64,000 bases of DNA. It comes from Microbacterium murale (GTDB lineage Bacteria > Actinomycetota > Actinomycetes > Actinomycetales > Microbacteriaceae). This document shows, in pieces, positions 1 to 64,000 of the stretch. The stretch is from positions 48,097 through 112,096 of the forward strand of contig NZ_BMCM01000008.1 in NCBI RefSeq assembly GCF_014635185.1, read 5' to 3'. Both the position numbers and the translations under genes were made by a program. The notes below the pieces were generated by a model. The model was given only the letters and a program-made list of their open reading frames with translations, was not told where the DNA came from and searched no databases. Position 1 is the stretch's first letter. Each line of letters opens with the position of its first letter.

Positions 1-192
1 GGAGGCTACGAGCCGTCCCAGGCGCTCGACGTGATCTACCCGCCGAGTCAGGTCTTCGGCTTCGCACTGCTGTGGACGGTGCCGATCGGGCTCGCGCTCG
101 GGGGAGTGGCCGCGATCTTCCTGGAGCGGCTGGGCCGTCGCCACGATCGCGTCGTGCGCGTCGACCGCGAGACGATCATCGAAGCCGACTGA
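1..192 (+). CDS. C-terminal fragment of a membrane protein (5' end outside window)
   Basis: The first 63 codons read open from base 1 and end in TGA at 190-192. The fragment has one clear hydrophobic stretch (FGFALLWTVPIGLALGGVAAIF) followed by a basic cytoplasmic-looking tail ending EAD. It is therefore the last transmembrane segment and tail of an integral membrane protein. The family cannot be told from this piece. It converges on the next gene with a gap of only 6 bp. Confidence 0.6.
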   Translation, partial: GGYEPSQALDVIYPPSQVFGFALLWTVPIGLALGGVAAIFLERLGRRHDRVVRVDRETIIEAD

Positions 193-198
193 GCGTCA

Positions 199-804
199 CT
201 ACGCCATTTCCGCGATGATCGGGCGGATGGCGGCGTCGAACGCCACCACGTCGCGCCTGAGCCCGTCGGTGACGGCGACCGTGAGCGCGCCGATCCACCA
301 GATGCCGCGCTGCGAGAACGGCAGCACCTGCACGTTCAGTTCGAACGAGTGCGCGCGGCGGCCGATCTCGCGCTCGAACTCGGCGATCGCGCTCGCATAG
401 GCGCGGTACGCGCCGCCCCCGGTGGCCGTCTTCATCGTGCCCAGGTACCGGTTGTGGGCATCGCGGGCGTATTGCAGGGCGGATGCCGCGAGTGGGGAGA
501 TCGCGTCGCGCAGCTCTTCGGCTCCGGTGGCAGGCAGCGCGACCAGGGTGTCGAATCCGTCGACCAGCTCCAGCGGCCCCTCGGCGGGGTGCGCACGCGG
601 CTCCACCGCCATGTCCCAGTAGTCGCGCCACTGCGCTTCCAGCTCGGCGCTGGCGTCGGTGGCGTCCGGGGCGCGCACCTGCAGGTCGCGCAGGCTCGGC
701 AGGCCCTCTGGCTCGCGGATGCCGAGCATCTGGCGCAGGGCGAGCGCGACGAGCGCCGGCATCCCGGCATCCTCTCGGATCAACCACTGCGGCTTCTCGG
801 CCAT
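199..804 (-). CDS. conserved hypothetical protein
   Basis: A 201-residue soluble protein with no signal peptide or membrane segment. The N-terminus MAEKPQWLIREDAG and an Ala/Glu-rich helical body are visible, but no motif was recognised. Codon use matches the neighbours, so it is very likely a real gene. It is divergent from purM, and the minus strand has TAGGAT at 811-816 exactly 6 bp before the ATG, suggesting a leaderless transcript. No function is proposed. Confidence 0.75.
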   Translation of the reverse strand: MAEKPQWLIREDAGMPALVALALRQMLGIREPEGLPSLRDLQVRAPDATDASAELEAQWRDYWDMAVEPRAHPAEGPLELVDGFDTLVALPATGAEELRDAISPLAASALQYARDAHNRYLGTMKTATGGGAYRAYASAIAEFEREIGRRAHSFELNVQVLPFSQRGIWWIGALTVAVTDGLRRDVVAFDAAIRPIIAEMA

Positions 805-810
805 GGCCCC

Positions 811-816
811 ATCCTA
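811..816 (-). promoter_or_regulatory. probable -10 box, leaderless start
   Basis: TAGGAT on the minus strand lies 6 bp before the ATG of the hypothetical gene ending at 199, the spacing expected when transcription starts at the start codon. Confidence 0.45.
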
Positions 817-853
817 TGGAGGTCGCGCGGAGATTCGCAGGCTCGGGCACCGG

Positions 854-859
854 TAGTCT
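854..859 (+). promoter_or_regulatory. probable -10 box of purM, leaderless start
   Basis: TAGTCT lies 6 bp before the GTG of purM. No convincing Shine-Dalgarno sequence stands between, so a leaderless purM transcript is likely. Confidence 0.45.
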
Positions 860-865
860 TGTCAG

Positions 866-1984
866 GTGGCAGCCTCCTCCACCAATCCCTATTCCGAAGC
901 CGGCGTCGACACCGCTGCAGGTGATCGTGCCGTCGAGCTGATGAAGTCCTCCGTGCGCGCTACGCACGGCCCCGAAGTGCTCGGCGGTGTCGGCGGGTTC
1001 GCCGGCCTGTTCGACGCCTCCGCTCTGCTCGGCTACACCAAGCCGCTGCTCGCGACCAGCACCGACGGCGTCGGCACCAAGGTCGCGATCGCGCAGGCGA
1101 TCGACAAGCACGACACGATCGGGCAAGACCTGGTCGGGATGGTCGTCGACGACATCGTCGTGGTGGGGGCGAAGCCCCTGTTCATGACCGACTACATCGC
1201 GTGCGGCAAGGTCGTCCCCGAGCGCATCGCCGACATCGTCCGCGGCATCGCCGACGGCTGCACCGCCACGGGCACCGCCCTGGTCGGCGGCGAGACGGCA
1301 GAGCACCCGGGTCTCCTCGGACCCCGCGACTACGACGTCGCAGGCGCCGCGACCGGAATCGTCGAGGCGGATGCCGTGCTCGGTGCGGAACGCGTCCAGG
1401 ACGGCGACGTCGTGCTGGCTCTCGCATCGAGCGGTCTGCACTCCAACGGCTACTCGCTCGTGCGCCACATCGTCGCCGGCGCCGGCATCGGCTACGGCGA
1501 CAACGCCGCCGATTTCGGCACCACCTGGGGCGAGGCCCTGCTCGAGCCGACGCGTCTCTACACGCTCCCGCTGCTGCGTCTTCTCACCACGCTCGCAGAC
1601 GGCAGCATCCATTCCCTCAGCCATGTCACCGGGGGAGGCATCGCCGCGAACCTCGCCCGTGTGCTCCCGGTGGGCAGCTGGGCCGAGGTCGATCGTGCGA
1701 CCTGGTCGCCGAGCCCGATCTTCCGCGTGCTCAGCGACATCTCCGGCACCAGCCTCGAGTCGACCGAGGGCACCTGGAACCTCGGCATCGGCTTCCTCGC
1801 CGTGATCGATCAGCGCCAGAAGGATGCTGCGATCACCGCGCTCGCCGCAGAGGGAATCGACGCGTGGCAGGTCGCGACCGTCGGAACGGGCGCACGCCCG
1901 GCCGGAGAATTCGAAGAAGGCGCCAAGGGCGTCGATGGCGGTGCGGTGCGTCTCGTCGGCGCATACGCGGATGGAGCAGAGTAA
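866..1984 (+). CDS. purM: phosphoribosylformylglycinamidine cyclo-ligase (AIR synthetase)
   Basis: Converts FGAM to aminoimidazole ribotide with ATP in purine synthesis; cytosolic. The 372-residue product has the family hallmarks: N-terminal NPYSEAGVDTAAGDRAVELM, the DGVGTKVAIA loop near residue 67, DLVGMVVDDIVVVGAKPLFM following it, VGGETAEHPG near 140 and HVTGGGIAANLARVLP near 252. Length is normal for PurM. GTG at 866 is the start that keeps the conserved N-terminus. purF follows after 6 bp, so the order is purM-purF, reversed compared with many other bacteria. Confidence 0.97.
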   Translation: MAASSTNPYSEAGVDTAAGDRAVELMKSSVRATHGPEVLGGVGGFAGLFDASALLGYTKPLLATSTDGVGTKVAIAQAIDKHDTIGQDLVGMVVDDIVVVGAKPLFMTDYIACGKVVPERIADIVRGIADGCTATGTALVGGETAEHPGLLGPRDYDVAGAATGIVEADAVLGAERVQDGDVVLALASSGLHSNGYSLVRHIVAGAGIGYGDNAADFGTTWGEALLEPTRLYTLPLLRLLTTLADGSIHSLSHVTGGGIAANLARVLPVGSWAEVDRATWSPSPIFRVLSDISGTSLESTEGTWNLGIGFLAVIDQRQKDAAITALAAEGIDAWQVATVGTGARPAGEFEEGAKGVDGGAVRLVGAYADGAE

Positions 1985-1990
1985 TACCCC

Positions 1991-3448
1991 ATGTGCGGAA
2001 TCGTCGGAGTGGTCGCTGGCGGCCCGGTCAATCAGGACATCTACGATGCGCTCCTCCTGCTGCAGCACCGCGGGCAGGACGCCACCGGCATCTCCACTGC
2101 AGAGCCCAACGGCGTCATGCACACGATCAAGGCCGAGGGCATGGTGCGCGAAGCGTTCCGCACCCGCGACATGCGCTCTCTCCTCGGCAACGTGGGCCTC
2201 GGTCACGTTCGCTACGCGACCAAGGGCACCGCATCCAGCGAGGAGGAGGCGCAGCCGTTCTACGTGAACGCGCCGTACGGCATCGTCCTCATCCACAACG
2301 GCAACCTCACCAACACGCGTGAGCTCACCGCCGACATGGCCAAGCGCGACCGCCGGCACCTGAACTCCTCCAGCGACACCGAGCTGCTGCTCAACGTCCT
2401 CGCCGGCGAGCTGCAGGCGACGACGAGCGACGTCGACCTCGAGCCCGAGCGCATCTTCGAAGCCGTCAGCCGCACGCACGAGCGCATCGAGGGCGCGTAC
2501 GCGGTGATCGCCGTGATCGCGGGCTACGGTCTGCTGGCGTTCCGTGATCCGTACGGCATCCGTCCGCTGATCCTCGGGCGCCGTGACGGCGTCGAGCACG
2601 ACGAATGGGTCGTCACCAGTGAATCCCTCGTGCTCGAGAACGGCGACTACGAGGTCGTCCGCGAGGTCGCGCCGGGTGAGGCCGTGTTCATCACCGACCA
2701 GGGCGAGCTGTTCAGCCGGCAGTGCGCGGCGAACCCCACGCTCACGCCCTGCGCGTTCGAGTACGTGTATCTCGCCCGCCCCGACTCGACGATGAACGGC
2801 ATCGCCGTGTACGAGTCGCGTCTGCGGATGGGAGAGCGCCTCGCCGACACGATCGCCAAGCACGTGCCTCGCGAGAAGATCGACGTCGTCATGCCGATCC
2901 CCGACTCCGCGCGTCCGTCTGCGATGGAGGTCGCCCGCAAACTCGGCATCGAGTACCGCGAGGGCTTCTACAAGAACCGCTACGTCGGACGCACCTTCAT
3001 CATGCCGGGCCAGGCGGTGCGCAAGAAGAGCGTCCGCCAGAAGCTCAACGCGATGTCGACCGAGTTCCAGGGAAAGAACGTGCTGCTGATCGATGACTCG
3101 ATCGTGCGCGGCACGACGAGCAAGCAGATCATCCAGATGGCGCGGGATGCCGGCGCCCTCTCCGTGACGTTCGCCTCGGCAGCGCCTCCGGTGCGATACC
3201 CGCATGTGTACGGCATCAACATGCCCTCCAAGCACGAGCTCATCGCCCACGACCGCACGATTCCCGAGATCGCCGCCGAGCTCGGCGCCGATCATCTGGT
3301 GTACCAGGAGGTCGAGGATCTGAAGGCCGCGATCATCGAGGGCTCTGACGTCACCGACCTCGACATGAGCTGCTTCGACGGCCGCTACGTCACTGGCACC
3401 GTCACCGACGAGTACCTGTCCTGGGTCGAGAGCTCGCAGTCGTCGTGA
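1991..3448 (+). CDS. purF: amidophosphoribosyltransferase
   Basis: First committed step of purine synthesis: PRPP plus glutamine to phosphoribosylamine. The 485-residue product starts MCGIVGVV, so the N-terminal nucleophile Cys2 follows Met directly and no propeptide is present. An N-terminal glutamine amidotransferase domain is followed by a phosphoribosyltransferase domain with the PRPP loop VLLIDDSIVRGTTSKQ near residue 364. Near the C-terminus DMSCFDGRY carries one Cys where cluster-containing PurF enzymes (B. subtilis type, from memory) have a CxxC pair, so a 4Fe-4S cluster is doubtful. It overlaps the next gene by 4 bp. Confidence 0.97.
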   Translation: MCGIVGVVAGGPVNQDIYDALLLLQHRGQDATGISTAEPNGVMHTIKAEGMVREAFRTRDMRSLLGNVGLGHVRYATKGTASSEEEAQPFYVNAPYGIVLIHNGNLTNTRELTADMAKRDRRHLNSSSDTELLLNVLAGELQATTSDVDLEPERIFEAVSRTHERIEGAYAVIAVIAGYGLLAFRDPYGIRPLILGRRDGVEHDEWVVTSESLVLENGDYEVVREVAPGEAVFITDQGELFSRQCAANPTLTPCAFEYVYLARPDSTMNGIAVYESRLRMGERLADTIAKHVPREKIDVVMPIPDSARPSAMEVARKLGIEYREGFYKNRYVGRTFIMPGQAVRKKSVRQKLNAMSTEFQGKNVLLIDDSIVRGTTSKQIIQMARDAGALSVTFASAAPPVRYPHVYGINMPSKHELIAHDRTIPEIAAELGADHLVYQEVEDLKAAIIEGSDVTDLDMSCFDGRYVTGTVTDEYLSWVESSQSS

Positions 3449-4761
3449 CCGCGCCACGCCCGCTCTGGCAGGGTCGGGCGCTCGCGGTGCTCGGCATTCT
3501 GCTGTGCGCATTCTCGCTGCGCTCCGCCGTGGCTTCGCTGTCGCCGCTGTTCGATCACGTGGCGGCGGACTTCCCGGTCTCCTCGGCCGTGGTCGGACTC
3601 ATCGGCACCGCGCCGCCGGTGTGCTTCGCGATCTTCGGACTGCTGACACCGCTGCTCGAACGCCGACTGGGACTCGAACGCGTCACGGTGATCGCCCTGA
3701 TCGCGATCGCCGCCGGTCTCGTACTGCGCGGGTTCTCGGTCGACGCCATCACACTGCTGCTCTCGACCGCGCTGATCTTCGCCGGTGTCGGGATGGGGAA
3801 CATCCTCCTGCCGCCGCTGGTGAAGAAGCACTTCCCCGATCGCCTTGGCGTGATGATGACGCTGTACACGACGGCGATGGCACTGTCGACGTTCGTGCCG
3901 CCGTTGGTCGCCGTGCCGGTGGCGGATGCTACCGGGTGGCGTTTCTCGCTGGCGATGTGGGGCGTGTTCGCACTCGCCGGCAGCATCCCGTGGATCCTCA
4001 TGCTGCTGCGCGGGCGCACCGAGGGCGCGCCAGTACCGGCCGCTCGCGAAGAACGCCCGGCGCGCGAAACGTCGACATCGGATGCCGACGCCCCCGAGCC
4101 TGCGACTCTCGTCACCGGCCCGATCGCCGTCGCGCCGGCGAACTCGCGAGTGTTCGCACGGCTCGTCCGTCTGCCCCTCGCCTGGGCGATCGCGGTCGTC
4201 TTCGGCACTTCGTCGACGATGGCCTACGTCTCCTTCGCCTGGTTGCCGACCATCCTCATCGACCGGACGGGTGTGTCGGCATCCGTCGCCGGATTGCTGC
4301 TCTCACTGTTCGCGTTCATGGGCTTGCCCGCGTCGCTGGTCGTGCCGGTGCTGGTCGTCCGATTCCAGGCGACCAGGCCCCTTTTCCTCGTTGCCGTCGT
4401 CTGCGGCGTCCTGGGCCTTGCCGGGCTCATCATGCTGCCGTCGGCCGCGCTGGTGGGGCTGTGGGTCGCGCTGTTCGGCATCGTCGGGGTGCTCTTCCCT
4501 CTGGCGCTGGTGCTGATCAGCGTACGCGCGCGCACACCTGAGACGGCTGTCGCGCTGAGCAGTTTCGTGCAGAGCGCCGGCTACATCGGTGCCGCTGCGT
4601 TCCCGCTCCTGCTCGGCATCATGCACGACCAGACGGGCGACTGGCTGGTGCCGCTGCTGATCATCGGCGCCGTACTCGTCGTCGTCATCCCGTTCGGGCT
4701 GATCGCCGGCCGGCGGCAGACGATCGAGGACGCGTGGGAGCGTCGGCACGGGCGCTGGTGA
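3445..4761 (+). CDS. MFS transporter, CynX/NimT-like
   Basis: A 438-residue major facilitator with about 12 transmembrane helices and a polar central loop near residues 195-230 rich in Glu, Ala and Pro, typical of the break between the two six-helix halves. The overall pattern (ALAVLGILLCAFSLRSAV at the start, repeated PPL and LLLGI helices) resembles the cyanate/nitroimidazole CynX/NimT family, whose substrates are mostly unknown. GTG at 3445 overlaps the purF stop (GTGA), so translation is probably coupled to purF. A role in exporting a purine-related compound would be guesswork. Confidence 0.88.
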   Translation: MTAPRPLWQGRALAVLGILLCAFSLRSAVASLSPLFDHVAADFPVSSAVVGLIGTAPPVCFAIFGLLTPLLERRLGLERVTVIALIAIAAGLVLRGFSVDAITLLLSTALIFAGVGMGNILLPPLVKKHFPDRLGVMMTLYTTAMALSTFVPPLVAVPVADATGWRFSLAMWGVFALAGSIPWILMLLRGRTEGAPVPAAREERPARETSTSDADAPEPATLVTGPIAVAPANSRVFARLVRLPLAWAIAVVFGTSSTMAYVSFAWLPTILIDRTGVSASVAGLLLSLFAFMGLPASLVVPVLVVRFQATRPLFLVAVVCGVLGLAGLIMLPSAALVGLWVALFGIVGVLFPLALVLISVRARTPETAVALSSFVQSAGYIGAAAFPLLLGIMHDQTGDWLVPLLIIGAVLVVVIPFGLIAGRRQTIEDAWERRHGRW

Positions 4762-4813
4762 AGTTCGCTGCGGCTGAGCGCTGTCCCGCCGGCATCGCCT
4801 CTGGGCATGACGA

Positions 4814-4838
4814 AACCCCCGCACGGAGTACGGGGGTT
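4814..4838. terminator. bidirectional intrinsic terminator-like hairpin
   Basis: Perfect 8-bp arms AACCCCCG (4814-4821) and CGGGGGTT (4831-4838) around a 9-nt loop lie between the convergent MFS and DUF3073 genes. The A/T ends on both sides suit termination in both directions. Confidence 0.7.
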
Positions 4839-4852
4839 GTCAGATCAGGCGG

Positions 4853-5038
4853 TCAGGCCTTCTCTAGTTCGTCTTCGTCTTCGTCCGCGTAGTCGTCCGC
4901 CCACTTGTCCACGTAGGCGTCTTCATCCGTCGGATGAGCAAGCTCCCGCTCGAGCGCGGAGTAGTTCACGGAAGGACTGAAGGACTTTAGTTCGCGAGCG
5001 ATCTTGGTGTGCTTCGCCTTTTGACGGCCACGGCCCAT
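4853..5038 (-). CDS. DUF3073 domain protein
   Basis: A 61-residue highly charged protein that begins MGRGRQKAKHTKIARELK and ends in an acidic tail (DDYADEDEDELEKA). The basic N-terminus and acidic C-terminus are the signature of the small DUF3073 family found across actinobacteria; no function is established. A strong GGGGG ribosome binding sequence lies upstream of the ATG. It is divergent from the universal stress gene. Confidence 0.9.
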   Translation of the reverse strand: MGRGRQKAKHTKIARELKSFSPSVNYSALERELAHPTDEDAYVDKWADDYADEDEDELEKA

Positions 5039-5187
5039 GCGCGAGACCCCCTAACGATTTAAGCTGTCGGACAATCAGGTGCCCGAGGCATTCACGACAC
5101 CGGCGTGCGGCCGGTAAGAGTAGCATTCAGGATAGCACGAGGGCCAGGTGTGCTGGCCTTCGCCGGCAGGTGAAGGGAACGATTCAC

Positions 5188-5730
5188 ATGACAGATGCAG
5201 GCTCCTCCCCGTCCGACGAAACGGCACAGAACGCCGCGTTGCAGAAGGCCGTGATCGTCGGCATGCAACCGGGCCAAGCCGTTCATGTGTTGCAGGAGGC
5301 CGCTCGCTTCGCGAGCCTCCTGAGCGCACCGCTCGTCGTCGCCCACGTGGACGTCACCCGGTTCGTCACATACGAGGATCCGGACGGTTACGTGCACTCC
5401 GCGCCGATCGACCTGAACATCGAGGCCGGCGCCGCCGAGTTCGAAGAGGTCCAGGCTGCTGCAGCCGCCGAGCTCGACGGCAAGGGCCTCACGTGGACCG
5501 CGCGGCAGCTCGTCGGCGACCCCGCCCTCGCGATCAAACAGCTCGCGAACAAGATCGACGCGCAGCTCATCGTCGTCGGCACGCGCAAGCGGGGCCTCGG
5601 CGAGTCGATCCGCGAGTTCTTCACCGGATCCGTGGCCGCTCGTCTCGCACACCGGCAGCACCGTTCGGTGCTGGTGGTGCCGCTCGAGGAGTCGGTCCCC
5701 GACGACCAGCAGGACATCTGGACCGAGTAG
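5188..5730 (+). CDS. universal stress protein family
   Basis: A 180-residue UspA-fold protein. The core begins KAVIVGMQPGQAVHVLQEA; near the C-terminus the nucleotide-binding stretch VVGTRKRGLGESIREFFTGS is followed by HRSVLVVPLEE, the usual last strand. A GTG at 5170 is also in frame, but ATG at 5188 is preferred because GAAGGGA at 5172-5178 gives a good ribosome binding site 9 bp upstream. A short hairpin (GGCCAG/CTGGCC, 5142-5158) precedes it. Single-domain Usp proteins act in stress survival; the trigger is unknown here. Confidence 0.88.
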   Translation: MTDAGSSPSDETAQNAALQKAVIVGMQPGQAVHVLQEAARFASLLSAPLVVAHVDVTRFVTYEDPDGYVHSAPIDLNIEAGAAEFEEVQAAAAAELDGKGLTWTARQLVGDPALAIKQLANKIDAQLIVVGTRKRGLGESIREFFTGSVAARLAHRQHRSVLVVPLEESVPDDQQDIWTE

Positions 5731-5747
5731 CGTCTCCCTCGTGCGCT

Positions 5748-5823
5748 GAGACCCCGTCTTCGTGCCCAGACCCCACCGTATCGACGTGAATACGACGGGG
5801 TCTCGACAGCAGGACGGGGTCTC
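5748..5823. terminator. nested inverted repeat between convergent genes
   Basis: Outer perfect arms GAGACCCCGTC (5748-5758) and GACGGGGTCTC (5813-5823) enclose an inner imperfect pair (5769-5782 with 5790-5803) built from the same AGACCCC word. The element fills the gap between the convergent Usp and PadR genes, so it probably terminates both. The repeated word use suggests a mobile or repetitive intergenic family rather than a simple hairpin. Confidence 0.65.
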
Positions 5824-5832
5824 GGCGAAGGT

Positions 5833-6468
5833 TCAGGGGCGGGACGAGCTCAGAGCCTGCGTGACGGCCCTGGCCGCGGCATCCAGCGCGGCATCCAGAT
5901 CGGTGACGGTGGATGCCGAGAGCACGCCGCCTCGCGCGACATGCGTGCGCAGATCGGTGCGCACGCGGGCGCGGAACGCGTTGATCGACGCATCTGCGCG
6001 ATGCAGCTCCTCGCGGCTCGTGACGCGATCATCGGGCAGTGAAGACGAGGTCGACCGAGGGCGGCCCTTCGCTGCCGTCCGCTCGTCGTTCGCCGCAGCG
6101 GCCAGGTCGGCGCGCAGGCTCTTCATGGCGTCCTGCACGCTCTGGCGCACCTCGTTGGCGATCAGGCGCACAGAGTCGGCGAGACCGGATTCGATGCCCG
6201 CGAGGTCGCCCTCGCGGCCGGTGAGTTCGGCGCGACCGGCATCAGTGATCGAGTAGATCGTGGTGCGCCCGTCGACCGTCTTGGAGACCAGGCCCTCCTC
6301 CTCGAGCTTCGCGAGTCGAGGGTAGATTGTGCCGGCGCTGGGCGTGTAGGTGCCGCCGGTGCGATCGGTCAGCGCCTGGATGATGCCGTAGCCGTGCTGC
6401 GGCGCCTCTGCGAGCAGCGACAGCAGGTACAGACGCAGGTCGCCGTGGGAGAAGACGGCGGGGGTCAT
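5833..6468 (-). CDS. PadR family transcriptional regulator
   Basis: A 211-residue repressor-type protein. The winged helix spans about residues 10-85 with the diagnostic HGYGIIQAL, AGTIYPRLAKLEEEGLV and RTTIYSITDAGRAEL; the C-terminal part is helical and probably forms the dimer, as in larger PadR proteins. ATG at 6468 is chosen: it overlaps the upstream stop as ATGA and has AGGAG 8 bp before it, while the in-frame GTG at 6477 has no usable spacing. It is the second gene of an operon with the DUF4097 protein, behind twin operators at 7329-7368. Confidence 0.93.
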   Translation of the reverse strand: MTPAVFSHGDLRLYLLSLLAEAPQHGYGIIQALTDRTGGTYTPSAGTIYPRLAKLEEEGLVSKTVDGRTTIYSITDAGRAELTGREGDLAGIESGLADSVRLIANEVRQSVQDAMKSLRADLAAAANDERTAAKGRPRSTSSSLPDDRVTSREELHRADASINAFRARVRTDLRTHVARGGVLSASTVTDLDAALDAAARAVTQALSSSRP

Positions 6469-7304
6469 GAGTCCCACTCCTCGTCGTCGGCCACGGTGAT
6501 GATGGGCTGGCGCAGCACGGTGATGTTCCCGGAGACCGAGTTCGAGCGCACGTCGACGAACGAGCCGGCGAGCTCGCCGGTCGAGCCGGTGTAGTTGGTC
6601 GGTCCGGAGTTTCCGCGGTCGACGCCGTCGATCAGCATCCGTCCGCTCAGGGAGCGCGCCACGTAATTGGCGGGCAGTGTCTCCTCCAGGCGGATCGTGC
6701 TGCTGCCGGAGACGGTGTTCAGGTTGATGGAGTTCACGGCGCCGGTCGCATCCACCAGGATCGCGCCGGAGACCGTGTCGACCGTCGCCTTGCGCACCGA
6801 TCCGGTGATCGCGACGTCGCCCGAGACGCTGTTCGCGTTCGCGGAGCCGGTCAGACCGCGCACCTGCACGTCGCCGGAGACGGAGTTCACCGTCAGATCG
6901 CCCGTGTGGGTGTCGACGATGAGGTCGCCGGAGACGGTGTTCAGCCGCGCGTCGTTGGTGAGGCCCGAGATGAGCGCCCCCGCGCTCACGACGCCGAGGT
7001 TCAGGGCGATGCTGCGAGGCACGGCGACGCTGACTTCAGCGCGGGGGCCGCCCGAGCCGAAGTTGCGGAACACCTCGAGGAAGTTGTCCCAGCCCAGCTG
7101 CGGGTGGTCGATCTCGATCTCGTCGCCGTCGGATTCGATGCGGAGATCTTTGGTTGTGACACCGTGCACCTCGATGCGGATGCCTGGTTCGTCGTGGGCG
7201 ATGACGTCCACCTGTCCGCCGACGAGGCCGACCTTGAGCCGGGTCGCCTGAGCGATGTCGATGACGCGTTCCTCGCCGGGGGCGATGAGCCACTTCTCGG
7301 TCAT
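6465..7304 (-). CDS. DUF4097 family beta-solenoid protein
   Basis: A 279-residue protein with repeated strands of the type NSVSGDV, NTVSGSS, HTGDLTVNSVSGDVQV from about residue 100 onward. These turn motifs are typical of the DUF4097 putative adhesin fold, a right-handed beta-solenoid. No signal peptide or membrane helix is seen, so it is likely cytosolic despite the adhesin name. AGGAG precedes the ATG. It is the first gene of the PadR operon; family members next to PadR regulators are common, but their job is not established. Confidence 0.85.
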   Translation of the reverse strand: MTEKWLIAPGEERVIDIAQATRLKVGLVGGQVDVIAHDEPGIRIEVHGVTTKDLRIESDGDEIEIDHPQLGWDNFLEVFRNFGSGGPRAEVSVAVPRSIALNLGVVSAGALISGLTNDARLNTVSGDLIVDTHTGDLTVNSVSGDVQVRGLTGSANANSVSGDVAITGSVRKATVDTVSGAILVDATGAVNSINLNTVSGSSTIRLEETLPANYVARSLSGRMLIDGVDRGNSGPTNYTGSTGELAGSFVDVRSNSVSGNITVLRQPIITVADDEEWDS

Positions 7305-7328
7305 GTTCTCTCCTGAGGTTGGATTAGT

Positions 7329-7342
7329 CGCGATATATCGCG
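7329..7342. promoter_or_regulatory. PadR operator 1
   Basis: Perfect 14-bp palindrome CGCGATATATCGCG. It lies just downstream of the probable -10 box of the DUF4097-padR operon, at the expected transcription start, so a bound dimer would block initiation. Confidence 0.75.
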
Positions 7343-7350
7343 TGTGAAGA

Positions 7351-7380
7351 GAATAACACGATATATCGCGAGTTTGTCAA
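7351..7380 (-). promoter_or_regulatory. promoter of the DUF4097-padR operon
   Basis: On the minus strand TTGACA (7375-7380) and TTATTC (7351-7356) are separated by 18 bp. Operator 2 fills the spacer and operator 1 covers the start site, the layout of an autorepressed promoter. Confidence 0.7.
7359..7368. promoter_or_regulatory. PadR operator 2
   Basis: The palindromic core CGATATATCG is repeated here, 28 bp centre-to-centre from operator 1 and inside the -35/-10 spacer of the same promoter. The flanks extend the match to operator 1 on the right side (CGCG). Confidence 0.7.
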
Positions 7381-7389
7381 GAGATCCGG

Positions 7390-7420
7390 TTGACATTGAC
7401 GTGACGTCAACTTTTACGCT
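7390..7420 (+). promoter_or_regulatory. MerR-type promoter with 19-bp spacer and spacer palindrome
   Basis: TTGACA (7390-7395) and TACGCT (7415-7420) are separated by 19 bp, longer than the usual 17. The spacer holds the perfect dyad TTGACG-TGA-CGTCAA (7396-7410). This is the classic MerR-family architecture in which the activator untwists DNA, here directly upstream of the MerR-family gene, so autoactivation is likely. Confidence 0.75.
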
Positions 7421-7449
7421 GGTCATATCGACACGAAAGGGAGGATGCC

Positions 7450-8244
7450 GTGGACACGCAGGACTGGTCGATCCAAGAGATCGCACGCCACGCCGGAACG
7501 ACGAGCAGAACGCTTCGTCACTATGACGACATCGGTCTGCTGACGCCGTCGCGCATCGCGCACAACGGCTACCGGCACTACGACCAGAGCGCGCTCGTCC
7601 GGCTGCAGCGGATTCTGCTGCTGCGCGCCCTCGGGCTCGGGCTGCCCCAGATCGCCGAGGCCCTCGAGGCCTCGACGGACAAGGGTGCGGCAGCCGAGGC
7701 ATCCGCTCTCGAGGCGCACCTCGCGTATCTGCGCGAGGAGCAGAACAGGCTGGCGCGACAGATCGCGTCGGTCGAGACCACGATCAGCACATTGAAAGAA
7801 GGAGGACCCCTCATGGCCGAGAACATGTTCGACGGCTTCGACCACACCCAGTACAAGGACGAGGTCGAGGACCGTTGGGGAAAGAAGGCGTACGCCGACA
7901 GCGACCGCTGGTGGCGAGGACTCTCGAAGTCCGAGCGTGCCGAATGGCAGCAGCTCGTGTCCGATCTCGGACGCGACTGGATCGCCGCCGCGGAGAGCGG
8001 CGCCGACCCGGCATCCGACGAAGCACAGCTACTCGCCCAGCGCCACGTCGAATGGCTGACGAGCGTGCCGGGGACTCCGGCATCCGCGTCGGGCGGCGAC
8101 GTCAAGGGCTACGTGACCGGACTCGGCGAGATGTATGTCGCCGATCCGCGGTTCGGAGCCAACTACGCCACCGCCGACGGCGGCACGCGAGGCGCGGAGT
8201 TCGTCCGCGACGCGCTGCGCATCTACGCCGAGGCGAATCTGTAG
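7450..8244 (+). CDS. TipA-like MerR family regulator with TipAS drug-binding domain
   Basis: A 264-residue regulator. Residues 5-75 form a MerR winged helix (WSIQEIARHAGTTSRTLRHYDDIGLL, then NGYRHYD); residues 76-118 form the linking coiled coil; residues about 122-264 match the TipAS domain that binds thiopeptide-like drugs in the Streptomyces TipA protein (FDHTQYKDEVEDRWG, then VADPRFGANYA near the end). GTG at 7450 has AAAGGGAGG just upstream. An internal ribosome binding site and ATG at 7813 would give a 143-residue short form consisting only of the drug-binding domain, as known for tipA. The ligand is unknown. Confidence 0.92.
   Translation: MDTQDWSIQEIARHAGTTSRTLRHYDDIGLLTPSRIAHNGYRHYDQSALVRLQRILLLRALGLGLPQIAEALEASTDKGAAAEASALEAHLAYLREEQNRLARQIASVETTISTLKEGGPLMAENMFDGFDHTQYKDEVEDRWGKKAYADSDRWWRGLSKSERAEWQQLVSDLGRDWIAAAESGADPASDEAQLLAQRHVEWLTSVPGTPASASGGDVKGYVTGLGEMYVADPRFGANYATADGGTRGAEFVRDALRIYAEANL
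7801..7815 (+). promoter_or_regulatory. internal ribosome binding site and start codon (TipAS-like short form)
   Basis: AAGGAGGA around 7799-7806 stands 7 bp before an in-frame ATG at 7813 whose codons encode MAENMFDGFD, exactly the start of the drug-binding domain. Such a strong site inside a gene is unlikely by chance and matches the dual translation known for tipA. Confidence 0.7.
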
Positions 8245-8263
8245 GCCACACGGATGCCGGGCG

Positions 8264-8269
8264 TAGGGT
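8264..8269 (+). promoter_or_regulatory. probable -10 box, leaderless start
   Basis: TAGGGT lies 6 bp before the ATG at 8276. Confidence 0.4.
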
Positions 8270-8275
8270 CTATGC

Positions 8276-8650
8276 ATGCCCGGCCGCTCGACCACCACGA
8301 ACACGGCGCCGCTGTTCGTGGCTGCGGCACTCGGCTACGCGGCGAACTGCGCACTGGGACTGGCCGTCGCAGTGAGGTTCGTCGACACCCGCAGATTCCG
8401 ATGGCTGCACCATGCGCTCTACATCACGACGTGCACGGCCGTCGCCGCGGCGCTCAGCACAGCGTGCTGGGGCAGGCCGCGGCGCGCGAGCCGGCATGCC
8501 GCGCTGACGCTCGTACCGGCCGCCGTGCCGCTCGCCGCGATCGCATACGTGCCGACGCACAGCCGCCGGCATCCGCTCGTCGCGCTCGCCGCAGCCCCTT
8601 TCTTCGTCGCGAGCGTCGTGCGCTCGCTCCGCCCCTCCGACCGGAAGTGA
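8276..8650 (+). CDS. small hypothetical membrane protein
   Basis: A 124-residue protein with four likely transmembrane helices (starting near residues 12, 44, 75 and 101) separated by short basic loops such as RRFRW and RPRRASR. No family was recognised. It sits between the TipA-like regulator and the nitroreductase on the same strand; the nitroreductase starts 4 bp after its stop, so the two are probably co-transcribed. Confidence 0.7.
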
Positions 8651-8654
8651 TCGC

Positions 8655-9467
8655 ATGGAACTGCTCGACGCCATCCGCCGCCGCAAGACCACGAACGGGC
8701 CGTTCCTGCCCGATCCCGTCTCAGAGGAGCACCAGCGGATCCTCCTCGAGGCCGCGGGTCGTGCGCCGTCGCAGTTGAACAGCCAGCCCTGGCGGTTCGT
8801 CGTGATCGAGAGCCGCGAGACGATCGATGAGATCGCACGCATCTCGGGGGAGAGCATGACCGAGGCGATGTCGAACGGCACGTTCTTCGAGCGGTACAAG
8901 CCGTACTTCCGCTTCAGCAAGGCCGAGATGGAGCAGAAGCGCAGCGGGATGCTGTTCGACAGGCTGCCGGCGCCGCTGCGCCCCTTCACCGGTCAGGTCT
9001 TCACGAAGCGGGGGCAGACCCTCATGAACGCCTTCGGCGTGCCCAAGACGCTGGGCGCGGAGAACCGCAAGCTCGTCGCGGGTTCCCCGCTGCTGCTGGG
9101 CGTGATGCTGGACCGCAGCGAGTACCGCCCTGGACAGCTGTCGTCGTTCTACTCGGTGTTCAGCATGGGGGCGGCGATGGAGAACATCTGGCTCACCACG
9201 GTCGAGCTCGGCATGGGCATCCAGTTCATCTCGTTCCCGATGGAGGTGCCGGGCCGGTGGGATGAGATCGTCCGGCTCCTGCACGTGCCTGACGACCTGG
9301 AGCTGATGGCCGTGTACCGGCTGGGCTACCTGCCGCCCGAGCAGCGTCGCCCGGCCATCGACTGGTCGAGCAGCGAGCGCAAGCACCCGTCGCAGTACGT
9401 CTATCGCGAGAACTGCGAGACACCGCAGGAGGGGTGGGACGGCGTGCAGCTCCGGCACGAGAGCTGA
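8655..9467 (+). CDS. nitroreductase family protein
   Basis: A 270-residue flavoprotein of the nitroreductase fold, probably FMN- and NAD(P)H-dependent. The opening [17 protein letters not shown] and [17 protein letters not shown] near residue 37 form the FMN phosphate site, and [18 protein letters not shown] near residue 175 is the conserved helix of the family. It is longer than minimal nitroreductases (about 200 residues) because of an inserted helical segment at about 60-130. The substrate is unknown; its position after a TipA-like drug sensor makes a detoxification role possible but unproven. Confidence 0.9.
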
Positions 9468-9490
9468 TCCGCGCCGGCTACCGCAACCCG

Positions 9491-11017
9491 TCAGCTGCCC
9501 TCGCGAGGCAGCAGCTTCAGATCCTTCAGCGCCGGACCTTCGATGCGGGTGCCGTCCGGTGCGAAGCGCGAGGCATGCAGAGGGCAGTCCCACGTGCACT
9601 CGGCGTCGTTCCAGTCGAGCACGCCGCCGAGATGCGTGCACACTGCGGAGACGGCGCGCGTGGCACCGCCCACCGTCGACACCGCCACCGGGCGTCCCGC
9701 GCGGTTGGCCACGACGCCACTGCCCTCCGCCGGTCGAGGAACCGGCACGGGCCGGGATTCTGCGCGAGACCATCCCGATGCGACCGCAGCTGCGACCCGG
9801 CCGCTCTCGGCCGCTCCGCGCGCGATGTCGGCCGGCACGGTCAGTCGTGTGCCTATCGAGGTCATCCAGCGCGGTCGATCGTGCCGGTCGGCGCCGAGGA
9901 TCTCGGCGGTGAGGCGCATCGCGGCCGCCGGCGCATTCGACAGCCCCCATTTGGCGTAACCGGTGGCGAATCGGATGCGCCCGAGTCCCCGCGGCATTGC
10001 GCCGACGAAAGGGATCAGATTGTGCGATTCGTAGTCCTGAGCCGACCAGCGATGCGTCTCCTCGGCATCAGGGAAGTACTGCCGGGTCCACGCCACGAGA
10101 TCCTCGATCGCGGCCGTCTCGCCATCCGAGCGGCCGACCGGATGTCCGTTCCCGCCGACGACGAGCTGCGCCGTCGCGCCGGGCCCATCGGTGGGCGAGA
10201 CAGGACGGATCGACCGGTTCGGATCGTCCACGGAGATGAAGGTTCCATCGAGCGCGTCTCCGGGGACGCGGAAGGCGACGCAGTACGACCTGAGACCGCG
10301 GGTCTTCGCGAAGTAGAGGCCGCGGTCGATGATCGGCGTGCCAGTGGCGAGAACGATGTGGTGGGCGAACAGCGGCCCGGCGGCGGTCTCCACGCGCGAC
10401 TCGGGGAGTGCGTGTGCGCCGGTGGCGCGGATGCCGGTGTGCAGTGTCCCGCCCGCGGCCAGCAGTTCTCGGGCCAGGGCCTGCGCGACGAGCATCGGGT
10501 CGATCGTCACCTGATCTTCGAGCGCGACGGCACCGACGATCGGGAAGGGAGTCGCCGGCAGATCGGCCGGTGCCAGTATGCGCGTCGGCAACCCTGCCTC
10601 ACGCGCCGCGAAGTGCTGCGCCCTCACGGCGTCGAGACTACCCGGGCTCTGCGCGTACGTGTGGTCCGTGCACCGGGAGTATGCGACTCCGGCGCCGTCG
10701 GCGAATCCGGTCAGCCACTGCATTCCCGCGCGGTTGGCATCGACGTACGCCCTCACGAGCCCGATCGGATGGTGGCGGCGGATCCCCGCCAAGGTCTGCC
10801 CCTGAAGCAGGGTCAGCTTCCCGGTGTTCGCGCCGGTGGTGAGTTCGCCGACCTCGCCGGCATCGATCACGGCGACGTCGAGCCCCTTGCGTGCGAGCAT
10901 GACGGCGGTCGACAGGCCAGTGAGTCCTGCACCCACGATGATCACGTCATGACGTGCGTCGGGTTCGAACGGCGATCCGAGAGAGGCGGTTGGTTCGTGC
11001 TTCCACAGTGGCTTCAT
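9491..11017 (-). CDS. FAD-dependent oxidoreductase with C-terminal Rieske domain
   Basis: A 508-residue protein. The N-terminal dinucleotide-binding motif is G29-x-G31-x-x-G34 in DVIIVGAGLTGLSTAVMLA, and the body is a DAO-type (glycine oxidase-like) FAD domain to about residue 375, with FATGYAKWGLSNAPAAA before its end. The C-terminal Rieske domain carries C460-x-H462 (CTHLGG) and C478-x-x-H481 (CPLH), the four ligands of a 2Fe-2S cluster. The domain order is shared with many bacterial proteins of unknown substrate. It is divergent from the crcB pair. Confidence 0.92.
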   Translation of the reverse strand: MKPLWKHEPTASLGSPFEPDARHDVIIVGAGLTGLSTAVMLARKGLDVAVIDAGEVGELTTGANTGKLTLLQGQTLAGIRRHHPIGLVRAYVDANRAGMQWLTGFADGAGVAYSRCTDHTYAQSPGSLDAVRAQHFAAREAGLPTRILAPADLPATPFPIVGAVALEDQVTIDPMLVAQALARELLAAGGTLHTGIRATGAHALPESRVETAAGPLFAHHIVLATGTPIIDRGLYFAKTRGLRSYCVAFRVPGDALDGTFISVDDPNRSIRPVSPTDGPGATAQLVVGGNGHPVGRSDGETAAIEDLVAWTRQYFPDAEETHRWSAQDYESHNLIPFVGAMPRGLGRIRFATGYAKWGLSNAPAAAMRLTAEILGADRHDRPRWMTSIGTRLTVPADIARGAAESGRVAAAVASGWSRAESRPVPVPRPAEGSGVVANRAGRPVAVSTVGGATRAVSAVCTHLGGVLDWNDAECTWDCPLHASRFAPDGTRIEGPALKDLKLLPREGS

Positions 11018-11029
11018 GCCGCCAAGTCA

Positions 11030-11048
11030 ACGTCGCCTGCGGCGACGT
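11030..11048. promoter_or_regulatory. palindrome in divergent promoter region
   Basis: Perfect 8-bp arms ACGTCGCC and GGCGACGT around TGC lie just upstream of the FAD/Rieske gene, in the 91-bp gap shared with crcB. It could be an operator for an unknown regulator. Confidence 0.4.
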
Positions 11049-11096
11049 CGATACAGCCTTGACAATCACGTCGTCCGCAGGCACGGGACGACGGGC

Positions 11097-11102
11097 TAGA
11101 GT
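11097..11102 (+). promoter_or_regulatory. probable -10 box of crcB, leaderless start
   Basis: TAGAGT lies 6 bp before the GTG of the first crcB gene. This leaves no room for a fluoride riboswitch in a leader. Confidence 0.4.
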
Positions 11103-11108
11103 GGCCGC

Positions 11109-11477
11109 GTGACTCTCCGCCGGCTGCTGCTCGTCGCGCTCGGCGGGACGGTCGGCACGGCGGCACGGCTCGCGATCGCACTGCTGATCCCGGATGCCGG
11201 GGCCTTCCCCCTCGCGACCCTCGCCGTGAATCTCGTCGGGGCGCTGCTGATCGGCATCCTCGCCACACGTCTTCCTGGCAGCTCGGACACCCGAGTCTTC
11301 CTCGGCACCGGCATCCTCGGCGGGTTCACCACCTACAGCGCCTTCGCCGTCGGCGCAGTGCAGCTCTGGGCTCAGTCGCCATTGCTCGCGGGGCTGTACG
11401 TGATCCTCACCCTGACGCTCGGTGTCGCAGCCGCTGTTCTCGGGATGCGCGTCGGCAGGCGGAGGGGCACACGATGA
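11109..11477 (+). CDS. crcB: fluoride channel subunit CrcB/Fluc 1
   Basis: A 122-residue, four-helix membrane protein that exports fluoride. The family motifs GGTVGTAARLAI near the start, NLVGALLIGIL near residue 40 and GILGGFTTYSAFAVGA near residue 66 are present, the last containing the Phe-Thr-Thr track that lines the pore. Fluc channels are antiparallel dual-topology dimers, and organisms with two adjacent small genes make heterodimers, which fits the second copy overlapping by 4 bp. Confidence 0.95.
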   Translation: MTLRRLLLVALGGTVGTAARLAIALLIPDAGAFPLATLAVNLVGALLIGILATRLPGSSDTRVFLGTGILGGFTTYSAFAVGAVQLWAQSPLLAGLYVILTLTLGVAAAVLGMRVGRRRGTR

Positions 11478-11833
11478 CTCCGCTCGTCTTCCTGCTCGCA
11501 TCAGTGGCCGGCGGTGTCGGCGCCGCCCTGCGCTACGCGGCCGACGTCGGCGTCAGCCGGTTCGCAGGGCGTCGGTTCCCCTGGGGCATCGTCATCGTGA
11601 ACGTGACAGGGTCGTTCGTCGTCGGCGTCGTCACTGCAGCCTTGCCGGATGCCGCGTTCGTCGTCGGCGCCGGACTCCTCGGGGGTTACACGACCTTCAG
11701 TACGGCGATGCTCGACAGCATCGCCCTCTGGAAGGGCGGCGAGCGGCCGGCGTCGGTGCTGCACCTGCTCGGCACATTCGCGGCATCCGTGATCGCGGCA
11801 CTCGTGGGCCTCGCCATCGGCGCTGCCCTCTGA
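11474..11833 (+). CDS. crcB: fluoride channel subunit CrcB/Fluc 2
   Basis: A 119-residue paralogue of the preceding protein with GGVGAALRYAADVGVSR, NVTGSFVVGVV and GLLGGYTTFSTAMLDS. It begins at ATG 11474 inside the ATGA overlap with the first copy, so translation is coupled. The two copies presumably form an antiparallel heterodimer with opposite membrane orientation. Confidence 0.95.
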   Translation: MTPLVFLLASVAGGVGAALRYAADVGVSRFAGRRFPWGIVIVNVTGSFVVGVVTAALPDAAFVVGAGLLGGYTTFSTAMLDSIALWKGGERPASVLHLLGTFAASVIAALVGLAIGAAL

Positions 11834-11898
11834 GGTCGGTCGGGGCAGTCGCCGCCCGACGTCCCGAGCCGCGCTCAGCATCCTCACAAATGCGAGAA

Positions 11899-11917
11899 TG
11901 TACAAAAGTACATGTAC
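11899..11917. promoter_or_regulatory. overlapping palindromes, probable TetR operator
   Basis: TGTAC-AAAA-GTACA (11899-11912) overlaps the palindrome GTACATGTAC (11908-11917). It sits 21 bp before the GTG start of the TetR-type gene, as expected of an autoregulatory site that would also control the RND exporter. Confidence 0.65.
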
Positions 11918-11938
11918 AGCAGTCCAGAGGGGAGAGCC

Positions 11939-12529
11939 GTGGCTGAAGCAGTCCGCCGCAGGCGCGACCCGGAGACACGCCGCCTTGCCATCATCACCGC
12001 TGCGGCCGAGCTCATCACCGAGGTCGGTGTCGATGCGATCACTCACCGCATGGTCGCCGCCCGCGCCGACGTTCCGCTCGGTGCGACGACGCAGTACTTC
12101 GCCACTCTCGACGACCTCCGAGACGCCGCGCTTCAGCTGCTCGCCGCTCACGTGGCCGAGCGGATGGCCGAGATCCGTGAGGTCATCACGGAGCGCGGCG
12201 CGACCCCCGCTCTGCTGGCCGAGCTGATCCACACCGCCCTCGCCGACGCGACGGCCGTCCAGGCCGATCGCGCCGTCGTCACTGCGGCGGTGCACGACCC
12301 GAGGCTGCGAGAGCTCGCACAGCAGTGGTCGGACGAACTCGTCGGGATCTTCGCCCCCGTTCACGGAATCGACCGCGCGCAGGCCGCAGCCGTTTTCATC
12401 GACGGCGTACTCTGGCACGCACAGATCCACGAGAACCCGCTCGATCAGCGCTTCATCGAGGCGGCGCTCATCAGCATCCTCGGGACCGCCGACGCCGCAG
12501 CATCCCCTTCACCGCAGTCCACCGCATAG
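11939..12529 (+). CDS. TetR family transcriptional regulator
   Basis: A 196-residue one-component repressor. The N-terminal helix-turn-helix runs about residues 10-60 (RRLAIITAAAELITEVGVD, then ITHRMVAARADVPLGATTQYF). The C-terminal helical domain is variable and would bind the ligand. GTG at 11939 with AGGGGAG just upstream is preferred; ATG at 11912 in the same frame would put the start inside the palindromic operator. The RND exporter begins 19 bp after its stop, so it probably controls that pump. Confidence 0.9.
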   Translation: MAEAVRRRRDPETRRLAIITAAAELITEVGVDAITHRMVAARADVPLGATTQYFATLDDLRDAALQLLAAHVAERMAEIREVITERGATPALLAELIHTALADATAVQADRAVVTAAVHDPRLRELAQQWSDELVGIFAPVHGIDRAQAAAVFIDGVLWHAQIHENPLDQRFIEAALISILGTADAAASPSPQSTA

Positions 12530-12548
12530 AGACAACCGAGAGATCACC

Positions 12549-15500
12549 GTGTCGAAACTCGCCATCCTCAGCCTGCGCAACCGCGCGCTGATCGCTCTCA
12601 TCACGATCGTGGCCGCCGTGTTCGGCGGCCTTGCGTTGACGAACCTCAAGCAGGAGCTCATCCCCTCGCTCGAGCTGCCGTCGCTCATCGTCATGACGAC
12701 GTACCCGGGCGCATCCCCCGAGGTCGTCGAGAACGACGTCTCCACGCCGATCGAGACGGCGATCCAGGGCGTTCCGGGGCTTGAATCCACGAGCGCCACG
12801 AGTTCGACGAACTCCTCGATCATCCAGGCGACCTTCACGTACGGCGAGAACCTCGCCACCGCCGAGCAGAAGATGCAGCAGGCGATCAACCGCATCTCCT
12901 CACAGCTGCCGGAGGACGTCGAACCGCAGGTGCTGTCGGTGTCGATCGACGACTTCCCGGTGATCCAGGTCGCCGTCACCGGATTCGACGATGCCGAGAC
13001 CGCGCAGGCCGATCTCGAGAACGTCGCGATCCCCGACCTCGAAGACATCGACGGCGTCAACGCCGCGCAGATCGTCGGCGGCATCGGCCAGCGCATCACG
13101 ATCACTCCCGACAACGCGAAACTCGCGGCGGAGGGCGTGAGCAGTCAGGCGATCCGCGACGCGCTGCAGCAGAACGGCACGCTCTTCCCTGGTGGCGACA
13201 TCACAGAGGACGGTCAGACGCTGACGGTGCAGACCGGCGCGAAGATCACCTCGGTCGACGACATCGCGGCGCTTCCGCTCGTGGGCACCACCGCCACGAT
13301 CGCCGACGTCTCCACGGTCGCGCTGGAGTCCGACCCGGTGTCGTCGCTGTCGCGCGTGAACGGCGAGGATGCGCTCTCGATCTCGATCACGAAGCTCCCC
13401 TCAGCGAACACCGTCGAGGTGTCCGACGGAGTGATCGCCGAGCTCGACGAACTGCGCAAGACCTTCCCCGACGCGGAGTTCACTGTCGTGTTCGACCAGG
13501 CGCCGTTCATCGTGCAGTCGATCGAGACGCTCGCCACCGAGGGACTGCTCGGCCTCGTCTTCGCCGTGATCGTCATCCTCGTCTTCCTGCTGTCGATCCG
13601 TTCGACGCTGGTCACGGCGATCTCGATCCCGACCAGCGTGCTCATCACGTTCATCGGTCTGCAGGCGTTCGGGTACTCGCTGAACATCCTCACGCTCGGC
13701 GCGCTGACGATCGCGATCGGTCGCGTCGTCGACGACTCGATCGTCGTGATCGAGAACATCAAACGCCACTACGTCGGCGATGCCGACAAGGGCGATGCGA
13801 TCCGTCTCGCGGTGCGCGAGGTGGCCTCTGCCATCACGGCATCCACGATCACGACCGTCGCGGTGTTCCTGCCCATCGTGTTCGTCGGCGACATGGTCGG
13901 CGAGCTGTTCCGGCCGTTCGCGATGACGGTGACGATCGCGATGGTCGCATCGCTCCTCGTCGCGCTGACGATCGTGCCGGTGCTCGCGTACTGGTTCCTG
14001 CGTCCGGGCAAGGAACTGCGCGACGAGAACGGGAACGTGATCGACCCCGAGCATCAGGATGCTCCGCCGACGCCGTTGCAGAAGATGTACCGGCCGATCC
14101 TCGGATGGACCCTGAAGCACTCGGCCGTCACGGTGATCATCGCGGTCGTGGTCCTCGGCGGCACGCTCGCAGCCGCTCCGCTGATGAAGATCAACTTCCT
14201 CAGCGACTCCGGCCAGAACACGATGACCGTCACGCAGGACCTCGGCCCGACCGCGAGCCTCGCGACGAAGGATGCTGCGGCATCCGTCGTCGAGGAAGCT
14301 CTCGAAGACGTGGACGGCATCGAGAACGTGCAGGTGTCGATCGGCTCGAGCGGCTCGTCGCTCATGGATGCGTTCTCCGGTGGAGCCGGCGTGACGTACT
14401 CGATCATGACGTCGGCGGATGTCGACCAGGAGACACTTCGCGCCGACGTGCAGGATGCTGTCGACGGCCTGGAGGACGTCGGAGACATCAGCGTCAACGC
14501 CTCTGCGGGCTTCGGCTCGAGTGACATCGAGGTGAACGTCACGGCGCCGAGCGGAGACGCACTCGCCGAGGCGACCTCAGCGGTCACCGAAGAGCTCGAC
14601 GGGCGCGACGGCATCGGCGCGGTCACCGACAACCTCGCCGCATCGCTGCCCTACATCGCTGTGGTCGTGGATCGACAGGCCGCGGCCGACAACGGGCTCT
14701 CCGAGGTCGCCGTCGGAACGCTCGTCTCGGGCACGATGCGGCCGCAGCAGGTCGGATCCGTCGAGCTGGATGAAACGGCCCTCACCGTGTACATCGCCGC
14801 GACCGAGCCGCCGGCGACGATCGATGAGCTGCGTGCGCTCAGCATCCCCAGCCCCCGCGGGATCATCTCGCTGCAGGACATCGCACTCGTCGAGCAGCGC
14901 GAGGGACCGACGTCGATCACCACAGAGCAGGGGCGCCGCACCGCGACGATCACGGTGCCGCCGGCGTCCGACAACCTCGCGACCGCGACCGCATCGGTGA
15001 CGGCTGCTCTCGAGGCGGTCGACCTGCCCGACGGCGCATCGGCCGAAGTCGGCGGTGTCGCCTCTCAGCAGGCGGACTCGTTCTCGCAGCTCGGACTCGC
15101 GATGCTCGCGGCGATCCTGATCGTCTACGTCGTGATGGTGGCGACCTTCAAGTCGCTGCGTCAGCCGCTGCTGCTGCTGGTCTCGGTGCCGTTCGCGGCC
15201 ACCGGGGCGATCCTGCTGCAGATCGTCACGGGTGTGCCGCTCGGTGTCGCATCGCTCATCGGTGTGCTGATGCTGATCGGCATCGTGGTGACGAACGCGA
15301 TCGTCCTCGTCGACCTCGTGAACCAGTACCGGGAGAAGGGGCTGTCGACGCGCGATGCGGTCATGGCGGGTGGTGAGAAGCGTCTGCGCCCGATCCTCAT
15401 GACGGCGCTCGCGACGATCTTCGCCCTCACTCCGATGGCGCTCGGGATCACCGGGCACGGCGGATTCATCTCGCAGCCGCTCGCGATCGTCGTGATCGGC

Positions 15501-15716
15501 GGACTCGTGTCGTCGACCGTGCTGACGCTGATCGTGCTGCCGACGCTCTACAACCTCGTCGAGGGAGCGAAGGAGCGTCGCCGGGCTCGCAAGGCGGGGC
15601 CGGATGCCGGTGGCAGCGACGTTCCCGCGCCGGAGGCTCCAGGGCCCGACGGATCCGATCCCGACGGATCCGAGCATCCACTGACCCGCCGCGAACTGCG
15701 CGAGCACCACGGCTGA
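12549..15716 (+). CDS. RND efflux transporter, SwrC/AcrB-like
   Basis: A 1055-residue resistance-nodulation-division permease. It begins LAILSLRNRALIALITIVA with the first helix, then the porter loop (LEQ-type sequence PSLELPSLIVMTTYPGAS and PIETAIQGVPG), then a six-helix block containing ALTIAIGRVVDDSIVVIENI, whose Asp pair is the proton relay. The second half repeats the plan and ends with the helices around ILIVYVVMVATFKS and PMALGITG. Gram-positive RND proteins of this length resemble B. subtilis SwrC. No membrane-fusion protein or outer-membrane partner is encoded nearby. The C-terminal tail is Pro/Asp/Gly-rich. The substrate is unknown. Confidence 0.93.
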   Translation: MSKLAILSLRNRALIALITIVAAVFGGLALTNLKQELIPSLELPSLIVMTTYPGASPEVVENDVSTPIETAIQGVPGLESTSATSSTNSSIIQATFTYGENLATAEQKMQQAINRISSQLPEDVEPQVLSVSIDDFPVIQVAVTGFDDAETAQADLENVAIPDLEDIDGVNAAQIVGGIGQRITITPDNAKLAAEGVSSQAIRDALQQNGTLFPGGDITEDGQTLTVQTGAKITSVDDIAALPLVGTTATIADVSTVALESDPVSSLSRVNGEDALSISITKLPSANTVEVSDGVIAELDELRKTFPDAEFTVVFDQAPFIVQSIETLATEGLLGLVFAVIVILVFLLSIRSTLVTAISIPTSVLITFIGLQAFGYSLNILTLGALTIAIGRVVDDSIVVIENIKRHYVGDADKGDAIRLAVREVASAITASTITTVAVFLPIVFVGDMVGELFRPFAMTVTIAMVASLLVALTIVPVLAYWFLRPGKELRDENGNVIDPEHQDAPPTPLQKMYRPILGWTLKHSAVTVIIAVVVLGGTLAAAPLMKINFLSDSGQNTMTVTQDLGPTASLATKDAAASVVEEALEDVDGIENVQVSIGSSGSSLMDAFSGGAGVTYSIMTSADVDQETLRADVQDAVDGLEDVGDISVNASAGFGSSDIEVNVTAPSGDALAEATSAVTEELDGRDGIGAVTDNLAASLPYIAVVVDRQAAADNGLSEVAVGTLVSGTMRPQQVGSVELDETALTVYIAATEPPATIDELRALSIPSPRGIISLQDIALVEQREGPTSITTEQGRRTATITVPPASDNLATATASVTAALEAVDLPDGASAEVGGVASQQADSFSQLGLAMLAAILIVYVVMVATFKSLRQPLLLLVSVPFAATGAILLQIVTGVPLGVASLIGVLMLIGIVVTNAIVLVDLVNQYREKGLSTRDAVMAGGEKRLRPILMTALATIFALTPMALGITGHGGFISQPLAIVVIGGLVSSTVLTLIVLPTLYNLVEGAKERRRARKAGPDAGGSDVPAPEAPGPDGSDPDGSEHPLTRRELREHHG

Positions 15717-15733
15717 CCAGCGCGAGACCGCAC

Positions 15734-15778
15734 GACCACGCCGAGACCGGGCCGATACGCCTCTGTCTCGGCGTGGTC
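15734..15778 (+). terminator. terminator-like hairpin with 14-bp arms
   Basis: Perfect arms GACCACGCCGAGAC (15734-15747) and GTCTCGGCGTGGTC (15765-15778), loop 17 nt, followed by TTGCAGTTT. It ends the RND transcript and shares the GAGAC word with the element at 5748-5823. Confidence 0.75.
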
Positions 15779-15886
15779 TTGCAGTTTCGGTGGAATAGTC
15801 CGCGACCGGGTGCTGTTCAGCGACTAGTGCGCTGGCCGCAAACCCGGCGCACAGAGCCTCAGACCCCGCACACAGAGAGAGTGTCA

Positions 15887-18019
15887 GTGCCCCTGGACGA
15901 CGTCACCACCCTGCCCGACCAGCACGAGATCGCGAGCGAGACAGCAGTAGAACAGGAACAGGCCACCCTCGACGAGGCGTTCAGGCGCCGTGACGACCTC
16001 CTCCGGCAGCTCGATGCCGACCTTGCGATTCCTGCGACGGATGCCGTGCATCAGGTGAGGATGCGCATGATGGCGCAGCGGCGCTCGGAACTGTCGCACG
16101 CCGAGCAGGGCCTGATCTTCGGCCGGCTCGACGGGCTCGACGATTCAGTGAGGCACCTGGGTCGGGTGGGAATCCCCGGCTCGAACACCGAGGAGGATGA
16201 TCCCCTGGTGATCGACTGGCGCGCCCCTGCGGCGCGTGCCTTCTACACCGCGACCGCCGTGGACCCTCAGGGCCAGGCCAGGCGCCGGCACATCCGCACG
16301 AGCGATCGCACTGTGCTCGGCGTCGACGATGAGCCACTCGACGGCTCGGTGGCAAGCGAACTCGTCGGTGAAGGCGCGCTGCTCGCCGCGCTAGGCGAGC
16401 GCCGAACCGGACGCATGAGCACGGCGGCGGCGACGCTGCAGCGCGAACAGGACGATGTGATCCGCGCCGACGCCCACGGACCGCTCGTGGTGCAGGGCGG
16501 ACCGGGCACCGGCAAGACCGTGGTGGCGCTGCATCGGGTCGCATACCTTCTCTTCACGCACTCTCGCCTCGCTGCGCAGGGCGTACTGGTGCTCGGCCCG
16601 TCGATGCGCTTCCTCGACTACATCGCGCAGGTGCTGCCAGCCCTCGGTGAGACGGCTATCGTCTCGGCGACCTGCGACACGCTGGTGCCGGGCATCCGCG
16701 TGGAGCGCGATGAGCCGAGGGCGGTCGCCGAGATCAAGGGCAGGGCGCTCTGGCAGCGGGCGCTGTCAGAGTACGCGGCGTCACTGGTCCCGCAGCCGAG
16801 GGAACTCGAACTGATTTGGGAGGGCGAGAAGTACACGCTCGATGGTCGGAGGATCGCGAACGCACTCGCCTCGGCGACTTCCGGACGCTCGTACCACGCG
16901 GCGCGGACCGTCTTCTTCGAACAGGTGCACGGCCTGCTCACAGATGCCGTCGTCGAGCGCAGCGAAGAGACGCTCACGCAGATGGAGGAGGGCCTGGAGG
17001 ACATCCTCGCCGGTGTCGACGCGGGGCTGGAGCGCTCGGATGACCGTGCCGCGACGACCGGCGCGACAGGCGCCGAAGTCGACGGGCTGCTCTCTGAGGA
17101 CGACATCGAGCGGCTGCGCGATCGGATCGCGATCGATCGCGGCCTGGACGACCTGCTCGCGCAGTGGTGGCCGGCCCTGGATGCGACGGCTGAGCTGCGC
17201 CGGCTGTTCACCGACGACGCGTTGCTGCGACGGTGGACCCCGGAGCTCAATGACACGGAGCGCGCCTCGGTCCGCCGTGAGCCGGCGGGGTGGGCCGGCA
17301 GCGACATCCCGCTCATCGACGCGCTCGCCGATCTGCTGGGAGATCCGGGATCCGGAGGGTCGCAGGGCGAGTTCCTCGCCGATCGTGCTGCTGCGCGGCG
17401 CGACTGGGTCTACGGGCACGTCGTCATCGATGAGGCTCAGGAGCTCTCGGAGATGCAGTGGCAGATGGTGATGCGCCGCTGTCCTTCGCGGTCGATCACG
17501 GCCGTCGGCGACATCGATCAGGCAGAGGCGCCGCACCGGCACACGACGTGGGCGCAGGCGGTCGACGCGGCGTTCGGCAAGAGGTGGACTGAGGCCCGTC
17601 TGACGATCTGCTACCGCACGCCGCTCGAAGTCATGGCGCTCACTGCTCCCGTGCTCCGCAACGCCGGAAGTGAGAACGAACCGCCTCGGGCCGTGCGGGC
17701 GTCCGGCATCGAGCCGTGGGAACGCGACACCGACGAGAGCGGTCTTGCCGCTGAGGCTGCGCTGCTGGTGGAGGAGCTGTCAGCGCGTTGGAGCGGCGGA
17801 ACCGTCGGAGTCGTGGCGCCTCTTGACCGCCTCGCTGCGCTGCGCGCGGCTCTCCCCGACGCGACGGTGCTCTCTGCGACCGACGCCAAGGGGTTGGAAT
17901 GGGACGCCACTCTGCTCGTGGATGCCTCCGGTATCGCGGCTGAGCCGCGCGGCTGGAACGGACTCTACGTCGCGCTGACGCGCTGCACCCAAGAGCTGGG
18001 ACAGCTGCACGTCAGCTGA
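15887..18019 (+). CDS. helD: HelD-like UvrD-type helicase (RNA polymerase-associated)
   Basis: A superfamily 1 ATPase of about 710 residues. Walker A GGPGTGKT is near residue 204, followed by VVALHRVAYLLFTH; VIDEAQELSEMQW near residue 513 is motif II; VGDIDQAEAPHRHTTW and SATDAKGLEWDATLL are motifs III and V. The N-terminal stretch DWRAPAARAFYTA and RTVLGVDDE are typical of HelD, which removes and recycles stalled RNA polymerase; some actinobacterial forms protect from rifampicin. GTG at 15887 (or 15881) is chosen, because the 35 earlier in-frame codons have atypical sequence and overlap the upstream terminator. The 3' end overlaps the convergent epimerase gene by 8 bp. Confidence 0.85.
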   Translation: MPLDDVTTLPDQHEIASETAVEQEQATLDEAFRRRDDLLRQLDADLAIPATDAVHQVRMRMMAQRRSELSHAEQGLIFGRLDGLDDSVRHLGRVGIPGSNTEEDDPLVIDWRAPAARAFYTATAVDPQGQARRRHIRTSDRTVLGVDDEPLDGSVASELVGEGALLAALGERRTGRMSTAAATLQREQDDVIRADAHGPLVVQGGPGTGKTVVALHRVAYLLFTHSRLAAQGVLVLGPSMRFLDYIAQVLPALGETAIVSATCDTLVPGIRVERDEPRAVAEIKGRALWQRALSEYAASLVPQPRELELIWEGEKYTLDGRRIANALASATSGRSYHAARTVFFEQVHGLLTDAVVERSEETLTQMEEGLEDILAGVDAGLERSDDRAATTGATGAEVDGLLSEDDIERLRDRIAIDRGLDDLLAQWWPALDATAELRRLFTDDALLRRWTPELNDTERASVRREPAGWAGSDIPLIDALADLLGDPGSGGSQGEFLADRAAARRDWVYGHVVIDEAQELSEMQWQMVMRRCPSRSITAVGDIDQAEAPHRHTTWAQAVDAAFGKRWTEARLTICYRTPLEVMALTAPVLRNAGSENEPPRAVRASGIEPWERDTDESGLAAEAALLVEELSARWSGGTVGVVAPLDRLAALRAALPDATVLSATDAKGLEWDATLLVDASGIAAEPRGWNGLYVALTRCTQELGQLHVS

Positions 18020-18908
18020 GTTCGACGCCCCAGGTGAGACTCCACGTCTCGCCTGGGGCGAGGCGACGGATGCCGAGACCGCTGTTCAACGCGTCGGCCG
18101 GAGCCGTCATGGGCTCGATGGCGACTGCGAGGTCATGGCCGGGGTAATTCGTGGTCGTGTACACCTGCACGTAATCGAAGCCTTCGCCCTGGCGCAGGGT
18201 GACGCGGCGGCCGTCGGGCGCGGTGAGGGAATGGCGCACGAAGCCGTCCGCGTCTCGGGCGAGGTCGGTGAAGCCGGTGTCGAGCGTGATGTCGCCGAGG
18301 CGCACCCCTTCGCGCAGCGCGGCCGACGCAGGGGAGGTGCCGACGGGCAGCATCCGCTCGTCGGCGTCGAACTGCGTCGTGGCGGGCACGGTGAGCACGA
18401 GGTCGTGCGGATCGACATCGCTGATCGTGACGAACGGGTGGGTTCCGAGGGCGGCGGGTGCCGCAGCATCCGATCGGTTCGTCAGCGTGTGCGTGACCTC
18501 GATGCCGGCGTCGGTGAGTGCATACGCGACCGTCGTCTCGATCTCGTACGGGAAGCCGGTCTGCGGGTGGATCGTGGCGCGCAGGGTGGCGGCGGCATCC
18601 GTCTGCTCGATCTCGTAGGCGGTGAAGCGCAGCAGGCCGTGGCTGGCGTTGTGCAGCTTCGGCTCGCTGATCGAGAGCTGTTGCGTGGTGCCGTCGTCGT
18701 CCCAGACGCCGTCGCGCACCCGGTTCGGCCACGGCGCGAGAACCACACCGGAGCACGACGGCGTCGGGATGTTCTCCGGATAGCGGCTGATGAGGTCGAC
18801 TCCGCCGACGGCGAGGCCGCGGAGGGATGCCCCGACCTGGGCGATCTGCGCCGCGACGGCGCCACGCTGAAGGTGGATCTGGATGCCGGTGGGGGATTGC
18901 GAAGTCAC
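18012..18908 (-). CDS. aldose 1-epimerase family protein
   Basis: A 298-residue galactose mutarotase-fold protein. The motifs GASLRGLAVGGVDLI near residue 27, NRVRDGVWDDDG near residue 60, HNASHGLLRFTAYEI near 85 (the His being a catalytic candidate) and THTLTNRSDAAAPAALGTHPF near 145 match the family, and FDYVQVYTT plus AIEPMTAPADALN near the C-terminus complete the active site. It interconverts sugar anomers, but the exact sugar cannot be told. No sugar operon surrounds it. Confidence 0.9.
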   Translation of the reverse strand: MTSQSPTGIQIHLQRGAVAAQIAQVGASLRGLAVGGVDLISRYPENIPTPSCSGVVLAPWPNRVRDGVWDDDGTTQQLSISEPKLHNASHGLLRFTAYEIEQTDAAATLRATIHPQTGFPYEIETTVAYALTDAGIEVTHTLTNRSDAAAPAALGTHPFVTISDVDPHDLVLTVPATTQFDADERMLPVGTSPASAALREGVRLGDITLDTGFTDLARDADGFVRHSLTAPDGRRVTLRQGEGFDYVQVYTTTNYPGHDLAVAIEPMTAPADALNSGLGIRRLAPGETWSLTWGVELS

Positions 18909-18958
18909 GGTGTCATGTTACGGGGGTCATCGTACGAGGGGTTTCTCAGGCGCGTCGG

Positions 18959-19160
18959 GTAAACTGGTGGGGTCGGCTTCGGGCAGCCGCGCATGGCGCG
19001 GGCGTTTATCTGTTGGAAGTGTGAGCCCAGGGGCCGATGGTGAGCGTCGATCGACGCACATTAACCATCACATGAATGGCCCCCGGCCGACGGATGTCCG
19101 GGTTTCCCCGCGCGCGAAGTGCGGCGCTGTTTGGTGCAGAAAACCCAGAAGGACACACCC
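18959..19160 (+). promoter_or_regulatory. structured 5' leader of the DEAD-box helicase gene
   Basis: The 252-bp gap before the helicase gene holds a TAAACT -10-like box (18959-18964) and then about 190 nt of leader. Within it three nested stems can be drawn: GGGGCC (19030-19035) with GGCCCC (19078-19083), GATGGT (19036-19041) with ACCATC (19064-19069), and the palindrome GCGTCGATCGACGC (19044-19057). A further CCCGG/CCGGG pair lies at 19082-19102, and a ribosome binding site AGAAGGA at 19147-19153. This may be a cis-acting RNA controlling the helicase, for example by temperature. Confidence 0.5.
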
Positions 19161-21581
19161 ATGCCCAAGAACAAGAAGCCCCAGGGCGGCAGGCCCAATT
19201 TCGAGCCGCGCTACGGCGCGAACAAGACCTCGTTCCATGACCGTCACGCCGGTCGCCCTGAGGGCGGACGTGCGGATGCCGGCGCAAAGCGCCCTTCGTC
19301 GCCCCGCTCTTCGTCGACCTCCGACCGCGGCGTCGACCGCCGCCCTGGCAGCAAGAGCGCGACCCACCGCGGATACCGTCCGGCCGAGGCCGAGAGCGGC
19401 GCCCCGAAGCGTCGCTGGAGCGACCAGGAACGTGCCGGCCGTGATGAGGCCCGTGGCATTCGCAGTCGTGCCGAGTCGGGTCGCCGCGAGACGCCGCACC
19501 ACCAGAGCGAGCGTCCGCGCACCGATGGGCGTCGCTTCAACGACGACCGTCCGCGGTTCAACAGCGACCGTGGGGCCGAGCGTCCTCGTTTCAACGACGA
19601 TCGCGGTGCTGCTGAACGTCCGCGCTTCAACGACGACCGTCCGCGTCGCGATGACCGCGCGCGTCAGGATGAGCGTCCGCGTCGGGATGCCGGTGCGTCG
19701 ACGGGTTCTCGTTACCAGGGCGACCGTCCGCGGTTCAACAACGACCGTGGCGGCGACCGTCCCCGGTACAACAGCGACCGTCCCGCCGAGCGCGGCGGCG
19801 ACCGTCCCCGGTTCAACAGCGACCGCGCGACCGAGCGTCCGCGTTACAACGACGACCGTCCGCGTCGCGATGACCGCGGCCGACAGGATGAGCGTCCGCG
19901 CCGGGATGCCGGTGCGTCGACGGGTTCCCGCTACCAGGGTGACCGCCCCCGCTTCAACAGCGATCGTCCCGCCGAGCGTCCGCGCTTCAACGACGACCGT
20001 CCGCGTCGCGATGACCGTGCTCGTCCGGACGACCGTCCGCGTCGCGATGACCGCGAGCGCACGGATGGCCGCCCCCGTTACGAAGATCGCCCTCGCGTCA
20101 ACAGCGACCGCCCGCAGCGGGACGCGTCGACGGGCTCGGCGACCGGTTCCCGCCACCAGGGCGACCGCCCCCGCCGTGACGATGCGCGCCGTGACGATCG
20201 TGGCCCCCGTCGTGACGACCGTGGCCCCCGCCGTGACGACCGCGGCCCCCGCCGTGACGACCGCCGCAGCGAGCCGCGCGCGAGTCGCGACGACTGGAAC
20301 AAGACGTCGTCGACAGCGAAGTTCGAGAAGACCGAGGATGTCGTGCACGAGCGCCTCGAGGCGAAGACGATCGCGGCCCCAGAGGTCGATGGCGTCACGT
20401 TCGCCGATCTCGGCATCGGCTCGAACATCGTCGAGGTTCTGAAGGAGCTCGGTGCGTCTTCGCCGTTCGCCATCCAGGCCGCGACGATCCCGTCGATCCT
20501 CGAAGGACGCGACGTGCTCGGCCGTGGCCGCACCGGCTCCGGCAAGACCATCGCCTTCGGTGCCCCGCTCGTCGAGCGCGTGCTGAAGTCGCAGGCAGGC
20601 AAGCGTCGTGAGTACGGCCGCAAGCCGCGCGCGATCATCCTCGCTCCGACGCGCGAGCTCGCGCTGCAGATCGACCGCACGATTCAGCCGATCGCCCGCA
20701 GCGTCGGCCTGTTCACCACGCAGATCTACGGTGGCGTCCCGCAGGGCCGCCAGGTCGGCGCGCTGATGAAGGGCGTCGACATCGTGATCGGCACCCCCGG
20801 CCGGATCGAGGATCTGATCAAGCAGCGCAAGCTCGACCTCTCCGACTGCCGCATCGCGGTGCTCGACGAGGCCGACCACATGTGCGAGCTCGGATTCGTC
20901 GAGCCGGTGCAGCGCATCCTCCGCCACACGCAGGAGGGCAGCCAGAAGCTGCTGTTCTCGGCGACGCTCGACCGCGAGGTCGCTGCCCTCGTCGACGAGT
21001 TCCTCGTGGATCCTGCCGTCTACGAAGTCTCCGGCGAAGACCAGGACTCCGGCACGATCGACCACCGCGTGCTCGTGATCGAACACCGTGACAAGGCCGA
21101 GATCCTCACCTCGATGGTCGATCGCGCAGGCAAGACTCTCGTCTTCGCCCGCACCCGTGCATACGCGGAGACGCTGGCCGAGCAGTTCGACGACGCCGGG
21201 ATCCCGGCGGCGGCGCTGCACGGTGATCTGAACCAGGCGAAGCGCACACGTAACCTCGAGCGCATGACCTCGGGTCGAGTGCAGGTCCTGGTCGCCACCG
21301 ACGTCGCCGCTCGCGGCATCCATGTCGATGACATCGACCTGGTGATCCAGGCGGATGCGCCGGACGAGTACAAGACGTACATGCACCGCTCGGGGCGCAC
21401 CGGGCGCGCAGGCCGTGCCGGCCGCGTGGTCACGCTGATCACGCGTCAGCGCCAGCGTCGGATGACCGAGCTGCTGGGCCGCGCCGAGATCGACGCACCG
21501 TTCGAGTCTGCTCGGATCGGTGACGACATCATCGAGGAGATCACCGGGCGCATGCCGAGCAACGACGAGATCACGGCGTAG
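19161..21581 (+). CDS. DEAD-box RNA helicase with long Arg/Asp-rich N-terminal repeat region
   Basis: An 806-residue protein. Residues 1-395 are disordered and built of repeats such as DDRPRFNSDRP, DDRPRRDDRARQDERPRRD and four copies of RRDDRGP near residues 340-370. The helicase core follows: FADLGIGSNIVEVLKELG and the Q motif near 412, GRTGSGKT near 459, PTRELALQI, VLDEADHM near 567, SAT, and HRSGRTGRAGRAG. It remodels RNA, probably in ribosome assembly, RNA decay or cold adaptation. ATG 19161 is preferred over earlier in-frame codons because AGAAGGA lies 7 bp upstream. In most family members Arg-rich tails sit at the C-terminus. Confidence 0.92.
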   Translation: MPKNKKPQGGRPNFEPRYGANKTSFHDRHAGRPEGGRADAGAKRPSSPRSSSTSDRGVDRRPGSKSATHRGYRPAEAESGAPKRRWSDQERAGRDEARGIRSRAESGRRETPHHQSERPRTDGRRFNDDRPRFNSDRGAERPRFNDDRGAAERPRFNDDRPRRDDRARQDERPRRDAGASTGSRYQGDRPRFNNDRGGDRPRYNSDRPAERGGDRPRFNSDRATERPRYNDDRPRRDDRGRQDERPRRDAGASTGSRYQGDRPRFNSDRPAERPRFNDDRPRRDDRARPDDRPRRDDRERTDGRPRYEDRPRVNSDRPQRDASTGSATGSRHQGDRPRRDDARRDDRGPRRDDRGPRRDDRGPRRDDRRSEPRASRDDWNKTSSTAKFEKTEDVVHERLEAKTIAAPEVDGVTFADLGIGSNIVEVLKELGASSPFAIQAATIPSILEGRDVLGRGRTGSGKTIAFGAPLVERVLKSQAGKRREYGRKPRAIILAPTRELALQIDRTIQPIARSVGLFTTQIYGGVPQGRQVGALMKGVDIVIGTPGRIEDLIKQRKLDLSDCRIAVLDEADHMCELGFVEPVQRILRHTQEGSQKLLFSATLDREVAALVDEFLVDPAVYEVSGEDQDSGTIDHRVLVIEHRDKAEILTSMVDRAGKTLVFARTRAYAETLAEQFDDAGIPAAALHGDLNQAKRTRNLERMTSGRVQVLVATDVAARGIHVDDIDLVIQADAPDEYKTYMHRSGRTGRAGRAGRVVTLITRQRQRRMTELLGRAEIDAPFESARIGDDIIEEITGRMPSNDEITA
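19538..20280 (+). repeat. imperfect tandem coding repeats (Arg/Asp-rich)
   Basis: Repeats of roughly 10-13 codons (DDRPRFNSDRG type), including a near-exact duplicated block around 19625-19720 and 19845-19940, end in a tight 21-bp tandem run encoding RRDDRGP (about 20170-20270). Such DNA is prone to copy-number change. Confidence 0.85.
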
Positions 21582-21611
21582 GGTTCACAACTCCTCAGAA
21601 CCTTGAGGCTC

Positions 21612-21640
21612 AGGGCCCCGGAAGCGAATTCCGGGGCCCT
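21612..21640. terminator. strong bidirectional terminator hairpin
   Basis: AGGGCCCCGGAA (21612-21623) pairs perfectly with TTCCGGGGCCCT (21629-21640) around the 5-nt loop GCGAA. It separates the convergent helicase and YaeQ-like genes. Confidence 0.85.
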
Positions 21641-21712
21641 TCTGCGTCGTTCCGAGGAGTTGCGTACCGGGCAGCGGCCCATCCGAGCGAAGTGACCGGT
21701 GCCAAGCGCTGA

Positions 21713-22261
21713 TCAGGCTTCGGGAATCGCCCCGCGCATGTGAACCGCAGAACTGAGCGTCGTGCCGTTCAGATCGAGGTACAGCTGCTGTTCGGTCACG
21801 GTCAGCGTCATGGTGTTGCGCCGCTCGAGCGACGCGGCGGCATCGTCGATGAATCCAGGGTCGAAGCTGAACACCCGGATGGCCTCGGCGTTGTGGATGC
21901 GCTTGCCTGACCACGGTGCGATGACCTTGGCCGGGTCACGGTGCGTGTAGACGACTATGCGGTCGGCCAGCTTGCTGCCGTAATGCAGGCGTTCCGCGTC
22001 GGGGGCTCCGACCTCGATCCACACCGTGATCTTGCCGGTCATGTCGCGAACGAGCACCGCGGGTTCGTCCGCCTGCGAGATGCCAGCGCCGAACGTGATG
22101 CCCTCGGCGTATTCGAGGCAGTAGGCGAGTGTACGGGTGAGCATGTATGCGTCTGTCTCGGAAGGATGCCGCGCGACGCGGAGCGTGAGGTCGTCGTAGA
22201 CGCCGCGATCCATGTCGGCCAGTTGCACCGTGAACGTGTGGATCATCGCGCCGATTGCCAT
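21713..22261 (-). CDS. YaeQ family protein
   Basis: A 182-residue protein of the PD-(D/E)XK-like YaeQ fold. The sequence opens MAIGAMIHTFTVQLADMDRGVYDDLTL and contains HPSETDAYMLTRTLAYCLEY, DMTGKITVWIEVGAPDAERLHYGSK and a C-terminal TVTEQQLYLDL, all diagnostic. The function is not firmly known; the enterobacterial member was linked to transcription elongation. Length matches the family when ATG 22261 is used. TAGGCT lies 8 bp upstream on the minus strand, so it may be leaderless. Confidence 0.92.
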   Translation of the reverse strand: MAIGAMIHTFTVQLADMDRGVYDDLTLRVARHPSETDAYMLTRTLAYCLEYAEGITFGAGISQADEPAVLVRDMTGKITVWIEVGAPDAERLHYGSKLADRIVVYTHRDPAKVIAPWSGKRIHNAEAIRVFSFDPGFIDDAAASLERRNTMTLTVTEQQLYLDLNGTTLSSAVHMRGAIPEA

Positions 22262-22317
22262 AGTCACCGAGCCTACGCGCCGAGGCGGCAGGCTCCGACC
22301 GTGCGCAGAGACCGCGG

Positions 22318-23364
22318 TCAGAACAGCGTGGCTGCGGGTGGAGCCACCGCAGTCGCGCGCAGGGCTGCCGGACGGGTGAGCCGTCGGCTCGGGTAGGCAT
22401 CGTCGGAGTGACGGGCCTCGAGTCCGTGCGCACGGATCAGCGGACGCACGCGCTTCGCCAGCCACTGCCGGTAGGGTTTCGGGGCCTCAGACGCCGCGCC
22501 GGGGTAGAGCCCGCGGTACGACGACATGAGCTCAGGATGCTCGCGCTGCAGCCACTGCATGAACCAGGGCTTGACGCCGGCGCGAAGGTGCAGCGCGCCG
22601 TAGATGACATGGTCGGCGCCGGACTCATCAATGCGCTGCAGTGCATGATCGATCGCCTCGACCGAGTCTGTGAGGTGCGGAAGCACCGGCATCAGGAAGA
22701 CCCCGACGCGGAAACCGGCATCCGTCAGCGCACGCACCGTGTCCAGGCGTGCCTGCGTGCTCGGGGTTCCCGGCTCGATCGAATGCTGCAGCTCGTCGTC
22801 GTACATCGCGATCGACATCTGGATGTCGATCGGCACGTGCTTCGCAGCATCCACCAGCAGCGGGATGTCGCGGCGGATCAGCGTCCCCTTGGTGAGGATC
22901 GACAACGGTGTGCCGGACTCGGCGAGGGTGCGGATGATGTCGGGCATCAGCTTGTAGCGGCCCTCGGCGCGCTGGTACGGATCGGTGTTCGTGCCCAATG
23001 CGACGCTCTCGTGCTGCCAACTGCCCTTGCGCAGCTCTTTCGCGAGCACCTCGGCCACGTTCGTCTTCACGACGATCTGCGAGTCGAAGTCCCCGCCGCC
23101 GTCGAGATCGAGATACTCGTGAGTGCCGCGGGCGAAGCAGTATACGCACGCATGGCTGCACCCGCGGTACGGGTTGATCGTCCAGCTGAACGGCATCCGC
23201 GAGCCGGCCGGAACCTTGTTGAGCGCGGAGCGCGCCAGCACCTCATGGAACGTCATCCCCGAGAACTCAGGCGTCGTCACCGAGCGGACGATTCCCGTGC
23301 GGTTCTCCATCCCGGGCAGGGCCGCGTCATCCGCGTCGTCGATCGTCTGTCCCTGCCATCGCAT
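22318..23364 (-). CDS. Rv2578c-type radical SAM protein
   Basis: A 348-residue radical S-adenosylmethionine enzyme. The iron-sulfur motif C69-x3-C73-x2-C76 sits in NPYRGCSHACVYCFARGTHEY, followed by GTNTDPYQRAEGRYKL near residue 125 and GVFLMPVLPHLTDSVEAI. This is the hallmark of the Rv2578c family, distantly related to spore photoproduct lyase, with unknown reaction. A consensus-like promoter (23371-23399) ends 6 bp before its ATG. Transcription diverges from the M15 peptidase gene. Confidence 0.92.
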   Translation of the reverse strand: MRWQGQTIDDADDAALPGMENRTGIVRSVTTPEFSGMTFHEVLARSALNKVPAGSRMPFSWTINPYRGCSHACVYCFARGTHEYLDLDGGGDFDSQIVVKTNVAEVLAKELRKGSWQHESVALGTNTDPYQRAEGRYKLMPDIIRTLAESGTPLSILTKGTLIRRDIPLLVDAAKHVPIDIQMSIAMYDDELQHSIEPGTPSTQARLDTVRALTDAGFRVGVFLMPVLPHLTDSVEAIDHALQRIDESGADHVIYGALHLRAGVKPWFMQWLQREHPELMSSYRGLYPGAASEAPKPYRQWLAKRVRPLIRAHGLEARHSDDAYPSRRLTRPAALRATAVAPPAATLF

Positions 23365-23370
23365 GCACTC

Positions 23371-23399
23371 ATTCGAACAAATACGCGATGTTAAGTCAA
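23371..23399 (-). promoter_or_regulatory. promoter of the radical SAM gene
   Basis: On the minus strand TTGACT (23394-23399), a 17-bp spacer and TCGAAT (23371-23376) end 6 bp before the ATG. This is the clearest leaderless promoter in the window. The spacer is AT-rich compared with the surroundings. Confidence 0.7.
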
Positions 23400-23436
23400 G
23401 ATCGCATGGGAAGTATGTTCGATCGGTGAAACGGGG

Positions 23437-23442
23437 CACAAT
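23437..23442 (+). promoter_or_regulatory. probable -10 box, leaderless start
   Basis: CACAAT lies 6 bp before the ATG of the M15 peptidase gene at 23449. Confidence 0.35.
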
Positions 23443-23448
23443 GGAATC

Positions 23449-24375
23449 ATGAGCGGCGCCCATAACCCACGGCACGCGTCGCGTCCGTCGCGCGTGCTGA
23501 CCGTCGCGCTGCCGATCGGCCTGGCCGTGACAGCGCTCGGCATGCTGTGGGCGATCGCGGACGTGCCGGCTGCGGCAGAGGCCGAGGTTCCTCCGGCGCC
23601 GGTCGTCGCGGCTCAACTGCCCGGTGTGGACGTCGGCGGCGTCATCGCGGCTGATCCCTGTGCGGATCCGGGGGTCACCGACGCGCTCGCGGCGGATGAC
23701 GACGAGGCGGCGATCACGGCGTTCGGCGGTGGTGCGGCTTTCCGGGACGCCGTCGTGGCAGGGAACGCGCCATGCATCTCGCTGAGTGATCCGGCCCGGA
23801 TCTGGCTGGTCGTGAACAAGGCGCGACCACTGGCTCCTCTCGATTTCGAGCCGGCAGGACTCGACGGAGTCGATCTCGCGACCACGACGCCGTCCGACCG
23901 CCTTCGGACGGATGCGCGCGACGCACTGGGCGGGCTCGCGCGGGATGCCGACGCGTCCGGCGCGGGAGTGATCGGGATCAACAACGGCTATCGCTCGTAC
24001 AACCTGCAGGTCTCCACCTATTCCGGCTTCGTCGCCGCCGAGGGAGTTGCGGGTGCGGACGAGGGCTCGGCGCGTGCGGGATTCAGCGAGCATCAGACAG
24101 GGCTGGCCGTGGATGTCGTCGCGTGCGAAGACGAGTGCGGCGACATCGACGCTTTCGGCAGCACGGCGCAGGGCGCCTGGGTGCAGGAGCACGCGTGGGA
24201 GTACGGCTACGTCGTCCGATACGAGAGCGGTGCGACGGGCACGACCGGCTACATGCCGGAGCCGTGGCACCTCCGCTTCGTCGGCCCGCAGCTCGCGGCC
24301 GCCTACCATGAGGGCGGCTACCACACGCTCGAGGAGTTCTTCGCGCTCCCCGCAGCACCCGACTACGCGCACTGA
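23449..24375 (+). CDS. M15 family D-alanyl-D-alanine carboxypeptidase
   Basis: A 308-residue exported zinc peptidase that trims peptidoglycan stem peptides (VanY/DacB-like). An N-terminal hydrophobic helix at about 15-38 (LTVALPIGLAVTALGMLWAI) is a signal anchor. The zinc site is H215 and D222 in SEHQTGLAVDV and H274 in MPEPWHLRFVG; GINNGYRSYNLQ near residue 180 is the substrate arginine strand. It contains four Cys in the exported part (DPCADP, APCIS, ACEDEC), which may form disulfides. It is a lone gene. Confidence 0.93.
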   Translation: MSGAHNPRHASRPSRVLTVALPIGLAVTALGMLWAIADVPAAAEAEVPPAPVVAAQLPGVDVGGVIAADPCADPGVTDALAADDDEAAITAFGGGAAFRDAVVAGNAPCISLSDPARIWLVVNKARPLAPLDFEPAGLDGVDLATTTPSDRLRTDARDALGGLARDADASGAGVIGINNGYRSYNLQVSTYSGFVAAEGVAGADEGSARAGFSEHQTGLAVDVVACEDECGDIDAFGSTAQGAWVQEHAWEYGYVVRYESGATGTTGYMPEPWHLRFVGPQLAAAYHEGGYHTLEEFFALPAAPDYAH

Positions 24376-24379
24376 CCAC

Positions 24380-24400
24380 GTTCTGTGGCTTCCCACAAAC
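24380..24400 (+). terminator. hairpin after the M15 peptidase gene
   Basis: GTT-C-TGTGG (24380-24388) pairs with CCACA-AAC (24393-24400) around CTTC, with one bulged base. A likely but weak terminator. Confidence 0.45.
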
Positions 24401-24516
24401 GCGGTACGCAGTCCCACGCGTGGTGGGATGCATTCTCACAACGCGCTGTCCCAGCATCCGCTCTCCGCCCTAGAATCGCGGGAGCAACGACGCACTGACA
24501 CGTTCGGGAGGACGGC

Positions 24517-25680
24517 ATGGAACGCGACATCTACGAAGAAGACCACGAGGCATTCCGCGACCTGGTGAAGGACTTCGTCAAGCGCCACGTCAGCAATGAG
24601 AGCATCGAGAAGTGGGATGCCGCAGGCGAGATCGACCGTGAGACCATGCTCGCCGCAGGCGAGGCCGGCATCATCGGGCTCTCCGTGCCGGAGGAGTTCG
24701 GCGGAGCGGGCATGCTGCAGGACTACCGCTTCCGCACGATCGTGAACGAAGAGGTCATCGGCGCGGGCGCCGGATCGCTCGCGGGGGCCTTCGGCATCCA
24801 GGACGATCTCGCCATCCCGTACCTCGTGCACATGGGCACGCAGGAGCAGAAGGAGAAGTGGCTGCCGCGTATGGCGACCGGTGAGGTTCTCGGCGCGCTG
24901 GCCATGACCGAGCCCGGTGCGGGCTCCGACCTTCGCGGGATCAAGACCACCGCGAAGAAGACCGAGGGCGGCTACATCGTCAACGGTGCGAAGACCTTCA
25001 TCTCGTCGGGCAAGACCGCCGACATCGTCGTCACGTTCGTCAAGACGGGGGAGGGCAACCGCCCCGACGCGTTCAGCCTGCTCATCCTCGAGAACGGCAT
25101 GGAGGGCTTCGATCACGGCAAGAAGCTGAACAAGATGGGCTCGCACGGCCACGACACCGCTGAGCTCTCATTCAGCGACGTGTTCGTGCCCGAGGAGAAC
25201 CTCATCAGCGGTCAGGAGGGTCAGGGCTTCCTCCAGCTCATGATGAACCTGCCGCTCGAGCGCCTTTCGATCGGCATCGCCGCGGCATCCGCATCGCAGG
25301 CCGCGTTCAAGTGGACCGTCGACTACACGAAGGACCGCGAGGCGTTCGGCGAGCGCATCATCGACTTCCAGAACACCCGCTTCAAGCTCGCGGATGTCGC
25401 GACCACGGTCGACGTGATGTGGGCATACCTCGACCGGGCGCTGCTGGCGTACAAGGACAAGAAGCTCACGGCCGAAGAGGCCGCGAAGGTCAAGTTCTGG
25501 ACGACGGAGCGCGAGTGGGAGATCCTCGACACGTGCGTGCAGCTGCACGGCGGCTACGGCTACATCACCGAGTACCCGATCGCCCGCGCGTTCCTCGACG
25601 CCCGTGTGCACCGCATCTACGGCGGCACGAACGAGATCATGCGCGACATCGTGTCGCGTCAGATCGCCGGCAAGCGCTGA
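24517..25680 (+). CDS. acyl-CoA dehydrogenase, long-chain (LCAD)-like
   Basis: A 387-residue FAD enzyme of fatty acid beta-oxidation. AMTEPGAGSDLRGIKTTA near residue 130 is the FAD/acyl-CoA motif, and LHGGYGYITEYPIAR with RIYGGTNEIMRDIVSRQI closes the protein. The position of the usual catalytic Glu in medium-chain enzymes is Gly here (IYGGTNEI), as in LCAD and isovaleryl-CoA dehydrogenase, where the base is instead a Glu in helix G; LPLERLSIG near residue 246 supplies that Glu. The substrate chain length is inferred only. Upstream TAGAAT at 24471-24476 is a probable -10 box. Confidence 0.93.
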   Translation: MERDIYEEDHEAFRDLVKDFVKRHVSNESIEKWDAAGEIDRETMLAAGEAGIIGLSVPEEFGGAGMLQDYRFRTIVNEEVIGAGAGSLAGAFGIQDDLAIPYLVHMGTQEQKEKWLPRMATGEVLGALAMTEPGAGSDLRGIKTTAKKTEGGYIVNGAKTFISSGKTADIVVTFVKTGEGNRPDAFSLLILENGMEGFDHGKKLNKMGSHGHDTAELSFSDVFVPEENLISGQEGQGFLQLMMNLPLERLSIGIAAASASQAAFKWTVDYTKDREAFGERIIDFQNTRFKLADVATTVDVMWAYLDRALLAYKDKKLTAEEAAKVKFWTTEREWEILDTCVQLHGGYGYITEYPIARAFLDARVHRIYGGTNEIMRDIVSRQIAGKR

Positions 25681-25690
25681 CCTCTCGCGC

Positions 25691-25726
25691 ACTCCGGTAG
25701 CAAGAAGGTTGCTACCGGAGTAGCAT
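25691..25726 (+). promoter_or_regulatory. toxin-antitoxin operator and leaderless promoter
   Basis: A perfect inverted repeat with 13-bp arms, ACTCCGGTAGCAA (25691-25703) and TTGCTACCGGAGT (25709-25721), abuts the -10-like TAGCAT (25721-25726), which ends 7 bp before the antitoxin ATG. The dyad covers the -35 and spacer, as expected for autorepression by the antitoxin or its complex. It may also act as a terminator for the gene upstream. Confidence 0.75.
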
Positions 25727-25733
25727 CGCCGTC

Positions 25734-25955
25734 ATGGCGAACACGAAAGTGAGTCTCAGCCTCAGCGAGGCCGATCTGGCGTTTCTCGATGCGGAAGCGA
25801 TGAACGGACGTTACGGATCGCGTTCCGCTGCCGTTCAGGATGCCGTGCGCCTGCTGCGTGAGAGCCGCCTGGCTGATGCCTATGCTGAGGCCTACGCAGA
25901 GGGTTACGACGAGGACTGGGACCTCTCTTCCGGCGACGGCCTCGCGTCAGCATGA
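25734..25955 (+). CDS. ribbon-helix-helix antitoxin
   Basis: A 73-residue protein. Residues 3-47 match the ribbon-helix-helix fold: the DNA-reading strand KVSLSLSEADLAFL, then GRYGSRSAAVQDAVRLLRE. The C-terminal AYAEAYAEGYDEDWDLSS is acidic and probably wraps the toxin. Its gene overlaps the toxin by 4 bp (ATGA). The pairing of RHH antitoxin with MazF toxin is well known. Confidence 0.88.
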   Translation: MANTKVSLSLSEADLAFLDAEAMNGRYGSRSAAVQDAVRLLRESRLADAYAEAYAEGYDEDWDLSSGDGLASA

Positions 25956-26323
25956 GCGCAGACTCAGCGATGCTTCTTCGCCGAGGCCAGGTCGTACTGG
26001 TGTCATTTGATCCCGCTGTCGGGTCGGACGTCCGCAAGACGCGGCCCGCGATCGTCGTGAGCAACAACACCGCGAACGCGGTAGCCACGCGCAGCGACCG
26101 GGCGACCGTCACAGTCGTGCCGTTGACCTCGAACACGGCCAGGGTGCTGCCGTTCCAGGTGCTCGTGCCGGCTGACGCGGCCGGCCTCGGCCGTGATTCG
26201 AAGGCTCAGGCCGAACAGGTGCGCACGATCGCGGGCAGCCGCATCACGCGCCCTGTCGGCTGGATTCCCTCCGAGCTCATGGGTGCCGTGGACGAGGCGC
26301 TACGACTGCACCTTTCGCTCTGA
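25952..26323 (+). CDS. MazF/PemK family toxin
   Basis: A 123-residue endoribonuclease toxin that would cut RNA at short sequences. LRRGQVVLVSFDPAVGSDVRKTRPAIVVSN at residues 7-36 holds the catalytic Arg (KTRPA), and TVVPLTSNTARVLPF has the catalytic Thr. GLGRDSKAQAEQVRTI and the C-terminal helix GAVDEALRLHL complete the SH3-like fold. All catalytic residues are present, so it should be active. Confidence 0.92.
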   Translation: MSADSAMLLRRGQVVLVSFDPAVGSDVRKTRPAIVVSNNTANAVATRSDRATVTVVPLTSNTARVLPFQVLVPADAAGLGRDSKAQAEQVRTIAGSRITRPVGWIPSELMGAVDEALRLHLSL

Positions 26324-26342
26324 TCAGTGCGACGAAAGGAGA

Positions 26343-26378
26343 AAAGTGCCGGTTCCAAGGCGTCGGAACCGGCACTTT
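26343..26378. terminator. bidirectional terminator hairpin
   Basis: AAAGTGCCGGTTCC (26343-26356) pairs perfectly with GGAACCGGCACTTT (26365-26378), 8-nt loop, A-tract left and T-tract right. It serves the convergent toxin and siderophore-interacting genes. Confidence 0.9.
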
Positions 26379-26403
26379 CCTCCTTCGAACGCTTGGATCC
26401 CCA

Positions 26404-27279
26404 TCACGACGCCGGCTCAGCGGCGGCGTCGCGGGCGGCCTTGGACGCGGGCGATGAGGCGCCGATCTTCCAGTAACCGCAGAAGCTCACGCTGTTCTTT
26501 TCGACTCCGCGCTCGCCGACCAGCTGTTTGCGCACTCCCGAGGCGAGTGCCTGCTCTCCAGCCGCATAGGCATGGAACGGGTCGGACGGCAGTTCCGCCT
26601 CGCGCAGCGCCGCGAGCGCGAGCGTACCGGGCGCCGTGTCGTTCGGACGCGTGTTCCACTCGATCGAGACGCCGGACGGATGCTCGAACTCCAGCGCATC
26701 CTCAGCGGAGGGCACCTCGATGATGGCCAGACCCTTCGCCGTGGAAGGAAGCGACGCGCAGATCGAGGCGATCGCCGGCAGTGCGGTCTCGTCTCCCACG
26801 AGCACGACGTGCTGCGTGCCGCGCTCGGGGTTGAAGGTGAGTCCCTCGTCGATGATCAGCACGTGCTCGCCCGGCTCGCAGGTCTCCGCCCAGCGGGATG
26901 CCGGGCCGGCCGTCCCATCGGCGGCAGAGCCGTGCAGTACGAAGTCCACGTCGATCTCGGCGCCGTGCTCCGCCGCCGCCGGTCGGTATGCGCGTACCGA
27001 GTAATTGCGCATGACAGGGCGCTCGCCGTCGGGGATGCGCAGGAACTTCAGGTATCCGAACATCTTGTGCGCCTTCGCCGGCACGCGTTCGAGACCCGCT
27101 TCGCCGCCGACCGGGATGAACAGGCGGAACCACTGGTCGTAGCCCATCGGGCGGAACTTCGAGATCTCACCGCCGCCCAGCGTGATGCGGATCCAGTGCG
27201 GGGCGAGCCGCTCGGTGCGCAGCACCTCGAGGTGCAGGAGCTCGGTCGTCTCGGGCTTGACCATCTTACTGAATGCCAT
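26404..27279 (-). CDS. siderophore-interacting protein (ferric-siderophore reductase)
   Basis: A 291-residue FAD protein of the ViuB/SIP family that releases iron from siderophores. The FAD motif R91-N-Y-S94 is in PVMRNYSVRAYRP; the NAD(P)H-binding half has HVVLVGDETALPAIASI near residue 165, and the C-terminal FCGYWKIG is conserved in SIPs. ATG 27279 with AAAGG 7 bp upstream is preferred over longer in-frame starts that run into the EcfT gene. It is the last gene of the ECF transporter operon, which lies behind an iron box, so it should be induced under iron starvation. Confidence 0.92.
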   Translation of the reverse strand: MAFSKMVKPETTELLHLEVLRTERLAPHWIRITLGGGEISKFRPMGYDQWFRLFIPVGGEAGLERVPAKAHKMFGYLKFLRIPDGERPVMRNYSVRAYRPAAAEHGAEIDVDFVLHGSAADGTAGPASRWAETCEPGEHVLIIDEGLTFNPERGTQHVVLVGDETALPAIASICASLPSTAKGLAIIEVPSAEDALEFEHPSGVSIEWNTRPNDTAPGTLALAALREAELPSDPFHAYAAGEQALASGVRKQLVGERGVEKNSVSFCGYWKIGASSPASKAARDAAAEPAS

Positions 27280-27289
27280 GCGATGCCTT

Positions 27290-28108
27290 TCAGGCGGGTT
27301 GCCAGGGGAACAGAACGATGAAGATGGCGGCGGATGCTGCGAGCAGCAGAACGATGAACACGACGTCGCGCGTGCGGAACGGCACGAGGTGACGCTCGGT
27401 GCGTGTGGCGTGCGCTCCGAAGGCGCGGGCGTCCATCGCCAGGGCCACACGTTCGGCGTGGCGGATCGCTCCCGCGAGCAGAGGGACGATGTACCCCCAG
27501 CCGCGTGCGATGCGCGCGAACGGACCGCGGCCACCGTGATGCCCCCGCACGCGGTGCGCGGCGCGGATCACACTGAGCTCGTGACCGAACCGTGGCACGA
27601 ACCGGAAGGCGGCCAGCGCCGTGTAGCCGACGCGGTACGGCACCCGCAACTGCTGAATGCTCGCGCGCACCAGGTCAGGGCCGCTCGTGGTGAGGCCGCC
27701 CACCAGTGCGAGGGCGGTGATGGCGCCGAGTCGCAGCGCGGTGGCGAAGCCGATCTGCAGCGCTCCGCTGAATATCGTCCAGCCGCCGATCTGCAGGAAT
27801 GGCGCAGTGCTGTCGACGAGCGCAGCATCCACCCACAACGAGAACCCGATGCCGATCACGATCATGGCAGCCGGTATGACGACGAGCAGAAGCAGCAGGA
27901 GCCGCCACGACAGCCGCGCGCCCACCAGGATCACCGCATAGGCGAGTGCGAGGAAGGCGGCAGGCGTGGCGAGGTCGCGCACGAAGACCAGCATGATCAT
28001 CGCTGGTGCGACCGCGGCGACCTTCGCCAGCGGGTTCAGTGCGTACAGGAACTCACGGCGTGAGGTGCCGGCCATTGCCGCATATGGGTCGAGGACGGTC
28101 GTGCTCAT
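27290..28108 (-). CDS. ecfT: ECF transporter transmembrane subunit EcfT
   Basis: A 272-residue membrane protein (CbiQ/EcfT family) that links the substrate-binding S component to the two ATPases. About five helices lie at 25-130, then a cytoplasmic helical coupling part with AAHRVRGHHG and IRHAERVALAMDARAFG, the two conserved Ala-Arg-Gly type coupling helices. ATG 28108 overlaps the ATPase gene by 4 bp; the SIP gene starts 10 bp after its stop. Confidence 0.92.
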   Translation of the reverse strand: MSTTVLDPYAAMAGTSRREFLYALNPLAKVAAVAPAMIMLVFVRDLATPAAFLALAYAVILVGARLSWRLLLLLLVVIPAAMIVIGIGFSLWVDAALVDSTAPFLQIGGWTIFSGALQIGFATALRLGAITALALVGGLTTSGPDLVRASIQQLRVPYRVGYTALAAFRFVPRFGHELSVIRAAHRVRGHHGGRGPFARIARGWGYIVPLLAGAIRHAERVALAMDARAFGAHATRTERHLVPFRTRDVVFIVLLLAASAAIFIVLFPWQPA

Positions 28109-29949
28109 GACGGCACCGCCCCGGCGTGGGAGGCGAGGACCCGCTGCAGTGCGGGCAACCGCAGCCCTGCTGTGGCGAAGACCTGCTCATCGCCGAAGAG
28201 CTCCTTGGTGCGCCCGACGGCATGCACCCGTCCGTCGGAGAGCACGACCGTGTGCGTCGCGTGCTCGGCGACCAGCTGCAGGTCATGCGTGACGATCACG
28301 ATGGTCGTGCCGTCCTTGCGCAGCGTGTCGAGCAACGTGAGAAGTTCCGCGGCGCGGGCGCGATCCTGCCCGAACGTCGGCTCGTCGAGTGCGAGCACGC
28401 GGGGGCCGGTGATCAGCGCTGTGCCGACCGACAGCCGTCGCTTCTCGCCGCCCGAGAGCAGGAACGGATGCACGTCCGCCTTGTGGTCGAGCCCGAACCG
28501 GATCAGCATCGCACGCACGCGCTGATCGATCTCCGCGTCATCCATGTGGCGCAGGCGCAGCCCGTGCGCCAGCTCGTCGAAGACCGTGGCAGCGATGAAC
28601 TGGTGCTCCGGATTCTGGAACACGAAGCCGATGCGCGCGGCGAGATCGCGCGGTGACGCCGTGGCGGGGTCGAGTCCGTCGACGTCGACCTGGCGCTTCG
28701 GCGGGGGAACGACACCCGCGAGCGCCTGGATGAGCGTGGTCTTGCCCGCGCCGTTCGCGCCGACGATCGCGGTAAGGCTGCCGGCTTCGATGTCGAGGTC
28801 GACGCCGTGCAGGATCTCGTGCCGCCCGCGCTTGACAGTGAGTCCGCGGGCGCGGATCAGGGGGTGGGGCGGTTTCGTTTCTTGGTTTCGACTCGCTGTC
28901 GCTCGCTCAACCCGTTTCGTCTCGCTGCGCTCGCTCAACGTCCCATCGGGGGCTCGCTCGCTCAACGTCCCGTCGGGGGCTCGCTCGCTCAACGTCCCGT
29001 CGGGGGCTCGCTCGCTCAACGTCCCGTGGGGGATGCGCTCGCTCAACGTCCCGTGGGGGAGGTGCTCGCTCAACGTCCCGTGGGGGATGCGCTCACCCAG
29101 CATCTCCGCGAGCTCCGCCGGCGTCAGCGGCAGCGGCACGTCCTTCGACAGGATGCCGCGCTCGCGCAGCATCCGCGCCGTCAGCGTTGCGGCGGGCAGC
29201 CACACGCCCATCGCGACGAGCTCTTCCGTGTGGCCGCGGAGGATCTCGTCGACCGGACCGTCGAATGCGACCGTGCCGGCCTGATCGAGCACGATCGTGC
29301 GCGTCACCAGTTCCATGGCGGCGTCGAGGTTGTGCTCGACGAGCAGTATCGCGCGGTCGCCGGCGGCGACGACGTCGGCGAGTGCGGCATAGACGTCGTC
29401 GATGCCCTGCGGGTCGAGGTTGGCAGTGGGCTCGTCGAGCACCAGGAGGGGCGATCCCATCGCGAGGGCGCAGGCGATCGCGAGGCGCTGGCGTCCGCCG
29501 CCGGAGAGGCGGTCGGGGTTCTCGTCTCGGCGCTGCCAGAGACCGACGCGGCGCAGGGCATTCTCGGTACGGGCACGCACCTCGTCGAGCGGCAGCAGCA
29601 GATTCTCCGGGCCGAAGGCCACCTCGTCGTAGACGGTGCCGGTGACGATCTGGGCGTCGGGGTCCTGGAACACCATCGCGACGTGCGTGCTGAGCGTGGC
29701 GGTGTCGGAGTGCGCGGTGTCGATCCCACCCGCTTCGACGGTGCCTGTCATCGTCGCGGGGAGGGCGTGCGGGATCAGTCCGTTCAGCGCGAGCGTGAGC
29801 GTCGACTTGCCCGAACCTGACGGGCCGAGCAGAAGGACGACCTCGCCCGGCGCGATGTCGAAGCTCACGTCGCTCGGCGAAGGGCGCACGGCACCGGCGT
29901 GGGTGAGGGTGAGATCACGCACGCGAAGAAGGGGCGCGGATGGGCGCAC
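28105..29949 (-). CDS. fused double ATPase of ECF transporter (EcfA-EcfA')
   Basis: A 614-residue protein with two complete ABC ATPases. Half one: Walker A LLGPSGSGKSTLT near residue 40, signature LSGGGRQRLAIACALA, Walker B LVLDEPTANLDPQG. Half two: GANGAGKTTLIQALAG near residue 400, LSGGEKRRLSVGTALI, LALDEPTFGQDRA. The order and fusion resemble YkoD of the thiamine-precursor YkoEDC system. The linker at about residues 284-363 is odd: six 9-residue repeats (xGTLSERxP) and a tail LSERSETKRVERATASRNQ that look like a translated intergenic repeat. GTG 29949 start; no strong ribosome binding site. Confidence 0.92.
   Translation of the reverse strand: MRPSAPLLRVRDLTLTHAGAVRPSPSDVSFDIAPGEVVLLLGPSGSGKSTLTLALNGLIPHALPATMTGTVEAGGIDTAHSDTATLSTHVAMVFQDPDAQIVTGTVYDEVAFGPENLLLPLDEVRARTENALRRVGLWQRRDENPDRLSGGGRQRLAIACALAMGSPLLVLDEPTANLDPQGIDDVYAALADVVAAGDRAILLVEHNLDAAMELVTRTIVLDQAGTVAFDGPVDEILRGHTEELVAMGVWLPAATLTARMLRERGILSKDVPLPLTPAELAEMLGERIPHGTLSEHLPHGTLSERIPHGTLSERAPDGTLSERAPDGTLSERAPDGTLSERSETKRVERATASRNQETKPPHPLIRARGLTVKRGRHEILHGVDLDIEAGSLTAIVGANGAGKTTLIQALAGVVPPPKRQVDVDGLDPATASPRDLAARIGFVFQNPEHQFIAATVFDELAHGLRLRHMDDAEIDQRVRAMLIRFGLDHKADVHPFLLSGGEKRRLSVGTALITGPRVLALDEPTFGQDRARAAELLTLLDTLRKDGTTIVIVTHDLQLVAEHATHTVVLSDGRVHAVGRTKELFGDEQVFATAGLRLPALQRVLASHAGAVPS
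28925..29088 (-). repeat. 27-bp tandem repeat inside the ECF ATPase gene
   Basis: CTCAACGTCCC recurs with its CAACG at 28936, 28963, 28990, 29017, 29044 and 29071, an exact 27-bp period. Read in the gene it encodes GTLSERAPD-like units. The adjacent tail (28875-28935) contains two further forms of the same TTGAGCGAGCG word. Confidence 0.92.
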
Positions 29950-29986
29950 GGCGGAACCCCGGATCGGTGGAACGTACCGTTCTAAC

Positions 29987-30005
29987 TTAGCTGAGCCTTA
30001 CCTGA
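29987..30005. promoter_or_regulatory. iron box (DtxR/IdeR-type operator)
   Basis: The 19 bases from TTAG to CTGA match 15 of 19 positions of the DtxR/IdeR consensus TTAGGTTAGCCTAACCTAA. The site sits 38 bp upstream of the fused ATPase gene on the minus strand, near a TTAGAA/TAAGTT -10-like stretch. DtxR-type proteins block such promoters when iron is plentiful. Confidence 0.75.
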
Positions 30006-30041
30006 TTCGCCATCGAGGTACCCGCGCTCGACTCGTCGGGA

Positions 30042-30584
30042 TCAGCGGCGCGCGACGCCTGCTCTGCCCAGCGCCGAACCGACCCCGAGCCCGAGTGCGG
30101 TCCAGGCGATCGGGCCCAGCAACGAAAGCGCGAGGTAGGTGATCTGGGCCCACAGCGGCAACGATCCCAGATGCGCGACGAAGAAGACGACGACCGCGAC
30201 GATCACGCCGATCACTGCCGCCGAGATGAAGAATCGCCATGCTCCCCAGGCCCGGTACCGGGTGAGGGCGGCGACGCCCTCCTGGATCGCGCCGAACAGC
30301 AAAGCGGTGCCGATGAAGCGCAGAGCCCAGGCCGGGTTGAAGGCGCTGGAGACGAGCGCCGCGATCACATGGGTGATCAGAGCGACGAGCGGTTGGCGAA
30401 GCACCTCCTGCGCGATGATGCCCGGCAGCACGTGGACGCCCAGCAGCAGTCCGTATGCCGGCGCGGCGGTGATCAGAACGAACGGTGTCAGCACTCCCGC
30501 GATCCCGCCGACGATGCCGGTCGCGACGCCGATGGCGGCGCACACCAGCAGGACTCTGGTCGACAGAAGAGGGGTTCGCGCCAC
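30042..30584 (-). CDS. ECF transporter substrate-binding (S) component
   Basis: A 180-residue hydrophobic protein with five to six helices: LLVCAAIGVATGIVGGIAGVL at the start, LITAAPAYGLLLGVH, and a C-terminal run of two helices. Size, hydrophobicity and position next to EcfA and EcfT identify an S component; the similarity in plan to YkoE would suggest thiamine precursor, while the iron box and SIP gene suggest an iron ligand or heme. GTG 30584, with TAGGCT 6 bp upstream, suggests a leaderless start. It lies upstream of the iron box, so it may be expressed separately. Confidence 0.85.
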   Translation of the reverse strand: MARTPLLSTRVLLVCAAIGVATGIVGGIAGVLTPFVLITAAPAYGLLLGVHVLPGIIAQEVLRQPLVALITHVIAALVSSAFNPAWALRFIGTALLFGAIQEGVAALTRYRAWGAWRFFISAAVIGVIVAVVVFFVAHLGSLPLWAQITYLALSLLGPIAWTALGLGVGSALGRAGVARR

Positions 30585-30590
30585 ATCTTC

Positions 30591-30596
30591 AGCCTA
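30591..30596 (-). promoter_or_regulatory. probable -10 box of the S-component gene
   Basis: TAGGCT on the minus strand lies 6 bp before the GTG start at 30584. Confidence 0.4.
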
Positions 30597-30637
30597 CTTG
30601 CGCCAGGACGGTCTCGGCCGCGCCGGCGACCGTGCGA

Positions 30638-30673
30638 TGCGCCGCTCGTCGCCTCGACTGCGCCGCTCGTCGC
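30638..30673 (+). promoter_or_regulatory. direct repeat upstream of cstA, probable LytTR binding site
   Basis: The 15-bp word TGCGCCGCTCGTCGC occurs at 30638-30652 and exactly again at 30659-30673, 21 bp apart, about two helical turns. LytTR regulators bind paired direct repeats at 21-22-bp spacing. A LytTR response regulator is encoded four genes downstream, and a TAGCGT -10-like box (30715-30720) follows at activator distance. Confidence 0.7.
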
Positions 30674-30755
30674 ATCCGGTTCCGAAACGATCCGACGGGC
30701 GGATGCTGCGCCTCTAGCGTGGGGAAACGCAATGACGCGCACACAAGGAGCAGCC

Positions 30756-33062
30756 ATGTCATCACCTTCTTCGCGCCGCCCTGCGAACACCGCAGGCAGC
30801 GCATCCACCGTCGATGAGCCGGAGCTCATCCAGGACCCCGACCTCCCACCCGTGGCTCTCACGGACGAGCAGCACGCCAAGGCGGGCCGCTGGACCTGGC
30901 CCAAGATCGTGCTCTGGGTTGCCATCGCACTGCTCGGCGGCATCGCCTGGACGATGCTCGCCATCGTCAGGGGCGAGACCGTCAACGCGATCTGGTTCGT
31001 GTTCGCCGCGGTCTGCACGTATCTGATCGGCTACCGCTTCTACTCGAAGGTGATCGAGAAGTTCATCACCCGCCCAGATGACCGCCGCGCCACCCCGGCC
31101 GAGGTCAAGCAGGACGGCAAGGACTACGTCCCCACCGACCGCCGCGTGCTCTACGGTCACCACTTCGCCGCGATCGCCGGCGCTGGGCCGCTGGTCGGCC
31201 CGGTCCTGGCAGCGCAGATGGGCTATCTGCCTGGCACCATCTGGATCATCGTCGGCGTCGTGCTCGCCGGCGCCGTGCAGGACTACCTCGTCCTCTTCTT
31301 CTCGATGCGCCGCGGCGGCCGCACGATCGGTCAGATGGCGCGTCAGGAGCTCGGAAAGATCGGCGGCACCGCCGCGATCATCGCCGCGCTGCTCATCATG
31401 ATCATCATCGTCGCGATCCTCGCGCTCGTCGTGGTCAACGCCCTCGGCGAAAGCCCGTGGGGCGTCTTCTCGGTCGGCATGACCATCCCGATCGCCCTCT
31501 TCATGGGCGTCTACCTGCGCTTCCTCCGCCCCGGCAAGGTCACCGAGGTCTCCATCATCGGCTTCGTGCTTCTGATGGCGGCGATCATCGGCGGCGGCTG
31601 GGTCTCGAACACCGAGTGGGGCCAGGCGCTCTTCCACCTCGACACGACGACGATCGCGTGGGGCATCATCATCTACGGCTTCATCGCCGCGATCCTGCCG
31701 GTCTGGCTGCTGCTCGCTCCGCGCGATTACCTGTCGACCTTCATGAAGATCGGCGTGATCGTCATGCTCGCCGGCGCCATCGTGCTGGTGCGTCCCGAGA
31801 TCACGGTTCCCGCCCTCACCGTCTTCGGTGAGAACGGCCTCGGGCCGGTGTTCTCCGGAGCGCTGTTCCCGTTCCTGTTCGTCACGATCGCGTGTGGCGC
31901 GCTGTCGGGATTCCACGCGCTGATCGCCTCTGGCACGACGCCCAAGCTCATCGAGAAGGAGCGCCAGACCCGCTTCATCGGCTACGGCGGGATGCTCATG
32001 GAGTCGTTCGTCGCGATCATGGCGCTGGTCGCCGCGATCTCGATCGATCAGGGCATCTACTTCGCGATGAACTCGCCAGCTGCTCTCACCGGCGGCTCGG
32101 TCGAAGGCGCTGTGGCCTTCGTGAACTCCCTCGGGCTGACCGGCGTCAACATCACCCCCGAGATGCTCACCCAGACCGCGGCGGATGTCGGAGAGGAGTC
32201 GATCGTCTCGCGCACGGGTGGAGCGCCCACGCTCGCACTCGGCCTCGCGCACATCATGCAGCAGGCGCTCGGCGGCCAGGCCCTCATGGCGTTCTGGTAC
32301 CACTTCGCGATCATGTTCGAGGCGCTGTTCATCCTCACCGCGGTGGATGCCGGTACTCGCGTCGCCCGCTTCATGCTGCAGGACACGATCGGCGCCTGGC
32401 TGCCCAAGTTCCGTGACGTCTCCTGGCGCCCCGGTGTGTGGATCACGACCGCCATCATGGTCGCGGGGTGGGGATACATCCTCATCCTCGGCGTCACCGA
32501 TCCGCTTGGCGGCATCAACACGTTCTTCCCGCTGTTCGGCATCGCCAACCAGCTGCTCGCCGCGATCGCGCTCGCCGTGGTGCTGGCGATCGTCGCGAAG
32601 CGAGGCAAGAGCTACGTGAAGTGGCTGTGGATCGTGGCGCTGCCACTCGCGTTCACCGCGGTGATCACCATCAGCGCCTCGCTGTACAAGATCTTCTCTC
32701 CGGTGCCGCAGATCGGCTACTGGGCGAATCACTTCAAGTACCGTGCGGCTCAGGAATCGGGCGACGCGAGCCTCGGCGATGCGGCGACTGTCGAGGCGGT
32801 CATCCGCAACACGGCGGTGCAGGGCACCCTGTCGATCATCTTCGTCGTCCTCGCGATCGTCGTGATGATCATGGCCGTCATCGTGGCGATCAAGGCGCTG
32901 CGCAACGGCGGCGGCGAGAACACCGAGGATGCCGCGGTGGTCTCGCGCCGCTACGCCCCGGCCGGGTTCCTGCCGACAGCGGACGAGCGCGAACTCGAGA
33001 AGCAGTGGGAGCCGATCGTGAACGAAGAGCTGCGCGCCAACGCGCACCGCAAGGGACACTGA
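30756..33062 (+). CDS. CstA/BtsT family carbon starvation carrier
   Basis: A 768-residue membrane carrier with about 16-18 helices. ADRP-type sequence VPTDRRVLYGHHFAAIAGAGPLVGPVLA near residue 128 is the CstA hallmark, then VLAGAVQDYLVLFFSMRRGGRTIGQ. E. coli relatives import pyruvate (BtsT) or peptides (CstA). ATG 30756 has AAGGAG 5 bp upstream. The polar N-terminus is about 45 residues longer than in E. coli. The YbdD-like gene follows after 4 bp. The location next to a LytS/LytTR pair points to pyruvate rather than peptides. Confidence 0.93.
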   Translation: MSSPSSRRPANTAGSASTVDEPELIQDPDLPPVALTDEQHAKAGRWTWPKIVLWVAIALLGGIAWTMLAIVRGETVNAIWFVFAAVCTYLIGYRFYSKVIEKFITRPDDRRATPAEVKQDGKDYVPTDRRVLYGHHFAAIAGAGPLVGPVLAAQMGYLPGTIWIIVGVVLAGAVQDYLVLFFSMRRGGRTIGQMARQELGKIGGTAAIIAALLIMIIIVAILALVVVNALGESPWGVFSVGMTIPIALFMGVYLRFLRPGKVTEVSIIGFVLLMAAIIGGGWVSNTEWGQALFHLDTTTIAWGIIIYGFIAAILPVWLLLAPRDYLSTFMKIGVIVMLAGAIVLVRPEITVPALTVFGENGLGPVFSGALFPFLFVTIACGALSGFHALIASGTTPKLIEKERQTRFIGYGGMLMESFVAIMALVAAISIDQGIYFAMNSPAALTGGSVEGAVAFVNSLGLTGVNITPEMLTQTAADVGEESIVSRTGGAPTLALGLAHIMQQALGGQALMAFWYHFAIMFEALFILTAVDAGTRVARFMLQDTIGAWLPKFRDVSWRPGVWITTAIMVAGWGYILILGVTDPLGGINTFFPLFGIANQLLAAIALAVVLAIVAKRGKSYVKWLWIVALPLAFTAVITISASLYKIFSPVPQIGYWANHFKYRAAQESGDASLGDAATVEAVIRNTAVQGTLSIIFVVLAIVVMIMAVIVAIKALRNGGGENTEDAAVVSRRYAPAGFLPTADERELEKQWEPIVNEELRANAHRKGH

Positions 33063-33066
33063 TCTC

Positions 33067-33300
33067 ATGACGATCCAGTCGGATGCTGCGACCGGCCTGA
33101 GGGCGGCCGGTGCGTTGGCGCTGCGTGCCGGTCGCAGCATCCGCTGGTACATGCGCAATCTCATGGGCGACAGCGCCTACGAGACGTACCTCGCGCATCA
33201 CCGGCGCGGGCATCCGGAGGAGAAGCCCATGACCGAGCGCGAGTTCTGGCGCGACCGGATGGACGAGCAGGATCGCAACCCCGGCGCCCGCTGCTGCTGA
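33067..33300 (+). CDS. YbdD/YjiX family small protein
   Basis: A 77-residue protein with RWYMRNLMGDSAYETYLAHH, HPEEKPMTEREFWRDRMD and the C-terminal NPGARCC typical of the family that always accompanies CstA/BtsT carriers. In some bacteria the C-terminal motif contains selenocysteine or a single Cys; here it is Cys-Cys. The role is thought to be support of the carrier. Confidence 0.92.
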   Translation: MTIQSDAATGLRAAGALALRAGRSIRWYMRNLMGDSAYETYLAHHRRGHPEEKPMTEREFWRDRMDEQDRNPGARCC

Positions 33301-33340
33301 GCACGCTTCGCATACCGCCGCGCCGGTTTCGTCGTCGTCT

Positions 33341-33346
33341 TAGGCT
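33341..33346 (+). promoter_or_regulatory. probable -10 box of the histidine kinase gene
   Basis: TAGGCT lies 6 bp before the ATG at 33353, so the kinase-regulator-symporter genes may also have their own leaderless promoter. Confidence 0.4.
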
Positions 33347-33352
33347 GATGCC

Positions 33353-34549
33353 ATGACCGGATCCGTGGTGCTCGCCGCCGCACTCGGCGTGATCGGCGGA
33401 GTCGTGCTCATGGTGCTGCTGATGCTCGCCTGGCGTCTCGCGCGCGGCAACGCCGATCTGGGCAGCGCGGCGGAGCAGGCGTCGTACGGCGCGATGCACC
33501 ATGCGAGTCTGGCGGCACGGCATCTTCGCGCGGGGCTGAGCGCGCCGGACGTCGTGCGTGCAGCCAGGCACTTCCGCACGCTGCTCGGCAGCACTGCCGT
33601 CGCGATCGTGGGAGCCGACGGTGCGGTGGCGATCGACGGTGCGGATGATGCGCTGGAGGGCTCTGCGCTGCGGATCGCCGAGAGGGTGCAGGAGTCCGGG
33701 CGTCGGCAGGTGTTCCCGCATCCGGAAGGCGAAGAGCTGGAGGCCGTCGGTGCGCCGATCGTCGTCGACGGTCAGGTGGCCGGCGTGGTCGTGGCGTTCG
33801 CGGCCCCGGTGCGCGCGGCGCTGGTGCGGGCGACCGGTGAGGTCGCGGACTGGTGCGCTGCGCAGGTGGAGCTGGGTGGACTGGATGCGTCGCGCACCGC
33901 GCTCGCTGAGGCCGAGCTGCGGTCGCTGCGCGCGCAGATCTCGCCGCACTTCATCTTCAATGCGCTGACGGCGGTCGCATCCTTCATCCATGCGGACCCG
34001 GAACGGGCGCGCGAGCTCGTGCTCGAGTTCGCCGACTTCACGCGGTACTCCTTCCGCCGTCAGGGCGAGTTCACGACGCTGGCCGAAGAGTTGCGCAGCA
34101 TCCACTCGTACCTGACGCTGGAGAGGGCGCGCTTCGGCGACCGGCTGGAGGTGACGCTGCGGATCGCGCCGGAGGCGCTGGCGACCGTCATCCCGTTCCT
34201 GTCGGTGCAGCCGCTCGTCGAGAACGCGGTGCGGCACGGGCTCGAACCTGGCGAGGGCGGTGGCACGATCCGGATCGAGGCGATCGACGACGTCACGCAC
34301 ACCGAGATCACGGTGGAGGACGACGGCGTCGGCATGGATCCGGATTCGCTGCGCACGCTGCTGACCGCTGCGGACGACGGCGCCCACGTGGGGCTGCGCA
34401 ACGTCGACACGAGGCTCCGGCAGATGTACGGACGCGAGGGCGGCCTGGTCGTGGAGACGAATCCGGGCGAAGGTACGCTGGTGCGGATGCGCATCCCGAA
34501 GTCGCAGCCGCTGCATGACCCTGGGCTGCATGACTCTGGGCGCGACTGA
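33353..34549 (+). CDS. LytS-type sensor histidine kinase
   Basis: A 398-residue kinase. One N-terminal helix (residues 4-27) is followed by a cytosolic GAF-like sensor at about 50-170, then the His_kinase motif with phospho-acceptor His199 in AQISPHFIFNALTAVASF, and an ATPase domain with VQPLVENAVRHG and VEDDGVGMD. Unlike E. coli BtsS it lacks the five- to eight-helix LytS sensor, so the signal is probably cytosolic. The response regulator gene follows after 14 bp. Confidence 0.92.
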   Translation: MTGSVVLAAALGVIGGVVLMVLLMLAWRLARGNADLGSAAEQASYGAMHHASLAARHLRAGLSAPDVVRAARHFRTLLGSTAVAIVGADGAVAIDGADDALEGSALRIAERVQESGRRQVFPHPEGEELEAVGAPIVVDGQVAGVVVAFAAPVRAALVRATGEVADWCAAQVELGGLDASRTALAEAELRSLRAQISPHFIFNALTAVASFIHADPERARELVLEFADFTRYSFRRQGEFTTLAEELRSIHSYLTLERARFGDRLEVTLRIAPEALATVIPFLSVQPLVENAVRHGLEPGEGGGTIRIEAIDDVTHTEITVEDDGVGMDPDSLRTLLTAADDGAHVGLRNVDTRLRQMYGREGGLVVETNPGEGTLVRMRIPKSQPLHDPGLHDSGRD

Positions 34550-34563
34550 GCGGGAAGGACGAC

Positions 34564-35280
34564 ATGATCGATGTCCTCGTCGCCGATGACGAGCATCCCG
34601 CTCTCGACGAGCTGGCGCACCTGCTGCGCCGCGATGATCGCATCGGCGAGATCCTGACGGCGAGCTCCGGCGCGGAGGCTCTGCGGATGCTGTCTGCGCG
34701 AGCCGTGGCGATCGCGTTCCTCGACATCCACATGCCTGGTCTGTCCGGCATGGATCTGGCCCGCTCGCTCGGGTCGTTGGCGACTCCTCCCGCCGTCGTC
34801 TTCGTGACGGCCGACGACGCCCGCGCGGTCGATGCGTTCGAGGTGCGCGCGGCTGATTATCTGCTCAAGCCCGTCCGTGCCGACCGGCTGCGCCGCGCCG
34901 TCGACCGCGTGCTCGAACTCGGAGGAGCGGCCGCGTCGCCCGACGACGAGGTGCTCCCGGTCACCGTCGGTTCGAGCGTGCGCTTCGTGCACCGCAGCGA
35001 TGTGCGCTGGGTGCAGGCGCAGGGCGACTATTCGCGGCTGCACACCGCGGACGGTGTGGGTCATCTGGTGCGCATCCCGATCTCGGAGTTGGAGCAGCGC
35101 TGGGCGGATGCCGGATTCGTCCGAGTGCATCGCTCCTTTCTGGCGGCCGTCGCGGCGATCGGCGAGGCCCGGCTGTCGGGGAGCGATCCCTCGGTGGCGG
35201 TGGGGTCGGTGGTGCTTCCGGTGAGCAGGCGGCTGCTGCCGGCCGTGCGCGAGGCTCTGGTGCGCGGAGCGTCACGATGA
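34564..35280 (+). CDS. LytTR family response regulator
   Basis: A 238-residue regulator. The receiver domain (1-120) has Asp8-Asp9, phospho-acceptor Asp54 in FLDIHMPGLSG, Thr in VFVTADD and Lys in YLLKPVRAD. The LytTR DNA-binding domain (about 138-235) has DVRWVQAQGDYSRLHTADG and FVRVHRSFLAAVAAI. It probably binds the direct repeats upstream of cstA and is the partner of the preceding kinase. Its stop overlaps the next gene by 4 bp. Confidence 0.93.
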   Translation: MIDVLVADDEHPALDELAHLLRRDDRIGEILTASSGAEALRMLSARAVAIAFLDIHMPGLSGMDLARSLGSLATPPAVVFVTADDARAVDAFEVRAADYLLKPVRADRLRRAVDRVLELGGAAASPDDEVLPVTVGSSVRFVHRSDVRWVQAQGDYSRLHTADGVGHLVRIPISELEQRWADAGFVRVHRSFLAAVAAIGEARLSGSDPSVAVGSVVLPVSRRLLPAVREALVRGASR

Positions 35281-35657
35281 CCGAGCAGAATCCGCCCCGG
35301 CGCGTCCGCGTCAGTGCGGATGACCGCCCCGCGTCCGACCCCGAGCACACGCATGGCATCGCCCTGCCCGGCACACCGGCGGACGACGCGGATGCCGTGT
35401 ACGCCCGTGCCCTTCGACGCAGTCAGCTGCGGCTCGCGCTGGGAACGGTCGCCGGATTCGTCGTGGTCACGGCCGTGCTGACCCTCGTGATCGCGCTCGT
35501 CCCCGAGATCGATCGGCTCGTGATCTCGGGGCTGCCGGTGTCCTGGCTCCTGCACGCCTTCGCGTTCTACCCGATCATCATCGTCTTCGCGCTGCTGTAT
35601 GCGCGCGGCGCCGCACGCAACGAGCGGGCGTACCGCCGGTTGAGGGAGCGCGGATGA
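35277..35657 (+). CDS. small DUF485-like membrane protein
   Basis: A 126-residue protein with a polar N-terminus and two helices (LRLALGTVAGFVVVTAVLTLV and the stretch around WLLHAFAFYPIIIVFALLY). In size, topology and position directly before a sodium/solute symporter it matches the YjcH (DUF485)/MctB type partners of ActP and MctC. It overlaps both neighbours by 4 bp. Confidence 0.75.
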   Translation: MTEQNPPRRVRVSADDRPASDPEHTHGIALPGTPADDADAVYARALRRSQLRLALGTVAGFVVVTAVLTLVIALVPEIDRLVISGLPVSWLLHAFAFYPIIIVFALLYARGAARNERAYRRLRERG

Positions 35658-37111
35658 ACCCCGTGTTCGACCTCCTCGGCATCGCTCTGGTCGTCATCGC
35701 GACGCTGCTCATCGGCGTCTACGGCTTGAGGGTGTCACGCACGACCGACGACTTCTTCGTGGCATCGCGCACCGTTCGTCCGGTATGGAACGCGTCGGCG
35801 ATCAGTGGCGAGTACCTCTCGGCCGGTACGTTCCTCGGGCTGTCGGGACTCGTCCTGCTGGAGGGTGCGCGCGGCTTCTGGTTCCCGATCGGCTATGCCG
35901 CCGGATACTTGCTGGTGCTCGTCTTCGTCGCAGCTCCTCTGCGGCGCAGCGGCGCGTACACGATCCCCGACTTCATCGAAGCGCGACTGGAATCGGTCAA
36001 GGCACGGCGCGTGACGAGCATCGCCGTGCTCGTGATCGGGTGGCTGTACATCGTGCCTCAGCTGCACGGCGCGGGCATCACGCTCATGGTCGTCGCAGGT
36101 CTGCCGCAGTGGGTGGGCGAGGTCGCGATCGCCGTGCTGGTCGCCGCATCCGTCGCGGCCGGAGGCATGCGGGCGATCACGTACGTGCAGGCGTTCCAGT
36201 ACTGGCTGAAGCTGTTCGCGCTGCTGGTGCCGTTGTTCTGCATCGCGTTCGCGCTGACCGGTGGACCGCACGAGATCGACCCGGTCCTGGTCTTCCCGGC
36301 ATCCGCGGGCCCTGCGGGATTCGACGTCTACGAGACGGCCTCGCTCATGGTGGCGCTGCTGCTGGGCACGATGGGCCTGCCGCACGTGCTGGTGAGGTTC
36401 TACACCAGCCCGACCGGCGTCTCGGCCCGGCACACGACGGTGCTGGTGATCGTGATGGTGAGCGCGTTCTACGCCGTCTCCAGCGGGATGGGACTCCTCG
36501 CCCGCGTCGTCGCTCCTGACCTCGCGGCGCCGGGGATCGCGGACACCGTCGCCCTCGTGCTGCCGTCGAGGGTGTTCCCCGGGCTGTTCGGTGAACTGCT
36601 GACGGCGCTGATCGTCGCCGGCGCGTTCGCGGCGTTCCTCGCGACGTCGGCCGGACTCGTCGTTTCGCTGGCCGGTGTGGTCAGCCAGGACGTGTTCTCG
36701 GGATCCGTGCGATCCTTCCGGCTGTCGGCGGTGCTGTGCACGGCGGTGCCGCTCGCGGTGGCGCTGCTCACGGCGCCGGAGGGACTGGGCTCCAGCGTCG
36801 GGATGGTGTTCGTCTTCGCGGCATCCATGCTGTCTCCGATCGTGCTGCTGGGAGTGTGGTGGCGGGGACTCACCGCCCGCGGCGCGGTCGCGGGAATGAT
36901 CACGGGCGGGGTCTCCTGTGCACTGTCGCTGCTGGTCTACACGGCGATCGGCGGGGTGGGGGCTGCTGCGCCGTTCCTCGCACAACCCGCGGCGTGGACG
37001 GTGCCGCTCGCGACCGCGATCACCGTGGCGGTCTCGCTCATGGACACCCGCGGCGCTCCCCTGCGCGCGGACCGATATCTCGGGCGTCTGCACACGCCCG
37101 AGCGCGCGTGA
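35654..37111 (+). CDS. sodium/solute symporter, ActP/MctC-like
   Basis: A 485-residue SSS-family symporter with about 13 helices. DDFFVASRTVRPVWNASAISGEYLSAGTFLG near residue 28 and YTIPDFIEARL near 100 are typical of acetate/monocarboxylate symporters; MGLPHVLVRFYT near 240 is the conserved helix of this subgroup, with FAAFLATSAGLVVSLAG later. Such carriers take up acetate, pyruvate or propionate with sodium or protons. The stop is followed by no clear terminator; a hairpin CGGGCGT/ACGCCCG (37081-37100) lies in the last codons. Confidence 0.92.
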   Translation: MNPVFDLLGIALVVIATLLIGVYGLRVSRTTDDFFVASRTVRPVWNASAISGEYLSAGTFLGLSGLVLLEGARGFWFPIGYAAGYLLVLVFVAAPLRRSGAYTIPDFIEARLESVKARRVTSIAVLVIGWLYIVPQLHGAGITLMVVAGLPQWVGEVAIAVLVAASVAAGGMRAITYVQAFQYWLKLFALLVPLFCIAFALTGGPHEIDPVLVFPASAGPAGFDVYETASLMVALLLGTMGLPHVLVRFYTSPTGVSARHTTVLVIVMVSAFYAVSSGMGLLARVVAPDLAAPGIADTVALVLPSRVFPGLFGELLTALIVAGAFAAFLATSAGLVVSLAGVVSQDVFSGSVRSFRLSAVLCTAVPLAVALLTAPEGLGSSVGMVFVFAASMLSPIVLLGVWWRGLTARGAVAGMITGGVSCALSLLVYTAIGGVGAAAPFLAQPAAWTVPLATAITVAVSLMDTRGAPLRADRYLGRLHTPERA

Positions 37112-37265
37112 GCGTCTCCCAAACGTCTCAATACCGCTGTTCCGAACGTCTCCATAGGTCGTAGACCACTCGCCATTTGGACGTCTGGTGCGGTCGGTGC
37201 GCGGGCGCTAAGTTGATCGATTGTGCGGCAACGCAGCCGCAGCTCGCAGACCATCGGAGAGACAC

Positions 37266-40200
37266 ATGGGTCGATCACCCTTCCGATTGGCGATGGCCGT
37301 CACAGTGGCCGCAGTCGTCATCGGTTCCTCGGCAACAGCCAGTTTCGCAAGCGTCGAGGGGGTGACACATCCCGCACCGGTGGAGGGCACTCCAGGGCAC
37401 TACATCGTCATGATGAAGGCCGATCCGCTCGCCACGTACGAAGGCGACACCAAAGGGCTGCGCAGCACGAAGCCGAAGCCCGGCACGCAGCTCGACGCCC
37501 ATTCGACGGACTCGCAGAAGTACATCGCGCACCTCGCGAACGAGCAGCGCAAGCTCGCGCAGGCAGAGGGCGTCACGACCGACGCCACGTACCAGGTGAC
37601 CGTCAACGGCTTCAGCGCCGATCTCACCGGCGAGCAGGTCGATGCGCTGCGCTCGTCCAAGGACGTACTCGGGGTGTTCCCGGACGAGATCCGGCACCCC
37701 GACGCGCAGACCTCCACCGATTTCCTCGGCCTGGGCGATGACGCCGCAGGCGCAGGCGGGGTCTGGGAGGAGACCGGGGGCGTGGATCACGCGGGCGAAG
37801 GCGTCGTGGTCGGCGTGATCGACACGGGGATCGCGCCGGAGCATCCGTCGTTCGCTGGCGACAAGCTGAAGAAGCAGAAGAAGAGCGAGGGCAAGCCGTA
37901 CAGTGACGGCTCCTACGTGTACTTCGACAAGTCCGACGGCGGCCAGTTCCGTGGTGCGATCGTGAACGGTCAGGACTGGGACAAGCACGATTACTCCACC
38001 AAACTGATCGGTGGACAGTACTTCACCGCCGGCGCGACGGCTGCCGGATTCGACTTCCAGTACGACTATCTGTCTCCGCGTGACGGCGATGGCCACGGCT
38101 CGCACACCGCCAGCACGGCGGCCGGGAACTTCGGCGTCGCAGCTGCGGTGGAGGGTGTCGATCTCGGCACGATCTCGGGTGTGGCGCCGGCGGCCAAGGT
38201 CGCGGCCTACAAGGCCTGCTACGTCGGAGCGGACCCGCTGGTCACGGACGATGACATCTGCGCGCTCAGCGACCTCATCTCCGCGATCGATCAGGCCGTC
38301 GCCGATGGCGTCGATGTGATCAATTACTCGATCGGCGGCGGAGCGGCCACCACGGTGCTCGCTCCTGACGACGTCGCGTTCCTGAACGCCGCTGCCGCCG
38401 GCGTGTTCGTCGCGGTCAGCGCGGGCAACGACGGACCGGATGCCGTCACCGCCGACCATGCATCGCCGTGGTACACCTCGGTCGCGGCATCCACCATTCC
38501 GACCTGGGAGGGCACGGTCGTCTTCGACGGTTTCGCTCAAGCCGGAGCATCCGTCTCGGTACCGTTCGGAGAGACCGTCACGGGCCCGTCGATCTATGCA
38601 GCGGATGCTGCGCTCGCTGGCGCGGTCGACCCTCGGCTGTGCCTGCCGGGCACGCTCGATTCGGCGAAGGTCTCCGGGCACATCGTCGTCTGCGATCGCG
38701 GCAACAACGCCCGTGCGGAGAAGTCGCAGGTCGTGAAGGACGCGGGTGGCATCGGCATGGTGCTCGTGAACGTTCCGGGTGAAGCGGATTCTCTCGACAA
38801 CGACTTCCACGTCGTCCCGACGGTGCATCTCGCCTCGGCGCATCGAGAGGCGGTGCTCGCCTACGTTCAGGGTGGTGTCGACCGGCCGATTTCGCTGGTC
38901 GGCGAGAACACGACCGACGAGGTCACCCCGGTGCCCCAGATCGCCGGATTCTCCAGCCGAGGGCCGGTGCACGCCGACGGCAGCGATGTCATGAAACCGG
39001 ATATCGCGGCTCCTGGTGTGGCGATCCTCGCAGCGACCAACAGCGGTCGGAAGGATGCGCCGACCTTCGGCATCCTGTCCGGCACGTCGATGGCGTCTCC
39101 GCACATCGCGGGTCTCGGTGCGCTGTATCTCGGTGAGCGCCCGAACGCGACGCCGGCCGAGGTGAAGTCGGCCATGATGACCACCGCCTACGACACCGTG
39201 AACCCGGATGGCTCGGCGAGCACCGACCCGTTCGCGCAGGGCGCGGGTCAGGTCGACCCGACACGGTTCTTCGAACCAGGGATGCTGTACCTGAACGGCG
39301 CCGCGGACTGGGCGGCGTTCATCGAGGGCAAGGGGCTCGCCGAGTTCGACGGCATCGAGCCGATCGACGGCAGCGACCTCAACCTCGCATCGATCTCGAT
39401 CGGCACGCTCGCCAGTGCGCAGACGGTCACCCGCACGGTCACCTCGACCGAGGCGGGAACGTTCACCGCGAGCGTCGACGTGCCCGGCGTGAACGCGACG
39501 GTCGAGCCGTCGACGCTCAGCTTCGGCGGCGCCGGCGAGACAGCCACGTACACGATCACGTTCGACAACGAGAGCGCACCGGTCGAGCAGTGGGCGACCG
39601 GATCGCTCACCTGGTCGAGCGGGTCGAACTCGGTGCGTTCGCCGATCGCGGTGTTCCCTGTGACGGCGGATGCGCCGGCGGAGGCCACCGGAACCGGCGT
39701 CGACGGCAGCGCAGTCGTCGAGATCACACCGGGTGTGGATGGTGAGCTGCCGCTGAACCTCGCCGGTCTCACGCCGTTCCAGCTGCTCACCGATCCCGCT
39801 CACCCCGTCGAGGGGCACTCGGGTGACGAGGGCTCGGGCGATGCGAACAAGGACGTCTCATGGGTCGTCGATGTTCCGGAGGGCACGACGCTGTCGAGGT
39901 TCGATCTCGACTCATCGGATGACGAGGGGAGCGACCTCGATCTGACGGTGTACCGCGTGGTCGCGCCGGATGATCTGCGCTACTACGAACGGTGGCAGTC
40001 GGCGACGGCTTCGGCCGACGAGCAGGTGACGCTCCCGACCCCGACGGCCGGTACGTACCTGATCGTCGCGAACGTGTACTCGACGACCGCGCCGATGACG
40101 TGGGACATGACCTACGCCAACGTGGCGCCGGGCGGCGAGGGCGCTCTCACGGCGACGCCGAATCCGATCCCGGTGACGCAGGGCGAGGCGACGAGCTACG

Positions 40201-40304
40201 AGCTCAGCTGGAGCGGCCTCGCGGCGGGCACGGAGTACCTCGGCGTCGTGCAGTACGGCGAGTCCGCTGTGCGGACGATCGTCTCGGTCGACACTTCGCA
40301 GTAG
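37266..40304 (+). CDS. secreted subtilisin-family serine protease (S8) with PA insert
   Basis: A 1012-residue preproprotease. A signal peptide (residues 1-30, ends ATASFA) is followed by an I9-like propeptide with GHYIVMMKADPLATY and YQVTVNGFSADLTGEQ. The catalytic triad is D186 (VVGVIDTGIAPEHPSF), H277 (GDGHGSHTASTAAG) and S608 (LSGTSMASPHIAGLG), with a protease-associated insert at about 440-545 containing CLPG and VVCDRG. The C-terminal part (from about 690) has Fn3-like beta domains. It resembles plant-type subtilases. No sortase motif is seen, so it is probably free or loosely cell-bound. Confidence 0.94.
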   Translation: MGRSPFRLAMAVTVAAVVIGSSATASFASVEGVTHPAPVEGTPGHYIVMMKADPLATYEGDTKGLRSTKPKPGTQLDAHSTDSQKYIAHLANEQRKLAQAEGVTTDATYQVTVNGFSADLTGEQVDALRSSKDVLGVFPDEIRHPDAQTSTDFLGLGDDAAGAGGVWEETGGVDHAGEGVVVGVIDTGIAPEHPSFAGDKLKKQKKSEGKPYSDGSYVYFDKSDGGQFRGAIVNGQDWDKHDYSTKLIGGQYFTAGATAAGFDFQYDYLSPRDGDGHGSHTASTAAGNFGVAAAVEGVDLGTISGVAPAAKVAAYKACYVGADPLVTDDDICALSDLISAIDQAVADGVDVINYSIGGGAATTVLAPDDVAFLNAAAAGVFVAVSAGNDGPDAVTADHASPWYTSVAASTIPTWEGTVVFDGFAQAGASVSVPFGETVTGPSIYAADAALAGAVDPRLCLPGTLDSAKVSGHIVVCDRGNNARAEKSQVVKDAGGIGMVLVNVPGEADSLDNDFHVVPTVHLASAHREAVLAYVQGGVDRPISLVGENTTDEVTPVPQIAGFSSRGPVHADGSDVMKPDIAAPGVAILAATNSGRKDAPTFGILSGTSMASPHIAGLGALYLGERPNATPAEVKSAMMTTAYDTVNPDGSASTDPFAQGAGQVDPTRFFEPGMLYLNGAADWAAFIEGKGLAEFDGIEPIDGSDLNLASISIGTLASAQTVTRTVTSTEAGTFTASVDVPGVNATVEPSTLSFGGAGETATYTITFDNESAPVEQWATGSLTWSSGSNSVRSPIAVFPVTADAPAEATGTGVDGSAVVEITPGVDGELPLNLAGLTPFQLLTDPAHPVEGHSGDEGSGDANKDVSWVVDVPEGTTLSRFDLDSSDDEGSDLDLTVYRVVAPDDLRYYERWQSATASADEQVTLPTPTAGTYLIVANVYSTTAPMTWDMTYANVAPGGEGALTATPNPIPVTQGEATSYELSWSGLAAGTEYLGVVQYGESAVRTIVSVDTSQ

Positions 40305-40315
40305 ATCTGGCCGGA

Positions 40316-40358
40316 ATCGAAGGGCGCCTCGTGCACGGGTACGGGGCGCCCCTTCGAT
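40316..40358. terminator. terminator hairpin after the protease gene
   Basis: ATCGAAGGGCGCC (40316-40328) pairs with GGCGCCCCTTCGAT (40345-40358) with one bulged base and a 16-nt loop. It lies between the protease and the convergent HEAT gene. Confidence 0.7.
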
Positions 40359-40369
40359 GCCGAAGGACG

Positions 40370-40825
40370 TCATTGCGTCGTCGTGATCCGGATCGCAGCT
40401 CGTTCGGCGGCGCGCTGCACGCGAACTCTCGGGTCGCGTGCGAGGTCGCTGAGCTGCGGAAGTGCGTCTTCGACCCGATGGCGACCGCAGACCTTTGCCG
40501 CCATCTCGCGTACGCGCCAGTGTTCATCGGAGAGGGCATCGATGATCGGCCCCGACGCCGATTGGTCGTATGCGTAGAGCAAGCCTCGCGCCGCCCAGAC
40601 TCTGAGCCAATACGTCGGACCGCTCTCTCCTCCGGTGATGGCCCATCGCGCCGGAGGACCGCCCAGCGCGTAGATCAACTCGGGGTCGACCTCATCGCCC
40701 TCTTCGCCCTCTTCACCCTTGAGCAGGGCGATGCATCCGGCGATCACCGCGTCTTCACCGCGGCGGACGCATTCGCGCCGCACGCGCTCCCTCGGCGAGA
40801 TACCCCATCTCGATCGGGTGGTCAT
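40370..40825 (-). CDS. HEAT-repeat protein
   Basis: A 151-residue all-helical protein. The middle shows Ala/Arg-rich helices with HEAT-like repeats: ARGLLYAYDQSASGPIIDALSDEHWRVREMAAKVC and LSDLARDPRVRVQRAAERAAIR. These bind proteins or nucleic acids in other families. The start ATG 40825 lies 8 bp after the stop of the alpha/beta hydrolase, so the two form an operon. No further function is visible. Confidence 0.8.
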   Translation of the reverse strand: MTTRSRWGISPRERVRRECVRRGEDAVIAGCIALLKGEEGEEGDEVDPELIYALGGPPARWAITGGESGPTYWLRVWAARGLLYAYDQSASGPIIDALSDEHWRVREMAAKVCGRHRVEDALPQLSDLARDPRVRVQRAAERAAIRITTTQ

Positions 40826-40833
40826 CGCGAAGA

Positions 40834-41844
40834 TCAGGCGATCGCGGCGTGCGGCAACGCCAGGTTCACGAGACTCACCACGAACTTTCCCGGCTCCTCG
40901 TGCATGCACAGGTGCGCCGAGTTCTCGAACCAGACGACGTCCTTCGATGGCGCCGTCACCTTTTCGATCCAGCGCTCGACGGGCCCCGTCGGGGTCGTCC
41001 AATCGTGGCGTCCGAGGAACAACAGCACGGGCACGTCGAACGCGATCCGATCGCGCGCATCGAAGCGAAACATGCCGGGAAGCACCGCTGGAATAGTCGT
41101 CTGCTGGCCGGCGCCGAAGAGCTCCAGCTCATCATTCGTGTAGTACGGCGAGAGTTGCGCCGATTCCGTCAAGTAGGCGGAGCCGGATCGATACGCCGAC
41201 AGTCCTCCGTAGTGCTGCGCCCATTTCCGGCAGGCGACGATTCGCTCGAGAGTCAATGGCTGGGCGCCGGGATAGTCACCGAGCGCCCGAAGCTCCGCGA
41301 GTGCTTCATCGTTCTGATCCGCCGTCGCGCTTCGGATGGCGTGGCCGAAGCTCTCGACTTCGTTCTCTGCGCCCGAGATCACCTGACCGACACCGATGTA
41401 GCCCCACAGCAGGTCAGGCCGCCGCTCGGCCAGCGTGACGCCGATGATCGTTCCCCAGCTGTGTCCCAGAACACCCACTTTCGTCACGCCGAGCTCGTCC
41501 TGCAGCCAGGCGATCAGTTCCACGAGATCATCGACGTATCTGTCGATGCGCAGGTCTGTTTCGTCGCTCGCTCCGCCCGCGGATCTGCCGCTGGAGCGCT
41601 GGTCATAGTTGACGACGGTGAAGAAGTCCTCAACTCCTCGCTGCCATATCCACGACGACGGCAGTGACGGAAGCGCTGGTCCACCGTGGCAGACGATGAG
41701 CACCGGGTTCGTCGTGCTTCGACCGCGGATCGAGACGAACTGCTCGACCCCGCCGAGCTCGACGAATTCCGTGCGATCGATCGCTTCGGGATTGGGAATG
41801 CGGCACAGATCCGCGATCACCGCGCGGCCGGTTTCGTCGCTCAT
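40834..41844 (-). CDS. alpha/beta hydrolase, proline iminopeptidase-like
   Basis: A 336-residue hydrolase. The oxyanion motif HGGP is at residues 53-56 and the nucleophile elbow GHSWGT has Ser129; YDQRSSGRSAG near residue 80 is a shared motif of prolyl aminopeptidase-like enzymes. The C-terminal HDW and SAHLCMHEEP supply the likely Asp and His of the triad. The exact substrate is unknown. TAGACT lies 6 bp upstream on the minus strand, so translation is likely leaderless. Confidence 0.9.
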   Translation of the reverse strand: MSDETGRAVIADLCRIPNPEAIDRTEFVELGGVEQFVSIRGRSTTNPVLIVCHGGPALPSLPSSWIWQRGVEDFFTVVNYDQRSSGRSAGGASDETDLRIDRYVDDLVELIAWLQDELGVTKVGVLGHSWGTIIGVTLAERRPDLLWGYIGVGQVISGAENEVESFGHAIRSATADQNDEALAELRALGDYPGAQPLTLERIVACRKWAQHYGGLSAYRSGSAYLTESAQLSPYYTNDELELFGAGQQTTIPAVLPGMFRFDARDRIAFDVPVLLFLGRHDWTTPTGPVERWIEKVTAPSKDVVWFENSAHLCMHEEPGKFVVSLVNLALPHAAIA

Positions 41845-41850
41845 GCGGTC

Positions 41851-41856
41851 AGTCTA
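41851..41856 (-). promoter_or_regulatory. probable -10 box, leaderless start
   Basis: TAGACT on the minus strand lies 6 bp before the ATG of the alpha/beta hydrolase gene. Confidence 0.45.
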
Positions 41857-41880
41857 GAAGGACGCTCGCCCGCATCGTCC

Positions 41881-43497
41881 TCACACGAACATCACGCGCA
41901 ACGGGGCTTCGTCGGTGTAGTTGCGCCCGAGCGGGCTGGTCCACAGGATCACGCCGTCGTCGAGTTGTTTCGCCGTCCATCGGTCGCGCGCATCGACATC
42001 TGGATGCTTGAGTGGATGGTGACTGGTGCAGAACAGGCACAGATTGCACAGGGCCGTCGGCCCGCCCTTGGCATGGTCATGGTTGTGGTCGATCTGGCAA
42101 CGGTGTGCGGGCGCGCGGCACCCGGGGAAGCGGCAATGCTGGTCGCGGGCGCGCAGGAACCGCTTCATCCCCGCGGTGGGGACATAGTTGTCGGTCTCGA
42201 CGACCATGCCTCTGGGGTCGAGGAACGCGCGATCCCAACTTCCGGCGCGACCGGCGAGAATTCTCGCGGCGTCAGGAGTCATGGGGCCATGGCCGTTGAG
42301 CTCGGCCATCGCATCGTCGTCGCCCGCGAGCGTCGAAGCACTGATGGTGATCTGAACGGTGGCTTTCACGGATCCGAGTGCTGTCGTCGTGACGCTGGTG
42401 GGAGTGGTCGTCAGCAGAAGATCGGCGAGGATGTCGGCACGCAGCTGATCCCTGGTGCGCGTGTCGTATTCGAGGGCGCCGTAGCCGTCGTGCATCGGGG
42501 TCGAGTCGTGGAACAACGTCTCGGTGTCCGCGTCAGCGTCGCCGTCGGAGTGCACGTCATCGATGTACTCATCGAAGTACTGATCCGTCGCATCGATCGG
42601 CGAGGCATCGCCGTCGCTTGCGGAGTCGCCGTCGCTTGCGGCATTCTCGTCGCTTGCGGAATTCTCTGCCGCGGACTTCTCCCACGGCGCTGGCTTCGCC
42701 ATCGAATTCCGGAACTCATTCTCAAGATCGATCGGCGGCTCGGGGTCGAAGGGAGTCTGCTCCGCGAGAGCGGCATCGCGCTCGGCGCGAATCTTCTCCA
42801 GTGTCGACCGACGTGGCCGGCGCCGGCCCTCGGGACGCGCCTGAGTGACGTCCGCTGCCATCGCCGTCAGCCGGTCATGGATGGCGTAGGCGAGGAGTTC
42901 GGGCAGGATCGCGGTCAACACCGCCATCCCGTCACCGTCGGACTTCACGGTGACGCTGCGTTCGGTTCGCGCACGGCGGTGCTGCTCAGACATCCCCTCC
43001 GGGTGCAACGCAGCGGCCACGCCACGGGCATGGGTGCGCGTGCGTGCGGCGGTGTCATTCTCTGCGAAGGGGAGTACCTGTTGCTCGTACTCCGCGCGCA
43101 GGCGCACCGCGTCGGGATCGCCGCTCACATTCGGAGCCGCGGCGACGATGACGTCTGCGTGCCGCTTGCTGATCGCGCCGGACGCCAACGAGGCCAGAGT
43201 CCCCGGGAACAGGCGTGCCAACGCCCATGCGCCGGTGATGTGGGTGGCAGCCGTGGTCGGCGGGATATGTCCAGCAGCCGCGTACTCGGCGCACATCGAC
43301 CGGAACGCGATCTCATCAGAACCAGGCTCCAGCGAACGCTCCTGTGCCAACATGTCGAGGCGCTCGGCCAACAGTTCAGCTCGTTGCGCTTCGAGGGCGC
43401 CGATCTGCATGCCCAGATCGCCCCAACCGTCGAGCAGCTCGCCTTGACGCGCGAAGGAATCCTCGAGTGTCGGACGCGGTGGGCTGATCGTTGCCAT
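41881..43497 (-). CDS. DUF222 domain and HNH endonuclease protein
   Basis: A 538-residue protein. An N-terminal helical DUF222 domain (to about 240) is followed by an acidic linker near 255-320 with repeated ASDGDSASDGDAS, and a C-terminal HNH domain at about 455-500 (FLRARDQHCRFPGCRAPAHRCQ, then DHNHDHAKGGPTALCNLC and CTSHHPLKH). Such proteins are numerous in actinobacteria and of unknown role; some copies move within genomes. The linker is rich in Glu, Asp and Ser and coded by short DNA repeats (about 42610-42665). Confidence 0.92.
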   Translation of the reverse strand: MATISPPRPTLEDSFARQGELLDGWGDLGMQIGALEAQRAELLAERLDMLAQERSLEPGSDEIAFRSMCAEYAAAGHIPPTTAATHITGAWALARLFPGTLASLASGAISKRHADVIVAAAPNVSGDPDAVRLRAEYEQQVLPFAENDTAARTRTHARGVAAALHPEGMSEQHRRARTERSVTVKSDGDGMAVLTAILPELLAYAIHDRLTAMAADVTQARPEGRRRPRRSTLEKIRAERDAALAEQTPFDPEPPIDLENEFRNSMAKPAPWEKSAAENSASDENAASDGDSASDGDASPIDATDQYFDEYIDDVHSDGDADADTETLFHDSTPMHDGYGALEYDTRTRDQLRADILADLLLTTTPTSVTTTALGSVKATVQITISASTLAGDDDAMAELNGHGPMTPDAARILAGRAGSWDRAFLDPRGMVVETDNYVPTAGMKRFLRARDQHCRFPGCRAPAHRCQIDHNHDHAKGGPTALCNLCLFCTSHHPLKHPDVDARDRWTAKQLDDGVILWTSPLGRNYTDEAPLRVMFV

Positions 43498-43503
43498 ACT
43501 TCG

Positions 43504-43509
43504 AGTCTA
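43504..43509 (-). promoter_or_regulatory. probable -10 box, leaderless start
   Basis: TAGACT on the minus strand lies 6 bp before the ATG of the DUF222/HNH gene. The region upstream is AT-rich for this genome. Confidence 0.45.
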
Positions 43510-43570
43510 GAACATAGCTTCGAAAGAAACAAGAGCCAAGTTCTGATTTCTCGACTCTTTGTACGCAGAT

Positions 43571-44500
43571 TCAGATGCGTCGACGCCTGGCCTTCAACCT
43601 CACGTTCGGCAGCTCCGGAGCGGGGATGCGCTCGGCCCCGTGGGTCACGACGTGCCCGAATCGAGCGGACGCGGCATCCGGGGTCTCCCAATCGGTACGC
43701 GCCTGAGCGATCTCGTCGTGCGTGCGGCCGGCGAAGTTCCACCACATCACCAGGCCCTCTTCGAACGGCTCGCCGCCGAGGACGAAGAGCAGCGCGCCCT
43801 CGGCGCTCGAAACGGAGACCTCCGAGCGCGTGTCCCCGAGGTACAACATCTCGTTACGCACCACCGGGCGTGAGTCGATCGAGACGTCACCCTCGACCAG
43901 CACGATCGCGTGCTCCCACGCCTCATCGAGCGGCAGGGTGACGCGGCTCCCTGCCGGCAGCGCGATCTCGGCCCCGACGATCGGCGTGTGCGCTGTCGCG
44001 GGCGAGCGGATGCCGGCGAACTCACCGAGCACGACCGTCGCTGTGGCATCGGAACCTGAGGAAGCCGGGATCGCCACTGTGGGAAGTGACGTGTGCTGCT
44101 CGAACCCACCCGCACCATGTCGCGCTGGCTCCGGCAGCACGACCCAGAGCTGCAGGGCGTCGAGCGGAATCGGCTCTTCGCCGAGTGAGTACTCGGAGTG
44201 CGAGATGCCGTTCCCCGCGGTCATGAGGTTCAGCTGCCCGCGCTTCAGGGTCACGTCGCTGTCGACCGAGTCGCGGTGGCGCATGTCACCGACGAGCGGC
44301 CACGTGACGGTCTGCAGGCCGATGTGCGGATGCGGCTCGACCCGCATCCGCACCGGTCCTGGCCCGAAGCGATCGAGGAAGCACCAGGCTCCGACCGTCG
44401 GCAGATCGCGGTTAGGCAAGGTGCGCAGAACGCTCATGCCGCGCACGCCGCCGAGCGGCACCTCGCGCGGTTCGAGCGAGATGGTGCGCCGGCCGATCAT
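43571..44500 (-). CDS. pirin family protein
   Basis: A 309-residue bicupin. RMRVEPHPHIGLQTVTWPLVG carries metal ligands His57 and His59; the third is in MTAGNGISHSEYS near 105. The C-terminal cupin ends with FEEGLVMWWNFAGRTHDEI. Pirins bind iron and some oxidise quercetin; the native substrate here is unknown. ATG 44500 overlaps the stop of the upstream GNAT gene (ATGA), so they are co-transcribed. Confidence 0.93.
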   Translation of the reverse strand: MIGRRTISLEPREVPLGGVRGMSVLRTLPNRDLPTVGAWCFLDRFGPGPVRMRVEPHPHIGLQTVTWPLVGDMRHRDSVDSDVTLKRGQLNLMTAGNGISHSEYSLGEEPIPLDALQLWVVLPEPARHGAGGFEQHTSLPTVAIPASSGSDATATVVLGEFAGIRSPATAHTPIVGAEIALPAGSRVTLPLDEAWEHAIVLVEGDVSIDSRPVVRNEMLYLGDTRSEVSVSSAEGALLFVLGGEPFEEGLVMWWNFAGRTHDEIAQARTDWETPDAASARFGHVVTHGAERIPAPELPNVRLKARRRRI

Positions 44501-44823
44501 CGGCCGACGGCATCCGTCGGGTCGGTCGGAAGCTGCGGCCAGCGGATCTCCGCGCCCGCGACCTCGTGCGACTTCAGGTACTTCGCGATGTACGGGCAGT
44601 ACGGCACGATCGTGTCGCCGGATGCTGCGGCATCCGCCAGCGCGCCCGCGGCGAGAATCGACGCCAGACCTTTCCCCTGGAAAGCGGGATCGACTTCGGT
44701 GTGGACGAAGCGGATCTCGCCAGGCCGCTGATCGAACTTCGCGAAACCGGCGAGGACGTCGCCGACGCGGATCTCATAGCGGGAGGCTTCGTCGTTGCGG
44801 GAGACGGTGGTGTCGTCGGTCAT
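44497..44823 (-). CDS. GNAT-like N-acetyltransferase (YjdJ/Gcn5-related)
   Basis: A 108-residue minimal acetyltransferase of the short Gcn5-related type (YidJ/NATD1-like). FAKFDQRPGEIRFVHTEVDPAFQGKGLASILAAGAL has the acetyl-CoA pyrophosphate loop (FQGKGLAS), and IVPYCPYIAKYLKSHE is the typical end. The start ATG 44823 has AAGGAG upstream and gives the normal length. It is the first gene of the GNAT-pirin pair and is divergent from recQ. Confidence 0.9.
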   Translation of the reverse strand: MTDDTTVSRNDEASRYEIRVGDVLAGFAKFDQRPGEIRFVHTEVDPAFQGKGLASILAAGALADAAASGDTIVPYCPYIAKYLKSHEVAGAEIRWPQLPTDPTDAVGR

Positions 44824-44889
44824 GGATGCTCCTTCGCGTTGTCCGCCGGTTATCCCCACCCTAGGACGGCGGGCGTCGGCAGGGGTCGT

Positions 44890-44895
44890 TACGCT
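44890..44895 (+). promoter_or_regulatory. probable -10 box of recQ
   Basis: TACGCT lies 6 bp before the ATG at 44902; the intervening GGAGGG could also serve as a very close ribosome binding sequence. Confidence 0.35.
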
Positions 44896-44901
44896 GGAGG
44901 G

Positions 44902-46917
<2,016 letters not shown>

Positions 46918-46924
46918 CCGGGCG

Positions 46925-47353
46925 TCAGCGAGTCGAAGCCGCCGCCTCGGCGAACTCCTCGGCATGCACAGACACCGTGGCGGCGCCACCGATGAGCTTC
47001 GACACAGGGCAGCGGGCATGAGCGGCGTCGAGCACGCGCCGAGTCTCCTCGCCTGAGGCGTCCTCGACCGACAAGAATGCGTCGACGTGGAACTCGTACC
47101 CACCCGTCGAGGCGTCGTGCAGCTCCACCTCGACACGCACCGCGGTCCGCGTGCGTCGCGCGACGACAGCCTGCGCCGTGGCGTTCAGGCATGTCGCCCA
47201 GGCGAGGGCCAGCAACTGCTCCGGGTTCGTCCCGGCCGGATCGCGATCGGGGTTCAGCGGTGACGACACCGTCACGGTCAAACCCTCCGGCACGCCGGCA
47301 GTGCCGTCTCCGCCGTCGCTGTTGATCGCCTCTGTCCGGTACCTCATGCTCAT
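46925..47353 (-). CDS. OsmC/Ohr family hydroperoxide reductase
   Basis: A 142-residue thiol peroxidase of the Ohr type. Peroxidatic Cys55 is in LAWATCLNATAQ and the second Cys115 in ARCPVSKLIG; the Arg of the active site is in the N-terminal half (DRDPAGTNPEQLLAL). It detoxifies organic hydroperoxides. The start is ATG 47353, or the internal ATG at 47347. A palindrome containing TATAGT on both strands lies 4-16 bp before it. Confidence 0.92.
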   Translation of the reverse strand: MSMRYRTEAINSDGGDGTAGVPEGLTVTVSSPLNPDRDPAGTNPEQLLALAWATCLNATAQAVVARRTRTAVRVEVELHDASTGGYEFHVDAFLSVEDASGEETRRVLDAAHARCPVSKLIGGAATVSVHAEEFAEAAASTR

Positions 47354-47357
47354 ACCT

Positions 47358-47369
47358 CAACTATAGTTG
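47358..47369. promoter_or_regulatory. palindromic divergent -10 element
   Basis: CAACTATAGTTG is a perfect 12-bp palindrome. Read on either strand it contains TATAGT, a near-consensus -10. It lies between the OsmC/Ohr gene and metN and ends just before the OsmC ATG, so one sequence may start transcription both ways; an operator role is the alternative. Confidence 0.55.
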
Positions 47370-47427
47370 GACTCAGTACACCAACTCCGGGCGATGAAGC
47401 CGCGAACGAAGGAAGCGGCACGCATCG

Positions 47428-48201
47428 ATGGATATCTCGAGCACGACGATCGTCGAGTTCAGCGACGTCAGCAAGCGCTACGACGACCGCCCGGATCAGC
47501 CCCGGGCGCTCGACGGCATCGATCTGAGCATCTACCGCGGTGAGATCTTCGGCGTCATCGGCGAGAGTGGCGCGGGCAAGACCACGCTTCTCGAGCTCAT
47601 CAATGGGCTCACCACGACTGACGAGGGTGAGGTGCGCGTCGACGGCACGCCGGTGGCCGGGCGCAGCCGCCGAGAGATGCGGATGCTCCGGCGGAACATC
47701 GGCGTCGTGTTCCAGGGTGTCCACCTGCTCAGCAGCCGGACGGTGCGTCAGAACGTCGCGCTCGGACTCCAGATCGGCCGTCGGGCAGGCATCGCCAGGA
47801 GCCGCGCCGAAGAGCGCGCAGCAGTAGACGAGATGCTCGCCTTCGTCGGACTCACGCATCGCGCCGACCATCACCCCGCCGAACTCAGCGGAGGGGAGAA
47901 GCAGCGCGTCGGACTCGCCAGAGCCCTGGTCACGCGGCCGCCGCTGCTGCTCTGCGACGAACCGACGTCGTCGCTGGATGCCAGCACGACCGCCGAGGTG
48001 CTCCGAGTGCTGCTCGACGCCCGCGAGAAGTTCGGGACCACGATCGTCGTGATCTCCCACGATCTCGACGTCGTGAAGGCGATCTGCGATCGGGCGCTGC
48101 TGCTCGAGAAGGGGCGCATGCGCGAGCTCTTCGCCGTGAAGAAGACCGATCTGCGGACCATGCCCAGTTATCACGAGCAGGTCAAGCGAGAGCTGATGTG
48201 A
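47428..48201 (+). CDS. metN: methionine-type ABC transporter ATP-binding protein
   Basis: A 257-residue ATPase. Walker A GESGAGKTTLLELI near residue 47, Q-loop FQGVHLL, signature LSGGEKQRVGLARAL, Walker B LLCDEPTSSLD, H-loop VISHDLDVV. The length lacks the C-terminal NIL (ACT-like) domain that lets E. coli MetN sense methionine, so this subunit is probably not feedback-inhibited that way. metI and metQ follow. The substrate (methionine) is inferred from the NlpA-type binding protein. Confidence 0.9.
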   Translation: MDISSTTIVEFSDVSKRYDDRPDQPRALDGIDLSIYRGEIFGVIGESGAGKTTLLELINGLTTTDEGEVRVDGTPVAGRSRREMRMLRRNIGVVFQGVHLLSSRTVRQNVALGLQIGRRAGIARSRAEERAAVDEMLAFVGLTHRADHHPAELSGGEKQRVGLARALVTRPPLLLCDEPTSSLDASTTAEVLRVLLDAREKFGTTIVVISHDLDVVKAICDRALLLEKGRMRELFAVKKTDLRTMPSYHEQVKRELM

Positions 48202-48872
48202 TGAGCTGGCTCACCGACCTTCTCTCCGAGTACGGCGGCGATATCGCCGAGGCGCTCGCCGAGACCGGGTACATGATGCTCGTGTCGCTGGCGTCCGCCG
48301 TACTGATCGGCCTCCCGCTCGGGACGGTCGTGTTCCTCACGCAGCGCGGGGGGATCGCAGAGAATCGCCCGATCTGGTCGATCGCGAACATGTACATCAA
48401 CATCGTCCGCTCCTTCCCCTTCCTTCTGCTCGTGGTCTTTCTCATCCCGTTCACGCGCGCAGTGGTCGGTACGAGCTTCGGCACGCAGGCATCGACCCTG
48501 CCGCTGTGCTTCGTCGCGGTTGCGATCTACGCGCGGCTGGTCGAGCAGATCCTGCGGGAGATCCCGCCCGGTATCTCCCGTGTCGCCGTCGCCATGGGCA
48601 CCACGCTCCCGCAGGCGGTGTTCCGCGTCCTGCTGCCCGAAGCCCGCTCCGGTCTCGTCTACGCCCTCACCTCCGCCGCGATCAGCCTGTTGTCGTACTC
48701 GACCGTGCTCGGCGTCGTGGGCGGCGGAGGCATCGGTGACTTCGCCATGCGCTACGGCTACCAGGAATACAACGACGCGCTCATGTACATCACGATCGCG
48801 ATCATCGTCGTCTGCGTGCTGGTGATCCAGGCGGTCGGCCACCGTGCATCGGAACGACTCGATCACCGCTGA
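48201..48872 (+). CDS. metI: methionine-type ABC transporter permease
   Basis: A 223-residue permease of five to six helices. The coupling loop EIPPGISRVAVAMGTTLPQAVFRVLLPEA near residue 120-150 is the EAA motif of MetI. ATG 48201 overlaps the metN stop by one base (TGATG); GTG 48198 is an alternative. LSYSTVLGVVGGGGIGDFAMRYGY is the typical MetI C-terminal helix. Confidence 0.93.
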   Translation: MSWLTDLLSEYGGDIAEALAETGYMMLVSLASAVLIGLPLGTVVFLTQRGGIAENRPIWSIANMYINIVRSFPFLLLVVFLIPFTRAVVGTSFGTQASTLPLCFVAVAIYARLVEQILREIPPGISRVAVAMGTTLPQAVFRVLLPEARSGLVYALTSAAISLLSYSTVLGVVGGGGIGDFAMRYGYQEYNDALMYITIAIIVVCVLVIQAVGHRASERLDHR

Positions 48873-48900
48873 GAAGACACCTACGAAGAGAGAAGGACCA

Positions 48901-49722
48901 ATGAGAACCGCACGTATCGGCATCCTCGCCGCCGGCATCGGAGCCACCATGATGTTGGCCGGATGCGCGTCGGATCAGGCGTCCGAAGACGCTGATGCCG
49001 CAGCATCCGAACCTGTCGTGTTGAAGATCGCGGCCGTGACGGCGCCCATGACGGATGTCGTCGAGGCCGCCGGCGAGGCGATCGAGGACGGCTACGAGAT
49101 CGAGCTCGTCGAGGTCTCTGACTACATCACGGCCAACACGATCGTGAACGACGGCGATGCCTACGGCAACTTCTCGCAGCACGAGCCGTACATGCAGGAG
49201 TTCAACGCGGCGAACGACGCCTCCCTCGTGGCCGTGCAGCCGGTTTACAACTTCGTGATCGCCTTCTACTCGAAGACGCTCGACGACATCGCCGACCTGC
49301 CAGACGGCGCCACCATCGCCGTGCCGAATGACGCGTCGAACCTCGGCCGCGCCCTCAAGCTGCTCGACGCCGAGGGGGTCATCACTCTCGCCGCAGACGT
49401 GGATCCGTACTCCGCCACCGTCGAAGACATCGCCGAGAACCCGAAGAACGTCGAGTTCCTCGAGGTGCCGATCGCATCGCTGAACTCCGCGTACGAGGAG
49501 GCCGACCTGGTGTTCCAGTGGCCATCGCACATCGCGGCTCTCGGACTCAATCCCGAAGACGACGGTCTCATCACGGAACTCGACGATCGGTTCGCGCTGC
49601 ACCTCGCGGTCCGTGAAGAGGATGCCGACAGCGAGGCGACCGAGGCGCTGAAGGCCGCATTCTCCAGCGACGAGGTGCGCGATGTCATCGAGTCCAACGG
49701 CACGATCGACGTCGCGTTCTGA
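48901..49722 (+). CDS. metQ: MetQ/NlpA family substrate-binding lipoprotein
   Basis: A 273-residue lipoprotein. The lipobox MLAGC puts the lipidated Cys at 22. The body has YITANTIVNDGDAYGNFSQHEPYMQEFN and TIAVPNDASNLGRALKLLDAEGVI, the NlpA fold, and a C-terminal NGTIDVAF. Binding of D- or L-methionine is known for the family. ATG 48901 with AGAGAAGGA just upstream is preferred over an earlier in-frame ATG inside metI. No S-box or other riboswitch is visible upstream of metN. Confidence 0.92.
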   Translation: MRTARIGILAAGIGATMMLAGCASDQASEDADAAASEPVVLKIAAVTAPMTDVVEAAGEAIEDGYEIELVEVSDYITANTIVNDGDAYGNFSQHEPYMQEFNAANDASLVAVQPVYNFVIAFYSKTLDDIADLPDGATIAVPNDASNLGRALKLLDAEGVITLAADVDPYSATVEDIAENPKNVEFLEVPIASLNSAYEEADLVFQWPSHIAALGLNPEDDGLITELDDRFALHLAVREEDADSEATEALKAAFSSDEVRDVIESNGTIDVAF

Positions 49723-49785
49723 GCCGAGCTCTGGCGGACCGGCTGTGGCCTCGCGACAACTCGACCTGACCGCGTGACGCGAGCG

Positions 49786-49827
49786 CGTTGGAGGTTGCGC
49801 ACACATCACTTGGTAGCCCGTTGGAGG
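49786..49827 (+). repeat. direct repeat in promoter region of the acyl-CoA oxidase gene
   Basis: CGTTGGAGG at 49786-49794 recurs at 49819-49827, 33 bp apart, about three helical turns, in the 151-bp gap before the acyl-CoA oxidase-like gene. It may be a regulator site; chance is possible. Confidence 0.3.
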
Positions 49828-49873
49828 ACTCCTACGGTTGAAGCATCCTTACTTCTCTCTGAGAGGAACTCTC

Positions 49874-51931
49874 ATGGTCGACGCCGCCGTCCGCACCGCA
49901 ACGACACACCGAGACGACGATGCGCCCCGCATCGATGTCGACCGGGTCAACGACCTTCTGCTCGGAACCTGGGCCGACACGCGCCGCACCGCGCGCGAGA
50001 TGATCAAGGACCCGGCCTTCTGGCGGATGGATGAGCTCGGCAAGGACGAGCACCGCGAACGCGTGCTCAGCCAGCTGCACCTCCTGGTCGAGAACAAGGC
50101 CGTGCACCGCGCGTTCCCCAAGGAGTTCGGCGGCGAAGCGAACAACGGCGCCAACATCTCCGGCTTCGAGGAGCTCGTCGCGGCCGACCCGAGCCTGCAG
50201 ATCAAGGCCGGCGTGCAGTGGGGCCTGTTCGGATCCGCCGTGCTCCAGCTCGGCACCGAAGAGCACCACAGGAAGTGGCTCCCCGGAATCATGGACCTCA
50301 CGATCCCCGGCGCGTTCGCGATGACCGAGATCGGACACGGCTCCGACGTGGCAGCCGCGGGCACGACCGCGACATACGATCCCGAGACCGAGGAGTTCGT
50401 GATCGACACGCCGTTCCGCGCGGCCACGAAGGAGTTCCTCGGCAACGCCGCACTGCACGGCGTCGCGGCAACGGTGTTCGCACAGCTCATCACGAACGGC
50501 GTCAGCCACGGCGTGCACTGCTTCTACGTGCCGCTTCGCGGCGAGGACGGCAACGACCTGCCTGGCATCGGCCGCGAGGACGACGGCCTCAAGGGCGGCC
50601 TCAACGGCATCGACAACGGCCGCCTCTCCTTCGACCACGTGCGCATCCCCCGCACCAACCTGCTGAACAAGTACGGCGATGTCGCCGCGGACGGCACCTA
50701 CACGAGCCCGATCGACAGCCCCGGTCGCCGCTTCTTCACGATGCTCGGCACCCTGGTGCAGGGTCGTGTGTCACTTGACGGCGCAGCATCCTGGGGCTCC
50801 GCCCTCGGCCTCTACATCGCGATCACCTACGCCACCCAGCGCCGCCAGTTCGACGGAGCGGACGGGCAGGAGGTCGTGCTGCTCGACTACGGCAAGCACC
50901 AGCGCCGCCTGCTGCCGCGCCTGGCCACCACCTACGCGCAGATCTTCGCGCACGACGAGTTCCTGCAGAAGTTCGACGGCGTGTTCTCGGGCCGCACCGA
51001 CACCCCGGACGACCGCGAAGACCTCGAGACCCTCGCCGCAGCGCTCAAGCCGCTGTCGACCTGGCACGCACTCGACACGCTGCAGGAGGCCCGTGAGGCC
51101 TGCGGCGGCGCCGGCTACATGTTCGAGAACCGTCTGGTCGGTCTGCGAGCCGACCTCGACATCTACGTCACCTTCGAGGGCGACAACAACATCCTGCTGC
51201 AGTTGGTGGGCAAGCGACTGCTGACGGATTTCGCGAAGCAGTTCAAGGACAAGGATGCCGCGGCGCTCGCCAAATACGCCGTCGGTCAGACCGCGGGCAA
51301 GGTGTTCCACGGCGCTGGACTGCGCCGCTTCGGTCAGAACATCGCCGACTTCGGCTCGACCGCGCGCTCGGTCGAGAACGGTCTTCGTGCCGAGCAGCAG
51401 CACGAGCTGCTGGCCGACCGCGTGCAGCAGATGATCGCCGACATCGCCGGTCGCCTGCGTCCAGCGGGTAAGGACAAGGTGCTCGGCGAGAAGCTCTTCA
51501 ACGAGAACCAGGCGGATCTGATCGAGGCCGCTCGTGCGCACGGCGAGCTGCTGCAGTGGGAGGCGTTCACGGATGCTGTCAACAGCATGCCCGACGACGG
51601 CACACGGCACGTGCTCACCTGGCTGCGCGACCTCTTCGGACTGCAGCTCATCGAGAAGCACCTCGCCTGGCACATCATCAACGGACGCCTGTCGACGCAG
51701 CGCGCTGCGGCGGTCTCGAGCTACATCGACCGCCTCTGCCTGCGACTGCGTCCGCACGCGCTCGACCTGGTGAACGCCTTCGGCTACGAGCCCGAGCACG
51801 TGCGCGCGCCCATCGCCAGTGGTGTGGAGCTGGAGCGTCAGAACGAGGCGCGGGCGTACTACGCAGAGCTCGCGGCATCCGGCCAGGCGCCGATCTCGGA
51901 GAAGGCCCTCAAGAAGCAGAAGAAGGCCTGA
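49874..51931 (+). CDS. acyl-CoA dehydrogenase/oxidase family protein
   Basis: A 685-residue flavoprotein much longer than ordinary acyl-CoA dehydrogenases and similar in plan to acyl-CoA oxidases: N-terminal helical domain, FAD/beta domain with AMTEIGHGSDVAAAGTTATYD near residue 145, the second helical domain with EACGGAGYMFENRLVGLRADLDIYVTFEGDNNILLQ near 410, and a C-terminal helical ACOX-like domain. It would carry out the first step of beta-oxidation, passing electrons either to ETF or to oxygen. GAGAGGA precedes ATG 49874. A basic C-terminal tail ends EKALKKQKKA. Confidence 0.92.
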   Translation: MVDAAVRTATTHRDDDAPRIDVDRVNDLLLGTWADTRRTAREMIKDPAFWRMDELGKDEHRERVLSQLHLLVENKAVHRAFPKEFGGEANNGANISGFEELVAADPSLQIKAGVQWGLFGSAVLQLGTEEHHRKWLPGIMDLTIPGAFAMTEIGHGSDVAAAGTTATYDPETEEFVIDTPFRAATKEFLGNAALHGVAATVFAQLITNGVSHGVHCFYVPLRGEDGNDLPGIGREDDGLKGGLNGIDNGRLSFDHVRIPRTNLLNKYGDVAADGTYTSPIDSPGRRFFTMLGTLVQGRVSLDGAASWGSALGLYIAITYATQRRQFDGADGQEVVLLDYGKHQRRLLPRLATTYAQIFAHDEFLQKFDGVFSGRTDTPDDREDLETLAAALKPLSTWHALDTLQEAREACGGAGYMFENRLVGLRADLDIYVTFEGDNNILLQLVGKRLLTDFAKQFKDKDAAALAKYAVGQTAGKVFHGAGLRRFGQNIADFGSTARSVENGLRAEQQHELLADRVQQMIADIAGRLRPAGKDKVLGEKLFNENQADLIEAARAHGELLQWEAFTDAVNSMPDDGTRHVLTWLRDLFGLQLIEKHLAWHIINGRLSTQRAAAVSSYIDRLCLRLRPHALDLVNAFGYEPEHVRAPIASGVELERQNEARAYYAELAASGQAPISEKALKKQKKA

Positions 51932-51962
51932 CGCCCCGTCGGGTGGTGTCCGACCCGCCGGA

Positions 51963-51968
51963 TAGCGT
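51963..51968 (+). promoter_or_regulatory. probable -10 box of tag, leaderless start
   Basis: TAGCGT lies 6 bp before the ATG at 51975. Confidence 0.4.
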
Positions 51969-51974
51969 TGTGTC

Positions 51975-52544
51975 ATGACCTCCCTCCTCACCGGTGCCGA
52001 CGGACGCGCGCGTTGCGCGTGGATCGGAGCAGATGCCGAATACGCCAGGTACCACGACGAGGAGTGGGGCGTGCCGCTGCACGGCGGCCGCGCGCTCTTC
52101 GAGAAGATGGCGCTCGAGGGGTTCCAGGCCGGGCTCAGCTGGATCACGATCCTGCGCAAGCGTCCGCGTTTCCGTGAGGTGTTCGCGGGGTTCGACCCCG
52201 AGGCGGTCGCCGCGTTCGATGAGGACGACGTCGAGACCCTGATGGCGGATGCCGGGATCATCCGCAACCGCGCGAAGATCCTCGCCACGATCGGCAACGC
52301 GCGCCTCGTGACGGAGATGGTGGAGGGTGATCTCGACGAGCTGATGTGGTCGTTCGCCCCGGCCCCCGGCGCCCGTCCTCGTTCCTTCGACGACGTGCCT
52401 GCGGTGACCGCCGAGTCGACCGCGATGAGCAAGGCGCTGCGCGCCCGCGGGTTCCGATTCGTCGGAGCGACCACCATGTACGCGCTGATGCAGTCGACGG
52501 GCATGGTCGATGACCACGTGGAGGGATGCTGGCGGGCTGCCTGA
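51975..52544 (+). CDS. tag: DNA-3-methyladenine glycosylase I
   Basis: A 189-residue base-excision enzyme that removes 3-methyladenine. RCAWIGADAEYARYHDEEWGVPLHGGR at the N-terminus and MQSTGMVDDHVEGCW at the C-terminus carry the zinc ligands (Cys, His, His, Cys), and EKMALEGFQAGLSWITIL is the conserved helix over the base pocket. The Glu of EEWG and the aromatic residues of the pocket are present. Length is normal. Confidence 0.95.
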   Translation: MTSLLTGADGRARCAWIGADAEYARYHDEEWGVPLHGGRALFEKMALEGFQAGLSWITILRKRPRFREVFAGFDPEAVAAFDEDDVETLMADAGIIRNRAKILATIGNARLVTEMVEGDLDELMWSFAPAPGARPRSFDDVPAVTAESTAMSKALRARGFRFVGATTMYALMQSTGMVDDHVEGCWRAA

Positions 52545-52550
52545 TCAGAT

Positions 52551-52564
52551 GGGCATTTCTGCCC
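52551..52564 (+). terminator. weak hairpin after tag
   Basis: GGGCA-TTTC-TGCCC, a 5-bp stem just after the tag stop, followed by GTGGGG rather than a T-tract. Confidence 0.3.
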
Positions 52565-52588
52565 GTGGGGCGCTTCGCCTGCGGCAGT

Positions 52589-52662
52589 TAGTATGTACCG
52601 GTGCCTCCTGCCGCGAGTGGCTGTGAACGGCGCCGACGACGAAGCAGATGTTAATCGGGGGA
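52589..52662 (+). promoter_or_regulatory. probable promoter and ribosome binding site of the giant surface protein gene
   Basis: TAGTAT (52589-52594) is a good -10 box; the -35 is unclear. GGGGGA (52657-52662) lies 9 bp before ATG 52672. The 77-nt stretch between is GC-rich without a clear hairpin. Confidence 0.45.
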
Positions 52663-52671
52663 TGACTGACG

Positions 52672-55600
52672 ATGAAGGCGCTGTCATGGTTGCGCGCGAA
52701 GCCGAAGACAGCCGCATCGGTTGCGGGTGTCACAGCGGCGGTCGTCGCGATCGGCACGCTCGCCTTCGCGTATGAAGGCAATCCGACCACGAAGGTCGAT
52801 CTGAACGACGGCGGCGTCTGGATCACGAAGTCATCGTCGCTGATGGTCGGCCACTTCAACAACGAGTCCACCCTCCTCGACGGCGGATTGCGCACGACGG
52901 GCGAGGGCTTCGACATCCTCCAGGACGAGTCGACCGTGCTCGTGACGGACCGCACCGACGCGACGCTCACGGCCGTCGACTCCGCGCGCGTCTCGCTGGG
53001 CGACAGCACCACCATCCCCGGGTCGGCGAAGGTGGCGCTCGGTGCGCAGACCGCGGCGATCCTCGACACCGAGTCGGGCGACCTCTGGGTCGTGCCGGTC
53101 AAGGGCATATCCGGCTTCGAGCTGCAGGGGACGGATCCGCTCGTCGAACTGGGCAAGAACTCCGACGTGACCGTCGGTCAGGACGGCGCGGTGTATGCCG
53201 TCTCCGGCGAGAGCGCCGAAGTTGTCACCATCCCGGTCGACAACGAGGGCGAAGCACTCGACCCGCAGTCCGCCTCTCTCGGAGAGATCGACACGTCGAT
53301 CGCTCCCACCATCACGGTGGTCGGTGAGACGCCCGTCGTGCTGTCGCCGGCCGACAGCGCCGTGATGACTCCCGGCGGATTCCGCACCGAGATCCCCGAG
53401 GCCGACTCTGCCGTGCTCCAGTACGCGTCGGCGGCGACGGATGCCGTGACCGTGGCGACAGCATCTCAACTGATCGACGTTCCGCTCGACGGGGCCGAGC
53501 CGGTCGTGACCAAGGCCGGCGGTGACGGGACCCCTGCGGCGCCCGTGTCGTTGCTCGGCTGCACGTACGGCGCCTGGTCCGGCACCGGCGCGTTCGTCCG
53601 CGACTGTCCAGGCGGCGATGACGACGTCAACGAAGAAGTCCCGGGCGTCGAGTCTTCGGCGACGCTGAAGTTCCGCGTGAACCGCGACGTCATCATCCTC
53701 AACGACACGGTCGGCGGCGCGGCGTGGCTCGCCGACGAGAGCCTTCAGCAGGTCGACAACTGGGACGACCTGACCCCGCCCGAGGGCGAGACCGAGGACG
53801 AGGAGGACACCACGCAGGAGACCGTGGAGACCACCCTCCCGGTGCGCACGGACGTGAACACGCCGCCCGTCGCAGAAGACGACGAATTCGGCGTGCGTCC
53901 TGGTCAGACCACGGCACTGCCCGTGCTCGACAACGACAACGACCCCGACGGCGACGTGCTGGTCGCGGCGATCGCGGAGCAGCAGCCCTCGATCGGAACC
54001 GTGCAGCCCATCTACGACGGCGGCTCGCTGCAGATCGCCGTGGGAGAGGATGCCTCTGGCTCGGCATCCTTCGCGTACGAGGTGGATGACGGCCGCGGCG
54101 GCACGGACACGGCGAACGTGAACCTCTCGGTCAAGGACTGGGACACCAACACCGCCCCGAAGCCGAAGCGCACGACGGCGCTGGCGATCGAGACCGGCGG
54201 CACGATCTCGTACAACATCCTGCCGGACTGGATCGACCCGGAGGGCGACGACATCTACCTGCGTGAGGTCATCGCGGCCCCGGGCGACGAGGTCGAGTTC
54301 ACCACCGACGGGCAGATCACGTACCGCGCCACGGCGAGCCTGCAGGGCCGCAAGGAAGTGGAGATCTCGGTCGCCGATGCTCTCGGCGAGATCGCGACGG
54401 GCACCCTCGTGCTCGACGTGCGCCCTGCAGGATCGACGCTGCCGAAGACGAATGCCGATCACGTGATGACCCGTGTCGGCGAGCAGGTGACGGTGTCGCC
54501 GCTCGCGAACGACTCCAGTTCCGGTCAGGAGCAGCTTCGCCTCACCAGGGTCAACGGCGATGAGACGCCGGGCGCGACGGTCGAGCCCGACTATCCGAAC
54601 AAGACCTTCACCTTCAGCGCTCCCGCACCCGGTGTGTACTACGTGCTGTACGAGGTCGCTGCGGGACCGAACGGTGTGCCGGGCATCGTCCGCATCGACG
54701 TCGCCGACGCGAGCGAGCAGGACCTGCCTCCGGTCGCGGTGCGCGATGTCGCACTGCTACCGACCGGCGGCGAGGTGCTGCTGGGCGTGCTGAACAACGA
54801 CACGGATCCCTCCGGCGGCATCCTGGTGATCCAGTCGGTGAGCGTGGAACCCGGCAGCGGCATCTCTGTCTCGGTGCTGAACCACGAGTCGCTGCGCATC
54901 GGTGACCAGGGTGCTCTCGACGAGCAGGTGCGCATCAGCTACCGCATCTCGAACGGGTCCAAGACCGCCGAGGGCGAGGTGGTCGTCATCCCGATCCCCG
55001 CGCCGGAGAAGATCCTTCCTCCCGTCACCACCCCGGATCAGGCCGTGGTGCGCGTCGGCGACGTCGTGACAATTCCGGTGCTCGACAACGACACGAGCCC
55101 GGTCGGCGACGCGCTGACTCTCGAGCCCGAACTGGTCGAGCCCTTCGTCGAACCGGAGGACGGCGAGATCTTCGTCTCGCAGGATGCCGTGCGCTTCAAG
55201 GCGGGCGACGAACCCAAGACCGTCTACGCCACTTACGAGGTGTCCGACACGCGTGGGAACAAGGTCGGCGGGTACATCACGATCCAGATCGTGCCTGTTC
55301 AGGATGACAATGCTGCACCTCGTCCGCAGGACATCACCACACGTGTGCTCAGCGGCAACGTCGCGAACATCGCGGTGCCGCTGGACGGCATCGACGCCGA
55401 CGGCGACTCCGTCGAGTTGATCGGTCTCGCCTCGAACCCGAAGAAGGGGCGGATCACCGAGGTCGCGCAGAACTACTTCGTCTACGAGGCGTACGCCGAT
55501 TCTGCGGGCGTCGACACTTTCTCGTATCGGGTGCGCGACCGTCTCGGCAAGGAGGGCACGGCGACGATCCGCGTCGGCGTCGCCCCGGCCGAAGAGATGA

Positions 55601-58600
55601 ACCAGGCGCCGTACGCGGTCAAGGATGCTGTCGTCGTGCGTCCAGGGCGCGAGATCGCCGTGCCGGTGATGCTGAACGACTCCGACCCCGAGGGCGACAC
55701 CTTGTCGCTCGTGAAGGACGGACTCGTCCTGCCGGAGGACTCAGAACTCGAGGCCCGCGTCTCGGGGGACCGGGTGCTCGTACAGGCGCCGGATCGTGCG
55801 GTCGAGACCTCGCTGCAGTACACAGTCAGCGACTCCCGCGGTGCGCCCGCGCAGGCCGTGCTGCAGATCACAGTGGACGAGGACGTGCCGCTGCTGGCAC
55901 CGATCGCGCGTGATGATCGCGTGCTGCCCACCGACCTCACCGACGGCGGGCTCACCAGCGATGTGGACATCCTCGCCAATGACGAGGATCCGGACGGCAC
56001 GACCGAAGCGCTTGAGGTCGAGGTCGGTGCAGGCGGCACCCTGCTCGATGACGGCAAGGTGCGCGTCACCGTCGGCGATGAGATGCAGCTGATCCGCTAC
56101 ACGCTCACCGACCGCGATGAGCTGTCGACGTCGGCGTTCATCTTCGTTCCGGCCGTGAAGGACCTGAGGCCCTCGCTCACCTCGACCAAGCCCGTCGAGG
56201 TCATCAGCGGAGAGACCAAAGAACTGCCCCTGGACGAGTACGTGACGGTCGCCGGCGGTGGATCCGTCGTGATCACTGAGCACGCGAAGGTGAGCGCATC
56301 GAACGCAGATGGCGCCGACCTGGTCAAGGACGCCAGCACGCTCGTCTACACCTCGAAGCCCGGCTTCTACGGCGAAGACGGCATCTCGTTCGAGGTCACG
56401 GACGGCACCGGGCCCGATGATCCGGACGGTCGAAAGGCCACTCTGACGATCCCGGTCACCGTGCTGCCGCCAGACAACCAGCCGCCCACGTTCACGCGCG
56501 CCGAGATCAACGTCGCACCCGGCGAGGCTGCAACGACGCTCGATCTCGAGGCGCTGACCACGGATCCAGATCCGGAGGATGCCGGTAAGCACGAGTTCTC
56601 GCTCGAGGGCGACCCCGGAAACGGTCTGACTGCGCGCACCGACGGAGCGTCTCTGAGCGTCGAGGCGGCGTCGAACGCGAAGAAGGGCACGAGCCAGACG
56701 CTCACCGTCAAGGTCACAGACGGCGAGACCGAGGCGGTCGAGGGCACCGTGATCGTGAACGTCACGGCATCGACGCGTGCGATGGCGACGGCGAACACCG
56801 ACACGATCGACGAGGCGGATCAGGGCGAGACCATCTCGGTGCCCGTGCTCGCGAATGACTTCAACCCGTTCCCCGAGACCCCGCTGAAGCTCGTGTCGGC
56901 CGCACCGGAATCCGGCAGCGGCAGCGCCACGGTCGAGGGCAATGAGGTCCGGGTGACCCCGGACAAGGAGTTCGTCGGCACGCTCGTCGTCAGGTACACG
57001 ATCGAGGATGCCACCGAGGATACCGATCGACACGTCGACGGCCGCATTGTGCTGACGGTCCAGGGCGTACCGGAGGCGCCGGGCCGACCGCAGGTGACGA
57101 GTGTGCAGGACCGAACCGTCGTGGTGTCATTCTCGGCACCGTCAAACAACGGTGCCGAGATCTCCAAATACACCGTCTCGAGCACCTCGGGAAGCGCGTA
57201 CAGCAAGGAGTGCGCGTCGACGACGTGCACGCTGGACGGTCTGACGAACAACGTCGAGTACACCTTCCAGGTCATCGCGACCAACCGTGTCGGGGACTCA
57301 GAGCCGTCGGGGGCATCTGCGGTCGCACGCCCCGATGCGCGTCCCGACACCCCGGTCGCGCCGACGCTCGTCTTCGGCGACAAGTCGCTGGCGGTGGCCT
57401 GGACCACGCCGACCACCCCGGGTTCTCCAGTCGAGTCGTACAATCTTCAGATCTCGCCGGCGCCGCCATCCGGCATCACCGAGAAGACCGGTGTGTCAGG
57501 CAACTCGCTGACCTGGGAGGGACTGGAGAACGGCACCTCGTACCAGGTCAGGGTGCAGGCCGTGAACAGGGCTCCTGAGCCGTCGACGTACAGCGGATGG
57601 TCCCTCGCGGAGATTCCCGCCGGTCCGCCGGTGCAGCCGGCAGCGCCGACCACGTCGGAGCTCGCTGCGGTCGGCGACCAGGCGCAGATGAACGTGGTCT
57701 GGGCGGCACCGAACAACAACGGCGATTCGATCGACAGCTATCAGGTGCAGGTGCTCGAGGGCGGCTCGACGGTGCGGACGATCAACGTCCCCGCAGGACA
57801 GACCAGCCAGGCCGTCACCGTGCCCACATCGGAGCGGGGCTACACCTACATCGTCCGCGCTGAGAACAAGGCGGGGTGGGGAGCGTGGAGCCCGCCCTCG
57901 GCTGAGCGCCGCGGTGCGATCCGTCCGGACGCTCCGAACACCCCGTCGATCTCTGCAGACGACCGATCCATCACGATCGCCGACAACTACACCCTGACGG
58001 CGGAGCAGCGAAACGGTGCAAAGGCGTCCGAGATCAGCTACCAGTACCGGCTGAACGGCGGCGGATGGCAGGCCCTGACCAACAACACGATCGGCGGGCT
58101 CAGCAACGGCACGCAGTATCGGGTCGAGATCCGCGCGCTGTCCAATACCGGCACGGGCAGCTACACGGGTGTCGGGTCGGCCGCCTCCAACGCGGCGACG
58201 CCGTTCGGCATCCCGCCGCAGCCGAACGCGAGTGCGAGGAACAATGGCTCGAACATCACGCTCAGCTGGAGTAACAATGGCAACAACGGCGCTGCACTCA
58301 CCGACACACAGATCCGTATCCGTAACCAGAACGGTAACTGGAGCGGCTGGGAAAGCGTGGGCAACAGCGGTACCCGGAACGTCGGCAGCCCGTACTCGCA
58401 GAACTTTGCGATCGATGTGAGGGTGCAGAACAAGGCAGGCTGGTCGTCCGTGGCATCGGCGTCCGCGACTACGGACAAGAAGCCAGATCCGACGGCCAAC
58501 ACGGTCAAGGGAAAGTCCGGTTACTGGCCGCCTGGATGGGGCGGGAGCGGGTCCTGCACTACGCCCACGTGTGCATACATGGCCGTCCAGGTGAAGGACT

Positions 58601-58779
58601 TTCCGGCCGGAAACTACAGGCTCTATTGTGACGTCCCAGGCGACAGGCACGGGGGACAAACAAAATATGTCCCTGCCAACGGCAAGGTGGAGCTCGAGTG
58701 CTTCTACGGGATGCCCAATACGACCGTGAGCGTGTACATCGAGGGCTGGGGCTCCGCGCAGCCGATGACCTGGTACTAG
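52672..58779 (+). CDS. giant surface-type protein with Ig/cadherin-like and Fn3 modules
   Basis: A 2035-residue protein. Residues 14-36 are hydrophobic (SVAGVTAAVVAIGTLAFA), either a membrane anchor or a signal peptide with AFA before a possible cleavage. Residues about 45-330 look like a beta-propeller. From about 395 to 1450 come some nine Ig/cadherin-like modules marked by VLDNDNDPDGD (418), VLNNDTDPSGG (706), VLDNDTSPVGD (803), MLNDSDPEGD (1000), ILANDEDPDGT (about 1099), VLANDFNPF (about 1391); the Asp-rich turns could bind calcium. From about 1465 to 1930 are about five Fn3 domains. The last 90 residues hold four Cys. No sortase motif. It heads a tight operon with moxR, DUF58, TgpA and RDD genes; its role is unknown. 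Confidence 0.85.
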   Translation: MKALSWLRAKPKTAASVAGVTAAVVAIGTLAFAYEGNPTTKVDLNDGGVWITKSSSLMVGHFNNESTLLDGGLRTTGEGFDILQDESTVLVTDRTDATLTAVDSARVSLGDSTTIPGSAKVALGAQTAAILDTESGDLWVVPVKGISGFELQGTDPLVELGKNSDVTVGQDGAVYAVSGESAEVVTIPVDNEGEALDPQSASLGEIDTSIAPTITVVGETPVVLSPADSAVMTPGGFRTEIPEADSAVLQYASAATDAVTVATASQLIDVPLDGAEPVVTKAGGDGTPAAPVSLLGCTYGAWSGTGAFVRDCPGGDDDVNEEVPGVESSATLKFRVNRDVIILNDTVGGAAWLADESLQQVDNWDDLTPPEGETEDEEDTTQETVETTLPVRTDVNTPPVAEDDEFGVRPGQTTALPVLDNDNDPDGDVLVAAIAEQQPSIGTVQPIYDGGSLQIAVGEDASGSASFAYEVDDGRGGTDTANVNLSVKDWDTNTAPKPKRTTALAIETGGTISYNILPDWIDPEGDDIYLREVIAAPGDEVEFTTDGQITYRATASLQGRKEVEISVADALGEIATGTLVLDVRPAGSTLPKTNADHVMTRVGEQVTVSPLANDSSSGQEQLRLTRVNGDETPGATVEPDYPNKTFTFSAPAPGVYYVLYEVAAGPNGVPGIVRIDVADASEQDLPPVAVRDVALLPTGGEVLLGVLNNDTDPSGGILVIQSVSVEPGSGISVSVLNHESLRIGDQGALDEQVRISYRISNGSKTAEGEVVVIPIPAPEKILPPVTTPDQAVVRVGDVVTIPVLDNDTSPVGDALTLEPELVEPFVEPEDGEIFVSQDAVRFKAGDEPKTVYATYEVSDTRGNKVGGYITIQIVPVQDDNAAPRPQDITTRVLSGNVANIAVPLDGIDADGDSVELIGLASNPKKGRITEVAQNYFVYEAYADSAGVDTFSYRVRDRLGKEGTATIRVGVAPAEEMNQAPYAVKDAVVVRPGREIAVPVMLNDSDPEGDTLSLVKDGLVLPEDSELEARVSGDRVLVQAPDRAVETSLQYTVSDSRGAPAQAVLQITVDEDVPLLAPIARDDRVLPTDLTDGGLTSDVDILANDEDPDGTTEALEVEVGAGGTLLDDGKVRVTVGDEMQLIRYTLTDRDELSTSAFIFVPAVKDLRPSLTSTKPVEVISGETKELPLDEYVTVAGGGSVVITEHAKVSASNADGADLVKDASTLVYTSKPGFYGEDGISFEVTDGTGPDDPDGRKATLTIPVTVLPPDNQPPTFTRAEINVAPGEAATTLDLEALTTDPDPEDAGKHEFSLEGDPGNGLTARTDGASLSVEAASNAKKGTSQTLTVKVTDGETEAVEGTVIVNVTASTRAMATANTDTIDEADQGETISVPVLANDFNPFPETPLKLVSAAPESGSGSATVEGNEVRVTPDKEFVGTLVVRYTIEDATEDTDRHVDGRIVLTVQGVPEAPGRPQVTSVQDRTVVVSFSAPSNNGAEISKYTVSSTSGSAYSKECASTTCTLDGLTNNVEYTFQVIATNRVGDSEPSGASAVARPDARPDTPVAPTLVFGDKSLAVAWTTPTTPGSPVESYNLQISPAPPSGITEKTGVSGNSLTWEGLENGTSYQVRVQAVNRAPEPSTYSGWSLAEIPAGPPVQPAAPTTSELAAVGDQAQMNVVWAAPNNNGDSIDSYQVQVLEGGSTVRTINVPAGQTSQAVTVPTSERGYTYIVRAENKAGWGAWSPPSAERRGAIRPDAPNTPSISADDRSITIADNYTLTAEQRNGAKASEISYQYRLNGGGWQALTNNTIGGLSNGTQYRVEIRALSNTGTGSYTGVGSAASNAATPFGIPPQPNASARNNGSNITLSWSNNGNNGAALTDTQIRIRNQNGNWSGWESVGNSGTRNVGSPYSQNFAIDVRVQNKAGWSSVASASATTDKKPDPTANTVKGKSGYWPPGWGGSGSCTTPTCAYMAVQVKDFPAGNYRLYCDVPGDRHGGQTKYVPANGKVELECFYGMPNTTVSVYIEGWGSAQPMTWY

Positions 58780-58800
58780 TAAGAGAAAAGAGAATCGCGA

Positions 58801-59772
58801 ATGACCATGACCCCCGAACAGGCTGCCTGGTTCCAGGGCACCTTCACCCGCCTGGTCGACAACATCGACAAGGCCGTGCAGGGTAAGCGCGAGGTCGTCA
58901 GCCTGGTGCTGGCGGCCATGCTGGCCGAGGGCCACGTGCTCCTCGAGGATGCTCCTGGCACGGGGAAGACGAGTCTCGCGAAGGCGCTGGCCGCGACGGT
59001 GCAGGGCACGAGCTCTCGCATCCAGTTCACGCCCGACCTGCTCCCGTCCGACGTCACGGGTGTCACGATCTACGACCAGCAGGCGCACAAGTTCGAGTTC
59101 CACAAGGGTCCGATCTTCTCGTCGATCGTGCTCGCGGACGAGATCAACCGCGCCTCCCCGAAGACGCAGTCCGCCCTTCTCGAGGTCATGGAGGAGTCGA
59201 AGGTCACGGTCGACGGCGTCACCCACGAAGCCGGCCGTCCGTTCCTCGTCATCGCCACCCAGAACCCGGTCGAGCAGGCCGGCACGTACAAGCTGCCTGA
59301 GGCGCAGCTCGACCGCTTCCTCATCAAGACGTCGATCGGCTACCCCGACCTCGCGGTCACAGAGCTGATCCTCGCCGGAGCATCCGATCGCAATCCGTCG
59401 TCGAGCCTCTCCGCAATGATCACCACCGGTGCCGTCGCCGACATGGCCGACCTCGCCGCCAGTGCTCATGTCGAGCCAGCTGTGCTGCGCTACGTCGCCG
59501 AACTCGCAGAGGCGACTCGCAATGACAGCGGCGTGCGGCTCGGAGTGTCGGTGCGCGGGGCGATCGCCATGATCCGGCTCGCCAAGGTGTGGGCGGCCGC
59601 ACACGGCCGCCACTACGTGCTGCCGGACGACATCAAGACGCTCATCGCGCCGTCGTGGCAGCACCGTCTGATGCTCGACGCCGAGGCCGAGTTCGCCGGC
59701 ACCACCGCGGATGTGGTGATCAACCGCGTGCTCGAGACGATCGCGGCTCCCCAGGCGCGAACGGCGGCTTGA
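58801..59772 (+). CDS. MoxR family AAA+ ATPase
   Basis: A 323-residue AAA+ protein. Walker A is G53-T-G-K-T57 in EDAPGTGKTSLAKALA, Walker B is VLADEINRASPKTQSALLEVMEE near residue 110, and ATQNPVEQAGTYKLPEAQLDRF is sensor 1 and the arginine-finger region of MoxR. MoxR proteins work as chaperones with DUF58/VWA-domain partners, exactly the gene that follows with a 1-bp overlap. It starts 21 bp after the giant surface protein gene, with a GAGAAAAGAGAA purine-rich ribosome binding sequence. Confidence 0.95.
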   Translation: MTMTPEQAAWFQGTFTRLVDNIDKAVQGKREVVSLVLAAMLAEGHVLLEDAPGTGKTSLAKALAATVQGTSSRIQFTPDLLPSDVTGVTIYDQQAHKFEFHKGPIFSSIVLADEINRASPKTQSALLEVMEESKVTVDGVTHEAGRPFLVIATQNPVEQAGTYKLPEAQLDRFLIKTSIGYPDLAVTELILAGASDRNPSSSLSAMITTGAVADMADLAASAHVEPAVLRYVAELAEATRNDSGVRLGVSVRGAIAMIRLAKVWAAAHGRHYVLPDDIKTLIAPSWQHRLMLDAEAEFAGTTADVVINRVLETIAAPQARTAA

Positions 59773-61031
59773 TGACCGCAGAGACGCTGCCCGCATCGCC
59801 CGAGATCGCCCGTGACGCCGGATGGCGCGACATCGCGGCGGTCATCGGCGCGCGCGTCGGCGCCCGTCTGCAGAAGATCGCGAGTGTCATCCGGCCGCTC
59901 GCGTGGGTGCTCATGGCCCTCGCGCTCGTGTTCTGGATCGTCGGTGTCAGCCTGGGCTGGAGCGAGCTGACCCTCGCCGCCGTCATCGTGGCGCTCACGC
60001 TGATCCTGTGCGCACTGTTCCTCATCGGACGCACCGAGTACGACGTCACCCTCGACCTCGCCCGCACGCGGGTCGTCGTCGGCGAACGCGCAGTCGGCGC
60101 ACTCACGCTGTCGAACCCCGGCAGTCGAGCCATCCTGCCCTCCCGCGTCGTGCTGCCCGTCGGAGGGGGACGCGGTGAGTTCGGCATCCAGCGACTCTCG
60201 CCGGGGGAGAAGGCCGAAGAGCTGTTCGCGATCCCCACCCAGCATCGCGGCGTGGTCAAGGTCGGCCCGGTCAGTGTCGTCCGCGGCGATCCGTTCGGCC
60301 TGTTCGAGCGCGCACATCGCCGTGACGACCCCGTCGACCTCTTCGTCCACCCGCAGACGGTGCTGTTCGACGGCCAGTCGCTCGGGTTCCTCCGCGACCT
60401 CGAGGGTCTTCCCGCCGCAGACCTCTCGCGCGACGACGTCTCATTCCACGCGCTCAACGAGTATCAGCCCGGCGACGACCTGCGCCATGTGCACTGGCGA
60501 TCGACCGCTCGCACCGGCGTGATGATGGTGCGCCAGTACGAGGAGACCCGGCGCTCGCACTTCGTGATCGGACTCTCCCGCTCGAGCGGCGACTACGCGA
60601 CCTCCCAGGACTTCGAACTCGGCATCTCGGTCGCGGGCTCCGTCGGTCTGCGTGCCATCCGCGACTCCCAGCGCGTCGACGTGCGCGTGCAGGGGCGCGA
60701 GCTGCGCGCCGGCACCGGCAAGCAGTTCCTCGACTCGCTCGCCGCCGTCGAACCCAGCAAGCCCCGTGAAGGCGGGCTCTCCGATCTCAGCGGAGTGATC
60801 GCCGCTACCGCGCCGCTTGCGAGCGTCGTCGTGCTGGTGTGCGGCACCAAAGTGTCCAATGAAGACCTGCGCCTCGCCTGCGCCCGGCTCCCGTACGGTG
60901 CCAGAGTGATCGTCGTCGTCGCCGACACCACCGTCGATATGCCCGCACTCCGCCAGATCGGCGAGGCCGCCGTCGTGAGCGTCGGTGCACTGCAGCAGAT
61001 ACCCCTCGCTCTTCAGAAGGTCCTCGCATGA
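59772..61031 (+). CDS. DUF58 domain protein
   Basis: A 419-residue protein with two helices near residues 37-80 (PLAWVLMALALVFWIVGV and the next) and a cytosolic or periplasm-facing VWA-like region. The DUF58 signature is YQPGDDLRHVHWRSTARTGVMMVRQYEE near residue 230, preceded by VVKVGPVSVVRGDPFGLFERAHR. ATG 59772 shares one base with the moxR stop (TGATG). DUF58 proteins are the regular partners of MoxR ATPases. The start at 59772 is preferred because the longer in-frame reading would overlap moxR by about 180 bp. Confidence 0.93.
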   Translation: MTAETLPASPEIARDAGWRDIAAVIGARVGARLQKIASVIRPLAWVLMALALVFWIVGVSLGWSELTLAAVIVALTLILCALFLIGRTEYDVTLDLARTRVVVGERAVGALTLSNPGSRAILPSRVVLPVGGGRGEFGIQRLSPGEKAEELFAIPTQHRGVVKVGPVSVVRGDPFGLFERAHRRDDPVDLFVHPQTVLFDGQSLGFLRDLEGLPAADLSRDDVSFHALNEYQPGDDLRHVHWRSTARTGVMMVRQYEETRRSHFVIGLSRSSGDYATSQDFELGISVAGSVGLRAIRDSQRVDVRVQGRELRAGTGKQFLDSLAAVEPSKPREGGLSDLSGVIAATAPLASVVVLVCGTKVSNEDLRLACARLPYGARVIVVVADTTVDMPALRQIGEAAVVSVGALQQIPLALQKVLA

Positions 61032-63433
61032 GCGCCACCACGGCACAGGTGCACACGAGTGCGCCCGTGATCCCCGTGCGCCGCTGGATCCTCGACATCG
61101 TGGCTGTCCTGGTGCTGCTCGGCGTCTCGATCGCGGGCTTCTGGCCGAGCTTCGCTGGGGGGAGCTACCTCGGCGCGGCCATCGGTGGCACGTTCCTCGG
61201 CATCGCGATCGCCGCAGTCGCGGCATGGCGGCGATGGGGCATCCTCATCATTGCCGGGCTCACCGTGCTGACCTACTTCGTCTTCGGTGGCGCGTTCGCC
61301 TTGCCCCACACGGCGATCATCGGCGTCATCCCGTCCCTCGACACGCTGCGACAGCTCGCCGTCGGGGTCGTCACGTCATGGAAGCAGTTGCTGACGACGG
61401 TGGCGCCGGTCTCCGGCGCCGACGGGCATTTCATCGTGCCGTTCCTGCTCATGCTGGTCATCGCGGTGGTCACGGCATCCCTCGCCCTGCGTCTCGCGCA
61501 GCCCGCCTGGGCGCTGATCCCCGCAGGGATTCTGCTCGCGGTCGTCATCGCCCTCGGTACGCCGCAACCGGCCGTGCCGGTCATCCAGGGCACCATCTTC
61601 GCGCTCGCCAGCATCACCTGGTTGGCGATGCGCCAGATATGGTCACCGCAGAACGCCGCGGTGTCGGTCGGCGAGGTCGATCCGGCTCGCGCGAACCAGA
61701 TGCGGATGCGGCGACTGCTCTCGGGCGCCGTGGTGCTCGTCGTCGCAGCCGGGGTCGGGGTGGCGACCAGCGCGTTCACCGCACCCGCAGAGGTGCGTCA
61801 CGTGCTGCGCGACACGATCATCCCGCCGTTCAACGTGCACGACTATCCCAGTGCCCTCCAGTCCTTCCGTGGTCACGTGCGCGACGATGCCGACAGCACG
61901 CTGTTCACCGTGCGCGGACTGCCGGAGGGCGCGCGCGTCCGACTCGCGGCCATGGACGAGTTCGACGGCCAGGTCATCAACGTCGTCGACGGCGGCCCCG
62001 GCTCATCCAGTGCGTTCACGCCCATCCGCTCGAACATGTCGCCCGACGCCGAGGGCGTACCCGTGACGCTGCAGTTCGACATCGACGGATACTCCGACGT
62101 GTGGGTTCCGCAGGCAGGATTCGTCTCGGAGTTCCGCTTCTCCGGCGACGACGGCGACGCACTGCGTCGCGGCACCTACTACAGCGCCGGCTCGGCCACC
62201 GCCGTGGCCACGCCAGGGCTCAGCAAGGGCGACAGTTACACCGTCGAGACGACGCTGCCCGCCGACTACAGCGACGAGCAGCTCGCCGAAGCGGAGTTCG
62301 GCGCCGTGCGGCTGCCGAAGAACGAGAACGTGCCGGAGGAGTTCACCTCCCTCGCCGGCGAGATCGTGTCGGATGCCGAGACCCCTGTCGAGCAGGTGCA
62401 GGCCCTGGAGACGTTCCTGTCCGAAGACGGCTTCTTCAGCCACGGTCTCGAGGGCGAGGTCATCTCACGCTCCGGCCACACCTCCGAACGCGTCTCCACC
62501 CTCATCGGCGGCGATCAGATGATCGGCGACGACGAGCAGTACGCCGTCACGATGGCGCTGCTCGCCGGCGAGGTCGGCATCCCCGCGCGCGTCGTGATGG
62601 GCTTCTACCCGGATGAGGAGCAGGCCGGGGCCGCAACATTCACGGCGACCGGCGACAACATCCACGCCTGGGTCGAGGTCAACTTCGACGGCTTCGGCTG
62701 GGTTCCGTTCGACCCGACGCCCCCGGAGGACCAGGTCCCGAACGATCAGAACACCAAGCCGCGCGCCGACCCCAAGCCGCAGGTGCTGCAGCCGCCACCC
62801 CCGCCGCAGGAGCCGGTCGACCTTCCCCCGACGCTGCCGGATGACCGCGAGTCCGAGGACGAATCGCTCAACATCGGCGGCATCATCCTCGCGATCCTCG
62901 CCATTGGAGGAATTTCGCTCGGCATCATCGCGCTGCTGGCCTCACCGTTCATCATCATCGGCGCGTGGAAGGCCTCGAGGCGCCGGTCGCGGCGGACAGC
63001 GGAGCGGACGGCGGATCGCATCGCGGGCGGATGGGACGAGCTCACCGACCGTGCCGTCGACTACGGCGCACCGCTCGCACCGGGGGCGACCCGTGGTGAA
63101 GAGGCGGTGCTGGTCGCCGAATCTCTGACCGTGCCGACCGTGACCACGCTCGCGCACCGTGCGGATGCCGAGGTCTTCGGGCCGAGCGATCCGAGCCCCG
63201 CCGACGTCGACGCCTTCTGGCAGCAGGTCGACGAGATCGTCGCAGGGCTCGGCAGCGAAGCAGGGTTCTGGAAGCGCACGAAGGCGCGGCTGAGCCTGCG
63301 CTCTCTGCTGGTCGGCTCCGCCATGTCGAACGGCTTCCAGGGGCTCAAGACCGCGGCAGCCGCGCGCGTTCGCCGAGAACCTGGCACCATCAAGAACAGC
63401 ACTTCCGAAGCACCCGAGAGTGAGACCCCATGA
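61028..63433 (+). CDS. TgpA-like transglutaminase-domain membrane protein lacking the catalytic Cys
   Basis: An 801-residue membrane protein. N-terminal block of about six helices (residues 20-260), an exported region, a transglutaminase-like domain at about 445-570, a Pro-rich stretch (PPPPPQEP near 592), one helix near 615-645, and a charged cytosolic tail. In the transglutaminase core the motif is G500-D-D502-EQYAVTMALLAGEVGIPARVVMGF: active enzymes have Cys where Asp502 stands. The His (HAWVEVNF) and Asp (PFDPTPP) of the triad are still there. So it is probably a non-catalytic binding domain. ATG overlaps the DUF58 stop by 4 bp. Confidence 0.9.
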   Translation: MSATTAQVHTSAPVIPVRRWILDIVAVLVLLGVSIAGFWPSFAGGSYLGAAIGGTFLGIAIAAVAAWRRWGILIIAGLTVLTYFVFGGAFALPHTAIIGVIPSLDTLRQLAVGVVTSWKQLLTTVAPVSGADGHFIVPFLLMLVIAVVTASLALRLAQPAWALIPAGILLAVVIALGTPQPAVPVIQGTIFALASITWLAMRQIWSPQNAAVSVGEVDPARANQMRMRRLLSGAVVLVVAAGVGVATSAFTAPAEVRHVLRDTIIPPFNVHDYPSALQSFRGHVRDDADSTLFTVRGLPEGARVRLAAMDEFDGQVINVVDGGPGSSSAFTPIRSNMSPDAEGVPVTLQFDIDGYSDVWVPQAGFVSEFRFSGDDGDALRRGTYYSAGSATAVATPGLSKGDSYTVETTLPADYSDEQLAEAEFGAVRLPKNENVPEEFTSLAGEIVSDAETPVEQVQALETFLSEDGFFSHGLEGEVISRSGHTSERVSTLIGGDQMIGDDEQYAVTMALLAGEVGIPARVVMGFYPDEEQAGAATFTATGDNIHAWVEVNFDGFGWVPFDPTPPEDQVPNDQNTKPRADPKPQVLQPPPPPQEPVDLPPTLPDDRESEDESLNIGGIILAILAIGGISLGIIALLASPFIIIGAWKASRRRSRRTAERTADRIAGGWDELTDRAVDYGAPLAPGATRGEEAVLVAESLTVPTVTTLAHRADAEVFGPSDPSPADVDAFWQQVDEIVAGLGSEAGFWKRTKARLSLRSLLVGSAMSNGFQGLKTAAAARVRREPGTIKNSTSEAPESETP

Positions 63434-64000
63434 CACAACTGGCGTTCGGCACCATCGCCCCGACGTCGCGGCGTGCCGTGGCATACATCATCGACGCCGC
63501 GATCGCGGCGGGGATCGGTATCGTCCTCGGCGTCGTGCTCATCATCTTCGCGACGCTCGCCGGACCCGATGGGATGCTGGGGGTGCTCGCCATCGGCGCG
63601 CCGGTGGTGTGGCTGCTCCTGGTCGGCTGGTTCGTGTTCTACACCTTCATGCAGGCCACGGGCGGCTCCATCGGCATGCGCACGCAGGGACTGCGCCTGG
63701 TCAAGGAGACCGATGGCACCCCGCTCGGGTTCGGACGCGCACTGCTGCGCAACGTCATCTTCGGGCTCGCAGCATCCATCGTCGTCGGTTACTTCACTCC
63801 GCTGTTCGACGGGTCGGGGCGTTTCCAGGGCTGGCACGACAAGGTCGCACGCGCGCTGATGATGGATGCGCGCGCCGGTGCCGCATCGGTCGCCGCGCCC
63901 CACACTCAGGCCATGAGCGTGCCGCCGCGGCCGGTGGCGCCCGACGCGGTGCCGCCGCTGCCGGGCCGCGCCGGTTCAGCACCGAACTTCTCGTTCCCCG
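63430..64000 (+). CDS. RDD family membrane protein (3' end outside window)
   Basis: The reading frame is open from ATG 63430 to the end of the window (190 codons). It opens MTQLAFGTIAPTSRRAVAYI with the RDD signature (SRRAVAYIIDAAIA), two to three helices, then GGSIGMRTQGLRLVKETDG and FQGWHDKVARALM, the second half of the RDD domain. From about residue 155 a Pro/Ala-rich tail begins. In related actinobacterial gene clusters such proteins may carry or precede an FHA domain; this cannot be seen here. It overlaps the TgpA gene by 4 bp (ATGA). Confidence 0.85.
   Translation, partial: MTQLAFGTIAPTSRRAVAYIIDAAIAAGIGIVLGVVLIIFATLAGPDGMLGVLAIGAPVVWLLLVGWFVFYTFMQATGGSIGMRTQGLRLVKETDGTPLGFGRALLRNVIFGLAASIVVGYFTPLFDGSGRFQGWHDKVARALMMDARAGAASVAAPHTQAMSVPPRPVAPDAVPPLPGRAGSAPNFSFP

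Follow-up and report, generated by a model that had tools for sequence, protein, structure and literature searches.

An actinomycete operon built on the PFNA core, with a Cys-less transglutaminase-like partner, a giant propeller-based surface protein and a frequent type VII link

The operon that runs to the end of the window (the whole stretch of 64,000 nucleotides of Microbacterium murale DNA that was analysed) is the core of the bifidobacterial PFNA cluster extended to actinomycetes, with a Cys-less partner protein, a surface protein that has a propeller base and a variable tip, and a frequent link to type VII secretion genes. We see about an even chance that its products form a machine, controlled by phosphorylation, for assembling or operating a membrane-anchored stalk on the cell surface, such a stalk most likely serving contact-dependent export. 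This proposal is based on gene content and order, linkage across genomes, domain predictions, the conservation pattern and the missing Cys.

The operon and its continuation on a second contig

The genes of the window that belong to the operon are as follows.

52672..58779, + strand: giant surface protein gene (2035 aa)
58801..59772, + strand: MoxR-family AAA+ ATPase (323 aa; AAA_3; 60-90% identity in giant-linked loci)
59772..61031, + strand: DUF58 membrane protein (~419 aa; Pfam DUF58)
61028..63433, + strand: TgpA-like polytopic protein with a transglutaminase-like domain without catalytic Cys (GDDEQYA; Pfam Transglut_core, TgpA_N)
63430..64000, + strand: RDD-domain membrane protein, 5' part only (Pfam RDD; open at the window end)

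The gap between the giant and MoxR genes is 21 bp, and the later junctions overlap by 1, 4 and 4 bp; in the first of these the ATG of the DUF58 gene overlaps the MoxR stop, a longer mechanical ORF starting from a GTG at 59589. The Pfam models found in the window genes were Big_9 (10 stretches), fn3 (3), AAA_3, DUF58, Transglut_core with TgpA_N, and RDD. Thus, the gene order, overlaps and domains given in a preliminary description of this DNA were borne out by the ORFs and by Pfam. MoxR and DUF58 form an adjoining pair (PF07726, 210 bits; PF01882, 42.8 bits), and the window MoxR was not filed as bpMoxR (40.4 bits, cut-off 27) because AAA_3 scores 210. Among the best 80 of 460 loci, the nearest by TgpA identity (best segments) were those of Microbacterium sp. 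AK031 (88%) and M. aerolatum (84%). Rfam gave nothing at gathering score in 50000-64000, and a scan for promoters and terminators gave 1 promoter-like site (0.7 expected) and 5 terminator-like sites (2.8 expected).

The RDD gene is cut by the window end, which is the end of contig C8 (112096 bases). PP2C and FHA matches in family searches placed the rest of the operon near an end of another contig of this genome, C7, the FHA match lying in a 1547-aa frame there. On the relative locus L196 the two contig ends adjoin, the C8 end stopping at 12941 and the C7 end starting at 12984, and the window RDD gene probably continues on C7, as it does in relatives, with a Pro-rich linker followed by an FHA domain. 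First on C7 comes a tail with an FHA domain, which would complete the RDD gene. The genes for PP2C (271 aa), an FHA protein (450 aa) and a Ser/Thr kinase (563 aa) are next, and after them those for a second RDD-FHA protein, a 1544-aa EssC-like FHA-FtsK/SpoIIIE ATPase and a WXG100 protein, followed by three 235-aa WXG100-type modules (Pfam was run on one), one of them then with a Scabin-like domain. The phosphatase, kinase and FHA genes that had been expected downstream are therefore present. The kinase motifs are intact, and the protein also has a membrane segment and an outer domain; this ectodomain looks Fn3-like by eye, and the Pfam Fn3 model gives no match there. It should be noted that the occurrence of EssC and WXG100 type VII genes in the same operon had not been foreseen.

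Linkage, the giant protein and the missing cysteine

MoxR relatives were drawn from 38 genomes (including that of M. murale) and 109 genomes of the order, with stretches of up to 20 kb. The resulting set of 90 MoxR loci comprises 37 rows of 59% identity or more (E no higher than 3.1e-119) and 53 of 60 order-level rows not already counted; weaker MoxR paralogues were dropped, as were L058, which repeats L011, and L117, whose MoxR is weak. An ORF of at least 1700 aa lay immediately 5' of MoxR in 79 of the 82 testable loci, that is, those with at least 6.5 kb upstream, which loci near contig ends do not have. The exceptions were L024, where two ORFs of 1332 and 1111 aa overlap, L075, where the ORF has 1363 aa, and L084, where no giant was seen. 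DUF58 was near MoxR in 88 and TgpA in 87 of the 90 loci; a kinase was present in at least 73, PP2C in at least 49 and EssC in at least 23, which are lower bounds because no retrieved stretch is longer than about 20 kb. The remaining four strong MoxR loci of the M. murale genome (L045-L048), used as controls, had no ORF of at least 1200 aa.

A second set, consisting of the best 80 of 460 confirmed TgpA loci (mostly Microbacterium), overlaps the first; for example, L146 shares a contig with L018, and L156 shares one with L016. Among these best 80 of 460, an ORF of at least 1700 aa lay 5' of TgpA in 68 of 69 testable loci, and the 60 loci with at least 9.5 kb downstream carried, according to our own profiles, a kinase (60), an FHA protein (60), PP2C (58) and EssC (at least 32). 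Thus, the linkage of giant and machine genes, which the preliminary description had proposed to check in relatives, held in both sets, and the refuting case named there, a giant gene unlinked or absent in most relatives, did not arise. Two arrangements were found, several genomes having both: in the A-type, to which the window belongs, the kinase is 3' of the core, and in the B-type it is just 5' of the giant. The core was present (among the best 80 of 460 loci) in Microbacterium, Arthrobacter, Cryobacterium, Agreia and Herbiconiux, which are mostly environmental or plant-associated genera.

The MoxR marker was found at E<=1e-100 in 53 of the 109 genomes of the order. Further out, in a class-level sample (20 of 53 rows), 9 of the 10 loci from family f41 had a giant and none of the 10 others did; in these 10 more distant loci no ORF of 1500 aa was seen 5' of MoxR. 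The ORF at this place was read in five of them; it was a kinase in L221 and, in L215, L220, L222 and L224, a protein of 781-1229 aa in which Fn3 domains accompany a hydrophobic segment close to the N terminus (the Fn3 match in L220 does not reach the Pfam cut-off). The N-terminal profile of the giant matched these four at E values of 0.019, 4.4e-16, 1.7e-8 and 5.9e-9, respectively (five-sequence set). The L224 protein has a second hydrophobic segment, which is C-terminal. No relative was found for the TgpA query among viral contigs.

The giant protein is predicted to begin with a membrane segment (residues ~14-32) and a beta-propeller (~45-357), followed by about 10 Ig/cadherin-like domains and, distally, the 3 Pfam Fn3 domains, further Fn3-like domains and a variable terminal beta-domain (~1900-2035). 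The AlphaFold model of residues 1-396 (52 sequences, mean pLDDT 85.9) has a membrane helix and a beta-propeller, and Foldseek and VIA agreed on the propeller. The top Foldseek match was an archaeal surface-layer protein with a YVTN propeller and PKD domains, BamB propellers also ranked, and designed propellers were matched weakly in a PDB profile search with the N-terminal region (best E 1.8e-4). Residues 1752-2035 were modelled (pLDDT 94.7) as Fn3-like domains plus the terminal beta-domain, the split into domains being our own reading. The sole hydrophobic segment of the window giant is N-terminal, and a C-terminal LPxTG motif with a membrane segment, the signal for sortase anchoring, is absent from it. 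Among 147 giants, an N-terminal hydrophobic segment was present in 138, a C-terminal one in 1 and an LPxTG-like motif in 2, which supports the N-terminal anchoring suggested at the outset.

Giant length is nearly constant, both in the best 80 of 460 TgpA loci (2001-2231 aa, CV 0.018, n=68) and in the MoxR-locus set (1793-2405 aa, CV 0.040, n=78), although the spread is narrowed because only ORFs of at least 1700 aa were used. A phmmer search retrieved 77 of the 78 giants of the MoxR-locus set at E<=1e-10; the N-terminal profile of the giant matched 63 of them, and most of the 15 misses are in kinase-first operons. Mean pairwise identity (69 giants, 2346 pairs) falls from 0.55 at residues 1-1650 to 0.28 at 1900-2035, and such a fast-changing tip suggests outward recognition. 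The window tip is closest to that of L130 (58%, shaft 70%) and not to that of the nearest locus L196 (40%, shaft 94%), consistent with tip exchange or fast change. On the other side of the account, tip variation is uneven: in 28 pairs with shafts more than 85% identical, tip identity ranges from 0.38 to 0.99 (median 0.72), and shaft and tip identity still correlate (Spearman 0.80).

The catalytic triad of transglutaminases is Cys-His-Asp. The preliminary description had called the window TgpA-like protein a Cys-less transglutaminase, and GDDEQYA indeed stands at its Cys position. Cys was absent from the catalytic position in 169 of 170 ORFs; the lone Cys is in L045, a TgpA paralogue of the M. 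murale genome outside such a cluster (SGYCIHFA, compared with the GDDEQYA type of cluster proteins), which is our single Cys-bearing control. The Cys-less motif fitted 167 of the 170 ORFs, and two of the remaining three are without Cys as well, the third being L045. The residue at this position in 163 distinct sequences was D (133), E (11), A (7), S (6) or G (3), with 3 unmatched, including L045. None of 20 more distant copies has a Cys there (with a weak alignment in the case of L217), GDSEQYA is found in all five f4 copies, and B-type proteins have, as aligned, lost the His as well. Because the Cys is absent in all cluster copies examined, the 'tgm' product cannot be a classical transglutaminase.

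Association with type VII genes and possible functions

EssC matches were accepted at E<=1e-60 in one search and at E<=1e-100 in a second. Such a match was located within 30 kb of 28 of the 90 MoxR loci, in all 28 cases downstream, 3.6 to 15 kb away and on the strand of MoxR; the other 62 loci, some of them on short contigs, had none within 30 kb. Near L090 and L093, the EssC profile also labels ORFs of 1051 and 1003 aa, which are outside the 28. In six single-contig genomes (G008, G013, G015, G052, G067 and G102) the MoxR cluster and EssC are at least 199 kb apart. Four genomes with the cluster (G003, G016, G018 and G020) had no EssC at E<=1e-60, and five Bifidobacteriaceae-like genomes with the cluster had none at E<=1e-100, which indicates that the core works without this EssC. 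EssC, MoxR, DUF58 and TgpA are all present at L084 (G085), the locus with no giant seen; G101, a further genome of the bifidobacterial family f4, has an EssC match at 34% identity and no order-level MoxR row. EssC-profile matches also occurred in 5 of 10 distant stretches, that of L218 on the opposite strand. In L222 and L224, both from distant actinomycetes, EssC adjoins the propeller-Fn3 gene and MoxR, and in L222 these genes overlap by 4 bp each (mechanical ORF starts). WXG100-like ORFs were seen by eye near EssC in L226, L227, L228 and L230, which are from the genomes of L222, L224, L221 and L220, respectively. The association with a type VII motor recurs, yet it is not obligatory.

On C7, the general marks of a type VII system were found (PF01580, 195.9 bits; WXG100 PF06013, 47.2 bits, cut-off 27.3). 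The cut-offs of NCBIfam TIGR03930 (38.0 vs 44.85) and of the EssC equivalog TIGR03928 (532.5 vs 778.4 bits) were not reached. PF10140 (EssB/YukC) had no match in the M. murale genome and matched in the B. subtilis control, and PF05108 (EccB) matched neither this genome nor any control genome.

We infer the assembly function, regulation and secretion role of the operon as follows. The giant would be held by its N-terminal membrane segment, with the beta-propeller just outside the membrane, the Ig and Fn3 domains as a stalk of nearly fixed length and the terminal domain as a fast-changing tip, probably recognising something outside. MoxR and the membrane protein DUF58 would remodel the complex with ATP, the Cys-less transglutaminase domain would bind the stalk base without catalysis, and the transmembrane Ser/Thr kinase, the PP2C phosphatase and several FHA proteins would switch assembly on and off. 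Given the EssC-like ATPase in this operon and in that of many relatives, and the WXG100 and toxin-type genes here, the stalk is most likely used for contact-dependent export of proteins against other cells, in a role like that of EsaA/YueB in Bacillota.

A rival explanation is a plain adhesin or wall-spanning surface fibre under kinase control, with EssC and WXG100 as frequent neighbours that do not use the core. It would accommodate the 62 MoxR loci without a nearby EssC match, the EssC-free Bifidobacterium-like clusters and the adhesion reported for the bifidobacterial FN3 protein in the accessible parts of PMC6803598 and PMC12607495, but less easily the downstream, same-strand position of EssC in 28 of 28 loci, its place next to the propeller-Fn3 gene and MoxR in the distant L222 and L224, and the WXG100-like ORFs near EssC in four such genomes. 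We consider it somewhat unlikely. An envelope growth or wall remodelling machine, in which the giant is a structural wall or S-layer-like component, is improbable: the surface-layer and BamB matches in Foldseek and the even giant length would suit it, whereas a MoxR marker in only 53 of 109 genomes argues against housekeeping and the fast-changing tip suggests outward recognition. Very improbable as a general function is host-cytokine sensing or binding, or species-specific host communication, as proposed for PFNA, because the homologous core is spread across the five genera named above; the reported binding of TNF-alpha by a C-terminal FN3 fragment (available portions of PMC8430577, PMC6803598, PMC10688814 and PMC12607495) and the reported response of the operon, which TNF-alpha induces in B. 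longum, could reflect a later use in gut species.

To return to the stalk for contact-dependent export, a functional EssC link would make these genes candidates for the membrane and surface components of an EssB-free type VII system in actinobacteria, and would suggest a role for MoxR-DUF58-TgpA trios, whose function is poorly known so far.

Comparison with known systems

The threonine phosphorylation pathway of type VI secretion (PpkA-PppA-Fha), as commonly outlined, also places a kinase, a phosphatase and an FHA protein beside a contact-dependent secretion system; the secretion machine is a different one, and homology is not claimed. The mycobacterial moxR1-DUF58 operon beside ripAB shares the MoxR-DUF58 pair with the window, and its resemblance to PFNA was remarked in PMC12067865, whose accessible text mentions neither a giant nor a transglutaminase-like partner. 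Two other candidates were set aside. In the MoxR-vWA-propeller ternary system, as far as the excerpted text of PMC7159879 goes, propeller and vWA protein form one fusion, and the word DUF58 is absent from that paper; PADLOC matches to the kinase, FtsK/HerA-type and AAA proteins were read as shared domains and not as anti-phage defence.

With the type VIIb system (EssC/YukB, EssB/YukC, EsaA/YueB, WXG100) the operon has in common an EssC-like FHA-FtsK/SpoIIIE ATPase, a WXG100 protein and WXG100-type toxin cassettes. The difference is that EssC is below the cut-off here, no YukC/EssB was found, and an intact-motif kinase and a propeller-Ig-Fn3 giant are present instead. In the B. subtilis T7SSb, the YukB FHA domain touches the pseudokinase YukC, and YueB is the sole subunit with a large outer domain. 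By analogy, the kinase would stand where YukC does and the giant where YueB does, MoxR-DUF58-TgpA being the loading machine. It is possible, though rather unlikely, that this amounts to a distinct actinobacterial type VII system, in which the kinase and the propeller-Ig-Fn3 stalk replace EssB/EsaA, MoxR, DUF58 and the pseudotransglutaminase load, PP2C and FHA proteins switch, the tip picks the target cell, and PFNA is a branch in which the secretion motor has been lost while the stalk persists. Among the papers listed in searches of the open-licence PMC literature for a type VII link, titles and abstract beginnings pointed to nothing on this gene combination.

The PFNA cluster (pkb2-fn3-aaa-atp-duf58-tgm, in some species with prpC, a hypothetical gene and fha) is presented in three papers, judging from the parts of them at hand, as unique to bifidobacteria and tied to the host. 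Its co-transcription was shown in B. longum GT15, and Pkb2 phosphorylates the linked MoxR (available sections of PMC8430577, PMC6803598, PMC10688814 and PMC12607495). The window has the same fn3-MoxR-DUF58-TgpA order on one strand, a giant of ~2000 aa with Fn3 near residue 1500, and kinase, phosphatase and FHA partners. In phmmer, the window giant matched the five f4 giants at E 5.6e-196 to 3.3e-178; the first value belongs to L108 (G115), with the order kinase-giant-MoxR-DUF58-TgpA-PP2C, the PP2C at 23.6 bits being just below the Pfam cut-off of 24. The phosphoketolase of G115 is nearly identical to PDB 3ahc, which we take to be a B. breve protein, and the Bifidobacterium identity of the f4 genomes was based on phosphoketolase in two of the five and XFP matches in all five.

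On the other hand, pkb2 is directly 5' of fn3 in PFNA, whereas the window kinase is downstream, and no kinase-profile match was found 5' of the giant in 44001-64000 of the window. Lacking the kinase-first feature, the window is thus a homologous core and not a strict PFNA cluster; the paralogous B-type operons of relatives are kinase-first, as PFNA is. The window operon, which is non-bifidobacterial, adds RDD-FHA and FHA genes, then EssC, WXG100 and toxin-type cassettes. Tgm of PFNA is presumed to be a cysteine enzyme in the accessible text of PMC8430577, with which the GDSEQYA of the f4 copies disagrees. The statement in the preliminary description that this combination has no described function has to be withdrawn, since adhesion, cytokine binding and kinase-MoxR phosphorylation have been published for the homologous PFNA, at least in the portions of those papers considered here. 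What is new relative to them is the actinomycete-wide occurrence, the Cys-less partner, the membrane-anchored propeller base, the conserved shaft with a fast-changing tip, and the frequent but non-universal EssC linkage.

Multiple, split and unseen copies of the giant gene

Two giant genes, each encoding the surface protein with the Ig/Fn3 stalk, were arranged in tandem 5' of the MoxR gene in genome G021 (locus L058):

L058:3499, giant gene, 2023 aa
L058:9700, giant gene, 2029 aa

A third giant of this genome, belonging to a B-type operon (that is, with the kinase gene just before the giant; L044), was located immediately upstream of the tandem pair. In L024 (G007), the giant 5' of MoxR was split between two ORFs that overlap each other and are 1332 and 1111 aa long. 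At another locus (L084, G085), the EssC-like type VII motor ATPase (EssC) was linked to MoxR, DUF58 and TgpA and no giant was seen there, which offers a useful natural test of whether the motor functions without the stalk.

The RDD-FHA gene and assembly quality

The break in the M. murale assembly falls within the RDD-FHA gene (window:63430-64000 and, on contig C7, L049:18697-19509), in its Pro-rich linker, perhaps because this linker is of low complexity. A Microbacterium-like stretch with TgpA, RDD-FHA and PP2C genes was also observed in a contig titled Stenotrophomonas maltophilia (L162, JACEFY010000193.1), probably reflecting contamination of that assembly.

Toxin-type cassettes on contig C7

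Three WXG100-type modules were present on contig C7 of M. murale:

L049:929-1636, WXG100-type module, 235 aa
L049:2361-3068, WXG100-type module, 235 aa
L049:5686-6393, WXG100-type module, 235 aa

One of them was followed by an ORF with a Scabin-like domain. The region containing these modules (L049:354-6393) looks like polymorphic toxin cassettes.
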